From NCBI RefSeq assembly GCF_007279655.1, contig NZ_QKWN01000001.1:434001-498000 (forward strand): a stretch of DNA of 64,000 nt. The letters run 5' to 3'. Position 1 is the first letter of the stretch. Each line of letters opens with the position of its first letter. This DNA is from Robertkochia solimangrovi. Lineage in GTDB: Bacteria > Bacteroidota > Bacteroidia > Flavobacteriales > Flavobacteriaceae. A model generated the notes under the pieces. The model was not told where the DNA came from. It did not search any database and saw only the letters and a program-made list of their open reading frames with translations. Positions 1-64,000 of the stretch are shown piece after piece. A program made the position numbers and the translations under genes.

Positions 1-3000
1 ATAGTTTCCTGCAGGAAGGTTTGTAAAGGTATTGGATGACTGAGCTCCGGTACTTGCTGTTATATTTCCATTATCATCAAGGAAATTCAAGATATACAGG
101 TATTGGGCATTCGGATCGATATCCGGACGACCTCCTGATACTCCGTCAACAATAATACTACCTGACTGATCTCCTTCACAAAGAATCTCTGCATTTGCGG
201 AAATTGAAGCAACGATCTGATCAGGTTGAATAAGCTCAACCGTCTCGGTGTCACTACATCCCTGGCTGTCTCTTGCAGTGATCTCATAAGTGCCCGATGC
301 AAGATCAGAGAATACGTTATTAGTACCAAAGTTCTGGATAATGGTTCCACCAGCCGTAAGATTTACTAACTGATATTCATAACCACCCCACCCTCCGGTA
401 GCGTTCGCAGTGATCTGACCACTTTGAGCACAGGTCAGATTCTTAGAAATCTGTGCTACCACTGCAACTGGTGAATCAGGTCCGGTGATCGTGATCGTAT
501 TGGAAACTGCCGGACAATATGGATATTCCGTTGCAGTAATCTCAACATGATAAATTCCAACATCAAGACCAGTGATCGTTTCAGGATTAACCGCTGTATT
601 TCCAGTTAATGGACCCTGAACTAAATTATTGTTATTATCAAATACATTATACGTATATGCTCCACTATAACCCGTAACGTCAAACTCCATTTCTCCATCC
701 GCAGCTCCGAAACAAGTTACATTCTTAGTAGCTGTAGCTGATACTGCAATGGTATCATAAGGAGCTACCGTATAAGGAGCTGTTGTAAAGAAACATCCCG
801 TTACATTATCCGTTACCTGGAATACATAATCGCCAGGTGTCGCCAAATCAAAGGTCGCATCGTAAACTCCTGCGCCGGAAGCAACACTCGCTGTTCCCAT
901 TGGTAACAGATCAAAAGTGAAGTCTCCCGATCCGCCCGTTACCACCAACTGTACCTGTTCAGCATTCGCACAGCTGATCGCTGTAAGTTGCGTGATCGCC
1001 ACATTGGTAATCACCGGTAAAGGCTCGATCGTCACAGAAGCCGCTCCAAAACATCCGTTCGCATCACGAACATCGATATTGATCGACTGAGCTACGCCCG
1101 TGTCGGATACCATGAAGATATTTGACTCCTGATAGTTTGTACCATCAATACTGTACATATAAGGCGCCGTTCCTCCACTGGCCGTAACCGTGATGGTTGA
1201 CTGATTCACCCCATTGCTCGCATCGCAGGCAAATTCCGTAGCTTCTGCCAAGGCCGATACAGGATCCGGTTCTAAGATCGTCTCCGTTTTAAATAAGAAA
1301 CATTTTCTTTCAGACTCCACATGTACTTTATAAGATCCTGCTTCAAGTCCGGTAAAGATCGGTGAAGACTGTGGTCCGGTGATCAGCGTTGTTTCATCCA
1401 TTTCATACAGTGAATACGTATAGGGTGGATTATTCATTGAAGGATCAAGAATCACCGTAATACTTCCATCCAATCCGCCGTTACAACTCACGTTAGTAGG
1501 TTCAGTTTCAAATAATACCGCAGTAGGTAACTCAAGTTCGATTTCTACATTGGCATTACAACCTGCTGCAAGGTCATCATAAACCCATGCTGTATAATTA
1601 TCAGCTCCCAGGCCAGTAAATTCATTTGAAACCTGAGGTCCTCCGGTTACACTTACTCCTGATCCATCAAAAAGTTCATATTTGTAACTTCCGGAACCAC
1701 CGGTAGCTCTTACCGTAACGGTTCCATCATTATTGCCACAAGTAGGCTGTGTAATGATTTCTGCTACTAGTGAGGTTGGTTTATAAATATTTAGCGTAAT
1801 TGAATCCGAACATCCGTTCACATCTCTTACTTCGATGGTATGGGATCCTGAATTTAAATTATCAATAGTAAAGCTATCCCCGGCAGCACTCATGGCAACA
1901 GCGCGGAATACGCTTCCGTCAATGCTATAGCTATAAGGATTAACTCCAACATTGGTTAAACTAATTTCAATACTGAAATTACCTTCAGTAGCAGCACATT
2001 GATTGGTAACCACACCCGAAATCTCAGGCGATGGATCTTCATCCACAGAAATGGATTCTACCTGAATACAATTATTAGCATCCTTGATATAAACGTCATA
2101 ATCTCCAGCCTCAACATTGAATACGTTTGCAGATGAACCGGTCCATGTATCTTTATCAGGAGCACTTCCACCACTAACTACCAATTGATATTCATAAGGA
2201 GCTGTACCATATTGTCCGATCGCTGTGATCGTTCCCTGGTTAACACCACAATTATCGTTTGTAGCTGTTAAGGAAAGTGCTAGTGCATTTGTGGATTCGG
2301 TTATGGTAAACGGATCTGAAGCTGAAGTACAGCCATTGTATCCTCCACCAATTTCTGTAAAAAGAATATAATAAGTTCCCGGTGCCAACGGACCAGCATC
2401 TTCAACAGTTTCAGGGCCGGATGAAACCGGTATTGTACCTGCAATCCCGGTTGAAACATTAGATTGTGTTGTAAATATCTCATAACCTACATCAGTTGTG
2501 CCAACTTCATAGTTATCGATCGTAAAGCTAACTGAGCCGTCTGCACTTCCTGTACAAGATACCGGAGACACGACATCAAGTGAATTCGTTAAATTCGATG
2601 GCGTATCAATAGGTGCTTCCGCTGATTTGAAGTAATAACATTTAGTAACATTATCCTTTACTACAAAAGTATAGGTAACGCCAGGTATCAATCCTGTAAA
2701 GATTGTTGAAGCTCCTCCCGGGTCGGTTGGACCCTGATAATCATTTGCTTCATCATCTACATAAGGTGGTTCATACTTTTCAAGAATGGCAAATACATAA
2801 TCACCCGATAATACTGAAGTTTCAACAGTAACAATTGCTGTTCCTCCAGCAGCACAATCGGTGGTGGTAGTACTCACATCGATGTCTAGATCTTCTGGTG
2901 GAGATGCGATAAATTCTACAGTCTGAGCTGCACATCCATTTGCATCTACAACATCCACCTGATAAATACCAAATTCAAGAATTGTAAATGTATAATCTTC

Positions 3001-6000
3001 TCCTCCGCTGGTAGTAGTATAACTCGCAGAATAACCGTTATTCCCTTTCAGATAATAGGTATACTCTGCTGTTCCACCTCCAACATTCTCTATGGTTATG
3101 GTACCATTGCTGGTTCCTGAAGCATTACAGGTAATCGGAGTAAAATCTGTTTCATAAGTAACCGGATCCGGCTCTGTAATCGTGATAGTATCAAAATCTG
3201 AACAGCCTTTAGCGTCCGTGATCGTTACTGTATAATCGCCCGCGGTTAATCCAGAAGTCAGACTTCCGAAATCCTCTCCGGTTGTATTGTTAATTACACT
3301 GATTGTAAACGGAGCCGTTCCAAGTGTATTATCATAATTGATCTCAATGGCAGCACCCGCTTCTCCACTACACAAAATCTGTGTTGTTTGTGCCAGTGAA
3401 ACGATATCCGGAACGGTCAACACCGGTACATTAACAGTAGTAGTGGTAACACAACCAATGCTATCAGTGATCCTGAAAGTGTAATCACCGGCTACTGCGG
3501 TAGTATAACTAATCGATGTCAATCCTGCTCCAACCGCAACCGGTGCAGTATAGGCTCCTCCGTCATGACTTACTTCATAGGTGTAATCAGGATAACCCCC
3601 TTCGATGGTTACATCGATAGTAGCATCCGGACTACCGGAACAATCAAGCTCTTTGGTAAGCAGACTGCTCGCTCTGAATTCCTCAGAAATAGTATGACTC
3701 ACTGTAGCTGTACATCCATAACTATCTATAACCTCAAAATCATAGGTTCCAGGAATCAGATTGTCAAAAACATTTCCGGATTGTGGGGAACCACCATTTA
3801 CGCTATAGGTAAAAGGTGCAACACCACCGGTTACATCAATAGTTATAGAAGAAAGGCTTACTGAATCAAAACAAAGCACAGAGGAGGCACCAATAGTTGC
3901 TACAGGACTTACCGGAGCATTAATAGTGAATGTATCGGTTACATCACAACCGTTTCCGTCACTCAAAGTAATGGTATAGGTTCCAAGTGCAGTTAGTCCG
4001 TTAAAGATATTCGAGGACTGTGGCCCTACGTTGGTCGTACCATCAGGATATGTCAGTGTATATTGATAACTTCCCCATCCTCCTGTTGCGGTGATCACCA
4101 CGGAGGCATCACCATTACAGGTAAGCGGATTTAATTCATAGCTCAGGCTTAACGCCGCAGTCGGTCCTGCTACCGGTACTGAAGCCGTAGCCTCACATCC
4201 CGTAGCCGATTCGGTAACTGTGATCGTATAATTACCCGCAGCAAGATTATCTACTGTGATCGCCCCGGTACTAACACCTGTTGCGCTATCTACAGTACTT
4301 CCCGATCCATCAACCACTACATAATCATAGGTAGTGAAATTCGATACCGTAAAGTCTATCGAACCATCCGCAGCTCCAAAACAACTCACATTGTTGCCAA
4401 GAGTTCCTACTACGGCGATCGGGGTTATCGTATTGATCGTATAATTCTCTTCATAGGCACATCCACTCTCGTCAGTAACACGGAAAGTGTATGTGTCAGG
4501 AGCAAGTCCTGTAAATATACCTGTGGTATTGCTCGCTGCACTGCCCGCAGGTGCGATGATCTCATAAGTAAGTACTCCATTTCCTCCAGTCGCTGTCAGC
4601 GTAATATCCGAAGTCAATGCAGGACATACCACAGCAGTAGCACTAATGCTCAGATCCGTTACCGGAGTCAGTGGGTCAATCGTGACAGGAAGACTAAGGG
4701 TACAGCCATTCGCATCTCGTACAACCACTGTATAGCTTCCATCGATTAATCCGCTAAAGCTGTTATTGCTGCTGAAGTTCGTTCCATCGATGCTGTACTC
4801 ATAAGGTGCCGTTCCTCCGGTTGCATTCTGAACCTCAACCACACCTTCGGTGATACAGCTGTATGCCTGAGTGATCGCTGCCGTAGCGGTAATTGCTGTT
4901 GGCTCACCCACTACCGCTGTACCACTTACGGTACAACCTTTACTGTCTCTAACTGTATAGGTATAGCTACCCGCAGTTAAACCACTGTACGTAGTTTGAG
5001 TGCTGTAACCATTTCCGTTAAAATCTATTTGATAAGGTGGCGTTCCGTAAGCCGTATCTACTACAATACTTACCACACCATCATTTCCGCCGTTACAACT
5101 TACATCGGTAACACTTGGCGTTGCCTGTGGTTCGCTGATCGGTTCAACCGTCATCACTGCAGTTTCCACCACACAACCTTCGCTATCCGTAATTTGGAAC
5201 TGATAGGTTCCATCACTCGAAGCTGTGTATACAAAAGAAGTGCTGCCAGCTGCTAATGCTGCTCCCGCAGTATAACCGCTACCATCCACATTCACCTCAT
5301 AGCTGTAATCAGGATATCCTCCCGCTATGTTTACAGTGATCGTAGCATCAGGACTCGCTGAACAATCCAGTTCCTTGGTGATCGAGGCTGAAGCCGTAAG
5401 CTGTGGTGCCACTGTTAATGCAGTCGCTGAAGTAGCCGTACATCCGTAAGCATCCGTTACCGTTACCGTATAACTTCCAGGTGCCAATCCGCTAAATACA
5501 TTGCTGTTCTGGTTCGCACCACCATTTAAACTGTAGACATAAGGTGCAACACCGCCACTTACCGTAGCTTCCAGACTCACACCCGTTGCAGGATCGTAAC
5601 AAAGATCACTCGTTGCCGCTAAGGTCACAGTTGGTGGGACTGCATCCGATATTTGGAAAGTTCCGGATAATTCACATCCATTCGCATCTCGTACTGTATA
5701 GGTATAATCTCCTACCTGAGTCAGGTTATTGAAAATTGAAGATGCCTGAGGTCCGCGGAGGGTACCATTCGGTAAAGTAAGAAGATATTCATAGGATCCC
5801 CATCCTCCGGAAGCGGTAATAGAAACAGATCCATTGCTGCTGCAGGTTAACGGAGAAACGGTAGCATCAATTGCAATCGGGGAAGGTGGTTGAGCCACCG
5901 TAACCGAAGCAGTATCCTGACAATTGGTAGTATTGTCTGTAACTGTGATCGTGTAGTTACCAGCAGGTAATCCCGTTACTTCAATGGTCGCTGCATTTGC

Positions 6001-9000
6001 TGCAGATCCATTTTGAATTAAGGCTCCCGAACCATTGGTAACACTATAATCATAAGACGTAAAATTAGATACGGTATATCTTATTGTTCCGTCACTATCA
6101 CCATAACATTGTACATTATTTACAAGATTTCCGATCACTGCTATCGGTGTCACCGGATTGATCGTATAGTTTTCCTGATAGCTACATCCTTTGGCATCGG
6201 TAACTCTGAACGTATAGGTGCCAGGCTCAAGTCCGTTGAACACTCCTGTTGTATTTGAGGTTGCTTCCGAAGCCGGAGCAATAATCTCATAAGTGATCGC
6301 ACCACTACCATTAGTTACACTTAGAGTAAGATCCGCTGTTAAATCAGGACAGGTAAGGGTAGTAGCGGTAAAATTGATATCTGTAGGTGGATTCGGAGGC
6401 GTAATCGTTTCCGAATCCGTAACCAAACAGCCATTGGCATCTCTGATATAAAGGGTATAGGAGCCGGGAGCAAGGTTTTCAAATCTTGAATCTGAACCAT
6501 AATTTGTTCCATCCAGGCTATAGCTATAGGGAGGCGTTCCTCCGGTAACATTTATCGCTTCGATAATCCCTGTATTCGTGCTATTTCCCGCAGTACATAT
6601 AGCATCCTGAACCAGGTTTGATTCTCCTGCTAATGCACTATCCGGTTGTGAAATAGTTATAGGGTGTTCGAAGGTACAGGTTTGATTTCCATGAATCTGA
6701 TGTACAAAAAGCACATAATCGCCCGGAGGTAAATTGTCGTAGATACCCGATTCATTTCCTAAAACAGAACCATCTGCATACTGTAATTCGTATTCCAGTT
6801 TATATCCTCCGCCACCGGAACCTGGTATAACATTTACGGTTATATTACCGTCATTGGCTCCATAGCAAGTAACATCATTAGGAACAACTGTATAATCCAC
6901 CGCCGGGATAAGATCAATATGAACCGGATTCGACAACGCTACACAATTATTTCGGTCAATTACTAAAAACTGATACGTACCCTGTCCTCCAAATGGAATA
7001 TCAAAAATCACACTGGTTTGAAAATCCTTATTGGCGATCTCATCGAAATCATTATAGCTGATAGCGGGCATTGTTGCATCTGAATCTGGTACGTAACTCC
7101 AGATCGCATAGGTATGCGGTGTCTTACCACCATTAGAATCCATCTGAATATTCCCCTGATCACAAACGATATGTTGTGATACACGTGCAGTAAGCGAAAG
7201 TGTTGAAGAACTTTGAATCGTAACCTCTTCAGAATAGGTACAACCATCGGTAGTTGTAATACTTACAACATAATCTCCGGTTGGCACATCGGTAAAAGTG
7301 TAGTTATTATCATTATCCGGACCATAGGTATCGACCAGATTTCCGTCACCGTCCCTTAATTCGTAGCTATATTGCGGATCGACATCATTGATCGAGATCG
7401 AGATGGACCCCATATCAGTAGGACAATATGGATTCGTAACATCAACATCAACGGTAAAGTCTCTGTTTACGATAGCGATGTTAGGTACTGAGAATAAACA
7501 TGGCTCACGATCAGAACTGGAAAAATCTATTCCGGTCTGTCTGATGAATACGGTATAGACTCCTTCTGCAGCGATATCAAATACATTACTGGTTTGCCAT
7601 GAAGCAGAGTCAACATTAAAGTTACCCGGATCATTGGTTAGCGCAAATTCATACCCTGAACCTACATTGGTAACTGTGATTTTACCCTGGGCATCGCAGA
7701 AAATATCCTTTTTATTTACAACCGGATCTACCGAGTTTTCATAGGCTTTGAAATAGAAACGGTTGAAACATCCATTTTGGTAAGTTGCCACAAAACGATA
7801 CTCACCCGGACCGTCAAGCACATAATCTTCATCTGTAGATACGGTAGTCCAGGTACAACTATTCGAACGTGTAGGACAATCATCGATCGCTTCGTCAGCA
7901 CATCCATCGTTCAATCTTTGCCATTCAAAAGAAACCGCATCATCAAAAGTAACATCCAGAACTCTGTCATCGTTCGTTCCACAAAGGTAGAACTTAGGCA
8001 ATTCTGTTCCGTCATTGGTACAGGTTACGATCTCATCTGCCATTGGCAGGAATGGATTTGTGATACCATTACTAAAAGCTACCACGGCAATATCTTCATT
8101 AAAGCTAAGACACGGAGCCGGAGCGGTTTTGATAACGCGATAATTCCCTAAGGAAGTCGCATCATAGGTCTGACCAGTTGCACCGGGAATATCTGAATAA
8201 GAACCATCCCCGTTTTGTTTTTGCCATTGATAGGTTTCAAAACCACTTCCCGCAGTTAATGTCGCTGAAGAACCACATAAGAACACTTCCCTTGAAAAAT
8301 CACAATCTCCAAGATCTACCAGGAAATTCGTTGCGCCGGGAATTCCTAGATTACAGGAATCAAACCCAGCCACTGAAGGATCATCCGAAACTATTGCTTT
8401 ATTGATCTCTCCTGTATAAGAAGCATAAGCTGTATTTTGGATTAGGTTAGAACACGCATCTCTAAGTTCAAAACAATTATCCTTTACTTTAACCTTTAAT
8501 TTTATCTCATATTGCGGATCACCGATCTCCACATAGGTATCGGGAATATTAAAAACGATCTCATGGGTAACGGGATCATAGGTATAAGTAACCGATTCAC
8601 CGTTTATACTGTTCGGTAAAATAATATCAGCCTCAATAGGATCCACGTTTACCGGAAGTACATCACGAAGCACATAATCCTGAGCATTATCATTACCGAT
8701 ATTCTGGAAACCAAGGTTATAATACATTTCCTGACCGAGAGTAACCCCATCTCCGGAAATATCATTTCCTAAAAGGTCTTCCACGGTCTTGGTAAGTAAA
8801 ATATTAGGCTCTATAATCTCAACAGAAATAGTATTAAGAAATACACCATAACCATCTCCATTGGTTTCAACTCTTACAGTTACACCAGTTTCATTATTCC
8901 CAATGATTCCGTTGTTAGTATTATTCAGTTCAAAGATATCAGCATCGAAACCTAAAGCGTTGAAACCTTTTGGTTGTCTTGTTGTAACATTAGCACCATC

Positions 9001-9906
9001 AACAGTAATACTACTGTTAAAGAAGTTATTGTTACTTCCCTGATCGTTTGGAATATCATAGAAATCTGTTGGATCCGGGTTCCCATCTGCAATAATTTGC
9101 ATACGGTCATTAGTCTTTGCATAATCCCCTTCCAGAGCACCAACTCCTAATCGCGCTCTAACAGGTCCAGTTGGAATGGTTTGAAATCCACCATAACTAA
9201 AATCTAGCTGATTATCCACTCCTCCACCGCCAACAGCGGCATATCCGTCGAAAGTAGAAATATATTTTCCGGGAAGATTAGGATCTTCATAGATCAGTAC
9301 CAGAATCCAACCTGCACCAGATCCACCATTTTTATAACCCTGGTTCGCACGTACGTTAGCAACAGTATAAGTACCGTTTGGATCCGCAAGCGCCGTCACA
9401 TAATCTGTAACGTCTTTGTAACATACATAAGAAGTTTCATTATCCCGGTTCGTTGGCGAGCCATAATACTGCCAGTCTGCGGTAAGATCCACATATGGTT
9501 GCCCCGGTACCATAAGCTTTGCCTGATTCCAATCATTCTTGATCGGAGTATTTTCATCATTGTCATGCGGATATATGGCGGACCAGTATAAACCGGCATA
9601 GACAATTCGCGAACATTCATCCAATGCAAGATCAGAACTTGAAGAACTAAATGTTTTTGTATCTCCGTCGATATCAATATAGGCTACATCCACATCATTA
9701 TTATCCTGTGTACCGTTGTAATCGGCATTCGGATTAGAAGAAGGATTGAGAATGTTATTGGATAACATGATCAATTCTCCCTTGATATTTGTAGTATAGC
9801 GCTGTTCAAAGGTTTTTCCTACCTGAGCAGAAACCACAAAATTGCCTGCAAATAAAATGAAGGCAAGGAGTAGTAGGTTGGTTAATTTAGAGTAATTTTT
9901 CATCAT
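1..9906 (-). CDS. Giant SprB-repeat surface adhesin, partial (runs off left edge)
   Basis: The frame stays open from an ATG pair at 9906/9903 to base 1, at least 3302 codons; the C-terminus is outside the window. Residues 1 to about 27 are a signal peptide ending in VVSAQ. An N-terminal region of about 350 residues containing YAGLYWSA is followed by a DUF11-like segment (about residues 370-480) and then PKD/Ig-like modules. From about 7.3 kb leftwards the protein is a long series of SprB-type repeats of roughly 75-90 residues, each with spaced cysteines and a DxNGC-like turn. Known family role: T9SS-secreted adhesins such as SprB of Flavobacterium, carried along the cell surface during gliding. 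It follows a PorP/SprF gene by 45 bp, so it is probably the last gene of a three-gene operon. Expected but unseen: a type B C-terminal sorting domain. It could serve attachment rather than gliding. Confidence 0.9.
3440..6880 (-). repeat. Two tandem copies of a 7-repeat (about 1.72 kb) super-module inside the adhesin gene
   Basis: The individual adhesin repeats recur about every 230-270 bp. Above that scale, blocks match at a constant offset of about 1.72 kb: the texts near 3560 and 5290, 3713 and 5440, 4040 and 5760, 4194 and 5915, 4460 and 6187, and 4707 and 6428 are recognisably the same repeat types in the same order. The spacings between successive repeats follow a similar order in both copies (about 261, 232, 249, 266, 247 bp against about 266, 223, 257, 267, 241 bp). 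This indicates duplication of a seven-repeat block followed by divergence. Boundaries are approximate because I aligned by eye. Confidence 0.75.
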
Positions 9907-9951
9907 AGCATATCAATTTGGGGCTCAATACTATTCGATTTGTTTTGGGAC

Positions 9952-12150
9952 TTACGAACTGCCTACCGGCATAATCCATATATCGTTCTTATACTTTTCC
10001 CGGATTCCGGAGCGATAGGAGCTCATGGCCTTTTTCCAGGTCTTGTATTTTTCCAGATATACGTACTTGTAATTGTTTACTGGGTTAATATATATTTCTG
10101 CTTTAATCCCTTGTTTGTCTAATGAATCGACAAATTTTTGGGCGTAGGTCATATCCGTATAAACGTTAGCTACAATATAATAGCCATTGGGGTCTTTTTC
10201 TACAGTCGTCGTTTCATCGAGACTGGCATCAGCAAGAAGTTCTTCCTGTGGTAATGCCTTGCGATAAGGCGCCATCAAAGATGCAATATACCGTTCAGTA
10301 CATTGTGAAATACCTGCTTTATTGCGTTGTAAATACTCTTCATAGGAAGTATTGATCAAACCTGATCCCTTACCTATAGTAGTATTACTGGCCGACTTGT
10401 CAGAGTTGGCTATCTCGTTATTATCTTCAGTATAATTATCTTCCGAATCTTTAGCTGCGTTATCCGCTGAAGCGATTGCGGTATTAGAAGGTTGAACACT
10501 TGCAGGAATATCATCATTAGTAATGTTATAAACCCATGTGCTTCCGGAATAGGTTCCGTTATAATCGTGTGCCTTGGCATCATAAGCAGCAGATTTACTA
10601 TCATATTTATCGATATAAACATACTTCAATCCGTTTGCTTCAAAAACACCTGCATCTATACCATCGCCTTTAAGTTTATCCAGGAATTTCTGTGTATAAT
10701 AGTCACCTTTATAAACATTAGCAATCACATAGGATCCAGTAGGCATACCAGCAACATAATTTCCTGTTGATAGAGAATAGGAATCTTGTCTTTTTGCAGA
10801 AGTGGAGCCTGTTGTAGTATTAGCTGCAACCCTTGTATTATACTTTTTGGTATTTTTTTGGTGTTCTTCCTGCTGTGATTCCATAGCAGCTCTAAGCGCC
10901 CGTTCTCTTATATTATCAAATTTATCTTCATCGAAGGCAAGACCATTATCCAGATCATTTTTCATCTTCATGATCTCATCTCTGACTTCACGGGCCTTTT
11001 CGGGATCATTGATATCTTTCACATAATGTAAAAGATAGGCGAACCTTTTATTCACTTCCCGTTGTTTCGCTTCATTAATGGAATCTTGTCTGAACATCAT
11101 TTCTTCCCTCCTTCTTTGATTCTCTGCGATCTCTTCCTGAAGCTTATTGATAGAATCTTGTGCTTCTTCATCCAATTCCACGATCATTCCATCTTCTTCG
11201 ATATCTTTCAGAACCATATCTTCCGTAAGGTTTGGCTGGAATGAATAGGCAAAATGCACTTCATGAGTTACACCAAAATTCGAAATCTGATCTTTTAATC
11301 CCTTTTCTATGGTATATCCAATTGAGATTCTTTTATTCAGGTTAAAGCCGAGTCCTGCAGAAACACCATAGAATTCATCATATCCGGCCTGGGCCCAACC
11401 TACTTTTGGCAGATCCAGGATCAAACTTCCGGATAGGTTGATATCTTCCTCCCCTACCCGTCTTACTCTCGAAAGAGCACTTAATTTACCTTGCTCCATA
11501 ATACCATTGGTGTTTTTAAACCGTTTGGTATACATCAGGTGTCCGGTAAATGTTTTTTCACTGAAGCTGGTAAGAGATTCACCTGCCTTCAAATTGTAAT
11601 CAAAGAGATTCTCAGCATAGATACCAACATCGAAGCTTCCTACAGACAGATTGAAACCTGGTTGAAATGAAAGCATAGAACTTCCATTAAGTTCCATTAA
11701 TACCGGGTCATTAGGTTGCGCAGAACTTAAACCACTCTGATCAACACCACTGTCATAATAAGAAAGGTTGAAGCCGAAGGTAAGGTTGCTCAGATCAGAA
11801 AGTTTAACTCCGTATGCATAGTTCGCCATTACCCCAAAATTTGAGATCGTTGCGAATTTCTGATGGTAGATACTCAACCCAAGTCCCGAACGATCCCCTA
11901 TTCTTCCTGAATAGCTGGCAAGAAATGTTTGGTAATTGTCATCGAATTTAACCCATTGATTTCTATGATAAAGATTCAGATAACTTTTATCCTCCTGTAC
12001 GGTGGAGAAAGTAGGGTTAATAAGAAAACGATTAAATTTCAATAAATTCTGGGAAGGTATATTGATGGGTGCCACAGGCTGATCTTCCTGACTGAAGAGC
12101 CAGGAGCCGCATAGCATCAAAATCATCATTATGAATAACTTCCCTTTCAT
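9952..12150 (-). CDS. PorP/SprF-family T9SS outer-membrane protein with C-terminal SPOR-like domains
   Basis: 732 residues. A signal peptide ends near LFSQ (about 20). Residues to about 310 read as the PorP/SprF barrel (INPTFS near the N-terminus, then YSGRIGDRSGLGLS and alternating strands). Residues about 315-430 are a charged helical/coiled-coil stretch. Two SPOR-like modules follow, at about 470-545 and 655-732, both starting with a YxIANVY / YYIVANVY strand. Known family role: SprF/PorP proteins help export or anchor a cognate T9SS adhesin at the outer membrane. The gene lies 8 bp after the Ig-like gene and 45 bp before the giant adhesin, which is the likely client. The SPOR-like tail is longer than in a plain SprF (about 300-350 aa) and suggests peptidoglycan contact, which is inference. 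Confidence 0.85.
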   Translation of the reverse strand: MKGKLFIMMILMLCGSWLFSQEDQPVAPINIPSQNLLKFNRFLINPTFSTVQEDKSYLNLYHRNQWVKFDDNYQTFLASYSGRIGDRSGLGLSIYHQKFATISNFGVMANYAYGVKLSDLSNLTFGFNLSYYDSGVDQSGLSSAQPNDPVLMELNGSSMLSFQPGFNLSVGSFDVGIYAENLFDYNLKAGESLTSFSEKTFTGHLMYTKRFKNTNGIMEQGKLSALSRVRRVGEEDINLSGSLILDLPKVGWAQAGYDEFYGVSAGLGFNLNKRISIGYTIEKGLKDQISNFGVTHEVHFAYSFQPNLTEDMVLKDIEEDGMIVELDEEAQDSINKLQEEIAENQRRREEMMFRQDSINEAKQREVNKRFAYLLHYVKDINDPEKAREVRDEIMKMKNDLDNGLAFDEDKFDNIRERALRAAMESQQEEHQKNTKKYNTRVAANTTTGSTSAKRQDSYSLSTGNYVAGMPTGSYVIANVYKGDYYTQKFLDKLKGDGIDAGVFEANGLKYVYIDKYDSKSAAYDAKAHDYNGTYSGSTWVYNITNDDIPASVQPSNTAIASADNAAKDSEDNYTEDNNEIANSDKSASNTTIGKGSGLINTSYEEYLQRNKAGISQCTERYIASLMAPYRKALPQEELLADASLDETTTVEKDPNGYYIVANVYTDMTYAQKFVDSLDKQGIKAEIYINPVNNYKYVYLEKYKTWKKAMSSYRSGIREKYKNDIWIMPVGSS

Positions 12151-12158
12151 TATTATAC

Positions 12159-14348
12159 TTACTTGATAACGGTAATTGTACCTTGTTTAAGCGTTTCTTT
12201 TCCTCGGGTAATTCTGTAATAATATACCGGTGGGTTTCCAGCCTGATAAGTTATAGAACCTGATTGTGGCCAATTATTTTGGTAATCTGTAACAGAAAAT
12301 ATCTGAGTACCTGCCTGGGTATAGATATTTACATTGATTTCAGGATTATAGGCATATGCAGAAGGCAATACCCACAGATCATTTACACCATCACCATTCG
12401 GGGTGATCACATTCGGTACAGCATAGCTTAATTGATAAACCACTTTTATAACTTTCATCACTTCACAACTACCTACCATCGCTTTCAGAATGTATTCCCC
12501 TTCCGTAGAAAGTGTCACCGAAGAGGATGAAGATAATTGGTTATAATCGGCATCAAACCATTGATAGCTTTCCGCACCACTAGCTGAAACGATCTTTGTA
12601 TCGCCTTCATTAAGTATGATAGTGTCCGGAGCATCAATCTGAACAGCCTCTTCATCAAAACCATCGATAGTAACGGCCTCTGACATAGCTGAACAATTTC
12701 CCCTGGTAATTTTAACACTGTAAAGACCTCCTGAAGTAGTTTGCATACTCGAACCGGTGGCAGATAATTTCTGACCATCTTTATACCAGGTATACACATA
12801 ATCGGTGTTGAGCACTGAAGCGGTTAACGTAACTGCTGTTCCTCCGTCACAACTAACTTCTCCATCAATGATGATCACAGGAATTTCATTTACTCCCATC
12901 ACAATATTCATCGCATTTGATTCAATGGCTTCCGATTCAGTGATCATAACCTTCAATGCATATGCACCGTTCAGTGCGTTTTCATCAAGAACAAGCGTTC
13001 TTTCAGTTTTACCTTCCAGATCATTTCCATTATATACCCATTGGTATGAAAAGCTTTGTAAACTGGACTCGTCCAGTGTTTCGTATCCATTTTCTGTATC
13101 TACAGAAACAGAATTCAAGGAAAGAGTAACCTCTGACGCACAAGAAGTATAATCGTCTGCCGTAATCTCCGCAACATATCCGGAAGCTGTACCAATAGTT
13201 ATGGTTTCAGATTTCTTTTCAGAAACACATCCGTTCACCGGGAAGATCTTAACATAATAACTTCCGGCTTCGGTAATATCGAGTGAAGCACCGGTTGCAT
13301 CCGTGATCAATGTGTTATCCTTGTACCATTCATATTTACTCACTTCTGCTGACGTACTGGCACTTAAAGTTATCGTCTGACCTGGATATAATGTATTTCC
13401 GCCACTATTAGATAACGTCAGATCAACTCCGGTGGCAGTTAGCTTAACATTATTACTAGTTTCAGTACAACCACCACTTGGCTTTTCAAGTTCTACGTAA
13501 TAAACACCTTCAAAATCTGCGTTTGAAGCATCGATCTCGTATGAATTATTACTGGTTTTTTCAAGAAGTTCGCCATCTTTATACCAGGCATAGGTCATGT
13601 CAGGATCAAAGAAATTGGTAGTCAGTGAATAGGTTTCTCCCTCACACAAAAAGATCTCGCTATCTCCTATTAATTCTATTCCCACAGAAGCTTCAATAAA
13701 AACTTCAACAAGATTAGAAGCAGTAGATACCGAGCAATATTCTCCATAATCAACTTCTGCAAAATAGATACCCGGTTCAGATACTTCTATGGAAGCTTCT
13801 TTTTCTCCGGGGATCAATACCATGTCTTTATACCAGTTATAAGCCTTTTCATCAGGGTAATTATCTACCGAGAGAAAAACAGTGGTTTCTTCGCATACTG
13901 CCTGCTCTTCATAGTTATTTACGACTAGAGCATCCGTAACTTTTAGATAGTGTGCTGTGAAGACATCACTTGCAGGACTTGTAAGAGCAGGTTTGGTGCT
14001 TCTTACGCGTACCTTGTAACTATTACCGGAAACCGATTCCGGCATAGCGAAGTTGAAATCAAAATCGAAAGTGGTGTTTTTGTCAGACAATCTGCTTAAT
14101 TCTACAGGATTGCTGAAAGATCCCGATACATCGGAAAGCTCGAGGACAAATTCATTCGTTGAATCCACCATCTTGGTTGGATTCCAGGAGAATGAAACTG
14201 CGAAACTGTTGAAACCTGTAGATGCGCACGCGTCTGAAAAACCCAATACGGGTTTTTGCAATTCCTGTGCACGGAGAGAAGTTACGCCTGAAGCGCAAGC
14301 GACCACCATAAGCAGGCACACAGTTTTTGGGATTCGTAGCAAATTCAT
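12159..14348 (-). CDS. Exported Ig-like repeat protein with gliding-motility-associated C-terminal (CHU_C, type B) domain
   Basis: 729 residues. A signal peptide ends near SLRAQ (about 28). Several Ig/PKD-like modules are marked by W-Y-K-D strands (YNWYKD, YAWYKD, YEWYKD, YTWYKD at roughly 169, 258, 341 and 523) with paired cysteines. The last 86 residues form a CHU_C/TIGR04131-type domain, with NVITPNGDGVNDLW near 646 and a terminal GTITVIK strand. Known role: this domain directs proteins through the type IX secretion system (type B). It is the first gene of the minus-strand operon with the PorP/SprF gene and the giant adhesin, so it may be an accessory surface component of the same structure. 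Specific function unknown. Confidence 0.88.
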   Translation of the reverse strand: MNLLRIPKTVCLLMVVACASGVTSLRAQELQKPVLGFSDACASTGFNSFAVSFSWNPTKMVDSTNEFVLELSDVSGSFSNPVELSRLSDKNTTFDFDFNFAMPESVSGNSYKVRVRSTKPALTSPASDVFTAHYLKVTDALVVNNYEEQAVCEETTVFLSVDNYPDEKAYNWYKDMVLIPGEKEASIEVSEPGIYFAEVDYGEYCSVSTASNLVEVFIEASVGIELIGDSEIFLCEGETYSLTTNFFDPDMTYAWYKDGELLEKTSNNSYEIDASNADFEGVYYVELEKPSGGCTETSNNVKLTATGVDLTLSNSGGNTLYPGQTITLSASTSAEVSKYEWYKDNTLITDATGASLDITEAGSYYVKIFPVNGCVSEKKSETITIGTASGYVAEITADDYTSCASEVTLSLNSVSVDTENGYETLDESSLQSFSYQWVYNGNDLEGKTERTLVLDENALNGAYALKVMITESEAIESNAMNIVMGVNEIPVIIIDGEVSCDGGTAVTLTASVLNTDYVYTWYKDGQKLSATGSSMQTTSGGLYSVKITRGNCSAMSEAVTIDGFDEEAVQIDAPDTIILNEGDTKIVSASGAESYQWFDADYNQLSSSSSVTLSTEGEYILKAMVGSCEVMKVIKVVYQLSYAVPNVITPNGDGVNDLWVLPSAYAYNPEINVNIYTQAGTQIFSVTDYQNNWPQSGSITYQAGNPPVYYYRITRGKETLKQGTITVIK

Positions 14349-14584
14349 AATAGTTTTTGGTATTAATTTGGGTACTTACAAAGTAAAAGCATTTGAAATT
14401 AGTAACCTAAAGTTATGAGATTTTTTCAACAGCTATCCACATTTGTGGTGAAAACGCTATTTATATATGCCAAGCGATTAATTTATAAGGTCTTGAAAGT
14501 AGAATTCTAATTATTATACCATTCGGTATGGTCTTAAACTACAAGAAATAAAGGGCTTTAGCTTAAAAAACATGTGATTTTACG

Positions 14585-14592
14585 TAATTTTG
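14585..14592 (+). promoter_or_regulatory. TAnnTTTG promoter element for glnS
   Basis: TAATTTTG, a perfect match to the Bacteroidota -7 consensus, ends 18 bp before the glnS ATG. The -33 TTG is not clear. The rest of the divergent gap 14349-14610 is AT-rich; I see no gene in it. Confidence 0.6.
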
Positions 14593-14610
14593 CCACTTTA
14601 AGATAAAACT

Positions 14611-16293
14611 ATGGCAGAAGAAGTTAAATCACTGAATTTTATAGAGCATATCATAGAGGAAGATCTGCGCAACGGATTTGACCAAAACAGTCTCCGTTTC
14701 CGTTTTCCTCCAGAACCTAACGGTTACCTGCATATAGGACATGCAAGTTCTATATGTTTGAATTTCGGACTCGGACTGGAATACAACGCACCGGTAAACC
14801 TTCGTTTTGATGACACCAATCCTGCCAAAGAAGAGCAGGAATTCGTTGATGCGATCAAAAAGGATGTTTCCTGGCTTGGTTTTGAGTGGGATAAGGAGTG
14901 TTATGCTTCCGATTATTTCCAACAATTGTATGACTGGGCCGTTTACCTAATTCAATCAGGTAAGGCTTATGTAGATAGCCAGACTTCCGAAGAAATGGCT
15001 GCTCAAAAAGGTACACCTACCCGACCGGGAACGGATAGCCCTTACAGAAACCGAAGTGTGGAGGAGAATCTGGATCTTTTTGAAAGAATGAAGAAGGGTG
15101 AATTTGAATCCGGATCACATGTTTTGAGAGCAAAGATCGATATGAACTCTTCAAACATGTTAATGCGTGATCCTGTAATGTACAGAATTCTCCATAAATC
15201 ACACCATCGTACCGGAGATACATGGTGCATTTACCCTATGTATGACTGGACTCATGGTGAGAGCGATTATATCGAACAAATTTCACATTCACTTTGTACG
15301 CTGGAATTCGCAATGCACCGCGAACTCTATGAATGGTTTCTGGAACAGGTTTATGATACTTCACAGGTAAAACCAAAGCAACGTGAGTTTGCACGTAGAA
15401 ATCTGAGTCACACCGTTGTAAGTAAACGTAAGTTACTTCGTTTGGTTCAGGAAAAGGTCGTAACCGGATGGGATGATCCGCGTATGCCAACTATTTCCGG
15501 ATTACGCAGAAGAGGTTATACGCCGGAATCAATCCGAAAATTTGCTGATACCATTGGAATTGCAAAGCGTGAGAATCTGATCGATGTTTCATTACTCGAA
15601 TTTTGTGCTCGTGAAGACCTCAATAAAACAGCGCCAAGAGTAATGGCTGTTTTGGATCCGCTTAAAATTGTGATCACCAACTATCCGGAAGGAAAAACCG
15701 AATATGTAACCGCTGAAAATAATCCGGAAGAGGAAAACGTAACCTATAGAGAATTACCTTTCTCCAAAGAGTTATATATTGAACGTGAGGATTTTAAAGA
15801 AGAAGCAAACCGAAAATTCTTCCGTTTAAAACTCGGTGGAGAAGTACGACTTAAGAATGCGTATATCATCAAGGCGGAAAATGTGATCAAAGATGCTGAT
15901 GGTACAATACTTGAAGTGCATTGTACCTATGATGAATTGAGTAAAAGTGGTAGTGGCACTCCCGAAAGTATGCGCAAAGTTAAAGGTACCCTTCACTGGG
16001 TTTCAATTCCGCATGCTAAAAAAGCTGAAATTCGTGTATACGACCGTCTGTTTACAGAAGCTGAACCGGATGGACATGAAGACAAAGACTTTTTAGAATT
16101 TATAAATCCGGATTCTCTGAGTATTGTCGAAGGTTACATAGAACCCGGACTGGTAGAAGCGGCAGCCGGAGAGCGTTTTCAGTTTCAGAGAATCGGCTAT
16201 TTCTGTGTTGATCCGGATAGCAGTAAAGAAAATCCTGTTTTCAATAAAACTGTTGGATTACGTGATTCCTGGGCTAAGATCGCTGAAAAGTAA
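14611..16293 (+). CDS. glnS: Glutaminyl-tRNA synthetase
   Basis: 560 residues, the normal length for bacterial GlnS. This cytoplasmic class I synthetase charges tRNA-Gln with glutamine. The HIGH signature is at 41-44 within PPEPNGYLHIGHA, and the KMSKS equivalent is VVSKRKL at about 269-275. The specific DDTNPAKEEQEFVD stretch near 71-84 and a C-terminal anticodon-binding beta-barrel region are present. It stands alone, with its own promoter upstream and a terminator downstream, and is divergent from the adhesin operon. Confidence 0.97.
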   Translation: MAEEVKSLNFIEHIIEEDLRNGFDQNSLRFRFPPEPNGYLHIGHASSICLNFGLGLEYNAPVNLRFDDTNPAKEEQEFVDAIKKDVSWLGFEWDKECYASDYFQQLYDWAVYLIQSGKAYVDSQTSEEMAAQKGTPTRPGTDSPYRNRSVEENLDLFERMKKGEFESGSHVLRAKIDMNSSNMLMRDPVMYRILHKSHHRTGDTWCIYPMYDWTHGESDYIEQISHSLCTLEFAMHRELYEWFLEQVYDTSQVKPKQREFARRNLSHTVVSKRKLLRLVQEKVVTGWDDPRMPTISGLRRRGYTPESIRKFADTIGIAKRENLIDVSLLEFCAREDLNKTAPRVMAVLDPLKIVITNYPEGKTEYVTAENNPEEENVTYRELPFSKELYIEREDFKEEANRKFFRLKLGGEVRLKNAYIIKAENVIKDADGTILEVHCTYDELSKSGSGTPESMRKVKGTLHWVSIPHAKKAEIRVYDRLFTEAEPDGHEDKDFLEFINPDSLSIVEGYIEPGLVEAAAGERFQFQRIGYFCVDPDSSKENPVFNKTVGLRDSWAKIAEK

Positions 16294-16319
16294 AATAGCC
16301 ATAAAATAATGTTAAAATG

Positions 16320-16345
16320 AAGCCCTTTTTTAAGGGCTTTTTTTT
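16320..16345 (+). terminator. Rho-independent terminator of glnS
   Basis: Stem AAGCCCTT (16320-16327) pairs with AAGGGCTT (16332-16339) around a TTTT loop and runs into a T tract. It lies 27 bp after the glnS stop. Confidence 0.85.
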
Positions 16346-16456
16346 ATATCTTTATGTAATATGTTAATAATTAACTAATTGCCTCCTATCTGCTAAATAT
16401 TCTGTTTACCTTTCTAATAAATATTTCGATCACAGATCACTTAAAAATTCATTATT

Positions 16457-16834
16457 ATGAGCAATAACACAGGAAACACATTATTAGCATTATTAACAGG
16501 TGCTGCCATAGGTGCCGGAATTGGAATTCTTTACGCACCCGAGAGCGGTTCTGCAACCAGAAAACGAATTAAGAAAAATGCTAAAAAAGCACAGAAAGAA
16601 TTCGAGAAACAATATGCCAGAACCAAATCAGACTTTAATGAAAAGGTTTTTCATGCTAAAACTCAATTTGATACGAAGCTAAATGACACGCTCAATACTA
16701 TGAGTTATAAAGCGGATGACATTATAGATGCATTGGAAAACAAATTAGACGAGCTGAAGAATAAGAATGCTAAATTGAAAAAGGATACCACTATTGAAAA
16801 AATAGAAAACGAAATAGCGAAGGCTACCAAATAA
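16457..16834 (+). CDS. YtxH-domain protein
   Basis: 125 residues. An N-terminal glycine/alanine-rich hydrophobic helix (TLLALLTGAAIGAGIGILYAP, about 7-28) is followed by a long charged helical tail, the usual YtxH layout. Such proteins are small envelope or stress-associated proteins of unknown biochemical role, often induced by general stress. It is followed 3 bp later by a holin-like membrane protein and then by a DUF6327-like gene, so the three probably form one operon. The start is an ATG within ATTATTATGAGC; no clear consensus promoter was noted. Confidence 0.8.
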   Translation: MSNNTGNTLLALLTGAAIGAGIGILYAPESGSATRKRIKKNAKKAQKEFEKQYARTKSDFNEKVFHAKTQFDTKLNDTLNTMSYKADDIIDALENKLDELKNKNAKLKKDTTIEKIENEIAKATK

Positions 16835-16837
16835 TAT

Positions 16838-17185
16838 ATGGCATTGAACGATCTTTCAAAAAACGTCCAGGATTTTAACGATAATGCTCACGAATTATTC
16901 GAACAAAATTATGAGTATTATAAGTTAAACCTGTTCAAGAAGATAACAAAAGGCATCTCAGCGATGGTGCAATTCGCACTCATCGTTGCGGTGCTTTCTC
17001 TTGGATTATTTATGTTATCCATGGCCTTAGGCTATGCGTTAGGTGCTTGGTTAGAGAATGTAGCATTAGCTTTTGTACTAATCGGTATTTTCTATATTAT
17101 TGTTGCAGTACTGATATTTACAATATTTCGCAAACCTATTGAACGCAAAATACTTATCATAGCTTCTAAGGAATTTTATGATTAA
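16838..17185 (+). CDS. Phage-holin superfamily III / YqjD-like membrane protein
   Basis: 115 residues. A soluble amphipathic N-terminus (about 1-40) is followed by two hydrophobic segments (about 45-70 and 76-100) and a short basic tail. This matches the Actinobacterial holin-like/DUF1469 type of chromosomal membrane protein, not a lysis gene: there is no endolysin and no other phage gene nearby. It sits between YtxH and DUF6327-like genes with short spacings (3 and 18 bp). Function unknown, probably envelope-related. Confidence 0.7.
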   Translation: MALNDLSKNVQDFNDNAHELFEQNYEYYKLNLFKKITKGISAMVQFALIVAVLSLGLFMLSMALGYALGAWLENVALAFVLIGIFYIIVAVLIFTIFRKPIERKILIIASKEFYD

Positions 17186-17203
17186 CCAAATAAACTGAGG
17201 CTA

Positions 17204-17407
17204 ATGAAAATTTATACTTCCTTCGAAGATGTCGACAGAGATCTTAAAATCTTAAAGCTTAAAAAGGAAATTCAAAAAGAGCAATTAAAACTCAGCATCA
17301 ACGAAGCTAAGGAAAATTTTTCCTTCATGGGTGTTGTTGGCAAATCTGCGGGGTTTGTTATAAAAAGAATACTCACGCTGAAGTTGATCAACAAACTCTT
17401 TAAATAA
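17204..17407 (+). CDS. Small conserved protein, DUF6327-like
   Basis: 67 residues, beginning MKIYTSFEDVDRDLKILKL and rich in lysine, with a predicted N-terminal helix and a hydrophobic GVVGKSAGFVIK patch. Family assignment is from recollection of the short flavobacterial protein that follows YtxH and holin-like genes; it has no known function. Last gene of the trio; a strong hairpin follows within 4 bp. Confidence 0.6.
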   Translation: MKIYTSFEDVDRDLKILKLKKEIQKEQLKLSINEAKENFSFMGVVGKSAGFVIKRILTLKLINKLFK

Positions 17408-17410
17408 AAA

Positions 17411-17448
17411 AATCGGAGATTATACCAATAGGTCTTATCTCCGATTTT
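17411..17448. terminator. Bidirectional terminator between convergent genes
   Basis: AATCGGAGAT (17411-17420) pairs perfectly with ATCTCCGATT (17437-17446), with T-rich flanks on both sides. It separates the plus-strand YtxH trio from the minus-strand SPFH gene ending at 17471. Confidence 0.85.
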
Positions 17449-17470
17449 ATTTTAGAACAACAAGGTGCGA

Positions 17471-18397
17471 TTATTCCTTATTCTTTTTATTTTGTTGTTT
17501 CATCGCCTCCCCTATTTGATTACTTGCCGTAAACGAAGCAACCATATTATTTAACATATCACTACCGGCCTGAGGAGAATTAGGCAACAAAATCAAATTA
17601 CTATTGGTTTCTTCACCAATCGCCTGAAGTGTATCATAATGCTGAGTAACCACGATCAAAGCACTGGCTTCCTGAGAATTAATTCCAACTTTATTTAAAA
17701 CTTCAACGGATTCTTCAAGTCCCCGCGCAATCTCACGACGTTGATCCGCAATACCCTGTCCTTGTAATCTTTTACTTTCGGCTTCAGCCTTAGCCTTCTC
17801 AACGATGAGAATTCTTGCTGCATCTCCTTCAAATTGAGCAGCGATCTTTTCTCTTTCAGCAGCATTGATACGGTTCATTGCCGATTTTACCTGTGCATCT
17901 GGGTCGATATCCGTTACCAGGGTTTTTATAATATCATAACCATACTCAAGCATTGCATCCTGCAATTCTGCTTTTACAGCAATAGCTATATCATCCTTCT
18001 TTACGAATACATCATCGAGTTTCATTTTTGGCACTTCTGCTCTAACAACATCGAATACATAAGATGTAATCTGATCATGCGGATATTCCAATTTATAGAA
18101 AGCCTCATAGACTTTGTCTTTGATAACCACATATTGCACAGATACTTTTAGTTTAACAAAAACATCATCAAGAGTTTTTGTCTCTACGATAACATCCAAT
18201 TGCTGAATCTTTAGACTTAACCTTCCTGAAATAGTATCGACAATAGGAATCTTTAACTGTAAACCTGAATTACGGATACTATGAAATTTACCAAATCGCT
18301 CTATTACAACAGCTGTCTGTTGTTTGACGATAAAAAAGAATTTGAATAATATCAGTAACGATACTATTATGATCAACGGAAAATAAAAAACAGTCAT
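17471..18397 (-). CDS. SPFH/stomatin (band 7) membrane protein
   Basis: 308 residues. One N-terminal transmembrane helix (about 4-25) is followed by the SPFH domain (about 28-190, with QQTAVVIERFGKF and a VQYVVIKD strand) and an alanine/glutamate-rich coiled coil (about 180-250, AAEREKIAAQFEGDAARILI). This is the QmcA/stomatin arrangement: proteins that oligomerise on the inner membrane and organise membrane microdomains or proteases. No NfeD partner is adjacent. Monocistronic: gltX upstream ends in its own terminator and a bidirectional terminator lies downstream. Confidence 0.88.
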   Translation of the reverse strand: MTVFYFPLIIIVSLLILFKFFFIVKQQTAVVIERFGKFHSIRNSGLQLKIPIVDTISGRLSLKIQQLDVIVETKTLDDVFVKLKVSVQYVVIKDKVYEAFYKLEYPHDQITSYVFDVVRAEVPKMKLDDVFVKKDDIAIAVKAELQDAMLEYGYDIIKTLVTDIDPDAQVKSAMNRINAAEREKIAAQFEGDAARILIVEKAKAEAESKRLQGQGIADQRREIARGLEESVEVLNKVGINSQEASALIVVTQHYDTLQAIGEETNSNLILLPNSPQAGSDMLNNMVASFTASNQIGEAMKQQNKKNKE

Positions 18398-18500
18398 AAT
18401 TTATAGTTTAAAGCTTTGTGAATTTACAAAGTAAGATCTAAAGTATAGGTAACATAAATCAGTTAAATGTTACAAATTATTTAAAAGTCCATAAATAACA

Positions 18501-18542
18501 AAAGCCCATTAAATATACCATAACGTATATTTAATGGGCTTT
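18501..18542 (-). terminator. Strong terminator of gltX
   Basis: An 18-bp perfect inverted repeat, left arm 18501-18518 (AAAGCCCATTAAATATAC) and right arm 18525-18542, loop CATAAC. It lies 19 bp past the gltX stop. It insulates gltX from the SPFH gene. Confidence 0.85.
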
Positions 18543-18561
18543 ATCACTCCCTGTTTCTGTT

Positions 18562-20076
18562 TTATCCAAGTATTTTCACTGCATTCCTAAGTCTTGCTGT
18601 TGTTTCTTTTTTACCAAGAAACGCCATTATATCGAATACATGTGGTCCTTTCATTTCACCAACAAGAGCTAAACGAAGTGGGGGCATAATTTTACCAAAG
18701 CCCAGACCTTCCGCAGCGATCCAGTCTTTAACCGCCGTTTCTGCAGCCATAGAAGTAAAATCATCAATCTCTTCTAATAGGTCTATAACACTATTGACAT
18801 ACTGATCAGTATCTTCCTTCCATTGTTTCTTCACAGCCTTTTCATCAAAGGATTCAGGCGCTATAAACATGTAGGAAGCCAAATCCCAGAAATCTGCAAT
18901 GAAATCTGCTCTTTCCTTATTTAAAGCAACAACTCCGGTTACAAACTCCGGACTAGCCATTATTCCCTTAGCTTCCAGAAAAGGCAAAAATTTAACGGCC
19001 AACTCTTCATTTGGATGAGCCTGCAGATAATGGTGATTAAACCATTTGATCTTCTCCGGGTCGAAACGAGCTCCGGATTTATTTACTCTGTGTATATCGA
19101 AAGATTCAATAAGTTCTTCCATATTGAAAATCTCCTGTTCCGTACCAGGATTCCAACCTAATAACGCAAGAAAATTAACCACCGCATCCGAGAAATATCC
19201 GGATTCCCTATAACCGCTGGCCGCATCACCATTTACAGGATTCCAGGCCAATGGGAAAACAGGGAATCCTAATTTATCACCATCCCTCTTGCTTAATTTA
19301 CCCTTACCCGTTGGTTTTAAGATTAATGGTAGATGTGCAAATTCGGGGGCCTTCCAATCAAAAGCACGATATAATAAAATATGTAATGCCATTGAAGGTA
19401 ACCATTCCTCGCCTCTTATAACATGAGAGATTTCCATCAAATGATCATCGACAATATTGGCAAGATGATAGGTCGGCATACCGTCACTTTTGAATAATAC
19501 TTTATCATCCAAAATATTGGTGTCGATTTCAATTTCTCCACGAATCAGATCTTTTAATAAAAGTTTTTCATCCTGCGGTGACTTAAAACGAATCACATAT
19601 TCTTCTCCATTCTCAACTCTGGCCTGTACTTCTTCTGGAGATAAGGCCAAAGAATTCTTGAGTTTTAAACGATTATGCCAGTTATAAATAAAGGTTTTGC
19701 CTTTTTCTTCATGCTCTTTTCGATGTGCATCCAATTCCTCTGCAGTATCGAATGCATAATAAGCCCATCCACTCTCAATTAGTTGATCAGCATAGGCTCT
19801 GTAAAGATGTTTACGCTCGCTTTGCCTGTACGGACCATACTCCCCTTCCGTTCCGGGACCCTCATCATAGGGCATACCACACCAAAACAGAGATTCAGAA
19901 ATATATTCCTCTGCACCTGGTACATAACGAGTCTGATCTGTATCTTCTATCCTGAGAATAAACGTACCGTTATGCTTTTTAGCGAACAAATAATTAAACA
20001 ATGCTGTACGTACCCCACCTATATGTAGAGGACCTGTAGGACTGGGAGCAAAACGAACCCTGACATTATTACTCAT
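18562..20076 (-). CDS. gltX: Glutamyl-tRNA synthetase
   Basis: 504 residues from the chosen start. This class I synthetase charges tRNA-Glu. The HIGH variant HIGG is at 18-21 in the motif APSPTGPLHIGG, and the KMSKS variant KLSKRDG is near 258-264. I start at the ATG at 20076 (MSNNVRVRFAPSPTG), not at the longer in-frame upstream start at 20157: a perfect promoter element TATCTTTG lies at 20092-20099, so the extra 27 codons would begin upstream of the transcript, and the usual GltX begins a few residues before RFAPSPTG. Divergent from the DUF4175 operon; followed by its own terminator. Confidence 0.96.
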   Translation of the reverse strand: MSNNVRVRFAPSPTGPLHIGGVRTALFNYLFAKKHNGTFILRIEDTDQTRYVPGAEEYISESLFWCGMPYDEGPGTEGEYGPYRQSERKHLYRAYADQLIESGWAYYAFDTAEELDAHRKEHEEKGKTFIYNWHNRLKLKNSLALSPEEVQARVENGEEYVIRFKSPQDEKLLLKDLIRGEIEIDTNILDDKVLFKSDGMPTYHLANIVDDHLMEISHVIRGEEWLPSMALHILLYRAFDWKAPEFAHLPLILKPTGKGKLSKRDGDKLGFPVFPLAWNPVNGDAASGYRESGYFSDAVVNFLALLGWNPGTEQEIFNMEELIESFDIHRVNKSGARFDPEKIKWFNHHYLQAHPNEELAVKFLPFLEAKGIMASPEFVTGVVALNKERADFIADFWDLASYMFIAPESFDEKAVKKQWKEDTDQYVNSVIDLLEEIDDFTSMAAETAVKDWIAAEGLGFGKIMPPLRLALVGEMKGPHVFDIMAFLGKKETTARLRNAVKILG

Positions 20077-20091
20077 CGTATATTTTTTGCG

Positions 20092-20099
20092 CAAAGATA
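20092..20099 (-). promoter_or_regulatory. TAnnTTTG promoter element for gltX
   Basis: TATCTTTG on the minus strand, a perfect Bacteroidota -7 match, 15 bp before the ATG. It decides the gltX start and predicts a leader of about 10 nt. Confidence 0.7.
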
Positions 20100-20266
20100 C
20101 AGGTTCTCTCTTGAGAATTAAAACAAACGAAATGTCATGGTATCTTCTATTTAACACGGATTTAGAATCATGCAGCCGTATTGTATACAGGAAAATTGTA
20201 ATTTTAGTAGATTAACGACTGATTATAAAGAGAATTAAGCCCAAAATCCTCATTTAACACTAAGAC

Positions 20267-23200
20267 ATGAGTACTTTAAAAACCGATCATATTAGCATAA
20301 TAAACAGCAAACTTGAACTGTTTTTGCGTAAATATTATACCAATGACCTTGTTAAAGGTATCATCCTTTTTATAGTAATTGGTCTCGTATATCTACTTTT
20401 TTCTATTGCAGTTGAATGGTTATTCTGGATGGATCCCATGTGGAGAACTTTGTGGTTCTGGCTTTTCGTTATGGTAGAAATATTATTATTTACCAGATTT
20501 ATCGTATTCCCTTTGTTATATATCTTCAAATTAAAAAAGGGATTGGATCACCAGGAAGCTTCTAAAATCATTGGAAAGCACTTTCCTGAAGTACAGGATA
20601 AACTACTCAATCTGTTACAATTAAAAGAACAAGATAAAAATTCAGAACTGGTACTGGCAAGTATTGCACAAAGGAGTGAACAACTAAAACCTATTCCCTT
20701 TCAATCCGCAATAACCTTTAAATCAAATATTAAATATTTAAAATACCTCATCATTCCTTCTACAATTTTATTATTGATATTACTTAGTGGGAGCTTGACA
20801 GGGTTTAGTATGGGCTATTCACGTATGATCCATCATAACATAGCTTATACACCACCAGCACCATTTGAATTTCTCCTGATCAACGATTCATTAACCGTTC
20901 TGGAAAATTCGGGGATCATCATCAAGACTCAAACGAAAGGAAAACTAATACCTGAAAACATTCAGATTGAATATGGAGGAGAAAAGTATTTTATGAATAA
21001 CCTTGGCGAAGGAAGATTTGAATATGACTTTGAAAACATCAAAGAAAATATTCCTTTTAAATTATCAGCAAACGATGTTTATAGTATTCCCTACGAAATT
21101 GAGGTAATAGAAGTTCCCAGAATGTTGAATTTAAGCATGGAACTCGACTATCCAACATATACAGGAAAGAAAAAAGAAATTTTAAATGGCACAGGTAACG
21201 CACAGGTACCTGAAGGCACGAAGATCAAATGGATCATTGATAGCAGGAATACAAAAAATATCAAACTATCCAGTAAAGATACCATACTCGTCTTTCAAAA
21301 GGAAACAGATCAATTTAAATTATACCATTCAGTATATAATAATTTTAATTATAATATAAGCAGTGCGAATGAAGAAGTTTCCAATTATGACAAACTTGAA
21401 TTTCGCATTGATGTAACCAAAGATAAATCTCCTGATATCAGTGTTATAAGTAAAAAAGACAGCACTTATAACCAGGAAGATATCTTTGTGGGAGAAATCA
21501 GTGATGATTATGGAATTTCAAAGCTAGAACTTGTATATTATCCTTCCGGATCTTCGGATAATTCCAATAAGATCAAAATTCCTATTAAAAAAGGAAACTA
21601 CGACAGGTTTATACGCACCTTTCCTGGGACAATAGCACTCCCCCCAGCCGTTCCTTATGAATTCTATTTTGAAGTAACTGATAATGATGGTTTACGCGGA
21701 GGCAAAAGTACAAGGAGTTCAATATTCACCTATAGAAGACTCAGTAAGTCAGAAAAGCAAGATCTACAACTACAAGAACAACAACAAACCATCGATAAAA
21801 TTGATCATTCCCTTGAAAAATTTGAAGAGCATCAAAAAGAATTAAATACTATCAATGATCAAAACAAAGAAAAGCAGGATCTGAACTATACCGACCGAAA
21901 GAATATTGAAAACTATCTGGAACGTCAACAGCAACAAGAACAAATGATGCAAAAATTTAATCAGGATCTAAAAAAGAATCTGGATGAGTTCAATAAAGAA
22001 AATCCTGAACAAAGAGAATTCAATGAATTATTAAAAGAAAGACTAGAGCGTGAAGCCCTCAAATTAAAACAAAATGAAGAATTGCTAAAAGAGCTTGAAA
22101 AATACAGTGATAAAATAAACAAGGACGAGTTAAGCAAAAAATTAGAAGAATTATCCAAGCAGCAACAAAATGATAAGCGTAGTTTGAAACAACTATTAGA
22201 ACTTACTAAACGCTACTATGTCTCAGCAAAAGCCGATAAGATTAAAAAAGACTTAAAGGATTTAGCTAAAGAACAGGAAGATCTTTCTCAATCCACGAAC
22301 AACAACAGCCAACAACAGGATAGTTTAAATACCAAATTCGATACTTTAAGTAAAGAAATGGAGCAATTACAAAAGGAAAATGACCAATTGCGTAAACCTA
22401 TGGAGCTGGGTATGGAAAAGAAAAATGCTGAGGAAATAAAACAGGATCAACAAAAAGCTCAAGAAGAGCTTCAAAAATTCGAGGAGAACAACAAAAACGA
22501 GGCAAAACAAAACGCTCAAAAAAATCAGAAAAACGCTGCACAAAAGATGCGAAAAATGTCACAAAAAATGGATCAAAGCATGTCCATGTCAGGAGCTCAA
22601 ATGCTCATGGAAGACACTGCTATGCTACGCCAAATACTGGACAATCTTGTTATTTATTCGTTTGAACAGGAAAGCATCATGGAAAAACTAAATGATTTTA
22701 ATCAAAAGAATCCAAATTTCCCAAAATATCTGAAAAAGCAAAACGACCTCAAAAGTATGTTCGAACATATCGATGATAGTCTCTTTGCGCTAAGTCTGAG
22801 AAAACCTGAACTCACAGAACAAATTAACACCAATATCACAGAGGTTTTTTATAATCTCGATAAAACTCTTGACAATTTTGCTAACAATAATATTTCTCAA
22901 GGAATCGCCAATCAACAATATGCCTTAACAGCTTCTAATGAACTCGCTGACTTTTTAAGTGAGGTTTTAGATAATTTACAACAAAGTATGAGTGGATCAT
23001 CAGGTGGTGGATCCCAGGATTTTCAATTACCGGACATTATACAATCACAACAAGAGCTCAACGAAAAAATGCAACAAGGCAGTAAACAAAATAAAGAAGG
23101 TGAACCACAACAACAAAATGGAGAAGAACAAGGTGAAGGTGAAGGGAAGCAAGAAACTAAATCAGGCCAGGGACAAAACGGTCAGGAACAAATGTCACAA

Positions 23201-23608
23201 GAGTTATTTGAAGTATATAAACAACAACAACAGTTAAGGAATGCTTTAGAAGAACAGCTACAGAATATGCAAGGTGAAGGAAATAAACAAAAAGCTGATG
23301 TGCTGATTAAAGAAATGGAACGCATTGAAAACTCATTATTAGAAAGAGGTTTCAACGAAAACACATTAAAGCGCATGCAACAACTCACCCATGAACTATT
23401 AAAATTAAAGAATGCCGCGCAGGAACAAGGTCAAGATAAAGAACGCGAAAGCAAGACAAATACCAAAAATTATACAAATACTTCCACAGATCAATCCCCT
23501 GAGCTTCAAGAATATTTAAAGGAGATTGAAATATTAAACAGACAAATATTACCTTTGCGCCAAAATTACAAAGAACGCGTACAGGAATACTTTAAAAAGA
23601 ATGATTGA
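20267..23608 (+). CDS. DUF4175-family large membrane protein
   Basis: 1113 residues. Hydrophobic segments at about 30-50, 58-80 and 155-180 are followed by a beta-rich domain (about 200-480) and then a very long glutamine/lysine/glutamate-rich coiled coil (about 500-1110) with low-complexity QQQ and EGEGKQ runs. Matches the Bacteroidota DUF4175 family, for which no biochemical role is established. It is transcribed with ybeY (8-bp overlap) and mnmG, an order I recall as common in Flavobacteriia. Glutamine and lysine content is far higher than in neighbouring proteins. The long coiled coil suggests a structural role in the envelope, which is inference. Confidence 0.85.
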   Translation: MSTLKTDHISIINSKLELFLRKYYTNDLVKGIILFIVIGLVYLLFSIAVEWLFWMDPMWRTLWFWLFVMVEILLFTRFIVFPLLYIFKLKKGLDHQEASKIIGKHFPEVQDKLLNLLQLKEQDKNSELVLASIAQRSEQLKPIPFQSAITFKSNIKYLKYLIIPSTILLLILLSGSLTGFSMGYSRMIHHNIAYTPPAPFEFLLINDSLTVLENSGIIIKTQTKGKLIPENIQIEYGGEKYFMNNLGEGRFEYDFENIKENIPFKLSANDVYSIPYEIEVIEVPRMLNLSMELDYPTYTGKKKEILNGTGNAQVPEGTKIKWIIDSRNTKNIKLSSKDTILVFQKETDQFKLYHSVYNNFNYNISSANEEVSNYDKLEFRIDVTKDKSPDISVISKKDSTYNQEDIFVGEISDDYGISKLELVYYPSGSSDNSNKIKIPIKKGNYDRFIRTFPGTIALPPAVPYEFYFEVTDNDGLRGGKSTRSSIFTYRRLSKSEKQDLQLQEQQQTIDKIDHSLEKFEEHQKELNTINDQNKEKQDLNYTDRKNIENYLERQQQQEQMMQKFNQDLKKNLDEFNKENPEQREFNELLKERLEREALKLKQNEELLKELEKYSDKINKDELSKKLEELSKQQQNDKRSLKQLLELTKRYYVSAKADKIKKDLKDLAKEQEDLSQSTNNNSQQQDSLNTKFDTLSKEMEQLQKENDQLRKPMELGMEKKNAEEIKQDQQKAQEELQKFEENNKNEAKQNAQKNQKNAAQKMRKMSQKMDQSMSMSGAQMLMEDTAMLRQILDNLVIYSFEQESIMEKLNDFNQKNPNFPKYLKKQNDLKSMFEHIDDSLFALSLRKPELTEQINTNITEVFYNLDKTLDNFANNNISQGIANQQYALTASNELADFLSEVLDNLQQSMSGSSGGGSQDFQLPDIIQSQQELNEKMQQGSKQNKEGEPQQQNGEEQGEGEGKQETKSGQGQNGQEQMSQELFEVYKQQQQLRNALEEQLQNMQGEGNKQKADVLIKEMERIENSLLERGFNENTLKRMQQLTHELLKLKNAAQEQGQDKERESKTNTKNYTNTSTDQSPELQEYLKEIEILNRQILPLRQNYKERVQEYFKKND

Positions 23609-24023
23609 ATTTAATTTTGAAATCGACTTTACTTTAAACAATCCGCTCACTCATAAAGAATGGATAGATAAAGTTATTCTTTCAGAAGAATGCCTAACAG
23701 GCGAAATCAATTATATCTTTTGTGATGATGAATATTTATATAACATCAACACAGAATTTCTCGACCATGACACCTATACCGATATTATCAGCTTCGATTA
23801 TACTGAAGGAAATATCATTAGTGGAGATATTTTTATATCGGTCGATCGTGTAAAAGAGAATGCACTAACCTACCAGACTTCCTTTGAAAATGAACTAAGA
23901 CGTGTAATGATACACGGCATATTACATTATTGTGGTTACAAGGATAAATCAACCGAAGAATCACAATTGATGCGCGAAAAAGAAGATGAAAAGCTTCTTT
24001 TGTTTCACGTGGAACAAAACTGA
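23601..24023 (+). CDS. ybeY: Endoribonuclease YbeY (rRNA maturation)
   Basis: 140 residues, normal length. YbeY is a zinc-dependent RNase acting in 16S rRNA 3' maturation and ribosome quality control. The motif is HGILHYCGYKDKS near 114-126. The first two metal-binding histidines are present, but the position of the third histidine (H-x3-H-x5-H in E. coli) is aspartate; I recall the GYKDK form as usual in Bacteroidota. The ATG lies inside the last codons of the DUF4175 gene, implying translational coupling. The last codons (FHVEQN) overlap a parS-like site at 24001-24016. Confidence 0.93.
   Translation: MIEFNFEIDFTLNNPLTHKEWIDKVILSEECLTGEINYIFCDDEYLYNINTEFLDHDTYTDIISFDYTEGNIISGDIFISVDRVKENALTYQTSFENELRRVMIHGILHYCGYKDKSTEESQLMREKEDEKLLLFHVEQN
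24001..24016. promoter_or_regulatory. parS-like ParB-binding site 1 (in ybeY 3' end)
   Basis: TGTTTCACGTGGAACA. It fits the widely conserved bacterial parS pattern TGTTNCACGTGNAACA at every fixed position. It overlaps ybeY codons for FHVEQ. Known: ParB loads at parS near the replication origin. A second site lies 1.9 kb to the right and the candidate oriC about 10 kb to the right. No parA or parB in the window. Confidence 0.75.
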
Positions 24024-24043
24024 AATCCCATAAAACATAATTT

Positions 24044-25915
24044 ATGTTTAACGAAGTATATGACGTTATCGTAGTTGGAGCTGGTCATGCCGGTTCTGAG
24101 GCTGCCGCCGCTGCTGCAAACATGGGCAGTAAAACATTATTGGTAACAATGAATCTTCAAACCATCGGACAAATGTCCTGCAACCCTGCCATGGGAGGAA
24201 TTGCAAAAGGTCAAATCGTAAGAGAAATTGATGCCTTAGGTGGTTACTCCGGAATCGTTACTGATAAAACCGCCATACAATTTAAGATGCTTAATAAGTC
24301 CAAAGGACCCGCTATGTGGTCTCCCCGAGCACAAAGTGACCGAATGCGTTTTGCAGAAGAATGGCGTTTAATGCTGGAGAGAACTCCCAATCTTGATTTC
24401 TACCAGGAAATGGTCGCTGGATTAATAATAGAAAACGAACAAATAAAAGGTATACGAACCTCTCTGGGAATAGAGATACGATCAAAAACGGTTGTATTAA
24501 CGAATGGAACATTCTTAAATGGATTAATCCATATAGGAACGAAACAATTAGGTGGTGGACGGGCAGGAGAAAAAGCTGCAACCGGTATTACTGAAGATCT
24601 AATAAAACATGGTTTTGAAGCTGGTAGAATGAAAACCGGAACTCCTCCCAGAGTTGATGGGCGTTCACTCGATTATTCTAAAATGACAGAACAACCTGGA
24701 GATGAAATACCAGAGAAATTTTCTTATTCCGATCAAACAAAACCGCTGGCAATTCAGAAAAGTTGTCATATGACCTATACTAGTGAATTGGTACATGATC
24801 TTCTTCGATCCGGCTTTGATCGATCACCGATGTTCAACGGACAAATACAGAGTACGGGGCCTCGTTACTGTCCTTCAATCGAAGATAAAATAAATCGATT
24901 TGCAGACAAAGATCGCCATCAATTATTCGTAGAGCCAGAAGGATGGGATACCGTAGAAGTATATGTAAATGGATTTTCAACCTCACTTCCGGAAGATATA
25001 CAATTCAAGGCCTTAAGGAGTGTTGAAGGATTTGAAAATGTTAAGTTCTTTAGACCAGGCTATGCTATAGAATACGACTACTTCCCTCCTACTCAGTTAC
25101 AGCATACATTAGAAACCAAACTGATCCAAGGGTTATATTTTGCAGGTCAAATAAATGGCACTACAGGATATGAAGAAGCCGCATCACAAGGACTCATGGC
25201 TGGAATTAATGCAAGTCTTAAAGTTCAGGAAAAAGGACCTTTTATTCTTAAAAGAAATGAAGCATATATAGGAGTACTCGTAGATGATCTTATCACTAAA
25301 GGCACCGAAGAACCTTACCGAATGTTTACATCCCGGGCAGAATATCGCACACTTTTACGACAGGATAATGCTGATATACGATTAACACCAAGATCATATG
25401 AACTAGGATTAGCGTCAGAGGATAGAATGAATCGTATGGAAGAAAAACAAAAAGCATCGAATGCATTCATTGAATTCTTTAAAGAAAGTAGTGTTAAACC
25501 AGAAGATATAAATCCAATATTAGCAGAACTGGGATCTTCACCTATGAAACAATCTGATAAAATGTTCAAAGTATTTAGCCGACCTAAGGTAACTTTAGAA
25601 CATATGAAACAATTAAATGAAGTTACAGCATACATTACCCAAAACAATCTGGATACCGAAGTTTTAGAACAAACGGAAATTCAAGTTAAGTATTCAGGTT
25701 ACATTGCGAAAGAAAAAAATAACGCTGATAAATTAAACAGACTTGAAGATATAAGAATCCCAAACAATTTTGACTATTCCAAACTTAAATCATTATCGTT
25801 TGAGGCAAGAGAGAAATTAAATAAAATAAAACCCACAACACTTTCCCAAGCTTCCAGAATAAGCGGCGTATCCCCGAGTGATATTTCAGTCATGCTAGTT
25901 TACATGGGTAGATAA
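24044..25915 (+). CDS. mnmG: tRNA uridine-34 5-carboxymethylaminomethyl modification enzyme MnmG (GidA)
   Basis: 623 residues, full length. FAD-dependent enzyme that works with MnmE to modify U34 of tRNAs reading split codon boxes. The FAD-binding GAGHAGSE is at 12-19; the family signatures CNPAMGG (46-52), [11 protein letters not shown] and [10 protein letters not shown] (about 195-205) follow, with the C-terminal helical GidA-associated domain from about 400. Third gene after DUF4175 and ybeY, 20 bp after ybeY. mnmG is one of the genes classically found near replication origins, in keeping with the flanking parS-like sites. Confidence 0.97.
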
Positions 25916-25933
25916 ACCAAAAAAAAGATTTAT

Positions 25934-25969
25934 AAAAATAAAGGGTTCCACGTGGAACCCTTTATTTTT
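25934..25969. promoter_or_regulatory. parS-like site 2 in a 36-bp perfect palindrome, also the mnmG terminator hairpin
   Basis: Bases 25934-25969 form a perfect 36-bp palindrome centred on CAC|GTG. The core GTTCCACGTGGAAC (25945-25958) matches parS, though the outermost bases are G/C instead of T/A. It starts 19 bp after the mnmG stop and its right arm ends in a T-rich run (TTTATTTTTT), so the RNA can also act as a terminator. Confidence 0.65.
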
Positions 25970-26017
25970 TATCCATACTTTTAAGCCATCAATACGACTA
26001 AAATAATATACGAGTAA

Positions 26018-26857
26018 ATGAATTGTAAAGACTATCTGGTAAGTAATGAATCCTTTGAATTGATTCCAAATACAGAACATGGATATCTAATAACTACACC
26101 ACAACCCGAACCAAACGAACTACCAAAATATTATGACAGTCCACAATATATATCTCATACAGATTCATACAAAACTTTCACTGAAAAACTATATGGCATT
26201 GTTAAGCAATACAATCTTAAACACAAAAAAAATATAATAGAAAAATATCATCCAACAGCGAAATCAATTTTAGATATAGGTTGTGGTACAGGAGAATTTA
26301 TTTTTCATTGCCAGGAAAATTATGAGGTTTTTGGTACAGAACCAAATCTAAAAGCACAAGCAATAGGATTAAATAAAAAACTAAAAATATACAATACCAT
26401 AGAACAATTACCCGAAAGAAAATATTCCGTAATAACCTTATGGCATGTATTGGAACATATTCCTAATCTTCAGGAAACCATTCAAAAAATAAAATTATTA
26501 CTAGAACCTGATGGAATAGTTATAATTGCAGTGCCCAACCATAGATCCTATGATGCCCAATATTACGGTTCCACCTGGGCAGCTTATGATGTTCCACGGC
26601 ATCTTTGGCATTTTGACAAATCCAGCATCACCTCACTTTTACAAAGCTTTGAATTAAATGTAGTAAAAATCTTACCAATGATATTTGATGCATTCTACGT
26701 TTCCCTCCTATCTGAAAAAAATAAGAACGGTAAAAACAATTTTTTGAAAGCGATGTTAACCGGATTAACTTCTAACATTAAAGCATTACAAAATCATGAG
26801 TACAGTTCTCTAATTTACGTAGTTCATAAACAAAAAAAAGCAAATAAGAGCGTTTAA
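26018..26857 (+). CDS. Class I SAM-dependent methyltransferase (Methyltransf_23 type)
   Basis: 279 residues. The SAM-binding motif I is ILDIGCGTGEF (about 84-94) and the post-II/III region includes LWHVLEHI (about 144-151). The N-terminal part (about 1-60) carries only one conserved-looking cysteine, so a C-terminal-type zinc cluster is not evident. Substrate unknown; relatives act on glycans, lipids or small molecules. It follows mnmG after the palindrome, so it may have its own transcript. Start chosen at ATG 26018. Confidence 0.85.
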   Translation: MNCKDYLVSNESFELIPNTEHGYLITTPQPEPNELPKYYDSPQYISHTDSYKTFTEKLYGIVKQYNLKHKKNIIEKYHPTAKSILDIGCGTGEFIFHCQENYEVFGTEPNLKAQAIGLNKKLKIYNTIEQLPERKYSVITLWHVLEHIPNLQETIQKIKLLLEPDGIVIIAVPNHRSYDAQYYGSTWAAYDVPRHLWHFDKSSITSLLQSFELNVVKILPMIFDAFYVSLLSEKNKNGKNNFLKAMLTGLTSNIKALQNHEYSSLIYVVHKQKKANKSV

Positions 26858-27027
26858 GGCATTACATAAGTTTAAAACAAGGTAACACTATAAATAAAAT
26901 CAAAACCCTCTTAAAACTTCTTAAAATAACCCATTTATAATAAACTTAAACTATAAAACGATACTTAATAATAATAAATATCTATAATATTAAAAAAGCT
27001 AAAAATACCAGCTAATAATAACTTTTA

Positions 27028-27035
27028 TATTTTTG
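27028..27035 (+). promoter_or_regulatory. TAnnTTTG promoter element for the Skp-like lipoprotein gene
   Basis: TATTTTTG, a perfect -7 match, 19 bp before the ATG at 27055. The gap 26858-27054 is otherwise very AT-rich and shows no ORF. Confidence 0.6.
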
Positions 27036-27054
27036 ACAAACTAAAAATCCTAAC

Positions 27055-27564
27055 ATGAAAAAACTAAGTTTACTTTTCTCAGCTACCCTACTTTTTATAG
27101 CATGTGAAAAAAATAAAATTGCCTACGTAGATAATTCCAGATTGATCAATGAGTATCAGGAAAAGGTAGATCTTGAAGCTGAATACAATGTAAAAATTCA
27201 AAAGTTCAGCCAAAAAGCAGATAGCATTGGAAGAATCTTACAACAAGAAGCTAAAGAATTCGAAAATCAGGTAAAAAACCTTTCGCAATCAACAGCTCAA
27301 CAAAAATACAATGAGATTCTTCAAAAGAGACAACAAGTAAGTCAACAATTCCAAAACGAAGAGAATCAATTAACTCAACAATCCCAACAACAAATTGATT
27401 CCCTAATCAAGAAAGTTAAAGCGTATGTAAAGACTTATGGAAAAGAAAATGGCTACACCTATATTCTGGGCGCTAATGACGCTGGTAGTGTTTTATATGG
27501 TGAAGAAAGTCAGGACATCACCAATACAATTCTCAAAAAACTAAATGACGATTATAAAAAATAA
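27055..27564 (+). CDS. OmpH/Skp-family lipoprotein chaperone
   Basis: 169 residues. A lipoprotein signal peptide with lipobox FIAC places the modified cysteine at about 20. After this comes IAYVDNSRLINEYQ, typical of the Skp/OmpH start, then a long glutamine-rich alpha-helical arm (about 45-120) and a C-terminal strand YTYILGANDAGSVLYG, again Skp-like. Known role: periplasmic holdase for unfolded outer-membrane proteins; the lipidated form is common in Bacteroidota. Monocistronic, with promoter and terminator. Confidence 0.87.
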   Translation: MKKLSLLFSATLLFIACEKNKIAYVDNSRLINEYQEKVDLEAEYNVKIQKFSQKADSIGRILQQEAKEFENQVKNLSQSTAQQKYNEILQKRQQVSQQFQNEENQLTQQSQQQIDSLIKKVKAYVKTYGKENGYTYILGANDAGSVLYGEESQDITNTILKKLNDDYKK

Positions 27565-27584
27565 AAAATCTTCATAAAAACTTA

Positions 27585-27613
27585 AAAGGCTCTTAATCAA
27601 GAGCCTTTTTTTG
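27585..27613 (+). terminator. Terminator of the Skp-like gene
   Basis: AAAGGCTCTT (27585-27594) pairs with AAGAGCCTTT (27599-27608), loop AATC, followed by a T run. Confidence 0.9.
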
Positions 27614-27638
27614 TACATTTCAATAATGCTATATTACT

Positions 27639-29138
27639 ATGAAGATAATCAAGTACCTCATCATCACTTTTGTATCCATTCTTATCCTTATTGCAATTAG
27701 CATTCCTCTCCTTAATAACTTTCTGGTCAATACAATTGAAAACCAACTTATAAAAGCAAATTCCAAAAACCTTACCATAACACCCGGTGCTATAGAAATC
27801 GATATTCTAAAAAGAAATATCAAATTAAAGAATACTAAAATCAACTATGTAACAGTAACAGAAAATGGGAATGTCATACTTCCAGAAATACACATATACG
27901 GTATACAGCCCAACTCCTACAAAAAGCCAGATTCCATTACTATAGATTCACTAACCATTGTGAAAGCTTTATACAGCCAGAAAAAACAGGATTCTATAAA
28001 CATAGATACAAAAACAAAAAAATCTACCCTACCCTATATTGCTATAAATTCTTTAAAAATTATCAAAGCTAAACATATCGTTCAGGACAAAAATTCAGAT
28101 ACAACCCTACATACGAAATCATTAAATCTAACCATTTCCAAGTTAAACTATAATACAAATAGTAAGGAAAAGATAGCTATAGACAGCTATAGTTATGATA
28201 TTGATTCAATCCACACACCTCTTGATGATTTTGAAAAACTATATATTGAAAATATTAAAGGAGATTCTACAACGATGAAAATCACTAATCTTCAAATCAG
28301 ACCTACTTATTCAAAAGAAGAGATGTCAGCCTTATTAAAGAAAGAGAAAGATTGGATAGATCTTAAGGTAAGATCATTAGTAATACATAACCAAAAGTTA
28401 AATTTTAAGGATGAAACTATTCAAATTAAGGCTGATTCGATCGAAATAGATAACGCTAAATTAAGCGTCTACAGAGATAAACAGATCGCTGATGATCACA
28501 GCTATAAACCATTATACAGTAAAAAATTAAGAGAATTAAATTTTCCTATTTTAATACCAAAAATAAAACTGAATAATGGCAGCATTGAATATGAAGAACG
28601 TATTCAAAATAACGGAAAACCTGGAATGATAACATTTACTGAACTAAAAGGTACTATTTATGATATAAATAACACAGGTATAAATAATAACACCACCATT
28701 GACCTCACTACAAAATTTATGGGTCACGCTCCCTTCACCTTTCATTGGAATTTCAATATAGCTGATAAAACAGATTATTTCAAGATGAAAGGAGAATTAC
28801 ATAACCTAACGGCTGCTAGTATCAATCAATTTACATTGCCCAATCTTAACGTACAATGCACAGGACATATTGATCATGTTTATTTTGACATATCCGCTAA
28901 CGATTACAAAGCCCAGGGAAAATATCTTATGGACTATAAAAACTTTAAAATTGAAATCGAGAAAAAAAATGAAAATCAGATCAATAAATTCCTAAGTAAT
29001 ATTGCTAATATCTTTATTAAAACGAATAAAGACAATCTAAAAGAAGTGCATATAGATGTGAAAAGAGATCCTGAAAAATCGTTTTTCAATTTCTTATGGT
29101 TATGTGTTAAACAAGGAACGCTACATAGCGTGACCTAA
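27639..29138 (+). CDS. AsmA/DUF748-like membrane-anchored protein
   Basis: 499 residues. One N-terminal transmembrane helix (about 5-30) is followed by a long beta-rich region with repeating short strands (ITIDSLTIVKA, LKLNNGSIEYEE-type) reminiscent of AsmA/TamB/DUF748 proteins, which bridge the envelope and move lipids. I cannot assign the family firmly from sequence alone. It stands alone on the plus strand and converges on the minus-strand genes at 29141. Composition is AT-rich and lysine/asparagine-rich. Confidence 0.5.
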   Translation: MKIIKYLIITFVSILILIAISIPLLNNFLVNTIENQLIKANSKNLTITPGAIEIDILKRNIKLKNTKINYVTVTENGNVILPEIHIYGIQPNSYKKPDSITIDSLTIVKALYSQKKQDSINIDTKTKKSTLPYIAINSLKIIKAKHIVQDKNSDTTLHTKSLNLTISKLNYNTNSKEKIAIDSYSYDIDSIHTPLDDFEKLYIENIKGDSTTMKITNLQIRPTYSKEEMSALLKKEKDWIDLKVRSLVIHNQKLNFKDETIQIKADSIEIDNAKLSVYRDKQIADDHSYKPLYSKKLRELNFPILIPKIKLNNGSIEYEERIQNNGKPGMITFTELKGTIYDINNTGINNNTTIDLTTKFMGHAPFTFHWNFNIADKTDYFKMKGELHNLTAASINQFTLPNLNVQCTGHIDHVYFDISANDYKAQGKYLMDYKNFKIEIEKKNENQINKFLSNIANIFIKTNKDNLKEVHIDVKRDPEKSFFNFLWLCVKQGTLHSVT

Positions 29139-29140
29139 TA

Positions 29141-29560
29141 TTAAGATAAAAAATATAATCCGAGTATTTCAGGTATCAGATAGATCACTATATTTCTAGC
29201 ACCCTCATAATCCCTAGCTAATCGCTGGCCTGTTAATAAAATAATTAAGCAAAATAAAGCCCCCCACAAGCTTATTTCAATAAGAAAAGTACTATCATAT
29301 AATAAATAAGAGAAAAAGCCTGTAATAGTACTTAAACACACTATAATCTCCATAATCAATATCAATTGAAGAATCAAGGGCAAGTTATTCAATATCCAGC
29401 TACTTTTATACCTGGCACGTAACCACTCAAGCGTCGTTTCACGTTCGTTTACTTTTTCATAAGCTGAAAAACCAAAGGTTACCATATTCAGCAACAGGAT
29501 ACAAAAAATTGCATTCATATTCATTACAGTCCCATTAAAAATATCATTAACAGTATTCAT
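29141..29560 (-). CDS. Unrecognised four-helix membrane protein
   Basis: 139 residues with hydrophobic segments at about 15-32, 58-78, 80-98 and 103-120. A charged loop between the first two includes NERETTLEWLRARYKSS. I do not recognise the family. It lies 6 bp after the LysE-type exporter gene in the same orientation, so it is probably co-transcribed with it. Confidence 0.65.
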   Translation of the reverse strand: MNTVNDIFNGTVMNMNAIFCILLLNMVTFGFSAYEKVNERETTLEWLRARYKSSWILNNLPLILQLILIMEIIVCLSTITGFFSYLLYDSTFLIEISLWGALFCLIILLTGQRLARDYEGARNIVIYLIPEILGLYFLS

Positions 29561-29566
29561 ATATTC

Positions 29567-30250
29567 CTATTTTGTACTGATATCTTCAATAACATCCTTG
29601 ATCATTTCCTTTTCTTCAGGAAAGATTCCCTGAATCATTAAACCAATACCAAAAACAATTAAAACAAGACTAATAATACGTTTAATTCGAAAAATTCTAA
29701 AAGGTGTTAATCTACTTTTTAACTGCTTAGCCAACAATATTTTAATGCAATCTACTAAGATATAAGTAATGATTATAGCCGTAAGAAAAACAAATATTCT
29801 ATTCTTATCCATTTCCAGTTTAGGGCCGAATATAAAAATGATCCCTAACCAGAATCCCAAAACACCTACATTGATAAAATTCAGTAAAAAACCTTTAAGA
29901 AACAGATGTATATAATTATTTCTTTTAATGGTTTCTTCTACAGCATCATCGATATTTTTTTTATAATCCTTTTTACATTTAATAAAAGAAATGACACCAT
30001 AAGTAACCAGTAAAACACCTCCAAAAACGAATAAAGAAGGATCATCTTTTATTCTTTCAAGAATTCTATTGGTACTGTAATAGGCGATCAAAATGAAAAG
30101 TACATCACCTAAAACCACTCCCATATCAAAACTAAAGGCCGCACGAAATCCTTTCAAAGCACTGGTTTCCAGTAAAACAAAAAAAACCGGACCAATAGTA
30201 AAAGCAAGTAAAATTCCTAAAGGAATCGCCGATAAAATATCTTCAAACAT
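29567..30250 (-). CDS. LysE-family exporter
   Basis: 227 residues from the ATG at 30250; an in-frame TTG one codon upstream is unlikely. The motif GILLAFTIGPVFFVLLETS near the N-terminus is the LysE/RhtB signature, and about six hydrophobic helices are visible. Known family role: export of amino acids or small solutes across the inner membrane. Substrate unknown. Preceded by a perfect TATTTTTG promoter element and followed closely by a small membrane protein gene. Confidence 0.85.
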   Translation of the reverse strand: MFEDILSAIPLGILLAFTIGPVFFVLLETSALKGFRAAFSFDMGVVLGDVLFILIAYYSTNRILERIKDDPSLFVFGGVLLVTYGVISFIKCKKDYKKNIDDAVEETIKRNNYIHLFLKGFLLNFINVGVLGFWLGIIFIFGPKLEMDKNRIFVFLTAIIITYILVDCIKILLAKQLKSRLTPFRIFRIKRIISLVLIVFGIGLMIQGIFPEEKEMIKDVIEDISTK

Positions 30251-30266
30251 CAAGGGAAGTTTAGTT

Positions 30267-30308
30267 CAAAAATAAAAAATCATCATAATAAAAACCTATT
30301 ATGATGAT
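30267..30308 (-). promoter_or_regulatory. Terminator of the DUF2807 gene abutting the LysE promoter
   Basis: ATCATCATAATA (30279-30290) pairs perfectly with 30297-30308, forming a minus-strand hairpin after the DUF2807 gene. Its T-rich tail contains the -7 element TATTTTTG (30267-30274), 16 bp before the LysE ATG. Terminator and promoter are therefore fused in about 40 bp. Confidence 0.6.
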
Positions 30309-30333
30309 CTATAATTCCAATTAAAATAAAATT

Positions 30334-31008
30334 CTATTCTTTAATAATATTTCCCCCTATAAATTTGGTTTCATCCAATACCTTCGGATTTCCGAAAACC
30401 CGTATGGTTCCTCCGGCTTTTACTTTTGCTTCAGCATAATCCGTTGCAAATATCTCTGCATTACCGCCGGCATTTACAGAAACACTGGTTTGATCGGTTT
30501 GAAGATCTCTGCCTTTATATATCCCACCGGTATTTACTTCGATATCCTGAATCTTAGCTGACCCATTCAATTCAATCGTAGCACCGCTAACCGATCTTAC
30601 TTTTAAACGATCCGTTTTAATTTTAAGATCTACTTCTCCTCCTTCCTGGCCTCTAATATCCAGATCGACCTCTTCAATAACATCTGAGGACCCTATAAAT
30701 CCGTTTTCATTAACATCGATCAGATTTAAATGGCCTTTATAAAAAACCTGAACATAAGTTTTCTTACCTTCAAATATCTTGTTGATATCCATCCTGATTT
30801 TTAACTTATCGCCATTGTTCACAACAACAACCTTTTCCTTATCCTCACCGCTAATGATCACTTTGTACTCATCACTCTTAACAAGGTTTACAGATATCGC
30901 ATCAAATACCTTTATCTCATGAAATTCTCCTATAGGTTTGGTGATTTCATCTTGTGCCATCACAAAATGCCCTAAGAATATCACCAGCAAGTAAAATAAC
31001 TTCTTCAT
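30334..31008 (-). CDS. DUF2807 (putative head-GIN) exported protein
   Basis: 224 residues. A signal peptide ends near FVMAQ (about 19). FHEIKVFDAISVNLVKSDEYKVII is the usual DUF2807 opening, and the remainder is a right-handed beta-helix-like series of short strands with repeated VxxxGGxxEI turns. Common in Bacteroidota, periplasmic or surface, with no known function. It starts 56 bp downstream of the end of rnr on the same strand. Confidence 0.87.
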   Translation of the reverse strand: MKKLFYLLVIFLGHFVMAQDEITKPIGEFHEIKVFDAISVNLVKSDEYKVIISGEDKEKVVVVNNGDKLKIRMDINKIFEGKKTYVQVFYKGHLNLIDVNENGFIGSSDVIEEVDLDIRGQEGGEVDLKIKTDRLKVRSVSGATIELNGSAKIQDIEVNTGGIYKGRDLQTDQTSVSVNAGGNAEIFATDYAEAKVKAGGTIRVFGNPKVLDETKFIGGNIIKE

Positions 31009-31064
31009 CGAATTAATTTTTTATCAAAGGTACGGAATGCTTAAAAAAAGGAACTACCACATAC

Positions 31065-33257
31065 CTAATCTAAATCCTCTCTTTTTCCTAATAATTCAAA
31101 ATCAAGATGACGTTTAACAAGATCAGTATTCTTTACTTTAACAAATACCTCATCACCTAATTGATATTCATTTTTTGTCACCTCTCCCACTATTGCATAT
31201 AGAGATTCATCAAAAACGTAATAATCATCTTTTATATCACGGATCCTTACGAGTCCTTCACATTTATTTTCAACGATCTCCACAAAAATACCCCACTCTG
31301 TTACTCCGGATATTACACCCAGGAATGATTCATCGTTATGATCTTCCATAAAACGGATCTGCATATATTTAACAGAATCTCGTTCAGCATTTGCAGCAAG
31401 ACTTTCCATACTTGATGAGTGGGAACATTTCTCTTCGTAATCTTCTTGTTTCACCGCATCACCACCGTCTAAATAAAACTGTAATAATCTATGAACCATA
31501 ACATCCGGATATCTTCGAATTGGGGATGTAAAATGCGTATAATAATCAAAAGCGAGACCATAATGGCCAATATTTTCTGTTGAATATGCCGCTTTACTCA
31601 TACTCCTGATCGCGAGGGTATCGACAAGATTTTGTTCCTTCTTGCCATGAACATCTTCCAACAACTCATTCAAAGAAGAAGTGATGGTCTTTTTTGATTT
31701 AAGATTAATACTATATCCAAAACGTTTAATTACACCCTGTAGTTGCATTAACTTATCGAAATCAGGTTCATCATGAACACGGTAAACAAAAGTCTTCTTT
31801 CGTTTTCCAATATATTCAGCAACCTTACGGTTTGCTAACAGCATGAATTCCTCAATCAGTTTATTGGCATCCTTAGCTTCCTTAAAATATACACCGGTTG
31901 GATTGTTATCGGCATCCAATACAAATTTCACCTCGACTTTATCAAAGGAAATCGCACCAGCTCTCATTCGTTTACCACGCATTATCTTTGCAAGCTTATC
32001 CAAAGTTTGAATAGCACCGGCAATTTCAGGTTCTACCTTATATGATTTGCCAGTCAATGAAACTTCATCTGATATGGTATCCCCTTGTGATTCTATTATT
32101 TCCTGAGCTTCTTCATAAGCAAATCTTCGATCTGAATACGTAACAGTTCTTCCATACCACTGGTTCACCACCATTGCCTCCTTATTCATTTCAAAAACTG
32201 CAGAAAATGTATATTTTTCTTCATTAGGCCTTAAGGAACAGGCATTATTGGAAAGTACTTCGGGTAACATAGGTACAACTCTGTCTACCAAATAAACAGA
32301 AGTTGCCCTTTCATAGGCTTCATCATCCAGGACAGTTCCTGGTACCACATAATGAGAAACATCAGCTATATGAATACCGATTTCATAGTTTCCGTTATCC
32401 AGCGTTCTAAAGGATAAAGCATCATCGAAATCTTTAGCATCTTTAGGATCTATCGTAAACGTAGTGATACCCCGCATATCTCTCCTTTTTTCGATCTCTT
32501 CCTGATGGATCCCGGTATCTAATTGATTCGCATATCTTTCTACCTCCGGAGGAAATTCATAAGGCAACCCATACTCAGCCAGAATCGCATGCATTTCAGT
32601 TTGCATATCGCCAGGTTTCCCTAATACATCGAGCACCTTACCATAAGGTGAATCGGCATGTTCAGGCCAATCGATGATTTCAACAATCACCTTATCCCCA
32701 TCTTCTGCCTTACCCATTTTATTCTTAGCAACGAAAATATCCGTATACATTCGCATATCGGTAGGAAGTACAAACGCAAAATTCTTTTGCATTTTAATAA
32801 TACCTACAAATTCGGTTTTCTTTCTTTCGAGTATCTTAACGATCTCACCCTCCAGTTTCTTCCCTTTCCTTCTGCGTGGAAAAACATAAACCTGTACCTG
32901 ATCACCATGCAGTGCCTTATTTAATAGGTTATTTGGCACAAATACATCATCATCCAAATCTTCACGTATAACATAAGCATTATTCCTACCTGTCATATCG
33001 ACGATGCCTTCGTAATAATTTTGATTAACTATAGCTTTATATTTTCCACGTTCTACCTCTACTATCCTTTTCTTTTCTTTTAATTGAACGAGCCGTTTTA
33101 TCAATAGATTCCTTCCACTCGTATCTGAAATTCCTAATCGCTGAGCAATTTGTTTGTAATTAAACAATTGTTCAGGATTGGTTTCCAATACCGTGAAAAT
33201 TCCTTTAGTCAGTTCATTTTTCTTTTGTTTTACAGCTCTTTTTCTTCTTTTCGACAT
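31065..33257 (-). CDS. rnr: Ribonuclease R
   Basis: 730 residues, normal length. Processive 3'-5' exoribonuclease for structured RNA and RNA quality control. Domains in order: N-terminal winged helix (about 1-80), cold-shock domains (about 85-240), catalytic RNB domain (about 255-600, with DPKDAKDFDDALSF near 270-283 holding the metal-binding aspartates) and an S1 domain (about 645-725). The ATG at 33257 is preceded by an AT-rich divergent gap with the small-gene promoter on the other strand. It is the last gene transcribed away from the candidate origin on the left. Confidence 0.97.
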   Translation of the reverse strand: MSKRRKRAVKQKKNELTKGIFTVLETNPEQLFNYKQIAQRLGISDTSGRNLLIKRLVQLKEKKRIVEVERGKYKAIVNQNYYEGIVDMTGRNNAYVIREDLDDDVFVPNNLLNKALHGDQVQVYVFPRRRKGKKLEGEIVKILERKKTEFVGIIKMQKNFAFVLPTDMRMYTDIFVAKNKMGKAEDGDKVIVEIIDWPEHADSPYGKVLDVLGKPGDMQTEMHAILAEYGLPYEFPPEVERYANQLDTGIHQEEIEKRRDMRGITTFTIDPKDAKDFDDALSFRTLDNGNYEIGIHIADVSHYVVPGTVLDDEAYERATSVYLVDRVVPMLPEVLSNNACSLRPNEEKYTFSAVFEMNKEAMVVNQWYGRTVTYSDRRFAYEEAQEIIESQGDTISDEVSLTGKSYKVEPEIAGAIQTLDKLAKIMRGKRMRAGAISFDKVEVKFVLDADNNPTGVYFKEAKDANKLIEEFMLLANRKVAEYIGKRKKTFVYRVHDEPDFDKLMQLQGVIKRFGYSINLKSKKTITSSLNELLEDVHGKKEQNLVDTLAIRSMSKAAYSTENIGHYGLAFDYYTHFTSPIRRYPDVMVHRLLQFYLDGGDAVKQEDYEEKCSHSSSMESLAANAERDSVKYMQIRFMEDHNDESFLGVISGVTEWGIFVEIVENKCEGLVRIRDIKDDYYVFDESLYAIVGEVTKNEYQLGDEVFVKVKNTDLVKRHLDFELLGKREDLD

Positions 33258-33350
33258 AAATTTTTATTTCACTTGAAATGTACGAATTAATACTATAGCG
33301 GAATAAATTATTACAATAGTTAAAATAATATTAAAATAAATGTAACGTTT

Positions 33351-33358
33351 TATATTTG
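33351..33358 (+). promoter_or_regulatory. TAnnTTTG promoter element for the 56-aa gene
   Basis: TATATTTG, a perfect -7 match, 35 bp before the ATG at 33394. Confidence 0.6.
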
Positions 33359-33393
33359 CCTTCGTCTATTTAGAGTATAACAGACAATCAACA

Positions 33394-33564
33394 ATGAAGA
33401 GGTTCTACCGCATCCTTATTTTCTTTCTCGCAGTCTTCCTGTTAGGATTCGGCTTCTTTGCAGGCTACATCAATTATAGTCTTAACAAGAAAGAGAAACA
33501 AAAGACAGAGGCTATAAAAAAAGACTCCAAAAAGCCTAAGTTAAACAGCGACAGTATTTTATAA
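33394..33564 (+). CDS. Small single-pass membrane protein (56 aa)
   Basis: ATG at 33394, TAA at 33562-33564. The translation begins MKRFYRILIFFLAVFLLGFG, a clear transmembrane helix (about 6-26), then a lysine/serine-rich hydrophilic tail ending NSDSIL. A perfect promoter element upstream and a coding-like helix-plus-tail layout support a real gene. No family recognised. It lies between rnr and the DUF2007 gene, just left of the candidate origin. Confidence 0.6.
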   Translation: MKRFYRILIFFLAVFLLGFGFFAGYINYSLNKKEKQKTEAIKKDSKKPKLNSDSIL

Positions 33565-33586
33565 TCATTTCGAACATTTTTTTAAT

Positions 33587-33594
33587 TATTTTTG
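33587..33594 (+). promoter_or_regulatory. TAnnTTTG promoter element deciding the DUF2007 start
   Basis: TATTTTTG, perfect -7 match. It overlaps the upstream in-frame TTG (33592), so translation must begin downstream, at ATG 33619. Confidence 0.55.
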
Positions 33595-33618
33595 GCTATA
33601 ACCGATACAGGTTCTGAT

Positions 33619-33861
33619 ATGAAGCACTTTGTAACTATAGCTACATTTACCTACCCACATGAATACCTTGTTCTTAAACTTATTCTGGATGAGGAACATA
33701 TCCCTTATTTTTTTCTGAATGAGACTATGGTTGCGATCTCTCCTTTTTATTCCAATGCCCTGGGCGGAATTAAGCTTCGCGTACACAAAGATTACGCAGC
33801 CTACGTTACTGAACTCATCAACGAACTCAATACTCCTGATTCTCCCTTACACATAGTCTGA
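33619..33861 (+). CDS. DUF2007-family small protein
   Basis: 80 residues from ATG 33619 (MKHFVTIATFTYPHEY). The pattern TFTYPHEYLVLKLILDEEHIPYFFLNE is the DUF2007 signature (putative signal-transducing domain; two short repeats of a ferredoxin-like half). Role unknown. The in-frame TTG nine codons upstream lies inside a promoter element and is rejected as the start. Last gene before the 548-bp gap. Confidence 0.75.
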   Translation: MKHFVTIATFTYPHEYLVLKLILDEEHIPYFFLNETMVAISPFYSNALGGIKLRVHKDYAAYVTELINELNTPDSPLHIV

Positions 33862-34409
33862 TTACACGAAACGTTTTCAACAATATTAATATATATATCT
33901 TTTTCTCTTTTTTTAAAATTAAAATATTGATTGTTATTATAGCTTGTTAATAACGGGTATAACTTTCTGAGGAAAAATTTGGAGATATGATTTATCGTTG
34001 ATTATTCAACGGTAATTAACAACCAATTGAAATATTAATTGCTTGAAAATTAAGTTGATTTAAGATTTGGTTAACATTTATCAACAGTTGTCAACAAAAT
34101 TTTTAAGGGTGAATATTTTAATAAATTTAGACTGTTAACAGTGTTGAATTCCATACATGACCGGTTGATGAAATGTAAATTCTTTATCAGATTTTCCTCT
34201 TGTATAATTCAATTATTTTTACAAATCCAGAGTTCAATTGAGATTTCCAAAATTAAATAATAGAATTAGTTCTAATATTATTAACAATTTGATGTATTTA
34301 TTAATTTATTGATAATTAAGTATTTATAAATTACAATTAACATTTATGTTTATAATCATAACAACCCGTGTTTTAGTACCTTTGTATCCTGTTTAAAAGT
34401 ATAATTCAT
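33862..34409. other. Candidate chromosomal replication origin (oriC)
   Basis: 548 bp with no ORF, strongly AT-rich. DnaA-box-like words cluster here: TTTTCAACA (33874-33882), TTATTAACA (reverse, 33945-33953), TTATCAACA (34078-34086), TTGTCAACA (34088-34096), TTATTAACA (34278-34286), plus AATTCAACA (reverse, 34142-34150) and an inverted pair CGTTGA/TCAACG (33996-34011). An especially AT-rich tract (33881-33930) could be the unwinding element. These words differ by one or more bases from the E. coli consensus TTATCCACA. Hand counts of plus-strand G and C in genes either side show the skew becoming G-rich to the right (see findings). Two parS-like sites lie 8-10 kb left. dnaA is not adjacent, which is common in Bacteroidota. 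Confidence 0.65.
34377..34384 (+). promoter_or_regulatory. TAnnTTTG promoter element for rpiB
   Basis: TACCTTTG, a perfect -7 match, 25 bp before the rpiB ATG, at the right edge of the gene-free gap. Confidence 0.65.
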
Positions 34410-34844
34410 ATGAAAATTGCAATTGGAAATGATCACGCTGGAACGGAATATAAGTTTGCTGTTGAAGCGTATTTAAAAAGTAAGGGTATCGAAGTGGTAA
34501 ATTATGGTACCGATGAGACCAGCAGTGTTGATTATCCAGATTTTGTGCATCCGGTTGCCGACGATGTAGCCAATAACCGTGTTGATTACGGAATTCTGAT
34601 CTGTGGAAGTGGAAATGGTGTTGCTATGACGGCAAATAAACACCAGGGAGTTCGGGCAGGATTATGCTGGACTAAAGAGATCGTTGAACTTACGCGTTCT
34701 CATAACAATGCAAATATATTATGCCTTCCGGCAAGATTTACTGCTAAGGAACAAGCGCTGGAAATGGTTCAAACTTTTCTCGATACCGAATTTGAAGGAG
34801 GCAGACATCAAAACAGGATTAATAAAATTCCTTTAGGCTGCTAG
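34410..34844 (+). CDS. rpiB: Ribose-5-phosphate isomerase B
   Basis: 144 residues, normal length. Interconverts ribose-5-phosphate and ribulose-5-phosphate in the pentose phosphate pathway (LacA/RpiB family). GNDHAG near 6-11 and the catalytic cysteine at 65 in LICGSGNGVAMTANK are present, as is the HNNANILCLPAR segment near 99-110. First gene right of the candidate origin; the CDF transporter gene begins 1 bp after its stop, so they form an operon. Confidence 0.96.
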   Translation: MKIAIGNDHAGTEYKFAVEAYLKSKGIEVVNYGTDETSSVDYPDFVHPVADDVANNRVDYGILICGSGNGVAMTANKHQGVRAGLCWTKEIVELTRSHNNANILCLPARFTAKEQALEMVQTFLDTEFEGGRHQNRINKIPLGC

Positions 34845-34845
34845 T

Positions 34846-35766
34846 ATGGCACATCTGCATGAACATGGACATAACCATCATGAACATGCTCCCTTAAAAG
34901 GTAAGAATCTGTTGATTTCAATTCTTCTGAATGTACTGATCACCTTATCTCAGGTAATCGGCGGGATCATTTCAGGTAGTCTTGCGCTTTTATCTGATGC
35001 ACTGCATAATTTTACCGATGTTGTTTCTTTGGTTATCAGCTATTTTGCTAATATTTTATCCAGAAAAAAAGCATCGACGAACAAAACGTTCGGTTATAAA
35101 AGAGCAGAGATTATCGCCGCATTCGTCAATGCAGTTACACTGATTATTATCGCGATAATATTAATGATTGAAGCTTATAAACGATTTGTCACTCCTGAAC
35201 CGATCGCTTCAGACCTCGTGATAATATTGTCTGTTTTGGGCATCGCTGCAAATGGATTCAGTGTATTTCTTTTAAAGAATGATGCAGAACGCAATATCAA
35301 TATGCGTTCTGCATATCTTCATCTTCTGACAGATATGCTGGCCAGTATTGCCGTTCTTGTAGGAGGTATTCTTATGAAAATGTTTGAGATCTATTGGGTT
35401 GATAGTGTTTTAACCTTTATGATCGGACTTTACCTTATATGGGTAGGTTATGACTTGTTAAGAAGTTCTTTGAGAATGCTCATGCTTTTTACTCCTGATA
35501 CCATTGATGTTAAAGAACTTGTACGTAAGGTTCATGCTGTTCCCGGGGTCAATAAATTACATCATATCCATGTCTGGAGTCTCAATGATGATGAAGTTCA
35601 TCTGGAAGCGCATCTCGATTTTAAAGAAGATATACGAATATCAGAATTCAATGGTGTACAACAACAAATCGAAGATTTGCTTCGAAATGAATTTGGAATC
35701 AATCATGTGAATCTGCAGCCGGAATTTAAAAAGAATGATTCTAAAGATTATATAGTACAGGATTAA
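34846..35766 (+). CDS. CDF-family divalent metal cation exporter
   Basis: 306 residues. A histidine-rich N-terminus (MAHLHEHGHNHHEHAP) is followed by six transmembrane segments, with the HxxxD metal sites LSDALHNFTDVVSL and HLLTDMLAS in the second and fifth, and a C-terminal cytoplasmic domain (about 215-295). Known family role: proton-coupled export of Zn2+ and related metals (CzcD/ZitB type). Operonic with rpiB upstream and the acetyltransferase 5 bp downstream. The metal specificity is inferred. Confidence 0.93.
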   Translation: MAHLHEHGHNHHEHAPLKGKNLLISILLNVLITLSQVIGGIISGSLALLSDALHNFTDVVSLVISYFANILSRKKASTNKTFGYKRAEIIAAFVNAVTLIIIAIILMIEAYKRFVTPEPIASDLVIILSVLGIAANGFSVFLLKNDAERNINMRSAYLHLLTDMLASIAVLVGGILMKMFEIYWVDSVLTFMIGLYLIWVGYDLLRSSLRMLMLFTPDTIDVKELVRKVHAVPGVNKLHHIHVWSLNDDEVHLEAHLDFKEDIRISEFNGVQQQIEDLLRNEFGINHVNLQPEFKKNDSKDYIVQD

Positions 35767-35771
35767 TCATT

Positions 35772-36212
35772 ATGGAAATAGTTATAAAAACATTTGCTGA
35801 ACTTTCACTGGAAGAACTCTATGGACTATTGAGATTGCGAAGTGAGGTGTTCGTGGTGGAACAGGATTGTGTTTATCAGGATGTGGACAATAAAGACCAA
35901 AAGGCTTTACATGTTATAGGAAAAATAGATAATAAGATTGTTGCTTATACACGATTGTTTAAACCCGGCTATTATTTTGAGAGATCCAGTATAGGAAGGG
36001 TTGTAGTTTCTTCTGATTACCGTGGAATGAATTTAGGACATAAAATACTAACAGCCTCGATCGAGGCTGTGAATTCATTTTTTAAGGTTAAAGACATTGA
36101 AATATCCGCTCAGACTTATTTAATGAAATTCTATTCCGAACATTCTTTTGAAACGATCGGAGAAGAATATCTGGAAGATGGAATACCTCACATAAGAATG
36201 ATCAGGCATTGA
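35772..36212 (+). CDS. ElaA-type GNAT N-acetyltransferase
   Basis: 146 residues. The N-terminal LYGLLRLRSEVFVVEQDCVYQDVDNKD is characteristic of ElaA proteins, and IGRVVVSSDYRGMNLGHKIL (about 76-95) is the GNAT acetyl-CoA loop. Substrate unknown. It is the third gene of the rpiB operon and its last 11 bp overlap the 3' end of a convergent gene. Confidence 0.9.
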   Translation: MEIVIKTFAELSLEELYGLLRLRSEVFVVEQDCVYQDVDNKDQKALHVIGKIDNKIVAYTRLFKPGYYFERSSIGRVVVSSDYRGMNLGHKILTASIEAVNSFFKVKDIEISAQTYLMKFYSEHSFETIGEEYLEDGIPHIRMIRH

Positions 36213-36588
36213 GCTTGATCATATTTTTATCCAGATTTAGATCATCCAGCATGGTATTGGTAAACTTATAATGACCTTTGGTCGTTATAATCTTGAACCG
36301 ATAAGATTTTCGTTTACTCAAGGTGTCAAGAAACATCCATTTTGATTTGAGTAGATTGGGCTTTTCAGACTTAACGCTAAGTTCAAAAAAATGCTTAATT
36401 CCCATTTTTTCAGCGACGATATCCGGTGTAATACTGATATCACTGCCAACTTTTACAAATGATTTCGGACTTTCAAATCCGTCGAGGTCTGCTTTGATGT
36501 TTTTAAATCCTCTGTTCTCCAGATAATTCACAGATTGTGATAAAAACTCTTTATAATTTTCTCTGTCTAGTGCTATCATAACCCTCAT
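36202..36588 (-). CDS. Conserved-looking 128-aa protein, possible PD-(D/E)XK-like fold
   Basis: 128 residues. The middle reads GSDISITPDIVAEKMGIKHFFELSVKSEK: a P-D, then 13 residues later a hydrophobic strand with E and, four on, K. This resembles a PD-(D/E)XK nuclease-like core, but the E-x-x-x-K spacing is not the classic one, so catalysis is doubtful. KADLDGFESPKSF and FKIITTKGHYKF flank it. No signal peptide. Convergent with the ElaA gene (11-bp overlap). I believe similar proteins occur in other flavobacteria, from memory only. Function unknown. Confidence 0.6.
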   Translation of the reverse strand: MRVMIALDRENYKEFLSQSVNYLENRGFKNIKADLDGFESPKSFVKVGSDISITPDIVAEKMGIKHFFELSVKSEKPNLLKSKWMFLDTLSKRKSYRFKIITTKGHYKFTNTMLDDLNLDKNMIKLNA

Positions 36589-36736
36589 TATACATTTTTT
36601 TACGTAAATTTCAAAGTATCAATACGTTAAATACTGTTAATACGTTATTATTCAGAGAAGTTAAAATATTCAAAATCGTGCATATTATCTCTGATTTATA
36701 ATTACTATTGCACGTTAATTCAATTTGAGTTCAAAT

Positions 36737-37726
36737 ATGGTTTGTATTTTCAAACGATTGATGCTGATGTGGTTACTGGGAATTGGACTTTCCGTAAATG
36801 CACAGAATTATACTGATAATTCTGCCGGTCTTACTGCATTTACACCGATACCTCATGTACTTAATGTACTTAAAGAAAATGAAGGGGATATTAAGAATAC
36901 CGGTCTACCCATTGGTCATGATAAAACCATAAAACCTCTTAAGGCACTATATGATCCATACCTTCAAAAAATGTTAATCGATGAAATCGATAACAAACCC
37001 TATTGGAAAAAACTGATCGAGTCAAAGAAAATGGCGATCGGTGTTGTGGATCTTACCGATGTTGATAATCCGAGGTTTGCCAAGATCAATGGTGACGAAA
37101 TGATGTATGCAGCCAGTTTACCGAAAATTGCTGTGTTGCTTGCCGCCGAAGATGCTTTAGATCATGGCGAGTTGGAAGATACACCCGAACTTCGAAAGGA
37201 TATGCGGCTTATGATCTCTAAATCTAATAATCAGGCAACCACCAGAGTCATTGATCGAATAGGTTTTGAAAAGATCGAGTCTGTTATGACTGATAGCAGA
37301 TATCAGTTCTATGATAAAAAGAACGGTGGAGGATTATGGGTTGGTAAACGATATGCAGCCGGTGGAAATACGAATCGGGAGCCTCTTAAGAATCTGAGTC
37401 ATGCAGCAACCGTTAATCAGGTATGCAGGTTTTATTACCTGATGTTGAATGGTAAACTTGTATCAGAGGAAAGATCAAAAGAAATGCTGGAATATATGAA
37501 GGATCCGGAATTGCATCACAAATTTGTTAGTACACTTAACAGAATCGCTCCAAATGCTATATTATACAGAAAATCAGGAAGCTGGCAAAAGTGGCATGCA
37601 GATTCTGTTTTGGTATGGGGTAAAAAACGTAAATATATTTTAGTAGCTTTGATAGAGGATGGTAATGGCGAACAGATCATTAGGGATCTTGTTGTCCCGG
37701 TGGAGCGCGCCATCAACAGGAAATAA
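36737..37726 (+). CDS. Exported class-A beta-lactamase-like serine hydrolase (1)
   Basis: 329 residues from ATG 36737 (an in-frame TTG four codons upstream is less likely). A signal peptide ends near SVNAQ. The three class A motifs are present: SxxK as SLPK (about 127-130), SxN as SNN (about 162-164) and KTG-type KSG (about 278-280). No clear omega-loop ExxLN is visible, so it may be a peptidoglycan or small-molecule hydrolase and not a resistance enzyme. It is 14 bp upstream of the carrier/HEAT gene and probably co-transcribed. A second hydrolase of the same type faces it across the carrier gene at 40600-41877. Confidence 0.85.
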   Translation: MVCIFKRLMLMWLLGIGLSVNAQNYTDNSAGLTAFTPIPHVLNVLKENEGDIKNTGLPIGHDKTIKPLKALYDPYLQKMLIDEIDNKPYWKKLIESKKMAIGVVDLTDVDNPRFAKINGDEMMYAASLPKIAVLLAAEDALDHGELEDTPELRKDMRLMISKSNNQATTRVIDRIGFEKIESVMTDSRYQFYDKKNGGGLWVGKRYAAGGNTNREPLKNLSHAATVNQVCRFYYLMLNGKLVSEERSKEMLEYMKDPELHHKFVSTLNRIAPNAILYRKSGSWQKWHADSVLVWGKKRKYILVALIEDGNGEQIIRDLVVPVERAINRK

Positions 37727-37740
37727 CTATTTAACTATCG

Positions 37741-40596
37741 ATGACCGGATTCAAAGGAATTCTAACCCGTTTATTTAAAATTTTTGATATCCGCCCCGGT
37801 GAATTGCGTAAAACCATTTTACTGCAGTTAAATATTTTTATTTGTATTACAGTACTACTCATTGTTAAGCCTACGATTAATTCATTATTTCTTTCTGAAC
37901 TTACAGCAGACTCACTCCCAATGGGGTATGTGTTAACAGCGATAATGGCTGTAGTAGGATCCTATTTTTATAATCAAAGCCTTAAAAGACATAGCTTATT
38001 AACCATTATTGAGGTTACGAATATTTCTACCATTATAATTCTGATCATCTTTGCCGTGATCATCAAAAAGGATCTTTTCCATCAGTATTTCCTCTACTTT
38101 CCCTATGTATGGGTTTCTTTATTCGGACTCCTGACGGCATCACAATTCTGGATTTTGGCTAACCTGGTGTATAATGTCAGAGAAGCAAAACGCGTTTTTG
38201 GATTCATCGGTGCCGGAGCCATCGCAGGGGGGATCTTTGGAGGTTATGTTACCTCTATAATAGCAACGTTTACCAGTTCTAATAATCTGTTCTATATAGC
38301 GGCTGGATTGATGTTTTTTTGTATTCCTATCAATAGATATATCTGGAAGCATCATGTGAAAAGACTCAATAAATTCCAATATTACCGACGTCATAAACAT
38401 GCAGAGGAAAATCCGCTAAAACTTATACGGAATTCGGGTTTATTAACGCATCTTGCTTTGATCATCGGAATAGGTGTTCTGGTGGCAAAGCTGGTAGATT
38501 TCCAGTTTTCGGATTTTGCGGTTCGCAGTTTTCAGGATAAGGATTCATTGACTTCATTTTTTGGTTTTTGGTTCTCTACGCTGAGTGTTATTTCACTGTT
38601 CGTTCAATTATTCTTAACCAAAAGGATCGTGGGTCGTTTCGGGGTGGGTAAATCCTTGTATTTTCTACCGGTCGGAATTTTATTCGGGACGATTCTTTTA
38701 TTCTTTTTCCCGGTACTGGCCGTAGTAGTGATCATAAAAGTTGCGGATGGGAGTTTAAAACAATCGGTAAATAAAGCGGCAACAGAACTGGTTCTGATTC
38801 CTATATCTATTGAGGTTAAGAAACGAACAAAGACATATATCGATGTGGTTGTGGATAGTCTGGCCACGGGAATTGCAGGATTTATTTTAATATTCTTTAT
38901 TCATGGTTTCAGTATTTCTGCCACACAGGTTGGGTATATTACGCTTTTATTAATAGCTATCTGGCTGATTATTATCAAAAAAATAAAGGGTGAATATATA
39001 GCAACTTTTAAAGACGCCTTACAGGGAGAAGACGAGCACAAAGCAAAATCTATCATTGCTGAAAAGCCTGTAAGCTCTATTCTAAGTTCGGTAAAGAATG
39101 TACTAAAAGAAGGAACGGATAATCAGAAAATCTACATGCTAAATCGAATACTGGAAGAAAATGATGATCGTTTTTTCCCGGAACTAAGTGAGCTTCTCAA
39201 TTCTGAATCACCAAAGATCAGAGCACTTGCGATTGAAAATCTTTACTATATAAACACCTACGATGCCAGTGAACAGATAGGAAAACTTGTTCAGGATGGA
39301 GATACTCAGGTCACTATAGAAGCATTGAGATACCTTTTGAAACATCATCCGGAAGAAATGGTAATCAGTTATGATCAATTATTGTCGCATTCGGATAGGG
39401 TTATTGCCAATGCTGCTTTAATCGCAATGGCTGCGGAATTCAGGAACAGTGAAGTATTGAAGGATCGTTTTAATTTGAAAAGAAGGGTTAAAGAAGCTAT
39501 AGAGGATCTGAAAAATTCGCAGGAAGACCATTCGAAAATTTTAAGAGTGGTTGCAATTATGGAAGCAATAGGAATGGGACGTATTACAAACCATTACGAT
39601 TTCATTGAAAAACACATAGGCGAAACTCCCGGAGAATATCTGGAAGATGTACTGATCAGTTGTGCCAATACACTGGAACCAAAATTTATCGACCATATTT
39701 TACCCTACCTTACGCACCGCGAAACCAGAGAGATCGCAAAACGTGCCTTATACGTGTATGGTCCCGGATTGATCAATTATTTAACCGGCTTGTTACTGGA
39801 TGATGATATCTACGAAGAACATGAACATTTTATTCCTCAGGTAATAGAACATTTTGAAAGCCAGTCATGTGTCAATGCACTTATGCGTATAATGGATCAT
39901 TCCGATCATGATATAAAGACGGAAGCTGTTGAATCGTTGCGTCGATTAAAATGGAAGCACAACCACCTGATTATTCGGGATCATGTGATCGTTAGCAAGA
40001 TACTTGGGGAATGTGATCTATACCTGAAGACACTTTCTGTTATTCATTCTCAGATTCTTATACAATATAAAAAAAGCAATCGTCCGGACCTGAATCCTGA
40101 AGAGGATGAAGCACGTCGCGGACTGATTAATCTCTTAGAGAACAGACTTGATCGTCAGTTGTATCGAATATTTCACTTTTTGGGAATAAAGTATCCGCCC
40201 GGTGATGTCGATCCTGTCTTCGATGCGATCCTTAGCGGAAAGGAAGAACAACGGCTTAATGCTATTGAGTTTCTGGATAATATTCTTGAAATACAATTGA
40301 AGAAAGAATTGATTCCCATCACGGAGGCTATCATCGTCAATCAGGGAATGGAAGATGTCATCAGAAATCTGAATTTGAAAATACTAAGTGAGCTGGAGTG
40401 TTTCAGAATTATCCTGGAAGGATATGATCATAAGCTTAAACAGGCTGTGATCTATCTGATCGAACAAACAGGAAACCGGGATTATGTTCCTTTGCTGAAT
40501 GAAATCCTACGAACTACTCCCCTTACCGACCGTGTTAGAAAGCAGATCGAATCTACGCTGGAGATTTTACACTCAGAAAACACGATCAGGGAATAA
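37741..40596 (+). CDS. ATP/ADP-carrier-like (TLC/MFS) membrane protein fused to HEAT repeats
   Basis: 951 residues. The first 420 or so contain about a dozen hydrophobic helices with a glycine-rich GFIGAGAIAGGIFGGYV segment (about 154-174), resembling NTP/NDP exchangers of the TLC family. The remainder (about 430-945) is helical-repeat sequence of HEAT type, for example PKIRALAIENLYYI and DTQVTIEALRYLLKHHPEE. Known relatives: plastid and obligate-parasite ATP/ADP translocases, and free-living homologues with HEAT domains whose substrate is not established. It follows serine hydrolase 1 and ends 3 bp from the convergent serine hydrolase 2. Nucleotide transport is a family-based guess. Confidence 0.75.
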   Translation: MTGFKGILTRLFKIFDIRPGELRKTILLQLNIFICITVLLIVKPTINSLFLSELTADSLPMGYVLTAIMAVVGSYFYNQSLKRHSLLTIIEVTNISTIIILIIFAVIIKKDLFHQYFLYFPYVWVSLFGLLTASQFWILANLVYNVREAKRVFGFIGAGAIAGGIFGGYVTSIIATFTSSNNLFYIAAGLMFFCIPINRYIWKHHVKRLNKFQYYRRHKHAEENPLKLIRNSGLLTHLALIIGIGVLVAKLVDFQFSDFAVRSFQDKDSLTSFFGFWFSTLSVISLFVQLFLTKRIVGRFGVGKSLYFLPVGILFGTILLFFFPVLAVVVIIKVADGSLKQSVNKAATELVLIPISIEVKKRTKTYIDVVVDSLATGIAGFILIFFIHGFSISATQVGYITLLLIAIWLIIIKKIKGEYIATFKDALQGEDEHKAKSIIAEKPVSSILSSVKNVLKEGTDNQKIYMLNRILEENDDRFFPELSELLNSESPKIRALAIENLYYINTYDASEQIGKLVQDGDTQVTIEALRYLLKHHPEEMVISYDQLLSHSDRVIANAALIAMAAEFRNSEVLKDRFNLKRRVKEAIEDLKNSQEDHSKILRVVAIMEAIGMGRITNHYDFIEKHIGETPGEYLEDVLISCANTLEPKFIDHILPYLTHRETREIAKRALYVYGPGLINYLTGLLLDDDIYEEHEHFIPQVIEHFESQSCVNALMRIMDHSDHDIKTEAVESLRRLKWKHNHLIIRDHVIVSKILGECDLYLKTLSVIHSQILIQYKKSNRPDLNPEEDEARRGLINLLENRLDRQLYRIFHFLGIKYPPGDVDPVFDAILSGKEEQRLNAIEFLDNILEIQLKKELIPITEAIIVNQGMEDVIRNLNLKILSELECFRIILEGYDHKLKQAVIYLIEQTGNRDYVPLLNEILRTTPLTDRVRKQIESTLEILHSENTIRE

Positions 40597-40599
40597 TGT

Positions 40600-41877
40600 T
40601 TACCTATCCGGTCTCAGGATCTTATCTATTCTAGAGGCTAGTACATAATGATCATTTGCTGAATTCTTCCCCAGTACATTCGACATAAGACAAACCAGGT
40701 ATCGGGTACCGTCAGGATGTTCGACAATGGCAACTGAATTCATGTAGTTATATTTTGTACCCTGATATTCTTTACATCCTGAAGAGGTACCATCTTCATT
40801 CTTAGTACAACTGTAAAAGCTACCTGATTTAAAATATACGGCAGCTTCACGCAGTACCGGAGCATAGGCATATCGTATACGACGGTCGGTCATATACAGG
40901 AGCCTTTTCATTTCAAGACTGGATTCTTCATCCACGATTTTTCCCTGTTCCATTTTGATCATCCATTTCATAAGACCTATCGTGGTCCCGGTACTACCAC
41001 CCCTTCCCGGAATATAAGTTCCGGCTCCAGAGGTGAAGAATTTACCCAGTCGCCATTCATCTTCTGTAATTCCCAGATCTCGCAGTGGCTGATTGATCAT
41101 TTCAATCGCTATTTCCGAAAGTTCAGTTTTAGACCTGCTTTTGAAATATTCTTCGGATTGTTCAAAAGTCAGATCCGGGTAATCCTTTCCGAATGCCTGC
41201 ATCAACATAGCTTCACGCCACACCACGCTCGCAGCACCATTGTTACTTACGGAGATCATATGATCCAACCACTCAAACAAGGTGAAATCATCTGAGGCTG
41301 CAATTTTCCTTTTCGAGTAATTTTGAGTTTCCGGATCGAAAACAGGGACTGTGTGATGATCACTAAGTGCCCAGTTTCCGGCGTGGATCACTTTACTTTT
41401 CAACAAAGCTATCCGCTTCTCAAAATTATTGGGATATAGCTTTTTTAATTCTGTGAAAAAAGCGGTAAGAACGATCAGTTTTCCAACACTTCCTGGTTGA
41501 TAACTGGCATTTTCCCTGTGCAAGGCTATACGAACAGGATGGTCTTTAGTAATATCAAGGACACTGATTGAATAATTTTTATCGAGTCCGTGAAAAAGGC
41601 CTTCGATCTGAATCTGTAGATCAGGATCAGGGACGGGAAAACTATCGATCTCTTTTCCTCGCTTATCAGTCAGATTTAATTTAATCGAATCTAAGGGCCA
41701 ATCTGCTCCCGGGAGTATTGTTCCCTTGATCGTGCCGTTTTTGATCATCTGAAGACGTGCTAAACGCCTAATTCCTGTTCTTTCGTATCCATCGATGGGA
41801 TAGGTGTCGTTTTGAGTGTACTCAAGGAATCCCAGAGAACAAATAGACACGAAAAGTATGAAGGCCGTTATTTTCAT
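40600..41877 (-). CDS. Exported class-A beta-lactamase-like serine hydrolase (2)
   Basis: 425 residues from ATG 41877. The upstream in-frame TTG at 41889 would overlap the previous stop. N-terminal signal or anchor (MKITAFILFVSICSLGFLEY). An extra N-terminal domain of about 110 residues precedes the hydrolase domain, which has SVGK (about 128-131), SNN (about 210) and KSGSF (about 350). TGGRG-like GRGGSTGTT lies before the last motif. It starts 8 bp after the dikinase-like gene, so the two are co-transcribed, and it converges on the carrier gene with a 3-bp gap. Substrate unknown. Confidence 0.82.
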   Translation of the reverse strand: MKITAFILFVSICSLGFLEYTQNDTYPIDGYERTGIRRLARLQMIKNGTIKGTILPGADWPLDSIKLNLTDKRGKEIDSFPVPDPDLQIQIEGLFHGLDKNYSISVLDITKDHPVRIALHRENASYQPGSVGKLIVLTAFFTELKKLYPNNFEKRIALLKSKVIHAGNWALSDHHTVPVFDPETQNYSKRKIAASDDFTLFEWLDHMISVSNNGAASVVWREAMLMQAFGKDYPDLTFEQSEEYFKSRSKTELSEIAIEMINQPLRDLGITEDEWRLGKFFTSGAGTYIPGRGGSTGTTIGLMKWMIKMEQGKIVDEESSLEMKRLLYMTDRRIRYAYAPVLREAAVYFKSGSFYSCTKNEDGTSSGCKEYQGTKYNYMNSVAIVEHPDGTRYLVCLMSNVLGKNSANDHYVLASRIDKILRPDR

Positions 41878-41885
41878 AATGATGT

Positions 41886-44786
41886 TCAATTGTTGAGTGG
41901 TTCTTTAAGCGATATCAGCAGGGTTTCGTCAATTTTCGGACTGATGGATTCGAGATAGGCCGAACTTTGGGCTTTTTTATTTTCGACAAAAGGACGAACC
42001 TGGAACAACCATAGTTTATCATTTTTAAAACCGAATTCCATGTCAAAGGGTCCTTTGGTTCCCTTTTCCATGAACTTTTGCTGAAGTTCCTTATCAAATT
42101 CTTTTAATGCCAGCATATTATTGTTCGTCAGAATGCGATCTTCAAAACTGGTATTTCGTTTTTCAGTGCCACCGGATTCCGGGAGTACTGTATATTCAGA
42201 CTCTCTTGCCGGCGCACTTAAAGAAGCAGTTCCATTCTTATGAATAACCCAGCTTTCTGCGTTTTGCCCTTCTACGGCACCACCTACACCCCTGCTAACT
42301 GCTACTGTAAGATCTTCCGGATCACCTGTAGCTACTCCTTTGGTAATCATTACTCCGGAAAGATCATTATTAACTCCGGGAATCACAACGATGGAAGGAT
42401 AAACATTTTCAGGATTGCTCATGATTTTTTGACGCCATTTGAAACTTCTTTCTGTGTAAGGAGATGCCCAAACTTTTTTGATTCCCTCGATAATCTTTTC
42501 TTTTTCCCGTACGTTGAAAAGTGTGAGGTTGATACCGGCGCCTGAAAAGTTAGGAAGATCTTCCATATTGGTATCACTGCGAAGGAATACCGGTGCTTCA
42601 CCAAAAGGTTTATGAAGAATATCCGAAAAAGCGTTGTTCAAATCCTTAAGGAAAGATTCCTTCAAAGGCATCTTGGCAAGATAATCTCGTAGCTCCTTCA
42701 TTGCATCCAACTGGTAGGCTTCTATTTTAGCCTCTTCTATGCCGGCTTCTTTCATTTCTCGTGCGGTGGTGAAGGTCATGTTGAGATAATCCCAATAGGA
42801 TATGGATTCACCAGGTATATTCTGTTTCATGTGGTCCAGAAATATTCCAAATGGAATTACAAATCCTTCCACAACATCATCAGGGAACATTTTTTTAAGT
42901 TCGCCCAGATTTGCTGCTTTGGGTCCACAGACCACCCCTGAGGAGGAGGCATCTACCGAACGCAGATCCAGAATCTCATCGACATCCAGTTTGAGTTTGT
43001 CAAGAGGGACTGCCACGACATCTTCAGATCTTTCAATTGCGGAGAACAATGACTTCTCTTCTTCCGACATCTCGGTGGCTGGTTTGATCTTTACGGTACC
43101 TTTTCGTGATACCGCATAGAAGATCATCTCTCCCTGGTGCGCTTTGAAATCTTCAAAATTTTCCATGGATATGGCGGCATTCGGAATGCCGAAACTTCTA
43201 GCCAATAATTGAAGATGGGAAACCATGTTCCCTTCTGAAACCGTCATAATCCCTGCGACGGGTTTAAGATCTGCCGGAGGATGTTCAAAAACATAGATCT
43301 TAGCAGGATCTACGTTTAAAGCTTCTGCATTTCCCGTAATAACCTCGAGTTTTCCCATGGCATACCCCGGATTGATACCACGGGTATGACCAGGATTTTT
43401 AAGATTCAGAATGGCGTTGTTCAATTCCGCTTTTATACTGACATATTCGCTAAGTTTACCTATAGCATCTCCCAAGGGCAGTGCTATGGAACCGCGGATC
43501 CTGTCATCCAGAAAGCCATGAGAAAGCGGTTCGAAACCTTCATATCGGTCTACGATTTTTCCATAAACGGCATTGGTCTTACTGGTACCCCATTGTAACA
43601 ATGATCTGGAAGTAACCAGTAATTTATTCAGATCTGCCAATGTTATGGAATCCTGTTGTGTCTTTTCCAAATAGCCTCCTATTTGTTGCCATTCCCAGTT
43701 TTCCAAATAACCGGAGCCCGAAGCTGCAGTACTCAGGTCACAGATCCTTCTCAGCAGATCTTCCAAAGAGGTCAATTCGGTACCTTCCAGACGTTGTTTC
43801 AAAATTGATTCCAGCTTTAATGATAGCACTAATAAGGCTAGTCTACCCGCTTCATTTTTTTCTTTAAGTATATTTTCTTTGATATTCCACATCAGGTTAG
43901 CTATAGCTTCAATGATCGCCTGATCATCTCCAACCTCACTTAATTTGATCAGGTTATCAAGTTCTTTTTTAAATACATTTTCGGAGATATCCTGTTGATA
44001 TTCCTGTAAAGAATCAATTCTAATCGGACTGAAATACAGTTCCATGGTTTTAAGAAGCGAATTGAATTGTTTTCTCAGATCTGTAGTAAGATCCGATCTA
44101 TGATCATTCATAAAATTCTTTACCCTTTCTATATCGGAACGTTCTGGATTGCCGTGAATTTTAATTCTTAAATTCATAAAGGGATCATAGGCTTCTGCAA
44201 TTGCTTTGGATTCGCTGCGCATTTGTTGTGCCAGGTTAGAATCTCCCGAGTGCGGAATATCTTTGAGCGCCTCCCTGATAAAGTAAAAGTGTTTCACGAT
44301 ATTCTTATCTTCCTTCAATAACCATTTGAAGAAATTATTCCCCCACTCCTGTTCATCTTCTGCCTGAATGGCTCCCCGATAGAATTGTGCCCGCTGATTG
44401 ATCCAGCCATCGTCTATACTTTTCAGATATTTCTCTATCTGGTATTGTTTGATCCTTGAATTATAATTGTTTTCATCCCAAAATGCATCCTTATCGGTGT
44501 TGGTTAGGATTTGCCCCAGATAGATTCCCTGAGTTTTTCCCAATTCAATTACCGATGCTTTGTATCGCGCATGTTGATATCCTCCAATATCATCCGGGCA
44601 GGGATCTTTAGGCATTCGTATACTGCCGTCGTTACAAAACCATCTGAGATCCTGATAGGGTCCTCTGGGATCCTTTTTGAACGCTTCGATCATACTCCGT
44701 ATTTCCTTATTATCCTGAGCATGAATACCGGCATGAAATACTAAGGAAGCTACTAAAGGAAGTAATTTGAAATATTTGATACTCAT
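41886..44786 (-). CDS. Exported dikinase-like protein (phosphohistidine + C-terminal ATP-grasp, PEP/pyruvate-binding type)
   Basis: 966 residues. A signal peptide ends near GIHAQ (about 23). Residues about 25-470 are helical and unassigned. About 480-575 resemble the PEP-utiliser swivelling domain, with the putative phospho-acceptor His524 in MVSHLQLLARSFGIP. About 610-940 are a PPDK_N-type ATP-grasp: CGPKAANLGELK near 620, LRSDTNMEDLPNFSGAG near 734, and the closing DMEFGFKNDKLWLFQVRPF. The order phosphohistidine then ATP-grasp is that of glucan water dikinases, the reverse of PEP synthase and PPDK, and no PEP-binding TIM barrel is visible. The export signal makes an ATP-using enzyme outside the cytoplasm surprising. 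Co-transcribed with serine hydrolase 2. Confidence 0.78.
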   Translation of the reverse strand: MSIKYFKLLPLVASLVFHAGIHAQDNKEIRSMIEAFKKDPRGPYQDLRWFCNDGSIRMPKDPCPDDIGGYQHARYKASVIELGKTQGIYLGQILTNTDKDAFWDENNYNSRIKQYQIEKYLKSIDDGWINQRAQFYRGAIQAEDEQEWGNNFFKWLLKEDKNIVKHFYFIREALKDIPHSGDSNLAQQMRSESKAIAEAYDPFMNLRIKIHGNPERSDIERVKNFMNDHRSDLTTDLRKQFNSLLKTMELYFSPIRIDSLQEYQQDISENVFKKELDNLIKLSEVGDDQAIIEAIANLMWNIKENILKEKNEAGRLALLVLSLKLESILKQRLEGTELTSLEDLLRRICDLSTAASGSGYLENWEWQQIGGYLEKTQQDSITLADLNKLLVTSRSLLQWGTSKTNAVYGKIVDRYEGFEPLSHGFLDDRIRGSIALPLGDAIGKLSEYVSIKAELNNAILNLKNPGHTRGINPGYAMGKLEVITGNAEALNVDPAKIYVFEHPPADLKPVAGIMTVSEGNMVSHLQLLARSFGIPNAAISMENFEDFKAHQGEMIFYAVSRKGTVKIKPATEMSEEEKSLFSAIERSEDVVAVPLDKLKLDVDEILDLRSVDASSSGVVCGPKAANLGELKKMFPDDVVEGFVIPFGIFLDHMKQNIPGESISYWDYLNMTFTTAREMKEAGIEEAKIEAYQLDAMKELRDYLAKMPLKESFLKDLNNAFSDILHKPFGEAPVFLRSDTNMEDLPNFSGAGINLTLFNVREKEKIIEGIKKVWASPYTERSFKWRQKIMSNPENVYPSIVVIPGVNNDLSGVMITKGVATGDPEDLTVAVSRGVGGAVEGQNAESWVIHKNGTASLSAPARESEYTVLPESGGTEKRNTSFEDRILTNNNMLALKEFDKELQQKFMEKGTKGPFDMEFGFKNDKLWLFQVRPFVENKKAQSSAYLESISPKIDETLLISLKEPLNN

Positions 44787-44883
44787 AGGGTTATGATTAA
44801 TATGTATACAAAATACAAGAAAATTCAGTATAAAAAATAATTTTCAGAGCATTAATAACAGGATGCTTTTTCATGCTTTATCG

Positions 44884-46647
44884 TTATTCCAAAAGTCCTG
44901 CTCGCTTCAATTCATGTTGGAGCATGGTAAATAGTTTTACCGATGATCTTTTTAGATAAACCAATCGAAAGGCAGCGGTTAACCAGATATTCTTTCCGAT
45001 GGATCCTACAAGGGCGGAAATACGTTTACGCACCGGTTTTTGAAGTCTTTTTTGAATGATATGCATGTTTATTTTCTGACTTTCGGGATACGGTAAACTC
45101 GCATCTTTTCCAAATTCAGCTTTTGATCGTGCACTAAATGCCTTTTCCAACTTGAGGTCTGGAATGATCGGAAAATATTTGGATCCATCCGGGTCACGGG
45201 CAGGACTACTTACTTCAAAGCGATCAATAGCCATTGTTACGGGTATACTACCCAATCGTTTTTCACAATTTTCAATTTTTATGGTAAAGTGATAACGCAA
45301 AAAGTCCTGACAATTTTTTCTTCCCAGTTCAAAATCATGATTGCGGAATTTTTGCTCCATAAAACCGGCAAAGCCACTTAACGGAGCCGATGCCAGAGGA
45401 TGATCTGAATAGATATTTTTGCTTCCCGTATTTATTTTTTTACTGGGAGCAATCAGAAATTTTGTTCTGTCTGAAAGAGAAAGGGCATCCATGATACCAT
45501 CCTGATTGAACATGACTTGATTTCTAAGTGCTTTGAACATTCCCGCTGCCACATTCCATATCGTATTCTCTGTTTCAGGCATTATATCTTCATGATCCTG
45601 ATTCGGAAATGGATCAACCATGATCACTGCATAGTTATCGGAATTTGATAAGCCGGGATTCTTTTGCTTCAGCACTTTTAAACCGATTCCATAAGGTTCA
45701 TTATTGATAAGTCCGCCATCGATTGAATTAAAGGTATAGTTTTTTTCATGTTGCGGAAGAATCGGTGTAATGCCTTTCTTTTTTCCAAAGAGATAATTGG
45801 GATAGCGTTCGATATAAGTAGCGGAGATGGATACCTCCCTTGAGCGTAAGACAATTGGGAAGGCTGCGGTGCTTAGCGTTGCATCTCTCAGATATTCAAG
45901 ATCCTGATCTGAATTGAGATCCAGCACATAATACAAAGCGTTTTTCTTTTCGGGTATTCCTCTGGAAAAAGTAGTATTGGCCATCTTATATCGGAAAAAG
46001 CCTCCATGACTGGTAATGATATGGGAGGCTCCGGTATGATTCAGATCATCGAAATCTACTTTGAAATTAAGACCTCTCAGATTCGTAGTGGTAAGTATCA
46101 GATCCAGATCTTCAGATATGTATTCCGGGTAATTGATAGTCTTGGGCCTTCTTAGCGCTTTATCAGCAAGAATCTCTATGGCGTTACTATTCAGTAATGA
46201 CATCGGGGTCATATCCGGTTTCAGATCATCCGTTTGCAGCATTTTTTCCAATGTTGTAAGTCCGGGTTCATCGGCCATCTGAACCCAGCAATCATAAAAA
46301 AGATTGTTCGATCTTTCCGGGTTATCAGAATTTACAGGCCTATGCATTGGATTGACCAGGCTGAGCAAACTAAGGGTTGCGGTAATTCCACCGGCCGAGG
46401 CACCACTGAGTACTTCGATTTCAACATCATGCATCGGTATGGAGTGGTCATAGTCAGGATGATCGATCCCCAATTTTCTATTTTGGTGCTTTGCAAGTTT
46501 CCATAGTTCCAGTGTTTCCAGTAAATAATCCATTACTCCGGCAGTATAGGCTCCAGCCGAAACCGCTCCTGCAAGCGTCAGACAAAGTTTGAATGTCTTT
46601 GGTTCTTTCAATGGTTTTGGTGGGTTACTGTGAACGGGAATGTCCAA
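44884..46647 (-). CDS. Patatin-like phospholipase
   Basis: 587 residues. The nucleophile elbow GASAGG has Ser84, the oxyanion stretch LAGAVSAGAYTAGVMDYL lies at 25-42, and the catalytic aspartate is in SIDGGLINNEPYG near 306. This is the patatin Ser-Asp dyad; relatives hydrolyse phospholipid or acylglycerol esters. There is no signal peptide. The only usable start is TTG at 46647, since an in-frame stop precedes it and the next methionine lies inside the catalytic core. It is 97 bp upstream of the dikinase-like gene on the same strand and may share its transcript. Confidence 0.85.
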   Translation of the reverse strand: MDIPVHSNPPKPLKEPKTFKLCLTLAGAVSAGAYTAGVMDYLLETLELWKLAKHQNRKLGIDHPDYDHSIPMHDVEIEVLSGASAGGITATLSLLSLVNPMHRPVNSDNPERSNNLFYDCWVQMADEPGLTTLEKMLQTDDLKPDMTPMSLLNSNAIEILADKALRRPKTINYPEYISEDLDLILTTTNLRGLNFKVDFDDLNHTGASHIITSHGGFFRYKMANTTFSRGIPEKKNALYYVLDLNSDQDLEYLRDATLSTAAFPIVLRSREVSISATYIERYPNYLFGKKKGITPILPQHEKNYTFNSIDGGLINNEPYGIGLKVLKQKNPGLSNSDNYAVIMVDPFPNQDHEDIMPETENTIWNVAAGMFKALRNQVMFNQDGIMDALSLSDRTKFLIAPSKKINTGSKNIYSDHPLASAPLSGFAGFMEQKFRNHDFELGRKNCQDFLRYHFTIKIENCEKRLGSIPVTMAIDRFEVSSPARDPDGSKYFPIIPDLKLEKAFSARSKAEFGKDASLPYPESQKINMHIIQKRLQKPVRKRISALVGSIGKNIWLTAAFRLVYLKRSSVKLFTMLQHELKRAGLLE

Positions 46648-46741
46648 AAATGAACACCCATCGGGATCTTAATACATGGCGGTTCTTTACGCAAAGTTAT
46701 CTGCAATAACTTCCTTCAGGAAATAATTCGAATTCCTGAGA

Positions 46742-48358
46742 TCAATTTAAAATATCCTTGTATTTACTGGCATCCTTCAGCACTTCATTAGCCGTTGCAA
46801 TAGCTTTGTCATGACCTAAGTAATAGTTATAGAGTCCGTCTTGATAGAAATAGCGGGTTACCAATTCGTCTTCGATCTTTTTCTGAATGCTGGTTCTATA
46901 GGTGTCGAGTGAGTGTAATTTGCTTTCCTGAATATCGGATAGTAATTTTTGGTAGTCAGATTTAACCGAGTTTCCAAGCATATCCAGTTCTTCGCTATCC
47001 AAACTGTTTTTGAGCGCTTTTTCGGCATCGGTTTCATAGTTGAATCCTGTATTCTTTACATATTCCTTGAATTGCTGATAACCCGTATCCGTAAATTTAA
47101 AATCCTTGAGTTCATCAACAGAATTCTTATAGTAATAATTTGTAGCGAAATCGAAGATCACATTGTTTACAGACAGCGCATCGATCAGGCTATTGCTTTG
47201 TAAACCTTCCACCATTACATCGGGCAGTACGCCTCCACTATCATAAACAGGTCTCCCATTACGGGTCTTGTATTCATTGTAATTCTTTTTAATCACTGCA
47301 TTACCATTCTCATCCCGGTTCCAGTAATCCATAGACTGAATACAACGTCCACTTGGCGTATAATATCTTGAAATAGTAACTTTTAGTTGAGTCCCGTAGG
47401 TAAGTTTAATAGGCCTTTGAACCAATCCTTTTCCAAAACTACGCGCACCGATAATAACAGCGCGGTCAAGATCCTGCAAGGCACCGCTGACGATCTCACT
47501 TGCGGAGGCGCTGTTGCCATTGACCAGAATAACCAGTGGAATGTTAATATCTACAGGTTCTTTACGGGTTTTATATTCCTGATTGAACTTTCTGACCTTA
47601 GATTTTGTACTTACGATCATTTCCCCTTTGGGCACAAAAAGGTTGCAAACGGAGATGGCTTCACTCAATAGACCTCCAGGATTATTTCTCAGATCCAAAA
47701 TGATCTTTTTAGCACCTTTAGATTTCAGATCTTCCAAGGCCTCTTCTGTTTGGGAGGAAGCTTTACTATTGAACTTAGAAAGCACGATATAACCGGTTTC
47801 AGCATTCACCATTTCATGAAAAGGAACGGCATCCACTTCAATTTCTTCACGTTCTACAGAAGTAGTATACGATTTACCCTGCCTCGTATAGGTAATGGCT
47901 ACTGCTGAATTCACTGAGCCTTTGAGCAGTTCTGTAGCGTCATCTTTAAAATCAGAAATTTTAATATCTCCGATCTGAATGATCTCATCACCTGCTTTTA
48001 GCCCTGCCTTATCTGCGGGATATCCCTGATAGGGTTCTACGATAAGAAGACGGTCATTGAAACTGCGCACGATCGCACCGATACCTGAATATTCCCCTGC
48101 GTTACTGATCTTGAAGCTTTCTACGTCCTGTTCGTTCATAAAACGAGTGTAAGGGTCCAAATCTTCCAGCATGTTCTTAATAGCGGTGTCCATTAGCTCT
48201 GCCGGATTCGTCTCATCGACATAGTTCATGTTCAGCTCCTTGAACATGGTTGTAAATATTTCTACTTGTTTGGCTATTTCAAAATAGTCATTTCTATAAC
48301 TGGTTGCCAGAAACAGAAAAGCTATAGCTATCAACGGGATCAGGATCTTCTTTTTCAT
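46742..48358 (-). CDS. S41-family C-terminal processing peptidase
   Basis: 538 residues. N-terminal signal anchor (about 5-20), a PDZ domain (about 85-165, SGIGAIVRSFNDRLLIVEP) and the S41 catalytic domain with Ser in NGNSASASE (about 281-288) and Lys in SFGKGLVQ (about 308-312), the Ser-Lys dyad of Ctp/Prc/Tsp proteases. A helical C-terminal extension of about 120 residues follows. Known role: periplasmic trimming of envelope proteins. It lies 117 bp after rnpA on the same strand. Confidence 0.93.
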   Translation of the reverse strand: MKKKILIPLIAIAFLFLATSYRNDYFEIAKQVEIFTTMFKELNMNYVDETNPAELMDTAIKNMLEDLDPYTRFMNEQDVESFKISNAGEYSGIGAIVRSFNDRLLIVEPYQGYPADKAGLKAGDEIIQIGDIKISDFKDDATELLKGSVNSAVAITYTRQGKSYTTSVEREEIEVDAVPFHEMVNAETGYIVLSKFNSKASSQTEEALEDLKSKGAKKIILDLRNNPGGLLSEAISVCNLFVPKGEMIVSTKSKVRKFNQEYKTRKEPVDINIPLVILVNGNSASASEIVSGALQDLDRAVIIGARSFGKGLVQRPIKLTYGTQLKVTISRYYTPSGRCIQSMDYWNRDENGNAVIKKNYNEYKTRNGRPVYDSGGVLPDVMVEGLQSNSLIDALSVNNVIFDFATNYYYKNSVDELKDFKFTDTGYQQFKEYVKNTGFNYETDAEKALKNSLDSEELDMLGNSVKSDYQKLLSDIQESKLHSLDTYRTSIQKKIEDELVTRYFYQDGLYNYYLGHDKAIATANEVLKDASKYKDILN

Positions 48359-48475
48359 TACAGCTTCTTTTTATTGCTAAATTCTAGATTTGAGAAGATT
48401 AAAAATAAGCATTAATTCTCAATAATGTAAGCGCCTGTAACTTATGTATAGCGTGTAAATGAAGGATGTCCTGGG

Positions 48476-48853
48476 TCAAAGTGCCTCTTCGCGGAATTTT
48501 TTAAGTAATTTTTTCATGCTTTTTTCCAGTGTATGGAAATCAGTGATCTCTTTTGAGGTGTAGAGGAACATGAATGCATGCGGTGTTTCAAGATGAGGTT
48601 TGATCTTATCCTTGTTAAGGCGGTACGCTTCTCTGATCAATCTTTTGATCCGGTTACGGTCTACGGCTTTTTTAAAATTTCTTTTGGATACGCTAACGGC
48701 AACCTGCACGATGGTGTCTTCGGGAAGTTCGGTTTGCAGATAGACCAGGCGCAAAGGAAATTTAGACACAGACCTGCCTTCTGAGAAGAGTTTATCGATC
48801 AGTTTACGGCTCTTTAATTTTTCCGTTTTTGGATATGTTTGGTCTGATTTCAT
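48476..48853 (-). CDS. rnpA: Ribonuclease P protein component
   Basis: 125 residues from ATG 48853. A longer in-frame start at 48874 would lie inside the terminator hairpin of the upstream gene and is rejected. The conserved RNR motif KKAVDRNRIKRLIREAYR (about 66-83) is present. It binds the RNase P RNA and assists 5' maturation of tRNAs. Unlike in many bacteria, rpmH is not adjacent; the neighbours are an S41 protease and an M1 peptidase. Confidence 0.95.
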   Translation of the reverse strand: MKSDQTYPKTEKLKSRKLIDKLFSEGRSVSKFPLRLVYLQTELPEDTIVQVAVSVSKRNFKKAVDRNRIKRLIREAYRLNKDKIKPHLETPHAFMFLYTSKEITDFHTLEKSMKKLLKKFREEAL

Positions 48854-48870
48854 AGCAGGGTATAAAAATA

Positions 48871-48900
48871 ACAAACCTCCCCGAATAAAGGGAGGTTTGT
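48871..48900 (-). terminator. Terminator of the M1 peptidase gene
   Basis: ACAAACCTCCC (48871-48881) pairs with 48890-48900 around an 8-nt loop, followed on the minus strand by a T-rich run. It lies 24 bp after the M1 stop. Confidence 0.85.
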
Positions 48901-48924
48901 GTATTATTTAGATCTGGATGAGGT

Positions 48925-50781
48925 TTAGTTCGCCTGATCTGCTTTGAAAGTATTGTTCTCTCTGTTAATATCGGCCATCAGCTGAGATGGATCGATCTCG
49001 ATAGACGAGATTTCCGATTTAGCTTTGTTTATAGAAAAACCATATTCCGGATAAGCCCATGCCCAATCAGGAAGCACCGTACGCTTCATATCATATGGAT
49101 TCGGTTTTTCGCCGCGCATCATTCGCAAAGGTGCATAGAAATATTCACTACTACCGTCTTTGTAATGAACGACAACATCAACTGGCATCGGCATTAGCCC
49201 GATACGTTCAAGAGTTACTGTGGTTTTGTCTCCATCTGCCGCAACGGCCTTAATACCGTAATCGATGGTATTGGTGGTCTGAGTCCAGTCAGTCAGATAC
49301 CAGTCAAGTGACATTCCAGAAACTCTTTCGGCAGTACGTTTGATATCGTTAGGAGTTGGATGGGTGAATTTAAACGTGTCGAAATAACGTCTGAGTGTTT
49401 TAGCCAGATCAGCTTCGCCGATCACATACCCAAGTTGAGAAAGGAAGATTTCTCCTTTGCTATACGCTGCGATACCATAGGCAAAATTCGTAGCATAACG
49501 GTCTGCCTGCGTAGTTTGTGGTTGTTCCATACCGGATTTTACCAGGGCGAAATAACCGCGATAAGCACCTTTGAAAGGATTATCAGCTTTGCTATCCATT
49601 ATAGCATCCATACACAGGTCTGAGATATAGGAAGTAAACCCTTCATCCATCCATTCATTCTTTGATTCATTACTTGCAAGAATGTGCTGGAACCAACTGT
49701 GTGCAAGTTCATGCGCGGTTACCCCGATAAGACTACCCAGTTTACGCTCCCCGGTGATCAGCGTACACATGGCATATTCCATACCACCGTCACCACCCTG
49801 GATAACCGAATATTGTTCATAAGGATATTTCCCTACGTGAGCCCCGTAAAAATCGATCATTGCAGCCGTTTTCGGTTGTAATTGTTTCCAGTTATCTTTT
49901 AGCTCGGGTTTGTTCTTGTAAAAGAAATGAAGGGTTGGTCCATTTTCCATCGGGTAAGTATCATGTACGAACTCAGGGTCAGCTACCCATGCAAAATCAT
50001 GAACATTCGGAGCGATGAAATGCCAGGTTAAGGTCTTTCCTCGTGGCTGTTTCACTTTTGAACCGGCTTTTTCATAACCATGCCCGATCTCATTCGGATT
50101 TTGAAGATATCCTGTACCTCCGATGGTATAATCTTTATCGAGAGTGATCTTCACATCAAAATCTCCCCACACGCCTTGAAATTCACGAGCGATGTATGGG
50201 TGAGCCTGCCAGCCTTCAAAGTCATATTCAGCCATTTTAGGATACCATTGTGTCATAGAAAGCGCCACTCCTTCAGCGTTATTTCTTCCGCTTCTGCGGA
50301 TCTGCTGGGGCACTTGTCCATTGAATTCCATGTCGAATTCCACGGTTTCTCCGGGAAGAATCGGTTTGTCAAGAGCTACCTCCAAAACGGTTCCTTCAGT
50401 ATGATAGTCAAGTTTTTTACCATCCTTTTTCAGGCTGCTAACTTTTAAATATCCGATTTCATCCGGATTTAAAAGACTTATGCGGTCTTTTACTCTTCTG
50501 TCCGGATCTGAGATGGTACGGCTTCTAACGTCCATTTCGCTTCCGGGCTGGAATGCATTGAAATAAAGGTGGTAATAAACAGCTTTTAAGGTGTCGGGAG
50601 AGTTGTTGGTGTATTTCAGGTTTTGGGTTCCTTCATATCGGAAGGTTTCAACATCCATGTTCACATCCATCTTGTATGAAACATGCTGTTGCCAGTAATT
50701 ATCCCTTTCGGTAGCAGGATTTCCTGCCATAGCTCCGAAAAGAGTTCCCAACCCTAAAATGGTAAAGAAGATCTTTTTCAT
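48925..50781 (-). CDS. M1-family zinc aminopeptidase, exported
   Basis: 618 residues. A signal peptide ends near GAMAG (about 20). The exopeptidase motif GGMEYAM (about 331-337) and the zinc site HELAH (about 355-359), with the third ligand Glu in NEWMDEGF about 18 residues later, are complete. Removes N-terminal residues from peptides, here probably in the periplasm or at the surface. No T9SS C-terminal domain is evident. Single gene with its own terminator. Confidence 0.95.
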   Translation of the reverse strand: MKKIFFTILGLGTLFGAMAGNPATERDNYWQQHVSYKMDVNMDVETFRYEGTQNLKYTNNSPDTLKAVYYHLYFNAFQPGSEMDVRSRTISDPDRRVKDRISLLNPDEIGYLKVSSLKKDGKKLDYHTEGTVLEVALDKPILPGETVEFDMEFNGQVPQQIRRSGRNNAEGVALSMTQWYPKMAEYDFEGWQAHPYIAREFQGVWGDFDVKITLDKDYTIGGTGYLQNPNEIGHGYEKAGSKVKQPRGKTLTWHFIAPNVHDFAWVADPEFVHDTYPMENGPTLHFFYKNKPELKDNWKQLQPKTAAMIDFYGAHVGKYPYEQYSVIQGGDGGMEYAMCTLITGERKLGSLIGVTAHELAHSWFQHILASNESKNEWMDEGFTSYISDLCMDAIMDSKADNPFKGAYRGYFALVKSGMEQPQTTQADRYATNFAYGIAAYSKGEIFLSQLGYVIGEADLAKTLRRYFDTFKFTHPTPNDIKRTAERVSGMSLDWYLTDWTQTTNTIDYGIKAVAADGDKTTVTLERIGLMPMPVDVVVHYKDGSSEYFYAPLRMMRGEKPNPYDMKRTVLPDWAWAYPEYGFSINKAKSEISSIEIDPSQLMADINRENNTFKADQAN

Positions 50782-50877
50782 AGGTTTGTTTTTAATGGTT
50801 TTAAGCCGTCATAAAATTCCGTGATCATTAACGGGAAAATCAATTTGAGGCTTTGAAATACATATTTAAAAAAAATA

Positions 50878-50928
50878 AAGCTGTCTTAAAAGTGTTACCC
50901 TAAGATATTTTCACTTTTAAGACAGCTT
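50878..50928 (-). terminator. Terminator of the subtilisin-like gene
   Basis: A 17-bp perfect inverted repeat: 50878-50894 pairs with 50912-50928 around a 17-nt loop, with a T/A-rich tail on the minus strand. It sits in the 162-bp gap between the S8 and M1 genes. Confidence 0.85.
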
Positions 50929-50943
50929 CGTAAAATTTTCAGA

Positions 50944-52566
50944 TTACAAGTTCACTTTTCCTCTGGAAACTTTATCTGCCAGAATAATGGCATTATAAAG
51001 GTTCACCATTTTCCCTGATTTTGACAGGTCGGTAAACGGTTGTTTGTTATTTGGGTCACCCCCTACGATCACTTCTCCGGTATAAGGAAGACCTGAGTTC
51101 ATGATGATATTTTTTACTTCTGAAGCGCTAAGCTTAGGGAAATAGGAACGGATAAGGGCAGCTACACCTGCAACTCCCGGAGCCGCCATTGAAGTACCCT
51201 GAAGGTATTCATATTTACTTTCCGGAACCGTTGAATAGATCTTGGTGCCCGGTGCAAATACGTCCACATTGATCTTACCATAATTAGAGAATGGAGCTAC
51301 TAAATTTTCATTCACCTCATAGTTCAAAGCTCCTACGGTTAATACATTGTCAGCGAATTCAGGACCGTTGTTCTCCTGATCATTAGGATAATTAACTTCC
51401 TCATCAAGGAAATAGCTGTCATTACCCGCAGCATGCACAAAAAGCACATCGTGATCTGCCGCATATTTTAATGCATCATAAACCCATTCTTTGTGGGGAG
51501 AATAGCTTTTTCCAAAGGACCCATTGATCACTTTGGCACCATTATCAACCGCGTAACGAATGGCAAGTGCGATATCCTTATCGTACTCATCACCATTAGG
51601 AACAGCTCTTAATACCATGATCTCGGTATTTTTAGCAACACCATCCATACCGATTCCGTTATTGCGAACCGCAGCGATGATTCCTGCAACGTGAGTACCG
51701 TGCAAAGCATGCTCAAGGTTTCCGATCACATCATTATTTCCGTACTTGGTATCGGTAATATCTTCCGGATTATCTCCAACGATGGCTCTTCCATCAAAAT
51801 CAGTGTTGAGGTTATATTCCAACTGATCCCCGAAATATTTAACACCCTCTTCGAGTTGTCCCTTGATAGATTCGATCGATCCGGCACGTTCCATCCAGTA
51901 TTGTGCCATCTTAGCTGCTTCATTTACTACAGCATCATCCGATTCAATTCCTGCCAGGTCTTCGGCGGTATAGGAATCTTTACCAAGATGTTCTTTCAAA
52001 AGATCATCGGTCTTTGTCAGTCCTTCAAGAATTTGTGAATACCGATCATATCCCATTTTAGCTTCTCTGTATTTCTTGTCGAAATCAGCTTTTGCATTTT
52101 TATATTGTTCTGATCCGTCATCTCCTTTCTTGACGATTCTTGTAAGTTCAAGGTTTTCATCGTTTGATTCACCCAGGAAGTTCCATCCGTGAACATCGTC
52201 TATATATCCGTTCTTGTCGTCATCGATACCATTGTCAGGGATCTCGTTTTCATTGACCCAAATCACTGAGCTTAGATCTTCATGGTTGATATCAACTCCT
52301 GAATCAACCACCCCAACGATAACTTTCTTTCCTTCTCGTGCGTTGAGAATATCGTTATAAGCCTTGATCACGCTCATACCGGGAATGGTATCAGTAATAA
52401 GGTCTTCATGTCCCCAATGCTCTAATTGAGTTTCCGTTAGTTCTGCGTTCTTTGGTCCGATCGTACCGGAATATTCTACCGCAGTTAATTGAATGCCGGA
52501 GGAACCACATCCTGTTAAAAGTGTGACTGCAAATGCCGAAGTGGCTAAGTAAGTCTTAATGTTCAT
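50944..52566 (-). CDS. S8 (subtilisin-like) serine protease lipoprotein
   Basis: 540 residues. A lipoprotein signal (lipobox LTGC, Cys about 20) is followed by the catalytic triad: Asp in VVDSGVD (about 84-90), His in HGTHVAG (about 286-292) and Ser in GTSMAAP (about 455-461). Between Asp and His there is an insertion of about 150 charged helical residues, much longer than in subtilisin. Likely an outer-membrane- or periplasm-anchored protease. It follows the MBL hydrolase gene by 8 bp, so the two form an operon ending in a strong terminator. Confidence 0.95.
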   Translation of the reverse strand: MNIKTYLATSAFAVTLLTGCGSSGIQLTAVEYSGTIGPKNAELTETQLEHWGHEDLITDTIPGMSVIKAYNDILNAREGKKVIVGVVDSGVDINHEDLSSVIWVNENEIPDNGIDDDKNGYIDDVHGWNFLGESNDENLELTRIVKKGDDGSEQYKNAKADFDKKYREAKMGYDRYSQILEGLTKTDDLLKEHLGKDSYTAEDLAGIESDDAVVNEAAKMAQYWMERAGSIESIKGQLEEGVKYFGDQLEYNLNTDFDGRAIVGDNPEDITDTKYGNNDVIGNLEHALHGTHVAGIIAAVRNNGIGMDGVAKNTEIMVLRAVPNGDEYDKDIALAIRYAVDNGAKVINGSFGKSYSPHKEWVYDALKYAADHDVLFVHAAGNDSYFLDEEVNYPNDQENNGPEFADNVLTVGALNYEVNENLVAPFSNYGKINVDVFAPGTKIYSTVPESKYEYLQGTSMAAPGVAGVAALIRSYFPKLSASEVKNIIMNSGLPYTGEVIVGGDPNNKQPFTDLSKSGKMVNLYNAIILADKVSRGKVNL

Positions 52567-52574
52567 CTTAGTGT

Positions 52575-53435
52575 TTAATTAAATAATTCGTTAAAATCGT
52601 AGGTTCTGTCCAATCGAATACCTTTTTCGGTTTCTTTCAGCGTACATATCTCATGGTGTGCGTCATGCTCCAGGAAAAGATAAAAATCATTTTCAACCGC
52701 AGTTTTAAGGAAGGTATCCTTCTCAGACAAAGTCAGCAATGGTCGCACATCGTATCCCATTACATAGGGGAGTGGTATGTGACCGGTTGTGGGCAGCAGA
52801 TCTGCCGCAAAAACCAGCGTCTTCCCTTTGTATCTGATATGGGGGATCATTTGTTTTTCTGTATGTCCGTCAACAAAAAGAATTCCGAATCCAAGTTCTG
52901 AATTCTCTAAATAACCGTTGGTTACCGGAGTGACGAAGTTTAGCATCCCGCTTTCTTCCAGCGGGAGTATATTTTCTTTTAAGAAGGAGGCTTTTTCTCT
53001 TGCATTCGGATGTACAGCCCAATCCCAGTGCGCTTCGTTACTCCAGAATCGCGCATTTTTGAATGCGGGTTCGAAACGGTCTTTATCCGCATTGTATCGA
53101 ATGCTGCCACCACAATGATCGAAGTGAAGGTGTGTCATAAAAACATCGGTGATTTCATCCCGATGAAATCCATGAGCAGCCAGAGATTTGTCAAGGGTAT
53201 GGTCCCCCCACAGGTAATAATAGCTGAAAAACTTCTCGGATTGCTTATCACCCAGACCGGTATCGATAAGGATTAATCGGTTACCATCTTCGATCAGAAG
53301 TGCCCGGGCAGCTATATCGATCATGTTGTTTTGATCTGCCGGATTGGTTTTATTCCAGATAGACTTAGGAACAACACCGAACATCGCTCCTCCATCCAGT
53401 TTAAAATTACCGGTTTCCACAGGGTATAGCTGCAT
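52575..53435 (-). CDS. MBL-fold metallo-hydrolase
   Basis: 286 residues. The metal-binding signature HLHFDHCGG (about 100-108) is followed by an FVDGHTEKQ histidine (about 198) and FLEHDAHHE near the C-terminus (about 255). There is no signal peptide. Closest in pattern to the AHL-lactonase/AttM-like and general hydrolase branch, but the substrate cannot be told from sequence. First gene of a two-gene operon with the S8 protease. Confidence 0.9.
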   Translation of the reverse strand: MQLYPVETGNFKLDGGAMFGVVPKSIWNKTNPADQNNMIDIAARALLIEDGNRLILIDTGLGDKQSEKFFSYYYLWGDHTLDKSLAAHGFHRDEITDVFMTHLHFDHCGGSIRYNADKDRFEPAFKNARFWSNEAHWDWAVHPNAREKASFLKENILPLEESGMLNFVTPVTNGYLENSELGFGILFVDGHTEKQMIPHIRYKGKTLVFAADLLPTTGHIPLPYVMGYDVRPLLTLSEKDTFLKTAVENDFYLFLEHDAHHEICTLKETEKGIRLDRTYDFNELFN

Positions 53436-53567
53436 GAATAATTTTTTTAAAAAGGCCTCGCAAATTAAGAAAAGGGAATCAGAAAAGGTAAATAATGGCC
53501 TCTTTATTAGGTGTTTTTTAACATTTTTATATTTTTATGAACTTATATTAGCGCAACAACCAAGCCT

Positions 53568-55442
53568 ATGTTAGAACTAGCAGGAATTGTTATACTCGGT
53601 ATAATTGCTCAGTGGGTAGCCTGGAGATTCAAAATGCCTGCTATCTTACCGCTCATACTTATCGGACTTTGCGTTGGACCTTTGTCTACGTTAGTTACCG
53701 ATGATGGAGCGAAACTGATAGAACCGGTTTGGCACCCCGAATTGGGGCGCGGACTCTTTCCCGGAGAAAGCTTGTTTCATTTTGTGTCGCTGGCCATCAG
53801 TGTTATCTTATTTGAAGGAGGACTCACGTTAAAGCGCAATGAGGTATTGAATGTGGGACCTGTGATCATCAAGTTGATCACGGTAGGAACGGTGATCACT
53901 TTTTTGGGAGCCGGAGTGGTTTCGCATTTCCTTTTCGATCTTAGCTGGCCGATCTCATTCCTGTTTGCATCACTGATCATTGTGACCGGACCAACCGTAA
54001 TTACGCCGATTCTGCGAAATATTCCGCTCAAGAAAGATGTATCTGCCGTATTGAAATGGGAAGGTATTCTAATCGATCCCATCGGTGCAGTTGCAGCGGT
54101 ATTGGTATTTGAATTCATTTCGATTGGTCACGGTCAGGAATATACGCAACAGGCACTGATTGAATTTGGTAAAACCGTGGTGGTAGGATTTTCCATAGGA
54201 TTTTCCTTTGCCTATGCGCTTTATTTTGCGATCAAAAGAAATACCATACCGCATTTTCTGTTAAATGTTATTGCACTTTCCTCGGTCCTGATGGTGTTTG
54301 TCCTGTCTGAACAGTTCGCTCATGAGTCGGGACTACTTTCAGTGGTGGTCATGGGAATGGTGTTAGGAAATATTGACCTTCCGAATATCAAGGAACTATT
54401 ATATTTTAAAGAATCACTTAGTGTATTACTGATTTCCATTCTCTTTATCCTACTTGCAGCCAACATCGACATGGAGGATCTTTATCTTATCTATAACTGG
54501 AACACACTGGTGCTTTTTGCTTGTGTGGTGTTTCTGATCAGACCGGTGGGGGTATTATTGAGTACCTGGGGATCCGGACTGAAATTCAATGAAAAGATGT
54601 TTATCAGTTGGGTAGGGCCTCGTGGTATCGTTGCTGCTGGTATCGCTTCACTTTTCGGTACACGTCTTGCCCTTGAAGGAGAACCGGGAGCGGAGTATAT
54701 CACGCCATTGGTTTTTGTGATTGTGTTGGGAACTGTATTGCTCAATGCAGCTACTGCTCGACTATTTGCACAGGTTTCAGGGGTGTTTCTCAAGGAATCT
54801 ACTGGAATTCTGATCGTCGGTGCCTCTAATGTCAGCAGGATTATCGCTAAATATTTGCAAAAGAATGGAAGGCATGTGGTGCTGATCGACAGCAATAAGG
54901 AGAATATTGAAAAGGCTCGTGCGATGGATCTGGATGCTGAAGAGGCGAATATATTTTCTGATGAACTTACCGATAATATCGAATTCAATGATATCGGATA
55001 TCTCATGGCATTAACCGCCAGCGAAGAAGTGAACAAATACGCCATCGAACGCTTTAAGCAACATCTCGGGGAGAACGGTGCTTTCAGGCTTATCACTTCC
55101 GAAGAGATGAAAGAGCCTTCCAATACGCCAAATGAACTTTTGTTCTCCAGAAAGGATGACTATATCAATCTAAGTGAAGTGTCCCGTGACTATCCTAAGA
55201 TCAATGAGATTGAGCTGGATAGCAGAAAGGATTTTCTTGAGGAGATCGCAAAACTCAACAATGAAGAAGATGCTATTCCGATCTTCATCAAAGACAAGAA
55301 TGGGGAACTTCACATCATCGCAACCTACAGTGAGAAAATGGATATTGAAGAAGGCTTTAAGCTGGTGTACCTGGGGAAACCAATCGACCTTATCAATGAT
55401 GAAACGATCGCACACCGAAAGCCTGAAGAATCAGTAAATTAA
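53568..55442 (+). CDS. Cation:proton antiporter with TrkA-N (RCK) domain
   Basis: 624 residues. About twelve hydrophobic helices cover residues 1-395, including FEGGLTL (about 83-89) and TGPTVITPIL (about 140-149), typical of CPA1/NhaP-type Na+/H+ or K+/H+ exchangers. A Rossmann RCK_N domain begins at about 412 (GILIVGASNVSRIIAKYL), followed by a C-terminal regulatory part. Inner-membrane pH and cation homeostasis is the expected role. It lies 9 bp upstream of a small exported protein gene and diverges from the MBL gene. Confidence 0.92.
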   Translation: MLELAGIVILGIIAQWVAWRFKMPAILPLILIGLCVGPLSTLVTDDGAKLIEPVWHPELGRGLFPGESLFHFVSLAISVILFEGGLTLKRNEVLNVGPVIIKLITVGTVITFLGAGVVSHFLFDLSWPISFLFASLIIVTGPTVITPILRNIPLKKDVSAVLKWEGILIDPIGAVAAVLVFEFISIGHGQEYTQQALIEFGKTVVVGFSIGFSFAYALYFAIKRNTIPHFLLNVIALSSVLMVFVLSEQFAHESGLLSVVVMGMVLGNIDLPNIKELLYFKESLSVLLISILFILLAANIDMEDLYLIYNWNTLVLFACVVFLIRPVGVLLSTWGSGLKFNEKMFISWVGPRGIVAAGIASLFGTRLALEGEPGAEYITPLVFVIVLGTVLLNAATARLFAQVSGVFLKESTGILIVGASNVSRIIAKYLQKNGRHVVLIDSNKENIEKARAMDLDAEEANIFSDELTDNIEFNDIGYLMALTASEEVNKYAIERFKQHLGENGAFRLITSEEMKEPSNTPNELLFSRKDDYINLSEVSRDYPKINEIELDSRKDFLEEIAKLNNEEDAIPIFIKDKNGELHIIATYSEKMDIEEGFKLVYLGKPIDLINDETIAHRKPEESVN

Positions 55443-55451
55443 AATACCATC

Positions 55452-56003
55452 ATGAAAAGACTCGTATTGGGCACATTGGTTTTAGCCGGTTTGATCATTC
55501 TGCTTGCGAATCCTGAAGACCGTATCTATTCCAGATCGGAAATGAGCAGAGAAAAGGCTTTGTTGAAGAGAATGGCTGAGGGAGAGGCGAAGTACGAACC
55601 TGAAGATCGGATCAGATCGATCACGGATACGGTACTGACCAATAAATTCAGAGTGAGAACGGATGTGTATGAACAAGAAGATCCTGCCATAAAGTTCTAC
55701 TACAATAAAAACGGAATGCTCGACTTTCTTTGCTATCGTAAATATGAACTGGATTTAAAAGTACTCTTCAATAACAGAACCATTCTTGACAGAAAGATCG
55801 TATCGGATTTCTTCCGGAAAGAGTACCAAGAGGAGTACTGGACAAATGCGATTTTAAGTGAAGTCAGCATCGATCAGTTGAACAGCACAGCTTCCTGGCT
55901 GAATGTAAAGGTTGCTTTCAAAAATCCAATTTTGGAGGAGATCCGTTATTATGATCTGAAGATCAACAATACCGGAGTCCTAAAAGCCGTGGTAAACGGA
56001 TAG
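55452..56003 (+). CDS. Unrecognised 183-aa exported or membrane-anchored protein
   Basis: 183 residues with an N-terminal hydrophobic segment (LVLGTLVLAGLIILLANP, about 4-21), then a charged region and an alternating-strand C-terminal half (IRYYDLKINNTGVLKAVVNG). I do not recognise a family. It begins 9 bp after the antiporter gene and is probably co-transcribed; it converges on dusB with a 5-bp gap. Confidence 0.7.
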   Translation: MKRLVLGTLVLAGLIILLANPEDRIYSRSEMSREKALLKRMAEGEAKYEPEDRIRSITDTVLTNKFRVRTDVYEQEDPAIKFYYNKNGMLDFLCYRKYELDLKVLFNNRTILDRKIVSDFFRKEYQEEYWTNAILSEVSIDQLNSTASWLNVKVAFKNPILEEIRYYDLKINNTGVLKAVVNG

Positions 56004-56008
56004 AAATT

Positions 56009-57001
56009 CTAATAGAATACGTAGTCAGAGAATTTTTCGAGTACTTCATCGAAAGCGGCAAAAACATCAACGGCATCATCACTGGTTACCATTTTCGTTC
56101 GGTGGTCCTTAAAATGTGGAATCCCCTTAAAATAATTGGTGTAGTGTCGTCTTGTTTCAAATACTCCAAGTTTTTCACCCTTCCAGTCGATAGCCATTTC
56201 CAGATGACGTCTTGCGGCATTAACACGTTCTTCAATAGTTGGGGGAGCCAGATGCTCTCCGGTCTTGAAATAGTGTTTAACCTCTTTAAAGAACCAGGGA
56301 TATCCGATACTTGCTCTTCCGATCATTGCGCCGTCAAGCCCAAACTCATCACGCATTTTTACAGCGGCTTCCGGGGTGTCAACGTCACCATTTCCAAATA
56401 CCGGGATGTTCATACGGGGATTGTTCTTAACCGCTGCAATAGGAGCCCAGTCTGCTTCTCCCTTATACATTTGAACCCGAGTTCTGCCATGAATTGAGAT
56501 AGCTTTGATACCGACGTCCTGAAGCCGCTCAGCAACTTCAACGATCTTTATGGAGTCTGAATCCCAACCCAACCTTGTTTTAACAGTAACGGGAAGTTTT
56601 GTGCGTTTAACCATCTCTTCGGTTAATTTCACCATCAGCGGAATATCACGAAGGATACCGGCGCCTGCATTTTTGCAAACCACTTTTTTAACGGGACAAC
56701 CGAAATTGATATCGATGATATCCGGATTTGATTGTTCGACGATATCGACGGCCTGTAACATACTGTCTAGTTCCGCACCGAAGATCTGAATACCAACCGG
56801 ACGCTCCTTTTCATAGATGTCCAGTTTTTGTACACTTTTTGCAGCATCACGGATCAAACCTTCTGAAGAGATAAATTCCGTATATACCACATCTGCACCC
56901 TGTTCCTTGCATAATGCTCTGAAAGGTGGATCACTAACATCCTCCATAGGAGCAAGTAATAATGGGAAATCATTCAGTTCTATGTCGCCGATCTTTACCA
57001 A
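56009..57001 (-). CDS. dusB: tRNA-dihydrouridine synthase (DusB type)
   Basis: 330 residues from TTG 57001 (MVKIGDIELNDFPLLLAPMEDVSD), the usual DusB opening. The longer frame to 57031 begins inside the promoter element TATCTTTG and is rejected; the TTG three codons upstream of my choice is an alternative. FMN-dependent reduction of uridines in tRNA. APMEDVSD, the catalytic-cysteine stretch NFGCPVKKVVCKNAGAG (about 90-106) and HGRTRVQMYKG are present. Confidence 0.93.
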   Translation of the reverse strand: MVKIGDIELNDFPLLLAPMEDVSDPPFRALCKEQGADVVYTEFISSEGLIRDAAKSVQKLDIYEKERPVGIQIFGAELDSMLQAVDIVEQSNPDIIDINFGCPVKKVVCKNAGAGILRDIPLMVKLTEEMVKRTKLPVTVKTRLGWDSDSIKIVEVAERLQDVGIKAISIHGRTRVQMYKGEADWAPIAAVKNNPRMNIPVFGNGDVDTPEAAVKMRDEFGLDGAMIGRASIGYPWFFKEVKHYFKTGEHLAPPTIEERVNAARRHLEMAIDWKGEKLGVFETRRHYTNYFKGIPHFKDHRTKMVTSDDAVDVFAAFDEVLEKFSDYVFY

Positions 57002-57028
57002 ATCTCTCAATTTTAGGGTTTTGCGGTG

Positions 57029-57036
57029 CAAAGATA
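57029..57036 (-). promoter_or_regulatory. TAnnTTTG promoter element for dusB
   Basis: TATCTTTG on the minus strand, perfect -7 match, 27 bp before the preferred start. It excludes the upstream TTG at 57031. Confidence 0.6.
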
Positions 57037-57073
57037 ACGGAAATAACGAAATGGCATGAATTTTAAGAAATCC

Positions 57074-59488
57074 TTAATTGGAATCCCCTGCACGAAGTCG
57101 CTCCAATTCCTTGATTTCCTTTTCTCTCTGGTTATCTTCCAGTCTGAAATTTCCGAAATTATAGCGGAATCCAACAAAAACAGTTCTGCTCTCCGGTTTA
57201 GCGATGTATCCGTTTTGCTGGTTGTAGTAATCTGTTCGATACATTACGTTATACGTATTGAAGATATCATTGAAATCCAGATTTAATTGGGCTCTTTTAT
57301 TCCAGAACGATTTGCTCAGTGAAATGTTCATAGAGAACTGGTTTTGGAAGTAATAGGAACCTTCTATATAGTCTGAAAGATATACGAGCCCGACATTACC
57401 CGTGAATGTTTGATCTTTGCTTAAAGTAAGTATATTGGTTATTTCACCATAGTAACCAAAAGTGGAGTTTGTTGCCAGTTCTGGTTCGCTTTCAAGTGCC
57501 TGAAATTCATTTTCAAGATAGAATCCGGACATATAAGTTACAAAGAACCACCAGTCGGTTAAACTTCGATAATGCTGAAAGTCGAGGCTATACTGTATAT
57601 CACTTTTGATATTGATCTCCGCAGTATATGCGATATGTTCAATATTTCGCTGGAATATCAGGCTTTGAAGCGGGTTTTTTCGATGGGTATAATAGGCGCT
57701 GAAAAAATATTGGTCAGCATAGGTATAATCTAACGCAATCTTGTTCTGTATGGATCGCGTCAGATAGGGGTTTCCAACTTTGAACTGAGATTCATTCATG
57801 TAGTAACGAAATGGATTCAGACTGCGGTATCTTGGCCGTTCTATGGAGCGATCGTAATTGAGTACCAACACATGTTTCGGAGAAAGGGTATATTCAAGAC
57901 TCAGGTCAGGAAAAATTTCAAAATATTCCTGAGTGTTTATCTCACCCAAGGTGAGAGAGTTTGCCTTAACATCGGTATATTCTCCTCTTATCCCCAGTCG
58001 TAACGACCAGGATTCCCAGCCCTTTGTACCGCTCATATATGCGGCATAGATGTTCTCATCATAATTAAAATCGTCGTCAAAAGCACCATCCGGCACTGCA
58101 GGTCCACCGAAGTCCATTGTACTGTCGCTGTTAATGGAAGAGAATTTACCTCCGGCTTCAGCAGAAATTTCCCCAACAGAAGTGGATATGTCAGACTGAG
58201 CGATCACGATGTTGTTTTGTTGCCAGGCATCGGTGTAGAAAAGATTTTCCTGTACAGGGTCATCATTGCTGTCAAAATAAAGGGTCAACATATCCTGCGT
58301 CTGTTCATGGGTGTAGTACACGTAATTAAGGGAAGTTTCCCAGGTACCACCCTTATCATTCAGTGCGGTGCTGAACTCTGCACCGAAATTATAATTATTT
58401 CGGTCTCTTTCCAGATAACTATCGGTCGTAAAGTACGAGTTCAGATCATTGGCATCGTTATAAATTCTTGTAATGGCATCATTTTCATAAGTGGTTCCGG
58501 GAGATAGCTGCAGATTGGCGATAAAGCTCAATTTACTCGACTCTGACAGATCGATATCTGCTATGGTATGAATATTATGTGCATAAGAACGCGTTACCCT
58601 GGTGAAATCGGTATTCCAATCTTCTGAAGGAATAGATGGATCTGCAAAATTGATATAGGAAAGGTCGTGCTTATATTCCTTTTGAGGATTATACTGGTAA
58701 CTGGCGAAAAGGTTAAGATTTTTCGTTTTATAAAAATGCTGGGTTCCAAAGTTATATTTAGGAAAAACTGCATTTTTCATACCTGCATTCACAGATCCTT
58801 TATAACCTATTGAAATATTGGCGCTGGTGACGATGTTCAATACGATACCTCCTTCAGCATCATAGCGGGAAGAAGGATTTGTAATAACTTCTATTTCTTT
58901 AATATTAGCTCCGGAATAGCCTTGCAGCAAGTCTTGTAATTCATCATTACTGATGTAAACACGGTTTCCGTTCAGATAGATAGTAGGTACAGATCCACGT
59001 ACCTGAAATTTCCCGTCGATGATCAGAACCCCGGGGGTACGTTTCAGGATATCATAGGCGTTCAAGCCGGATAAAGTAGAATTCTCTACTTTAAAGATTA
59101 TTCGGTCTGCTTTCTTCTCAAGACTCGGTTGTCGGTAAGATACGCTTACTTCATCGAGTTCCATCGTAGCTTGCTTTAAGTAAAGGGAAGACAGGTGAAA
59201 GTCCTTATCAAGATCTATATCCATATCCAGATCCTGATATCCCATATAACTCACTTTTAAAACATACTTTCCAGCAGTGATCCCATCGAACAGAAAATTT
59301 CCATTCTCTTCGGAACTAACCCCCATGATTATGGTACCTGCGGATCTATCGGTGAGCAGAAGGTTTACGAAGGGCAAAGGATTATCAGCTTCGTTCAGGA
59401 CGGTACCTGAAAGCTTATATTCCTGGGCACTGAGCATAATCGTAAACAGCAGCAGCAGATAAGTAAACGCAGGGCAACGATGATTCAT
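57074..59488 (-). CDS. TonB-dependent outer-membrane receptor (outer-membrane beta-barrel family)
   Basis: 804 residues. A signal peptide ends near IMLSAQ (about 22). A CarboxypepD_reg-like domain (about 25-110, LSGTVLNEADNPLPFVNL) is followed by a plug (about 120-220, RTPGVLIIDGKFQVRGSVPTIYLNG) and a long barrel of alternating strands to the end. The layout matches the PF14905-type family, whose substrates are mostly unknown; no SusD partner is adjacent. It stands alone on the minus strand, between dusB and lepA. Confidence 0.9.
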   Translation of the reverse strand: MNHRCPAFTYLLLLFTIMLSAQEYKLSGTVLNEADNPLPFVNLLLTDRSAGTIIMGVSSEENGNFLFDGITAGKYVLKVSYMGYQDLDMDIDLDKDFHLSSLYLKQATMELDEVSVSYRQPSLEKKADRIIFKVENSTLSGLNAYDILKRTPGVLIIDGKFQVRGSVPTIYLNGNRVYISNDELQDLLQGYSGANIKEIEVITNPSSRYDAEGGIVLNIVTSANISIGYKGSVNAGMKNAVFPKYNFGTQHFYKTKNLNLFASYQYNPQKEYKHDLSYINFADPSIPSEDWNTDFTRVTRSYAHNIHTIADIDLSESSKLSFIANLQLSPGTTYENDAITRIYNDANDLNSYFTTDSYLERDRNNYNFGAEFSTALNDKGGTWETSLNYVYYTHEQTQDMLTLYFDSNDDPVQENLFYTDAWQQNNIVIAQSDISTSVGEISAEAGGKFSSINSDSTMDFGGPAVPDGAFDDDFNYDENIYAAYMSGTKGWESWSLRLGIRGEYTDVKANSLTLGEINTQEYFEIFPDLSLEYTLSPKHVLVLNYDRSIERPRYRSLNPFRYYMNESQFKVGNPYLTRSIQNKIALDYTYADQYFFSAYYTHRKNPLQSLIFQRNIEHIAYTAEINIKSDIQYSLDFQHYRSLTDWWFFVTYMSGFYLENEFQALESEPELATNSTFGYYGEITNILTLSKDQTFTGNVGLVYLSDYIEGSYYFQNQFSMNISLSKSFWNKRAQLNLDFNDIFNTYNVMYRTDYYNQQNGYIAKPESRTVFVGFRYNFGNFRLEDNQREKEIKELERLRAGDSN

Positions 59489-59634
59489 TAAAGATGGTTA
59501 GCTTAGGTATTTTCGTTAAAAATAATTATTTATTTACGATAACAAAGTGTTCCGTTAAAAAAACCCCTATCATCATGAATACGAATAGATTGGCGAAACC
59601 GATTTAATTGGTGCCTGCACGTATTAAAATAACT

Positions 59635-59642
59635 TATATTTG
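59635..59642 (+). promoter_or_regulatory. TAnnTTTG promoter element for lepA
   Basis: TATATTTG, perfect -7 match, 28 bp before the lepA ATG. A TTG 24 bp further upstream is a weak -33 candidate. The gap 59489-59670 holds no ORF. Confidence 0.65.
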
Positions 59643-59670
59643 CAAACCAATATGATGTTTAGAAATTGCT

Positions 59671-61467
59671 ATGAAGCACATTAGAAACTTTTGTATCATC
59701 GCGCATATCGACCACGGAAAGAGTACATTAGCCGACAGGCTATTGGACTTTACGGGTTCGGTTACCGAGCGTGAGAAACAAGACCAGTTGCTCGACAATA
59801 TGGACCTTGAGAGAGAACGTGGTATCACCATTAAGAGCCACGCGATCCAAATGGAATATGAATATAAGGGGGAACACTACATATTAAACCTGATCGATAC
59901 ACCCGGTCACGTGGATTTCTCGTATGAAGTATCACGATCCATAGCGGCCTGTGAAGGTGCACTACTGGTAGTTGATGCTGCTCAGAGTATTCAGGCCCAA
60001 ACAATATCAAACCTATATTTAGCCCTGGAAAATGATCTGGAGATCATTCCTGTGTTGAACAAGGTTGATCTGCCTTCTGCAAATCCTGAAGAAGTGACAG
60101 ATGATATCGTAGACCTTTTAGGTTGCGATCCTTCAGATGTGATCCCTGCAAGTGCAAAGACCGGAATTGGAATTGAGGAGATCCTTTCAGCAATTATTGA
60201 GAGGGTACCACCGCCAAAAGGGGAACCTGATGAACCGCTGCAGGCACTGATCTTCGATTCTGTTTATAATCCATTTCGCGGTGTAGAAACTTATTTCCGT
60301 GTGATGAACGGTGAGATCAGAAAGGGTCAGAAGATCAAATTCATGGCGACGAAGAAGACCTACTTCGCAGATGAGGTAGGAACTTTAAAACTTGTTCAGC
60401 ATCCGAAGGAGGTTATCAAGACAGGAGATGTGGGTTATCTGATCACCGGGATTAAAGAAGCACGTGAAGTGAAAGTAGGGGATACGATCACCGATGCTGC
60501 GAATCCTACAACTCGTATGATCGAAGGATTCGAAAATGTTAAACCGATGGTCTTCGCCGGAATCTATCCGGTAGATACGGAAGATTATGAGGAGCTTCGC
60601 GGAGCGATGGATAAATTACAGCTCAACGATGCTTCACTGGTCTATACACCGGAAAGTTCAGCAGCACTCGGATTTGGATTCCGTTGTGGATTCCTTGGAA
60701 TGTTACACCTGGAGATCATACAGGAACGTTTGGAACGTGAATTTGACATGACGGTGATCACTACGGTACCTAACGTTAGTTATCATGCTTTTTCCAAAAA
60801 GGAGCCGGATACGCTGATCATTGTTAATAACCCTTCCGATCTTCCGGAACCTTCGAAACTCGACAGGGTAGAAGAGCCTTATATCAAAGCTACCATCATC
60901 ACGCAATCTGACTTCATCGGGGCGGTAATGTCACTTTGTATTGAGAAGCGCGGTGTGATCACCAATCAAACGTATCTTACTCCTGAAAGAGTGGAACTCA
61001 CTTTCGATATGCCACTGGCTGAGATCGTATTCGATTTTTATGACCGACTTAAGACGGTGTCCAAGGGGTATGCTTCCTTTGATTATTCGCCGATAGGATT
61101 GAGGGAATCAAAACTTGTTAAGGTAGATGTACTTATCAATGGTAACTCTGTTGATGCGCTTTCTGCTTTGATCCATGCCGATAATGCATACACGATCGGA
61201 AAGAAAATGTGTGAAAAGCTCAGAGAACTGATCCCAAGACAGCAGTTCGATATTCCTATTCAGGCAGCTATCGGTGCGAAGATCATTTCCAGAGAAACGA
61301 TAAAGGCACTCCGAAAAGACGTAACCGCCAAATGTTACGGAGGTGATATTTCCCGTAAGAGAAAGCTTCTTGAAAAGCAGAAAAAGGGTAAAAAGCGTAT
61401 GCGTCAGGTGGGTAATGTGGAGATTCCGCAACAGGCATTTATGGCTGTATTAAAACTCAATGACTAA
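59671..61467 (+). CDS. lepA: Elongation factor 4
   Basis: 598 residues, normal length. Translational GTPase that acts on stalled or mis-translocated ribosomes. P-loop AHIDHGKST (11-19), DTPGHVDF (about 77-84) and NKVD (about 131-134) are intact; the EF-G-like domains and the LepA-specific C-terminal domain ([47 protein letters not shown]) follow. Monocistronic. Confidence 0.98.
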
Positions 61468-61510
61468 TACGATAGTATAGAAACAGTACTGTTCTGTTCA
61501 TTATAAAATC

Positions 61511-61553
61511 AATGCTCTTCCGTATTTTTGAAAATACAGGGGAGCATTTTTTA
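61511..61553 (+). terminator. Terminator between lepA and the convergent permease gene
   Basis: AATGCTC (61511-61517) pairs with GAGCATT (61542-61548); an inner stem GTATTTT/AAAATAC extends it. A T run follows on the plus strand. Confidence 0.8.
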
Positions 61554-61568
61554 TGCGGTTAAATGCTA

Positions 61569-62771
61569 TTATAACTGGATCAACTTAGCATTGATCCTTG
61601 AGGAAGCGATCTTTGCAGCGAAAAAACCAAGAATAAAGATAGTGGTAAAAACGATGAACACGTTAAAAACACTGAATTCTACCGGATAAGGGAGTGAGGG
61701 TGTCAGTTTGATCCAGGCAAATGTGGTTTGTGTCCATACCAGTATTCCAGCGAGTACAATACCGATAATACCCCCGACGGAAGAGACGAGAAGGCCCTGA
61801 AGGAAGTAGATACGGCGGAGTTGCCTAACAGGTACTCCCAGACTGAAAAGGGTTTTGAGATTGGCCTTTTTGTCCAGAACCATCATAATGATGGCTCCTA
61901 CCACATTGAATAAAGCAATGATAAGTACCAGTGTAAAGATGAGATAGATAGCCAGATTCTCAGTATTTAGCATCTTATAGAGTGCATCATTCAATTGTGC
62001 TCGGGTTTTCAATGCTACTGTATCGGGTAATAATTTGCTTATTTCCGGAATCAATGATTCAGGAACAATACCCTGTTTGAGCTTAAAATTGATGCCGGTG
62101 ATCTGGGTGCTGTCTTTTTCCAATAGCGGCTGAATGGTAGCCAGTTTGGCAAAGACGTATTTCTTATCAAGATCCTCATTTACGGCATAGACGCCGGAAA
62201 CTGTTACGGATAATTCGTTATAAGGCTTTTTCTGAGAGGTGATCCCGCCGGTCCCCGGTTTCGGAGCGAGGATTTTGAGCGGACTGCGGTAGTCGTTGAT
62301 TCCGAGTCCTAACAGGTTCGCGACTCCAATTCCTGTAACCACCTGATACGGATCCTTATCCATCCAGGAACCGAAGTAAAGGATACTGTCGGTATCGGTC
62401 ACCAGAGGGTAATTTTCATCAACGGCTTTTACCCATGCAACATGATTCTTTTGGTTGTGAGTTAGAAAGATCCTTTCCTCAATTTCTGTGGAATAATAAG
62501 CAATACCTTCAATTGCTTTTATCTGTTCTGCCGTGTTTTCGTCGAAAGTAAAATATTTGCCTTCGGTAGTAACGGCTTTTAGATCGGGATCAAAGGTGTT
62601 GGAAAAAGACAGACTAAAGGTTTTAAGTCCGGCAAAAGCAGAAAGTACAATGAATAAGGCAGCAGCCCCAATAACAATAACGAGAAAAGTAACCAGGTTA
62701 ATGATATTGACGGCATTCTGGCTGCTTTTGGATACCAGGTATCGCTTAGCTATGTACAGGGCAATATTCAA
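61569..62771 (-). CDS. FtsX-like / LolCE-type ABC transporter permease
   Basis: 400 residues. An N-terminal transmembrane helix with the ARRYL-like IAKRYLVSK start is followed by a periplasmic domain (about 45-265) and three C-terminal helices (about 275-300, 325-350, 370-395), the FtsX/MacB_PCD arrangement. Known relatives move lipoproteins (LolC/E) or couple to cell-wall hydrolases; no ATPase gene is adjacent, so the partner is encoded elsewhere. It begins 3 bp after the rbfA stop, in the same operon. Confidence 0.88.
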   Translation of the reverse strand: MNIALYIAKRYLVSKSSQNAVNIINLVTFLVIVIGAAALFIVLSAFAGLKTFSLSFSNTFDPDLKAVTTEGKYFTFDENTAEQIKAIEGIAYYSTEIEERIFLTHNQKNHVAWVKAVDENYPLVTDTDSILYFGSWMDKDPYQVVTGIGVANLLGLGINDYRSPLKILAPKPGTGGITSQKKPYNELSVTVSGVYAVNEDLDKKYVFAKLATIQPLLEKDSTQITGINFKLKQGIVPESLIPEISKLLPDTVALKTRAQLNDALYKMLNTENLAIYLIFTLVLIIALFNVVGAIIMMVLDKKANLKTLFSLGVPVRQLRRIYFLQGLLVSSVGGIIGIVLAGILVWTQTTFAWIKLTPSLPYPVEFSVFNVFIVFTTIFILGFFAAKIASSRINAKLIQL

Positions 62772-62774
62772 TGC

Positions 62775-63167
62775 TTACGACTTCTTTCTTTTATCGAGGA
62801 GATCCGGGTTTTGAATAGGATTGTCATTGCCTTTGAGGGAATTCTCGATACGGTCGATATATTCCAGGGAATCGTCAATATGGAATTCCAATTCGGGAAC
62901 TCTTCTCAGTTGATTCTTAGTACGCAATGCAAGCTGATGCTTAATAAGAGGCTGATTGGAGCGCATACCCTCCAGCAATTCCTTTCCGTTGTCATGTGGA
63001 AAAATGCTTACATAAACTTTTGCGATCGAAAGGTCGGTGGTCACATTAACTTTTGTGACAGAGATCAGCGTTCCTGTCATTCCACCATCCTTAGCCGCTC
63101 TTTGCAGTATCTCGGCCAGATCTTTCTGTAAGACACCTGCGATTTTCTTCTGTCTTTGTGTTTCCAT
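62775..63167 (-). CDS. rbfA: 30S ribosome-binding factor A
   Basis: 130 residues. Late 16S rRNA maturation and cold-adaptation factor. The start METQRQKKIAGVLQKDLAEILQ and the KH-like SIAKVYVSIFP strand are characteristic. A perfect promoter element TACTTTTG (63172-63179) ends only 4 bp before the ATG, so the mRNA could be leaderless. First gene of an operon with the FtsX-like permease. Confidence 0.95.
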   Translation of the reverse strand: METQRQKKIAGVLQKDLAEILQRAAKDGGMTGTLISVTKVNVTTDLSIAKVYVSIFPHDNGKELLEGMRSNQPLIKHQLALRTKNQLRRVPELEFHIDDSLEYIDRIENSLKGNDNPIQNPDLLDKRKKS

Positions 63168-63171
63168 GGTA

Positions 63172-63179
63172 CAAAAGTA
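63172..63179 (-). promoter_or_regulatory. TAnnTTTG promoter element abutting the rbfA start
   Basis: TACTTTTG on the minus strand. With the usual geometry of this element the transcript would start at or within a few bases of the ATG at 63167. Confidence 0.55.
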
Positions 63180-63240
63180 CTGATTAAAGATTAAGAATTA
63201 AGAATTATGGATTAATTGGGAAAGGGTTACAATATTTTGG

Positions 63241-63415
63241 TATGCTGACGCTTGGGGAAGTTACGATTCTGCCCACCGTAAGCAGGCCCGGCCACGGACC
63301 TTCGGCGAAGCCGGAGTGTTTCCCGAGAAAGGGGAGCGGGCTCAGTTTTTTTGGCTTCGCTAGCTCAGCATTTCTTGTCATTCATTGTCTCTGGTCAAAA
63401 ATGAAGCTCGCTAAT
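63241..63415. other. GC-rich intergenic segment with nested inverted repeats
   Basis: Within the 295-bp gap between rbfA and the HTH gene, this stretch is visibly richer in G and C than anything nearby. GCGAAGCC (63305-63312) is repeated inverted as GGCTTCGC (63353-63360), enclosing CCCG (63322-63325) and CGGG (63337-63340). A 61-codon plus-strand frame crosses it but has no domain or promoter. Left of it, 63181-63210 has short AAGAATT direct repeats. It may be a dispersed repeat or a remnant; I cannot assign it. Confidence 0.4.
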
Positions 63416-63462
63416 GGTAGCTGTTAAGAATAATTAGATTGACTTATTAAATATCGGTGGAA

Positions 63463-63699
63463 TTATTCGTTTTCTTCGGGTTTGAAGAATTCGCATATAT
63501 CGATCTTGTAGTGCTGGGCGATGGCGTAGAGAGTTTTTACGGTCGGATTGCCTTCAGCTCTTTCGATACGACCGATCTGATTGGCGGATTTTCCGACCCA
63601 GTTTCCCAAATCCAGTTGGGAGATACCTTCCTCAGTTCTAAGTTTTTTGATCTTATCACCGATGGTCACATACAACTTATCTAACCCGTCCATTTCCAT
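63463..63699 (-). CDS. Small XRE-family helix-turn-helix regulator
   Basis: 78 residues from ATG 63699 (MEMDGLDKLYVTIGDKIKKLR); a start 13 codons upstream is possible but would carry an atypical hydrophobic leader. The HTH_3 domain covers about 13-70: LRTEEGISQLDLGNWVGKSANQIGRIERAEGNPTVKTLYAIA (split here as one continuous domain). It is a stand-alone DNA-binding protein. A 22-bp perfect palindrome 32 bp upstream is a likely operator, so it may repress itself and the divergent plus-strand promoter at 63766. Confidence 0.9.
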   Translation of the reverse strand: MEMDGLDKLYVTIGDKIKKLRTEEGISQLDLGNWVGKSANQIGRIERAEGNPTVKTLYAIAQHYKIDICEFFKPEENE

Positions 63700-63730
63700 A
63701 CTATAAAAGTTGTGATATTTTGAAAAAAAC

Positions 63731-63752
63731 ATCAACACATATATGTGTTGAT
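63731..63752. promoter_or_regulatory. 22-bp perfect palindrome, probable operator of the HTH regulator
   Basis: ATCAACACATA followed by its exact reverse complement TATGTGTTGAT. It lies between the regulator start and the plus-strand -7 element, and overlaps where the plus-strand -33 region would fall. Confidence 0.65.
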
Positions 63753-63765
63753 TAAAATTATTTTC

Positions 63766-63773
63766 TATATTTG
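63766..63773 (+). promoter_or_regulatory. TAnnTTTG promoter element for a rightward transcript
   Basis: TATATTTG, perfect -7 match, with a TTG 15 bp upstream inside the palindrome. The predicted transcript starts near 63778, at the base of the first hairpin. Confidence 0.6.
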
Positions 63774-63776
63774 TAA

Positions 63777-64000
63777 GCGGATTACATATAAAAGCGAAGC
63801 TAATTCATGTAATACGCCTGTTTTATCTGTATTTATTTACAGAAAAATTCTACAAACGGAATTTCTGACCGATATGTAATTCCGGTAGTGAACCCGGGCA
63901 CTGCACGGAGCTGAAAATTCAAAATGTAGCCATAAGTATTCCACAATAAAGTTGCGGGGTAGGTTAACAGGTGTAGTGAATTAAGTTTATCGTTGTTAAT
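63777..64000 (+). ncRNA. Possible structured RNA or highly structured 5' leader, runs off right edge
   Basis: No coding frame is visible here. Successive hairpins can be drawn: GCGGATTACAT (63777-63787) with ATGTAATACGC (63807-63817, one mismatch); TCTGTA (63826-63831) with TACAGA (63838-63843); CTAC plus CGGAATT (63850-63863) with AATTCCG plus GTAG (63878-63888); AGTG (63887-63890) with CACT (63899-63902) around CCCGGG. The first begins where the promoter predicts the transcript start. Could be a small RNA, the leader of a gene beyond the edge, or part of a mobile element. I recognise no known RNA family. Confidence 0.3.

What the first reader, a model, noticed from the sequence alone, without database searches (positions are those of the whole stretch)
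33862..34409. Probable chromosomal replication origin between the DUF2007 gene and rpiB
Seen: a 548-bp gene-free AT-rich gap with a cluster of TTATCAACA, TTGTCAACA, TTATTAACA and TTTTCAACA words, which do not match the E. coli DnaA box exactly but resemble each other. Hand counts on the plus strand show the skew changing across it: in plus-strand genes, 28021-28380 has about 59 C to 45 G, while 35221-35520 has about 44 C to 62 G and 60301-60600 about 52 C to 85 G; in minus-strand genes, 31081-31380 has about 70 C to 28 G, while 47041-47340 has about 70 C to 43 G. Inference: leading strands diverge from here. Bacteroidota origins are often away from dnaA, so the absence of dnaA does not count against it.
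Basis: partly seen in the sequence, partly recalled or inferred. Interest (0 to 1): 0.75.

Follow-up and report, generated by a model that had tools for sequence, protein, structure and literature searches.

The report
Chromosome replication origin upstream of rpiB
The AT-rich gap in front of the rpiB gene is almost certainly the place where this flavobacterium starts copying its chromosome, and a conserved DNA core in it, which sits beside the same gene in many related bacteria, suggests how the start site is built.

Summary
The finding holds up. On the window's 933-kb contig, sampled GC skew is negative left of the gap and positive in nearly all bins from about 20 kb to its right. A gene-strand-corrected change-point over 340 kb (274 ORFs) falls in the rnr-gap-rpiB interval; cuts by the nearby gene mnmG, reported as origin in two relatives, are over 40 log-likelihood units worse. 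Pooled over 61 relatives it lies within about 1 kb of the gap. The gap holds a conserved ~113-bp core: an inward DnaA box, an AT-rich stretch, a trinucleotide array, an inward DnaA box. A DNA-only model of it has one strong hit in the genome; its top hits in the 29 best-scoring other genomes of the order lie beside rpiB in 25. The only exact parS-like site is 10 kb away.

This is oriC, a new member of a known kind. The array (5'-NAT-3') is ordered opposite to the published DnaA-trio; whether it is a variant unwinding element is open. Function was not tested.

The parts
33862..34409 (.). Intergenic gap: the origin region (oriC)
33862..33974 (+). Conserved origin core (~113 bp), aligned from 65 of 68 gaps; single strong hit in the own genome (54.5 bits, E 4.4e-14; next 14.8 bits)
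33874..33882 (+). DnaA box A (TTTTCAACA here; its first eight bases are TTATCAAC in 21 and TTATCCAC in 11 of 65 rows), facing the AT-rich stretch
33883..33925 (.). AT-rich stretch between the boxes, probable DNA unwinding element (inferred)
33926..33940 (+). Trinucleotide array, five 5'-NAT-3' steps in relatives (steps 3 and 5 from box B lack the central A in the window), 4 bp from box B
33945..33953 (-). DnaA box B (TTATTAACA here; CTATTAACA in 18 and CTATCCACA in 6 of 65 rows), facing the array
33954..33962 (-). Weak outer box-like word (TTATACCCG) abutting box B; GGTATAAC-like and conserved on the + strand
34013..34021 (+). Weak box-like word TAATTAACA
34078..34096 (+). Tandem pair of box-like words TTATCAACA-G-TTGTCAACA, 10 bp apart
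34278..34286 (+). Box-like word TTATTAACA, aligned with TTATCAACA, TTATTAACA or TTATTAACG in six near relatives
34307..34315 (-). Weak box-like word TTATCAATA
34377..34384 (+). TACCTTTG, probable -7 element (TAnnTTTG, recalled Bacteroidota consensus) of the rpiB promoter
34410..34844 (+). rpiB (LacAB_rpiB family), right neighbour of the origin
33619..33861 (+).
31065..33257 (-). RNase R (rnr), divergent from rpiB
24001..24016 (+). parS-like 16-mer TGTTTCACGTGGAACA, the only exact match of TGTTNCACGTGNAACA in the genome, 10 kb from the gap
24044..25915 (+). mnmG (gidA), an origin-side indicator gene in other bacteria (recalled)

Best explanation
The gap is the chromosomal origin of replication (oriC) of a Flavobacteriaceae bacterium (nearest named relative by RpiB: Zhouia amylolytica). 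Shown by sequence: replication strand asymmetry reverses here, and a single-copy conserved core of two inward-facing DnaA boxes around an AT-rich stretch and a trinucleotide array lies at the reversal. Inferred: DnaA, made from a gene on another contig, binds box B (with the weak abutting outer box) and box A, grows as an oligomer along the trinucleotide array, melts the AT-rich stretch and lets DnaB be loaded for two diverging forks. The further boxes at 34.01-34.32 kb would support or regulate this, and the right end of the gap probably also carries the rpiB promoter. The location is well supported; the opening mechanism is inference (about 0.6).
For: Skew along C11: every 10-kb bin sampled from 1 to 484 kb is negative; every bin sampled from 484 to 780 kb is positive, the first only +0.002 (exceptions under evidence against). 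Strand-corrected third-position change-point (274 ORFs, 340 kb): best cut after rnr (33257), tied with a cut after rpiB (34844, -0.2); no cut -311.9; cuts around mnmG -41.7 to -55.7, and 1 of 1000 gene bootstraps falls at 23-27 kb. Fourfold sites alone: same best cut, cut just right of mnmG (26857) -11.5. Pooled over 61 relatives the best offset is +0.5 kb from the gap middle, -54.5 at -1.5 kb and -59.4 at +1.5 kb. Conserved core at 28.7-61.8 bits in 65 of 68 gaps against at most 8.0 in 134 flanks, though the gap rows are those the profile was trained on. One strong hit of the core model in the own genome (150 of 3485 first-look candidates were scored). Hits found without using genes lie by rpiB in 25 of 29 loci, 11 of 15 outside the own family. 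Skew sampled in long chromosomes switches in the interval holding rpiB in Lacinutrix neustonica and Maribacter thermophilus, and at the core hit in two genomes of other families, G064 clearly and G019 weakly. parS-like site 10 kb away. DnaA has DnaA_N, ATPase and helix-turn-helix domains.
Against: Raw cumulative skew in the window is slightly lower at 52-54 kb than at the gap. On the right of the contig the bin at 780 kb is -0.024, two 5-6-kb halves are just below zero and the last 10 kb is -0.032. Single relatives are noisy: the gap is within 2 lnL of the best cut in 31 of 61 and is itself the best cut in 8 of 61; in the pool the exact gap middle is 5.7 lnL below the offset +0.5 kb. Of three named chromosomes sampled, Maribacter litopenaei is mixed with no clean flip. 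In the window boxes A and B are 2 mismatches from TTATCCACA and the array is degenerate. Box density is not unique in the genome. Three gaps carry the core only weakly, and 4 of 29 order-wide hits are not beside rpiB. A dif-like search found nothing above control, so the terminus is unknown.
Confidence: 0.94

Rival explanations
1. The true origin lies next to mnmG and the parS-like site, about 8-10 kb to the left, as origin-finding software reported for two related genera; the rnr-rpiB gap is only a conserved regulatory region.
For: Ori-Finder 2022 placed oriC by mnmG in Mariniflexile litorale and Algorimicrobium (passages read); mnmG and the parS-like site are in the window.
Against: Cuts around mnmG are 41.7-55.7 lnL worse with third positions and at least 11.5 worse with fourfold sites; pooled relatives reject offsets of 1.5 kb and more; the core model's one strong hit is in the gap. 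mnmG lies about 7-23 kb from rpiB in the five relatives checked (positions), so mnmG as a nearby indicator gene fits both readings. The Mariniflexile paper's text and figure legend contradict each other.
Confidence: 0.03
2. An ordinary AT-rich promoter region between rnr and rpiB whose DnaA-like words regulate those genes; the skew change here is a coincidence of gene orientation.
For: A TAnnTTTG sits at -33 from rpiB here and occurs within 120 bp upstream in 43 of 67 relatives, against 43 of 580 control spans, which are mostly coding and so a lenient control; box clusters also occur elsewhere, for example upstream of dnaB.
Against: The change-point is computed with gene strand taken out; in other families where rnr is not in the ~3-kb locus the core still sits by rpiB, and in the two sampled the skew switches there.
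Confidence: 0.02
3. Replication starts at dnaA on contig C6.
For: A common arrangement in bacteria (general knowledge).
Against: The first 20 kb of C6, with dnaA inside, has positive skew throughout; eight boxes within 1 mismatch are scattered over it; the core model lists nothing on C6 up to E 10.
Confidence: 0.01

Closest known systems
DnaA-dependent bacterial oriC (E. coli, B. subtilis, H. pylori types)
   Same: AT-rich intergenic region at the strand-asymmetry switch, clustered DnaA boxes, boxes flanking an AT-rich stretch, a DnaA protein with its helix-turn-helix domain.
   Different: Not beside dnaA but upstream of rpiB; box words in this species mostly TT(A/G/T)T(C/T)AACA.
BUS / DnaA-trio unwinding module (PMC6669920 passages; PMC8287927 passages and part 1 of its results section; PMC8235120 passages)
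   Same: Two abutting DnaA boxes, the outer one weak here, a short spacer, then a trinucleotide array in which a central A is frequent, then an AT-rich stretch.
   Different: From the box the array reads 3'-TAN-5' (5'-NAT-3'), not 3'-GAT-5'; spacer 4 bp; in the window only 2 consecutive steps keep the central A. The published rule finds a run of 5 from box A in the window, but 128 of 500 shuffles do as well. That the box reads 5'-TTATCCACA-3' towards the trios in the published layout is partly recalled.
Predicted oriCs of Mariniflexile litorale, Algorimicrobium bowmanii and Elizabethkingia meningoseptica (Ori-Finder; passages read)
   Same: Order shared with these genera (recalled); origin predicted with the help of skew, away from dnaA in Mariniflexile and Elizabethkingia.
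   Different: The first two are named by mnmG; the Elizabethkingia passages give coordinates, not neighbours. The passages seen mention neither rpiB nor a conserved core.

Membership tests
Bacterial chromosomal oriC | Strand asymmetry switches from minus to plus | tested here: met
   whole-replicon curve not available (23 contigs)
Bacterial chromosomal oriC | DnaA boxes more than chance | tested here: met
   9 vs 3.0, 5 of 2000 shuffles; relatives 496 vs 239 expected, 66 of 67 above the mean of their own 20 shuffles; but other spans of the genome are as dense
Bacterial chromosomal oriC | AT-rich unwinding element | tested here: inconclusive
   AT-rich conserved stretch is present; melting not tested
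Bacterial chromosomal oriC | One per chromosome | tested here: inconclusive
   one strong core hit, next at noise; C16, C18, C19, C20, C21 keep one sign at the 2-3 places sampled, C14 is mixed (+0.010, -0.002, +0.057, -0.051), C22 and C23 were not sampled and the other contigs at one end only
Bacterial chromosomal oriC | Copy-number peak in growing cells; autonomous replication; DnaA binding | not testable with these tools
   needs reads or bench work
BUS / DnaA-trio module | DnaA box with at most 2 mismatches followed within 16 bp by at least 3 steps of 3'-NAN-5' | tested here: inconclusive
   met in the window only at box A, by a T-rich run at shuffle level; at box B, spacer 0-6, the run is 2 in the window and 3 or more in 27 of 65 rows (in a few rows, such as L094, L101 and L086, the script picked another box)
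BUS / DnaA-trio module | Trio consensus 3'-GAT-5' | tested here: not met
   steps from box B outwards are mostly 5'-TAT, TAT, GAT or GGT, GAT, AAT (TAT 39, TAT 63, GAT 28 and GGT 20, GAT 36, AAT 50 of 65), i.e. 3'-TAN-5'
Origin adjacent to mnmG | Change-point in an intergenic region by mnmG | tested here: not met
   -41.7 to -55.7 lnL with third positions

The most novel reading that the evidence does not exclude
Flavobacteriales (and perhaps other Bacteroidota, family f36 here) open their origin with a reverse-order DnaA-trio: DnaA loaded at box B runs along 3'-TAN-5' steps (5'-GAT-GAT-TAT-TAT) instead of 3'-GAT-5', in a core anchored to rpiB since before the families of the order split.
Probability: 0.35. 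Interest if true: 0.65.

Novelty: new member of a known kind. Interest (0 to 1): 0.45.

Why it matters
It fixes the origin to a few hundred bases in a large order in which genome reports have pointed to dnaA by default or to mnmG, and it gives a searchable core that finds the site without gene annotation. That would allow growth-rate estimates from sequencing depth, origin-based plasmids, and a direct test of whether DnaA-trios can have another order.

Tried and rejected
A double-box pattern (TTDTHMACA-N-TTDTHMACA) is gap-specific (0 elsewhere in 1.26 Mb of the same loci) but present in only 11 of 68 gaps, so it is not the general mark. Box density alone was rejected as a criterion. A dif-like terminus search was below control level (56 matches against 95 for the reversed pattern), so no terminus claim. 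The published BUS rule is too loose in such AT-rich DNA: 394 of 500 shuffles reach 3 steps. Outside the order, 12 weak core hits of the phylum search have no rpiB match in their loci of 2.1-3.1 kb; those of family f36 look alike by eye only. Of the four order hits without rpiB (L223, L224, L236, L239), the ORFs of the first three were listed and the hits were not explained; L239 comes from a 0.6-Mb genome. Rfam (gathering threshold) and tRNA scans of the window found nothing. Rows dropped: 13 of 80 loci without a definable gap, 6 of 67 shorter than 18 kb, 3 of 68 weak core rows left out of the alignment. Papers: searches with rpiB and origin terms found none; the other searches gave listings in which, beyond the Mariniflexile, Algorimicrobium and Elizabethkingia reports, I saw nothing on origins of this order except the Blattabacterium paper PMC2768785, whose passages place that endosymbiont's origin in dapB by skew, without dnaA or DnaA boxes. 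Passages of PMC10225481, PMC6323995 and PMC7858055 gave nothing on it. Supplements were not read (none allowed).

Full report
What was checked. The gap is 33862-34409, between a small ORF ending at 33861 and rpiB starting at 34410. rpiB matches PF02502, rnr has RNB, cold-shock and S1 domains; the small ORF has no Pfam match at E 0.001. The window is C11:434001-498000 of a 4,407,270-base, 23-contig genome; C11 is 933,514 bases, so the gap is near C11:468 kb, in the middle of a long contig. The nearest named relative by RpiB is Zhouia amylolytica, 83%; the own genome may be left out of that list.

Strand asymmetry. Sampled 10-kb bins of C11 are negative up to 484 kb and positive from there to 780 kb; the two bins holding and following the gap (464-484 kb) are still weakly negative (-0.038, -0.039). 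Further right there are exceptions: -0.024 at 780 kb and -0.032 in the last 10 kb. The raw cumulative curve of the window is a little lower at 52-54 kb than at the gap, where most genes lie on the minus strand. I therefore took gene strand out: with third codon positions of 274 ORFs over 340 kb, the best single cut is the interval from the end of rnr to the end of rpiB; the next cuts are 1.5-4.1 lnL worse over the following 2 kb, and no cut is 311.9 worse. Fourfold sites alone give the same best cut with less resolution: cuts from 29.1 to 37.7 kb are within 5.7 lnL. Of 1000 gene bootstraps, 595 fall at 31.0-37.7 kb, 357 at 27.0-31.0 kb (a cut at 31008 is the same place when rnr was not drawn), 38 further right, 1 at 23-27 kb and 9 elsewhere.

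Relatives. Of 80 named loci, 67 have a definable gap upstream of rpiB; 13 were dropped. Of these 67, 61 are at least 18 kb long. Pooled, the cut peaks at +0.5 kb from the gap middle (the middle itself -5.7) and falls by 54-59 lnL at 1.5 kb on either side; single loci are noisy, 31 of 61 within 2 lnL. In chromosomes sampled every 200 kb, Lacinutrix neustonica switches from minus to plus between 2.22 and 2.40 Mb (rpiB 2.29, mnmG 2.31 Mb) and Maribacter thermophilus between 3.02 and 3.20 Mb (rpiB 3.04, mnmG 3.03 Mb), each with single stretches of the opposite sign elsewhere; Maribacter litopenaei is mixed throughout.

The core. An iterative profile started from the window finds the same element in 65 of 68 gaps, on the rpiB strand in each; three are weak (L074, L080, L096). 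The 65-row alignment shows box A (positions 1, 2, 4, 7 and 8 invariant; TTATCAAC in 21 and TTATCCAC in 11 rows), an AT-rich stretch, five NAT steps, a 4-bp spacer, box B (TGTTAATAG in 18 and TGTGGATAG in 6 rows, top strand) and GGTATAACTTT.

A gene-blind test. A sequence-only model of the core gives one strong hit in the own genome, 54.5 bits, against 14.8 for the next; 150 of 3485 first-look candidates were scored. Over 119 genomes of the order 86 have a hit at E 0.1 or less, a threshold close to noise; the 15 of the own family (own genome included) all hit at 6e-5 or better. Some own-family genomes may be those of training rows. The top hits of the 29 best-scoring other genomes lie by rpiB in 25: 14 of 14 in the own family, 11 of 15 in other families, where rnr is not matched in the ~3-kb locus. 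In the two other-family genomes sampled, skew switches around the hit, clearly in G064 (-0.030 at 1.81 Mb, +0.079 at 1.85 Mb), weakly in G019 (-0.033, -0.002, then +0.022). Over 148 genomes of the phylum 28 hit at E 0.01: 15 of the own family, 1 more of the order, beside rpiB, and 12 outside the order without rpiB in the locus.

Other origin signs. The only exact match of the parS-like 16-mer lies at window 24001-24016, before mnmG. dnaA is intact (475 aa, three DnaA domains) on C6.

Mechanism, inferred. The order outer weak box, box B, spacer, array, AT-rich stretch, box A resembles the BUS layout described for B. subtilis and H. pylori. The published trio is 3'-GAT-5', written 5'-CTA-3' on the complementary strand. 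Here the box strand reads ATA-ATA-A(T/C)C-ATC-ATT, the opposite order, with the central A (on the other strand) kept at steps 1 to 5 in 64, 65, 30, 44 and 52 of 65 rows. That paper reports that reversing the array's polarity in H. pylori blocks opening, so either DnaA here reads another order or the array has another role. In the window itself step 3 is TGT and step 5 is ATT.

Prior knowledge. Predicted origins exist for relatives. No paper found by my searches (and the listings named under Tried and rejected) names rpiB as the neighbour or describes the core, but DoriC entries and supplements were not seen.

Noticed in passing
L111 (own contig C2) 10023-10571, words also in the intergenic stretch 10278-10446: Up to 11 DnaA-box-like words per 548 bp, denser than in the origin gap, around the upstream region of dnaB (next gene accA): perhaps DnaA regulation of the replicative helicase gene.
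   Followed up: partly
window 25944-25959: A second parS-like palindrome, GGTTCCACGTGGAACC (2 mismatches), just after mnmG.
   Followed up: no
window 20267-29138: Low-GC stretch (down to 0.29) with A in excess of T on the plus strand (AT skew up to +0.31), next to the origin.
   Followed up: no
window 37741-40596: 951-aa protein joining a TLC ATP/ADP-transporter or MFS-like membrane part with HEAT repeats.
   Followed up: no
window 36725-37726 and 40600-41889: Two Beta-lactamase2-family proteins flank that transporter; role unknown.
   Followed up: no
L261, L262, L263, L269: Weak core hits in family f36 outside the order show GATGATGAT-like repeats next to TGTGGA or TGTGAA words: possibly the same unwinding layout without rpiB.
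   Followed up: partly
L223, L224, L236, L239: Core hits in the order without rpiB beside them; possible moved origins or chance.
   Followed up: partly
G001 (Lacinutrix neustonica) and G002 (Maribacter litopenaei) records: The dnaA reading frame carries stops in both records and mnmG is split in G001, which may mean sequencing errors; G002 also has a scrambled skew.
   Followed up: no
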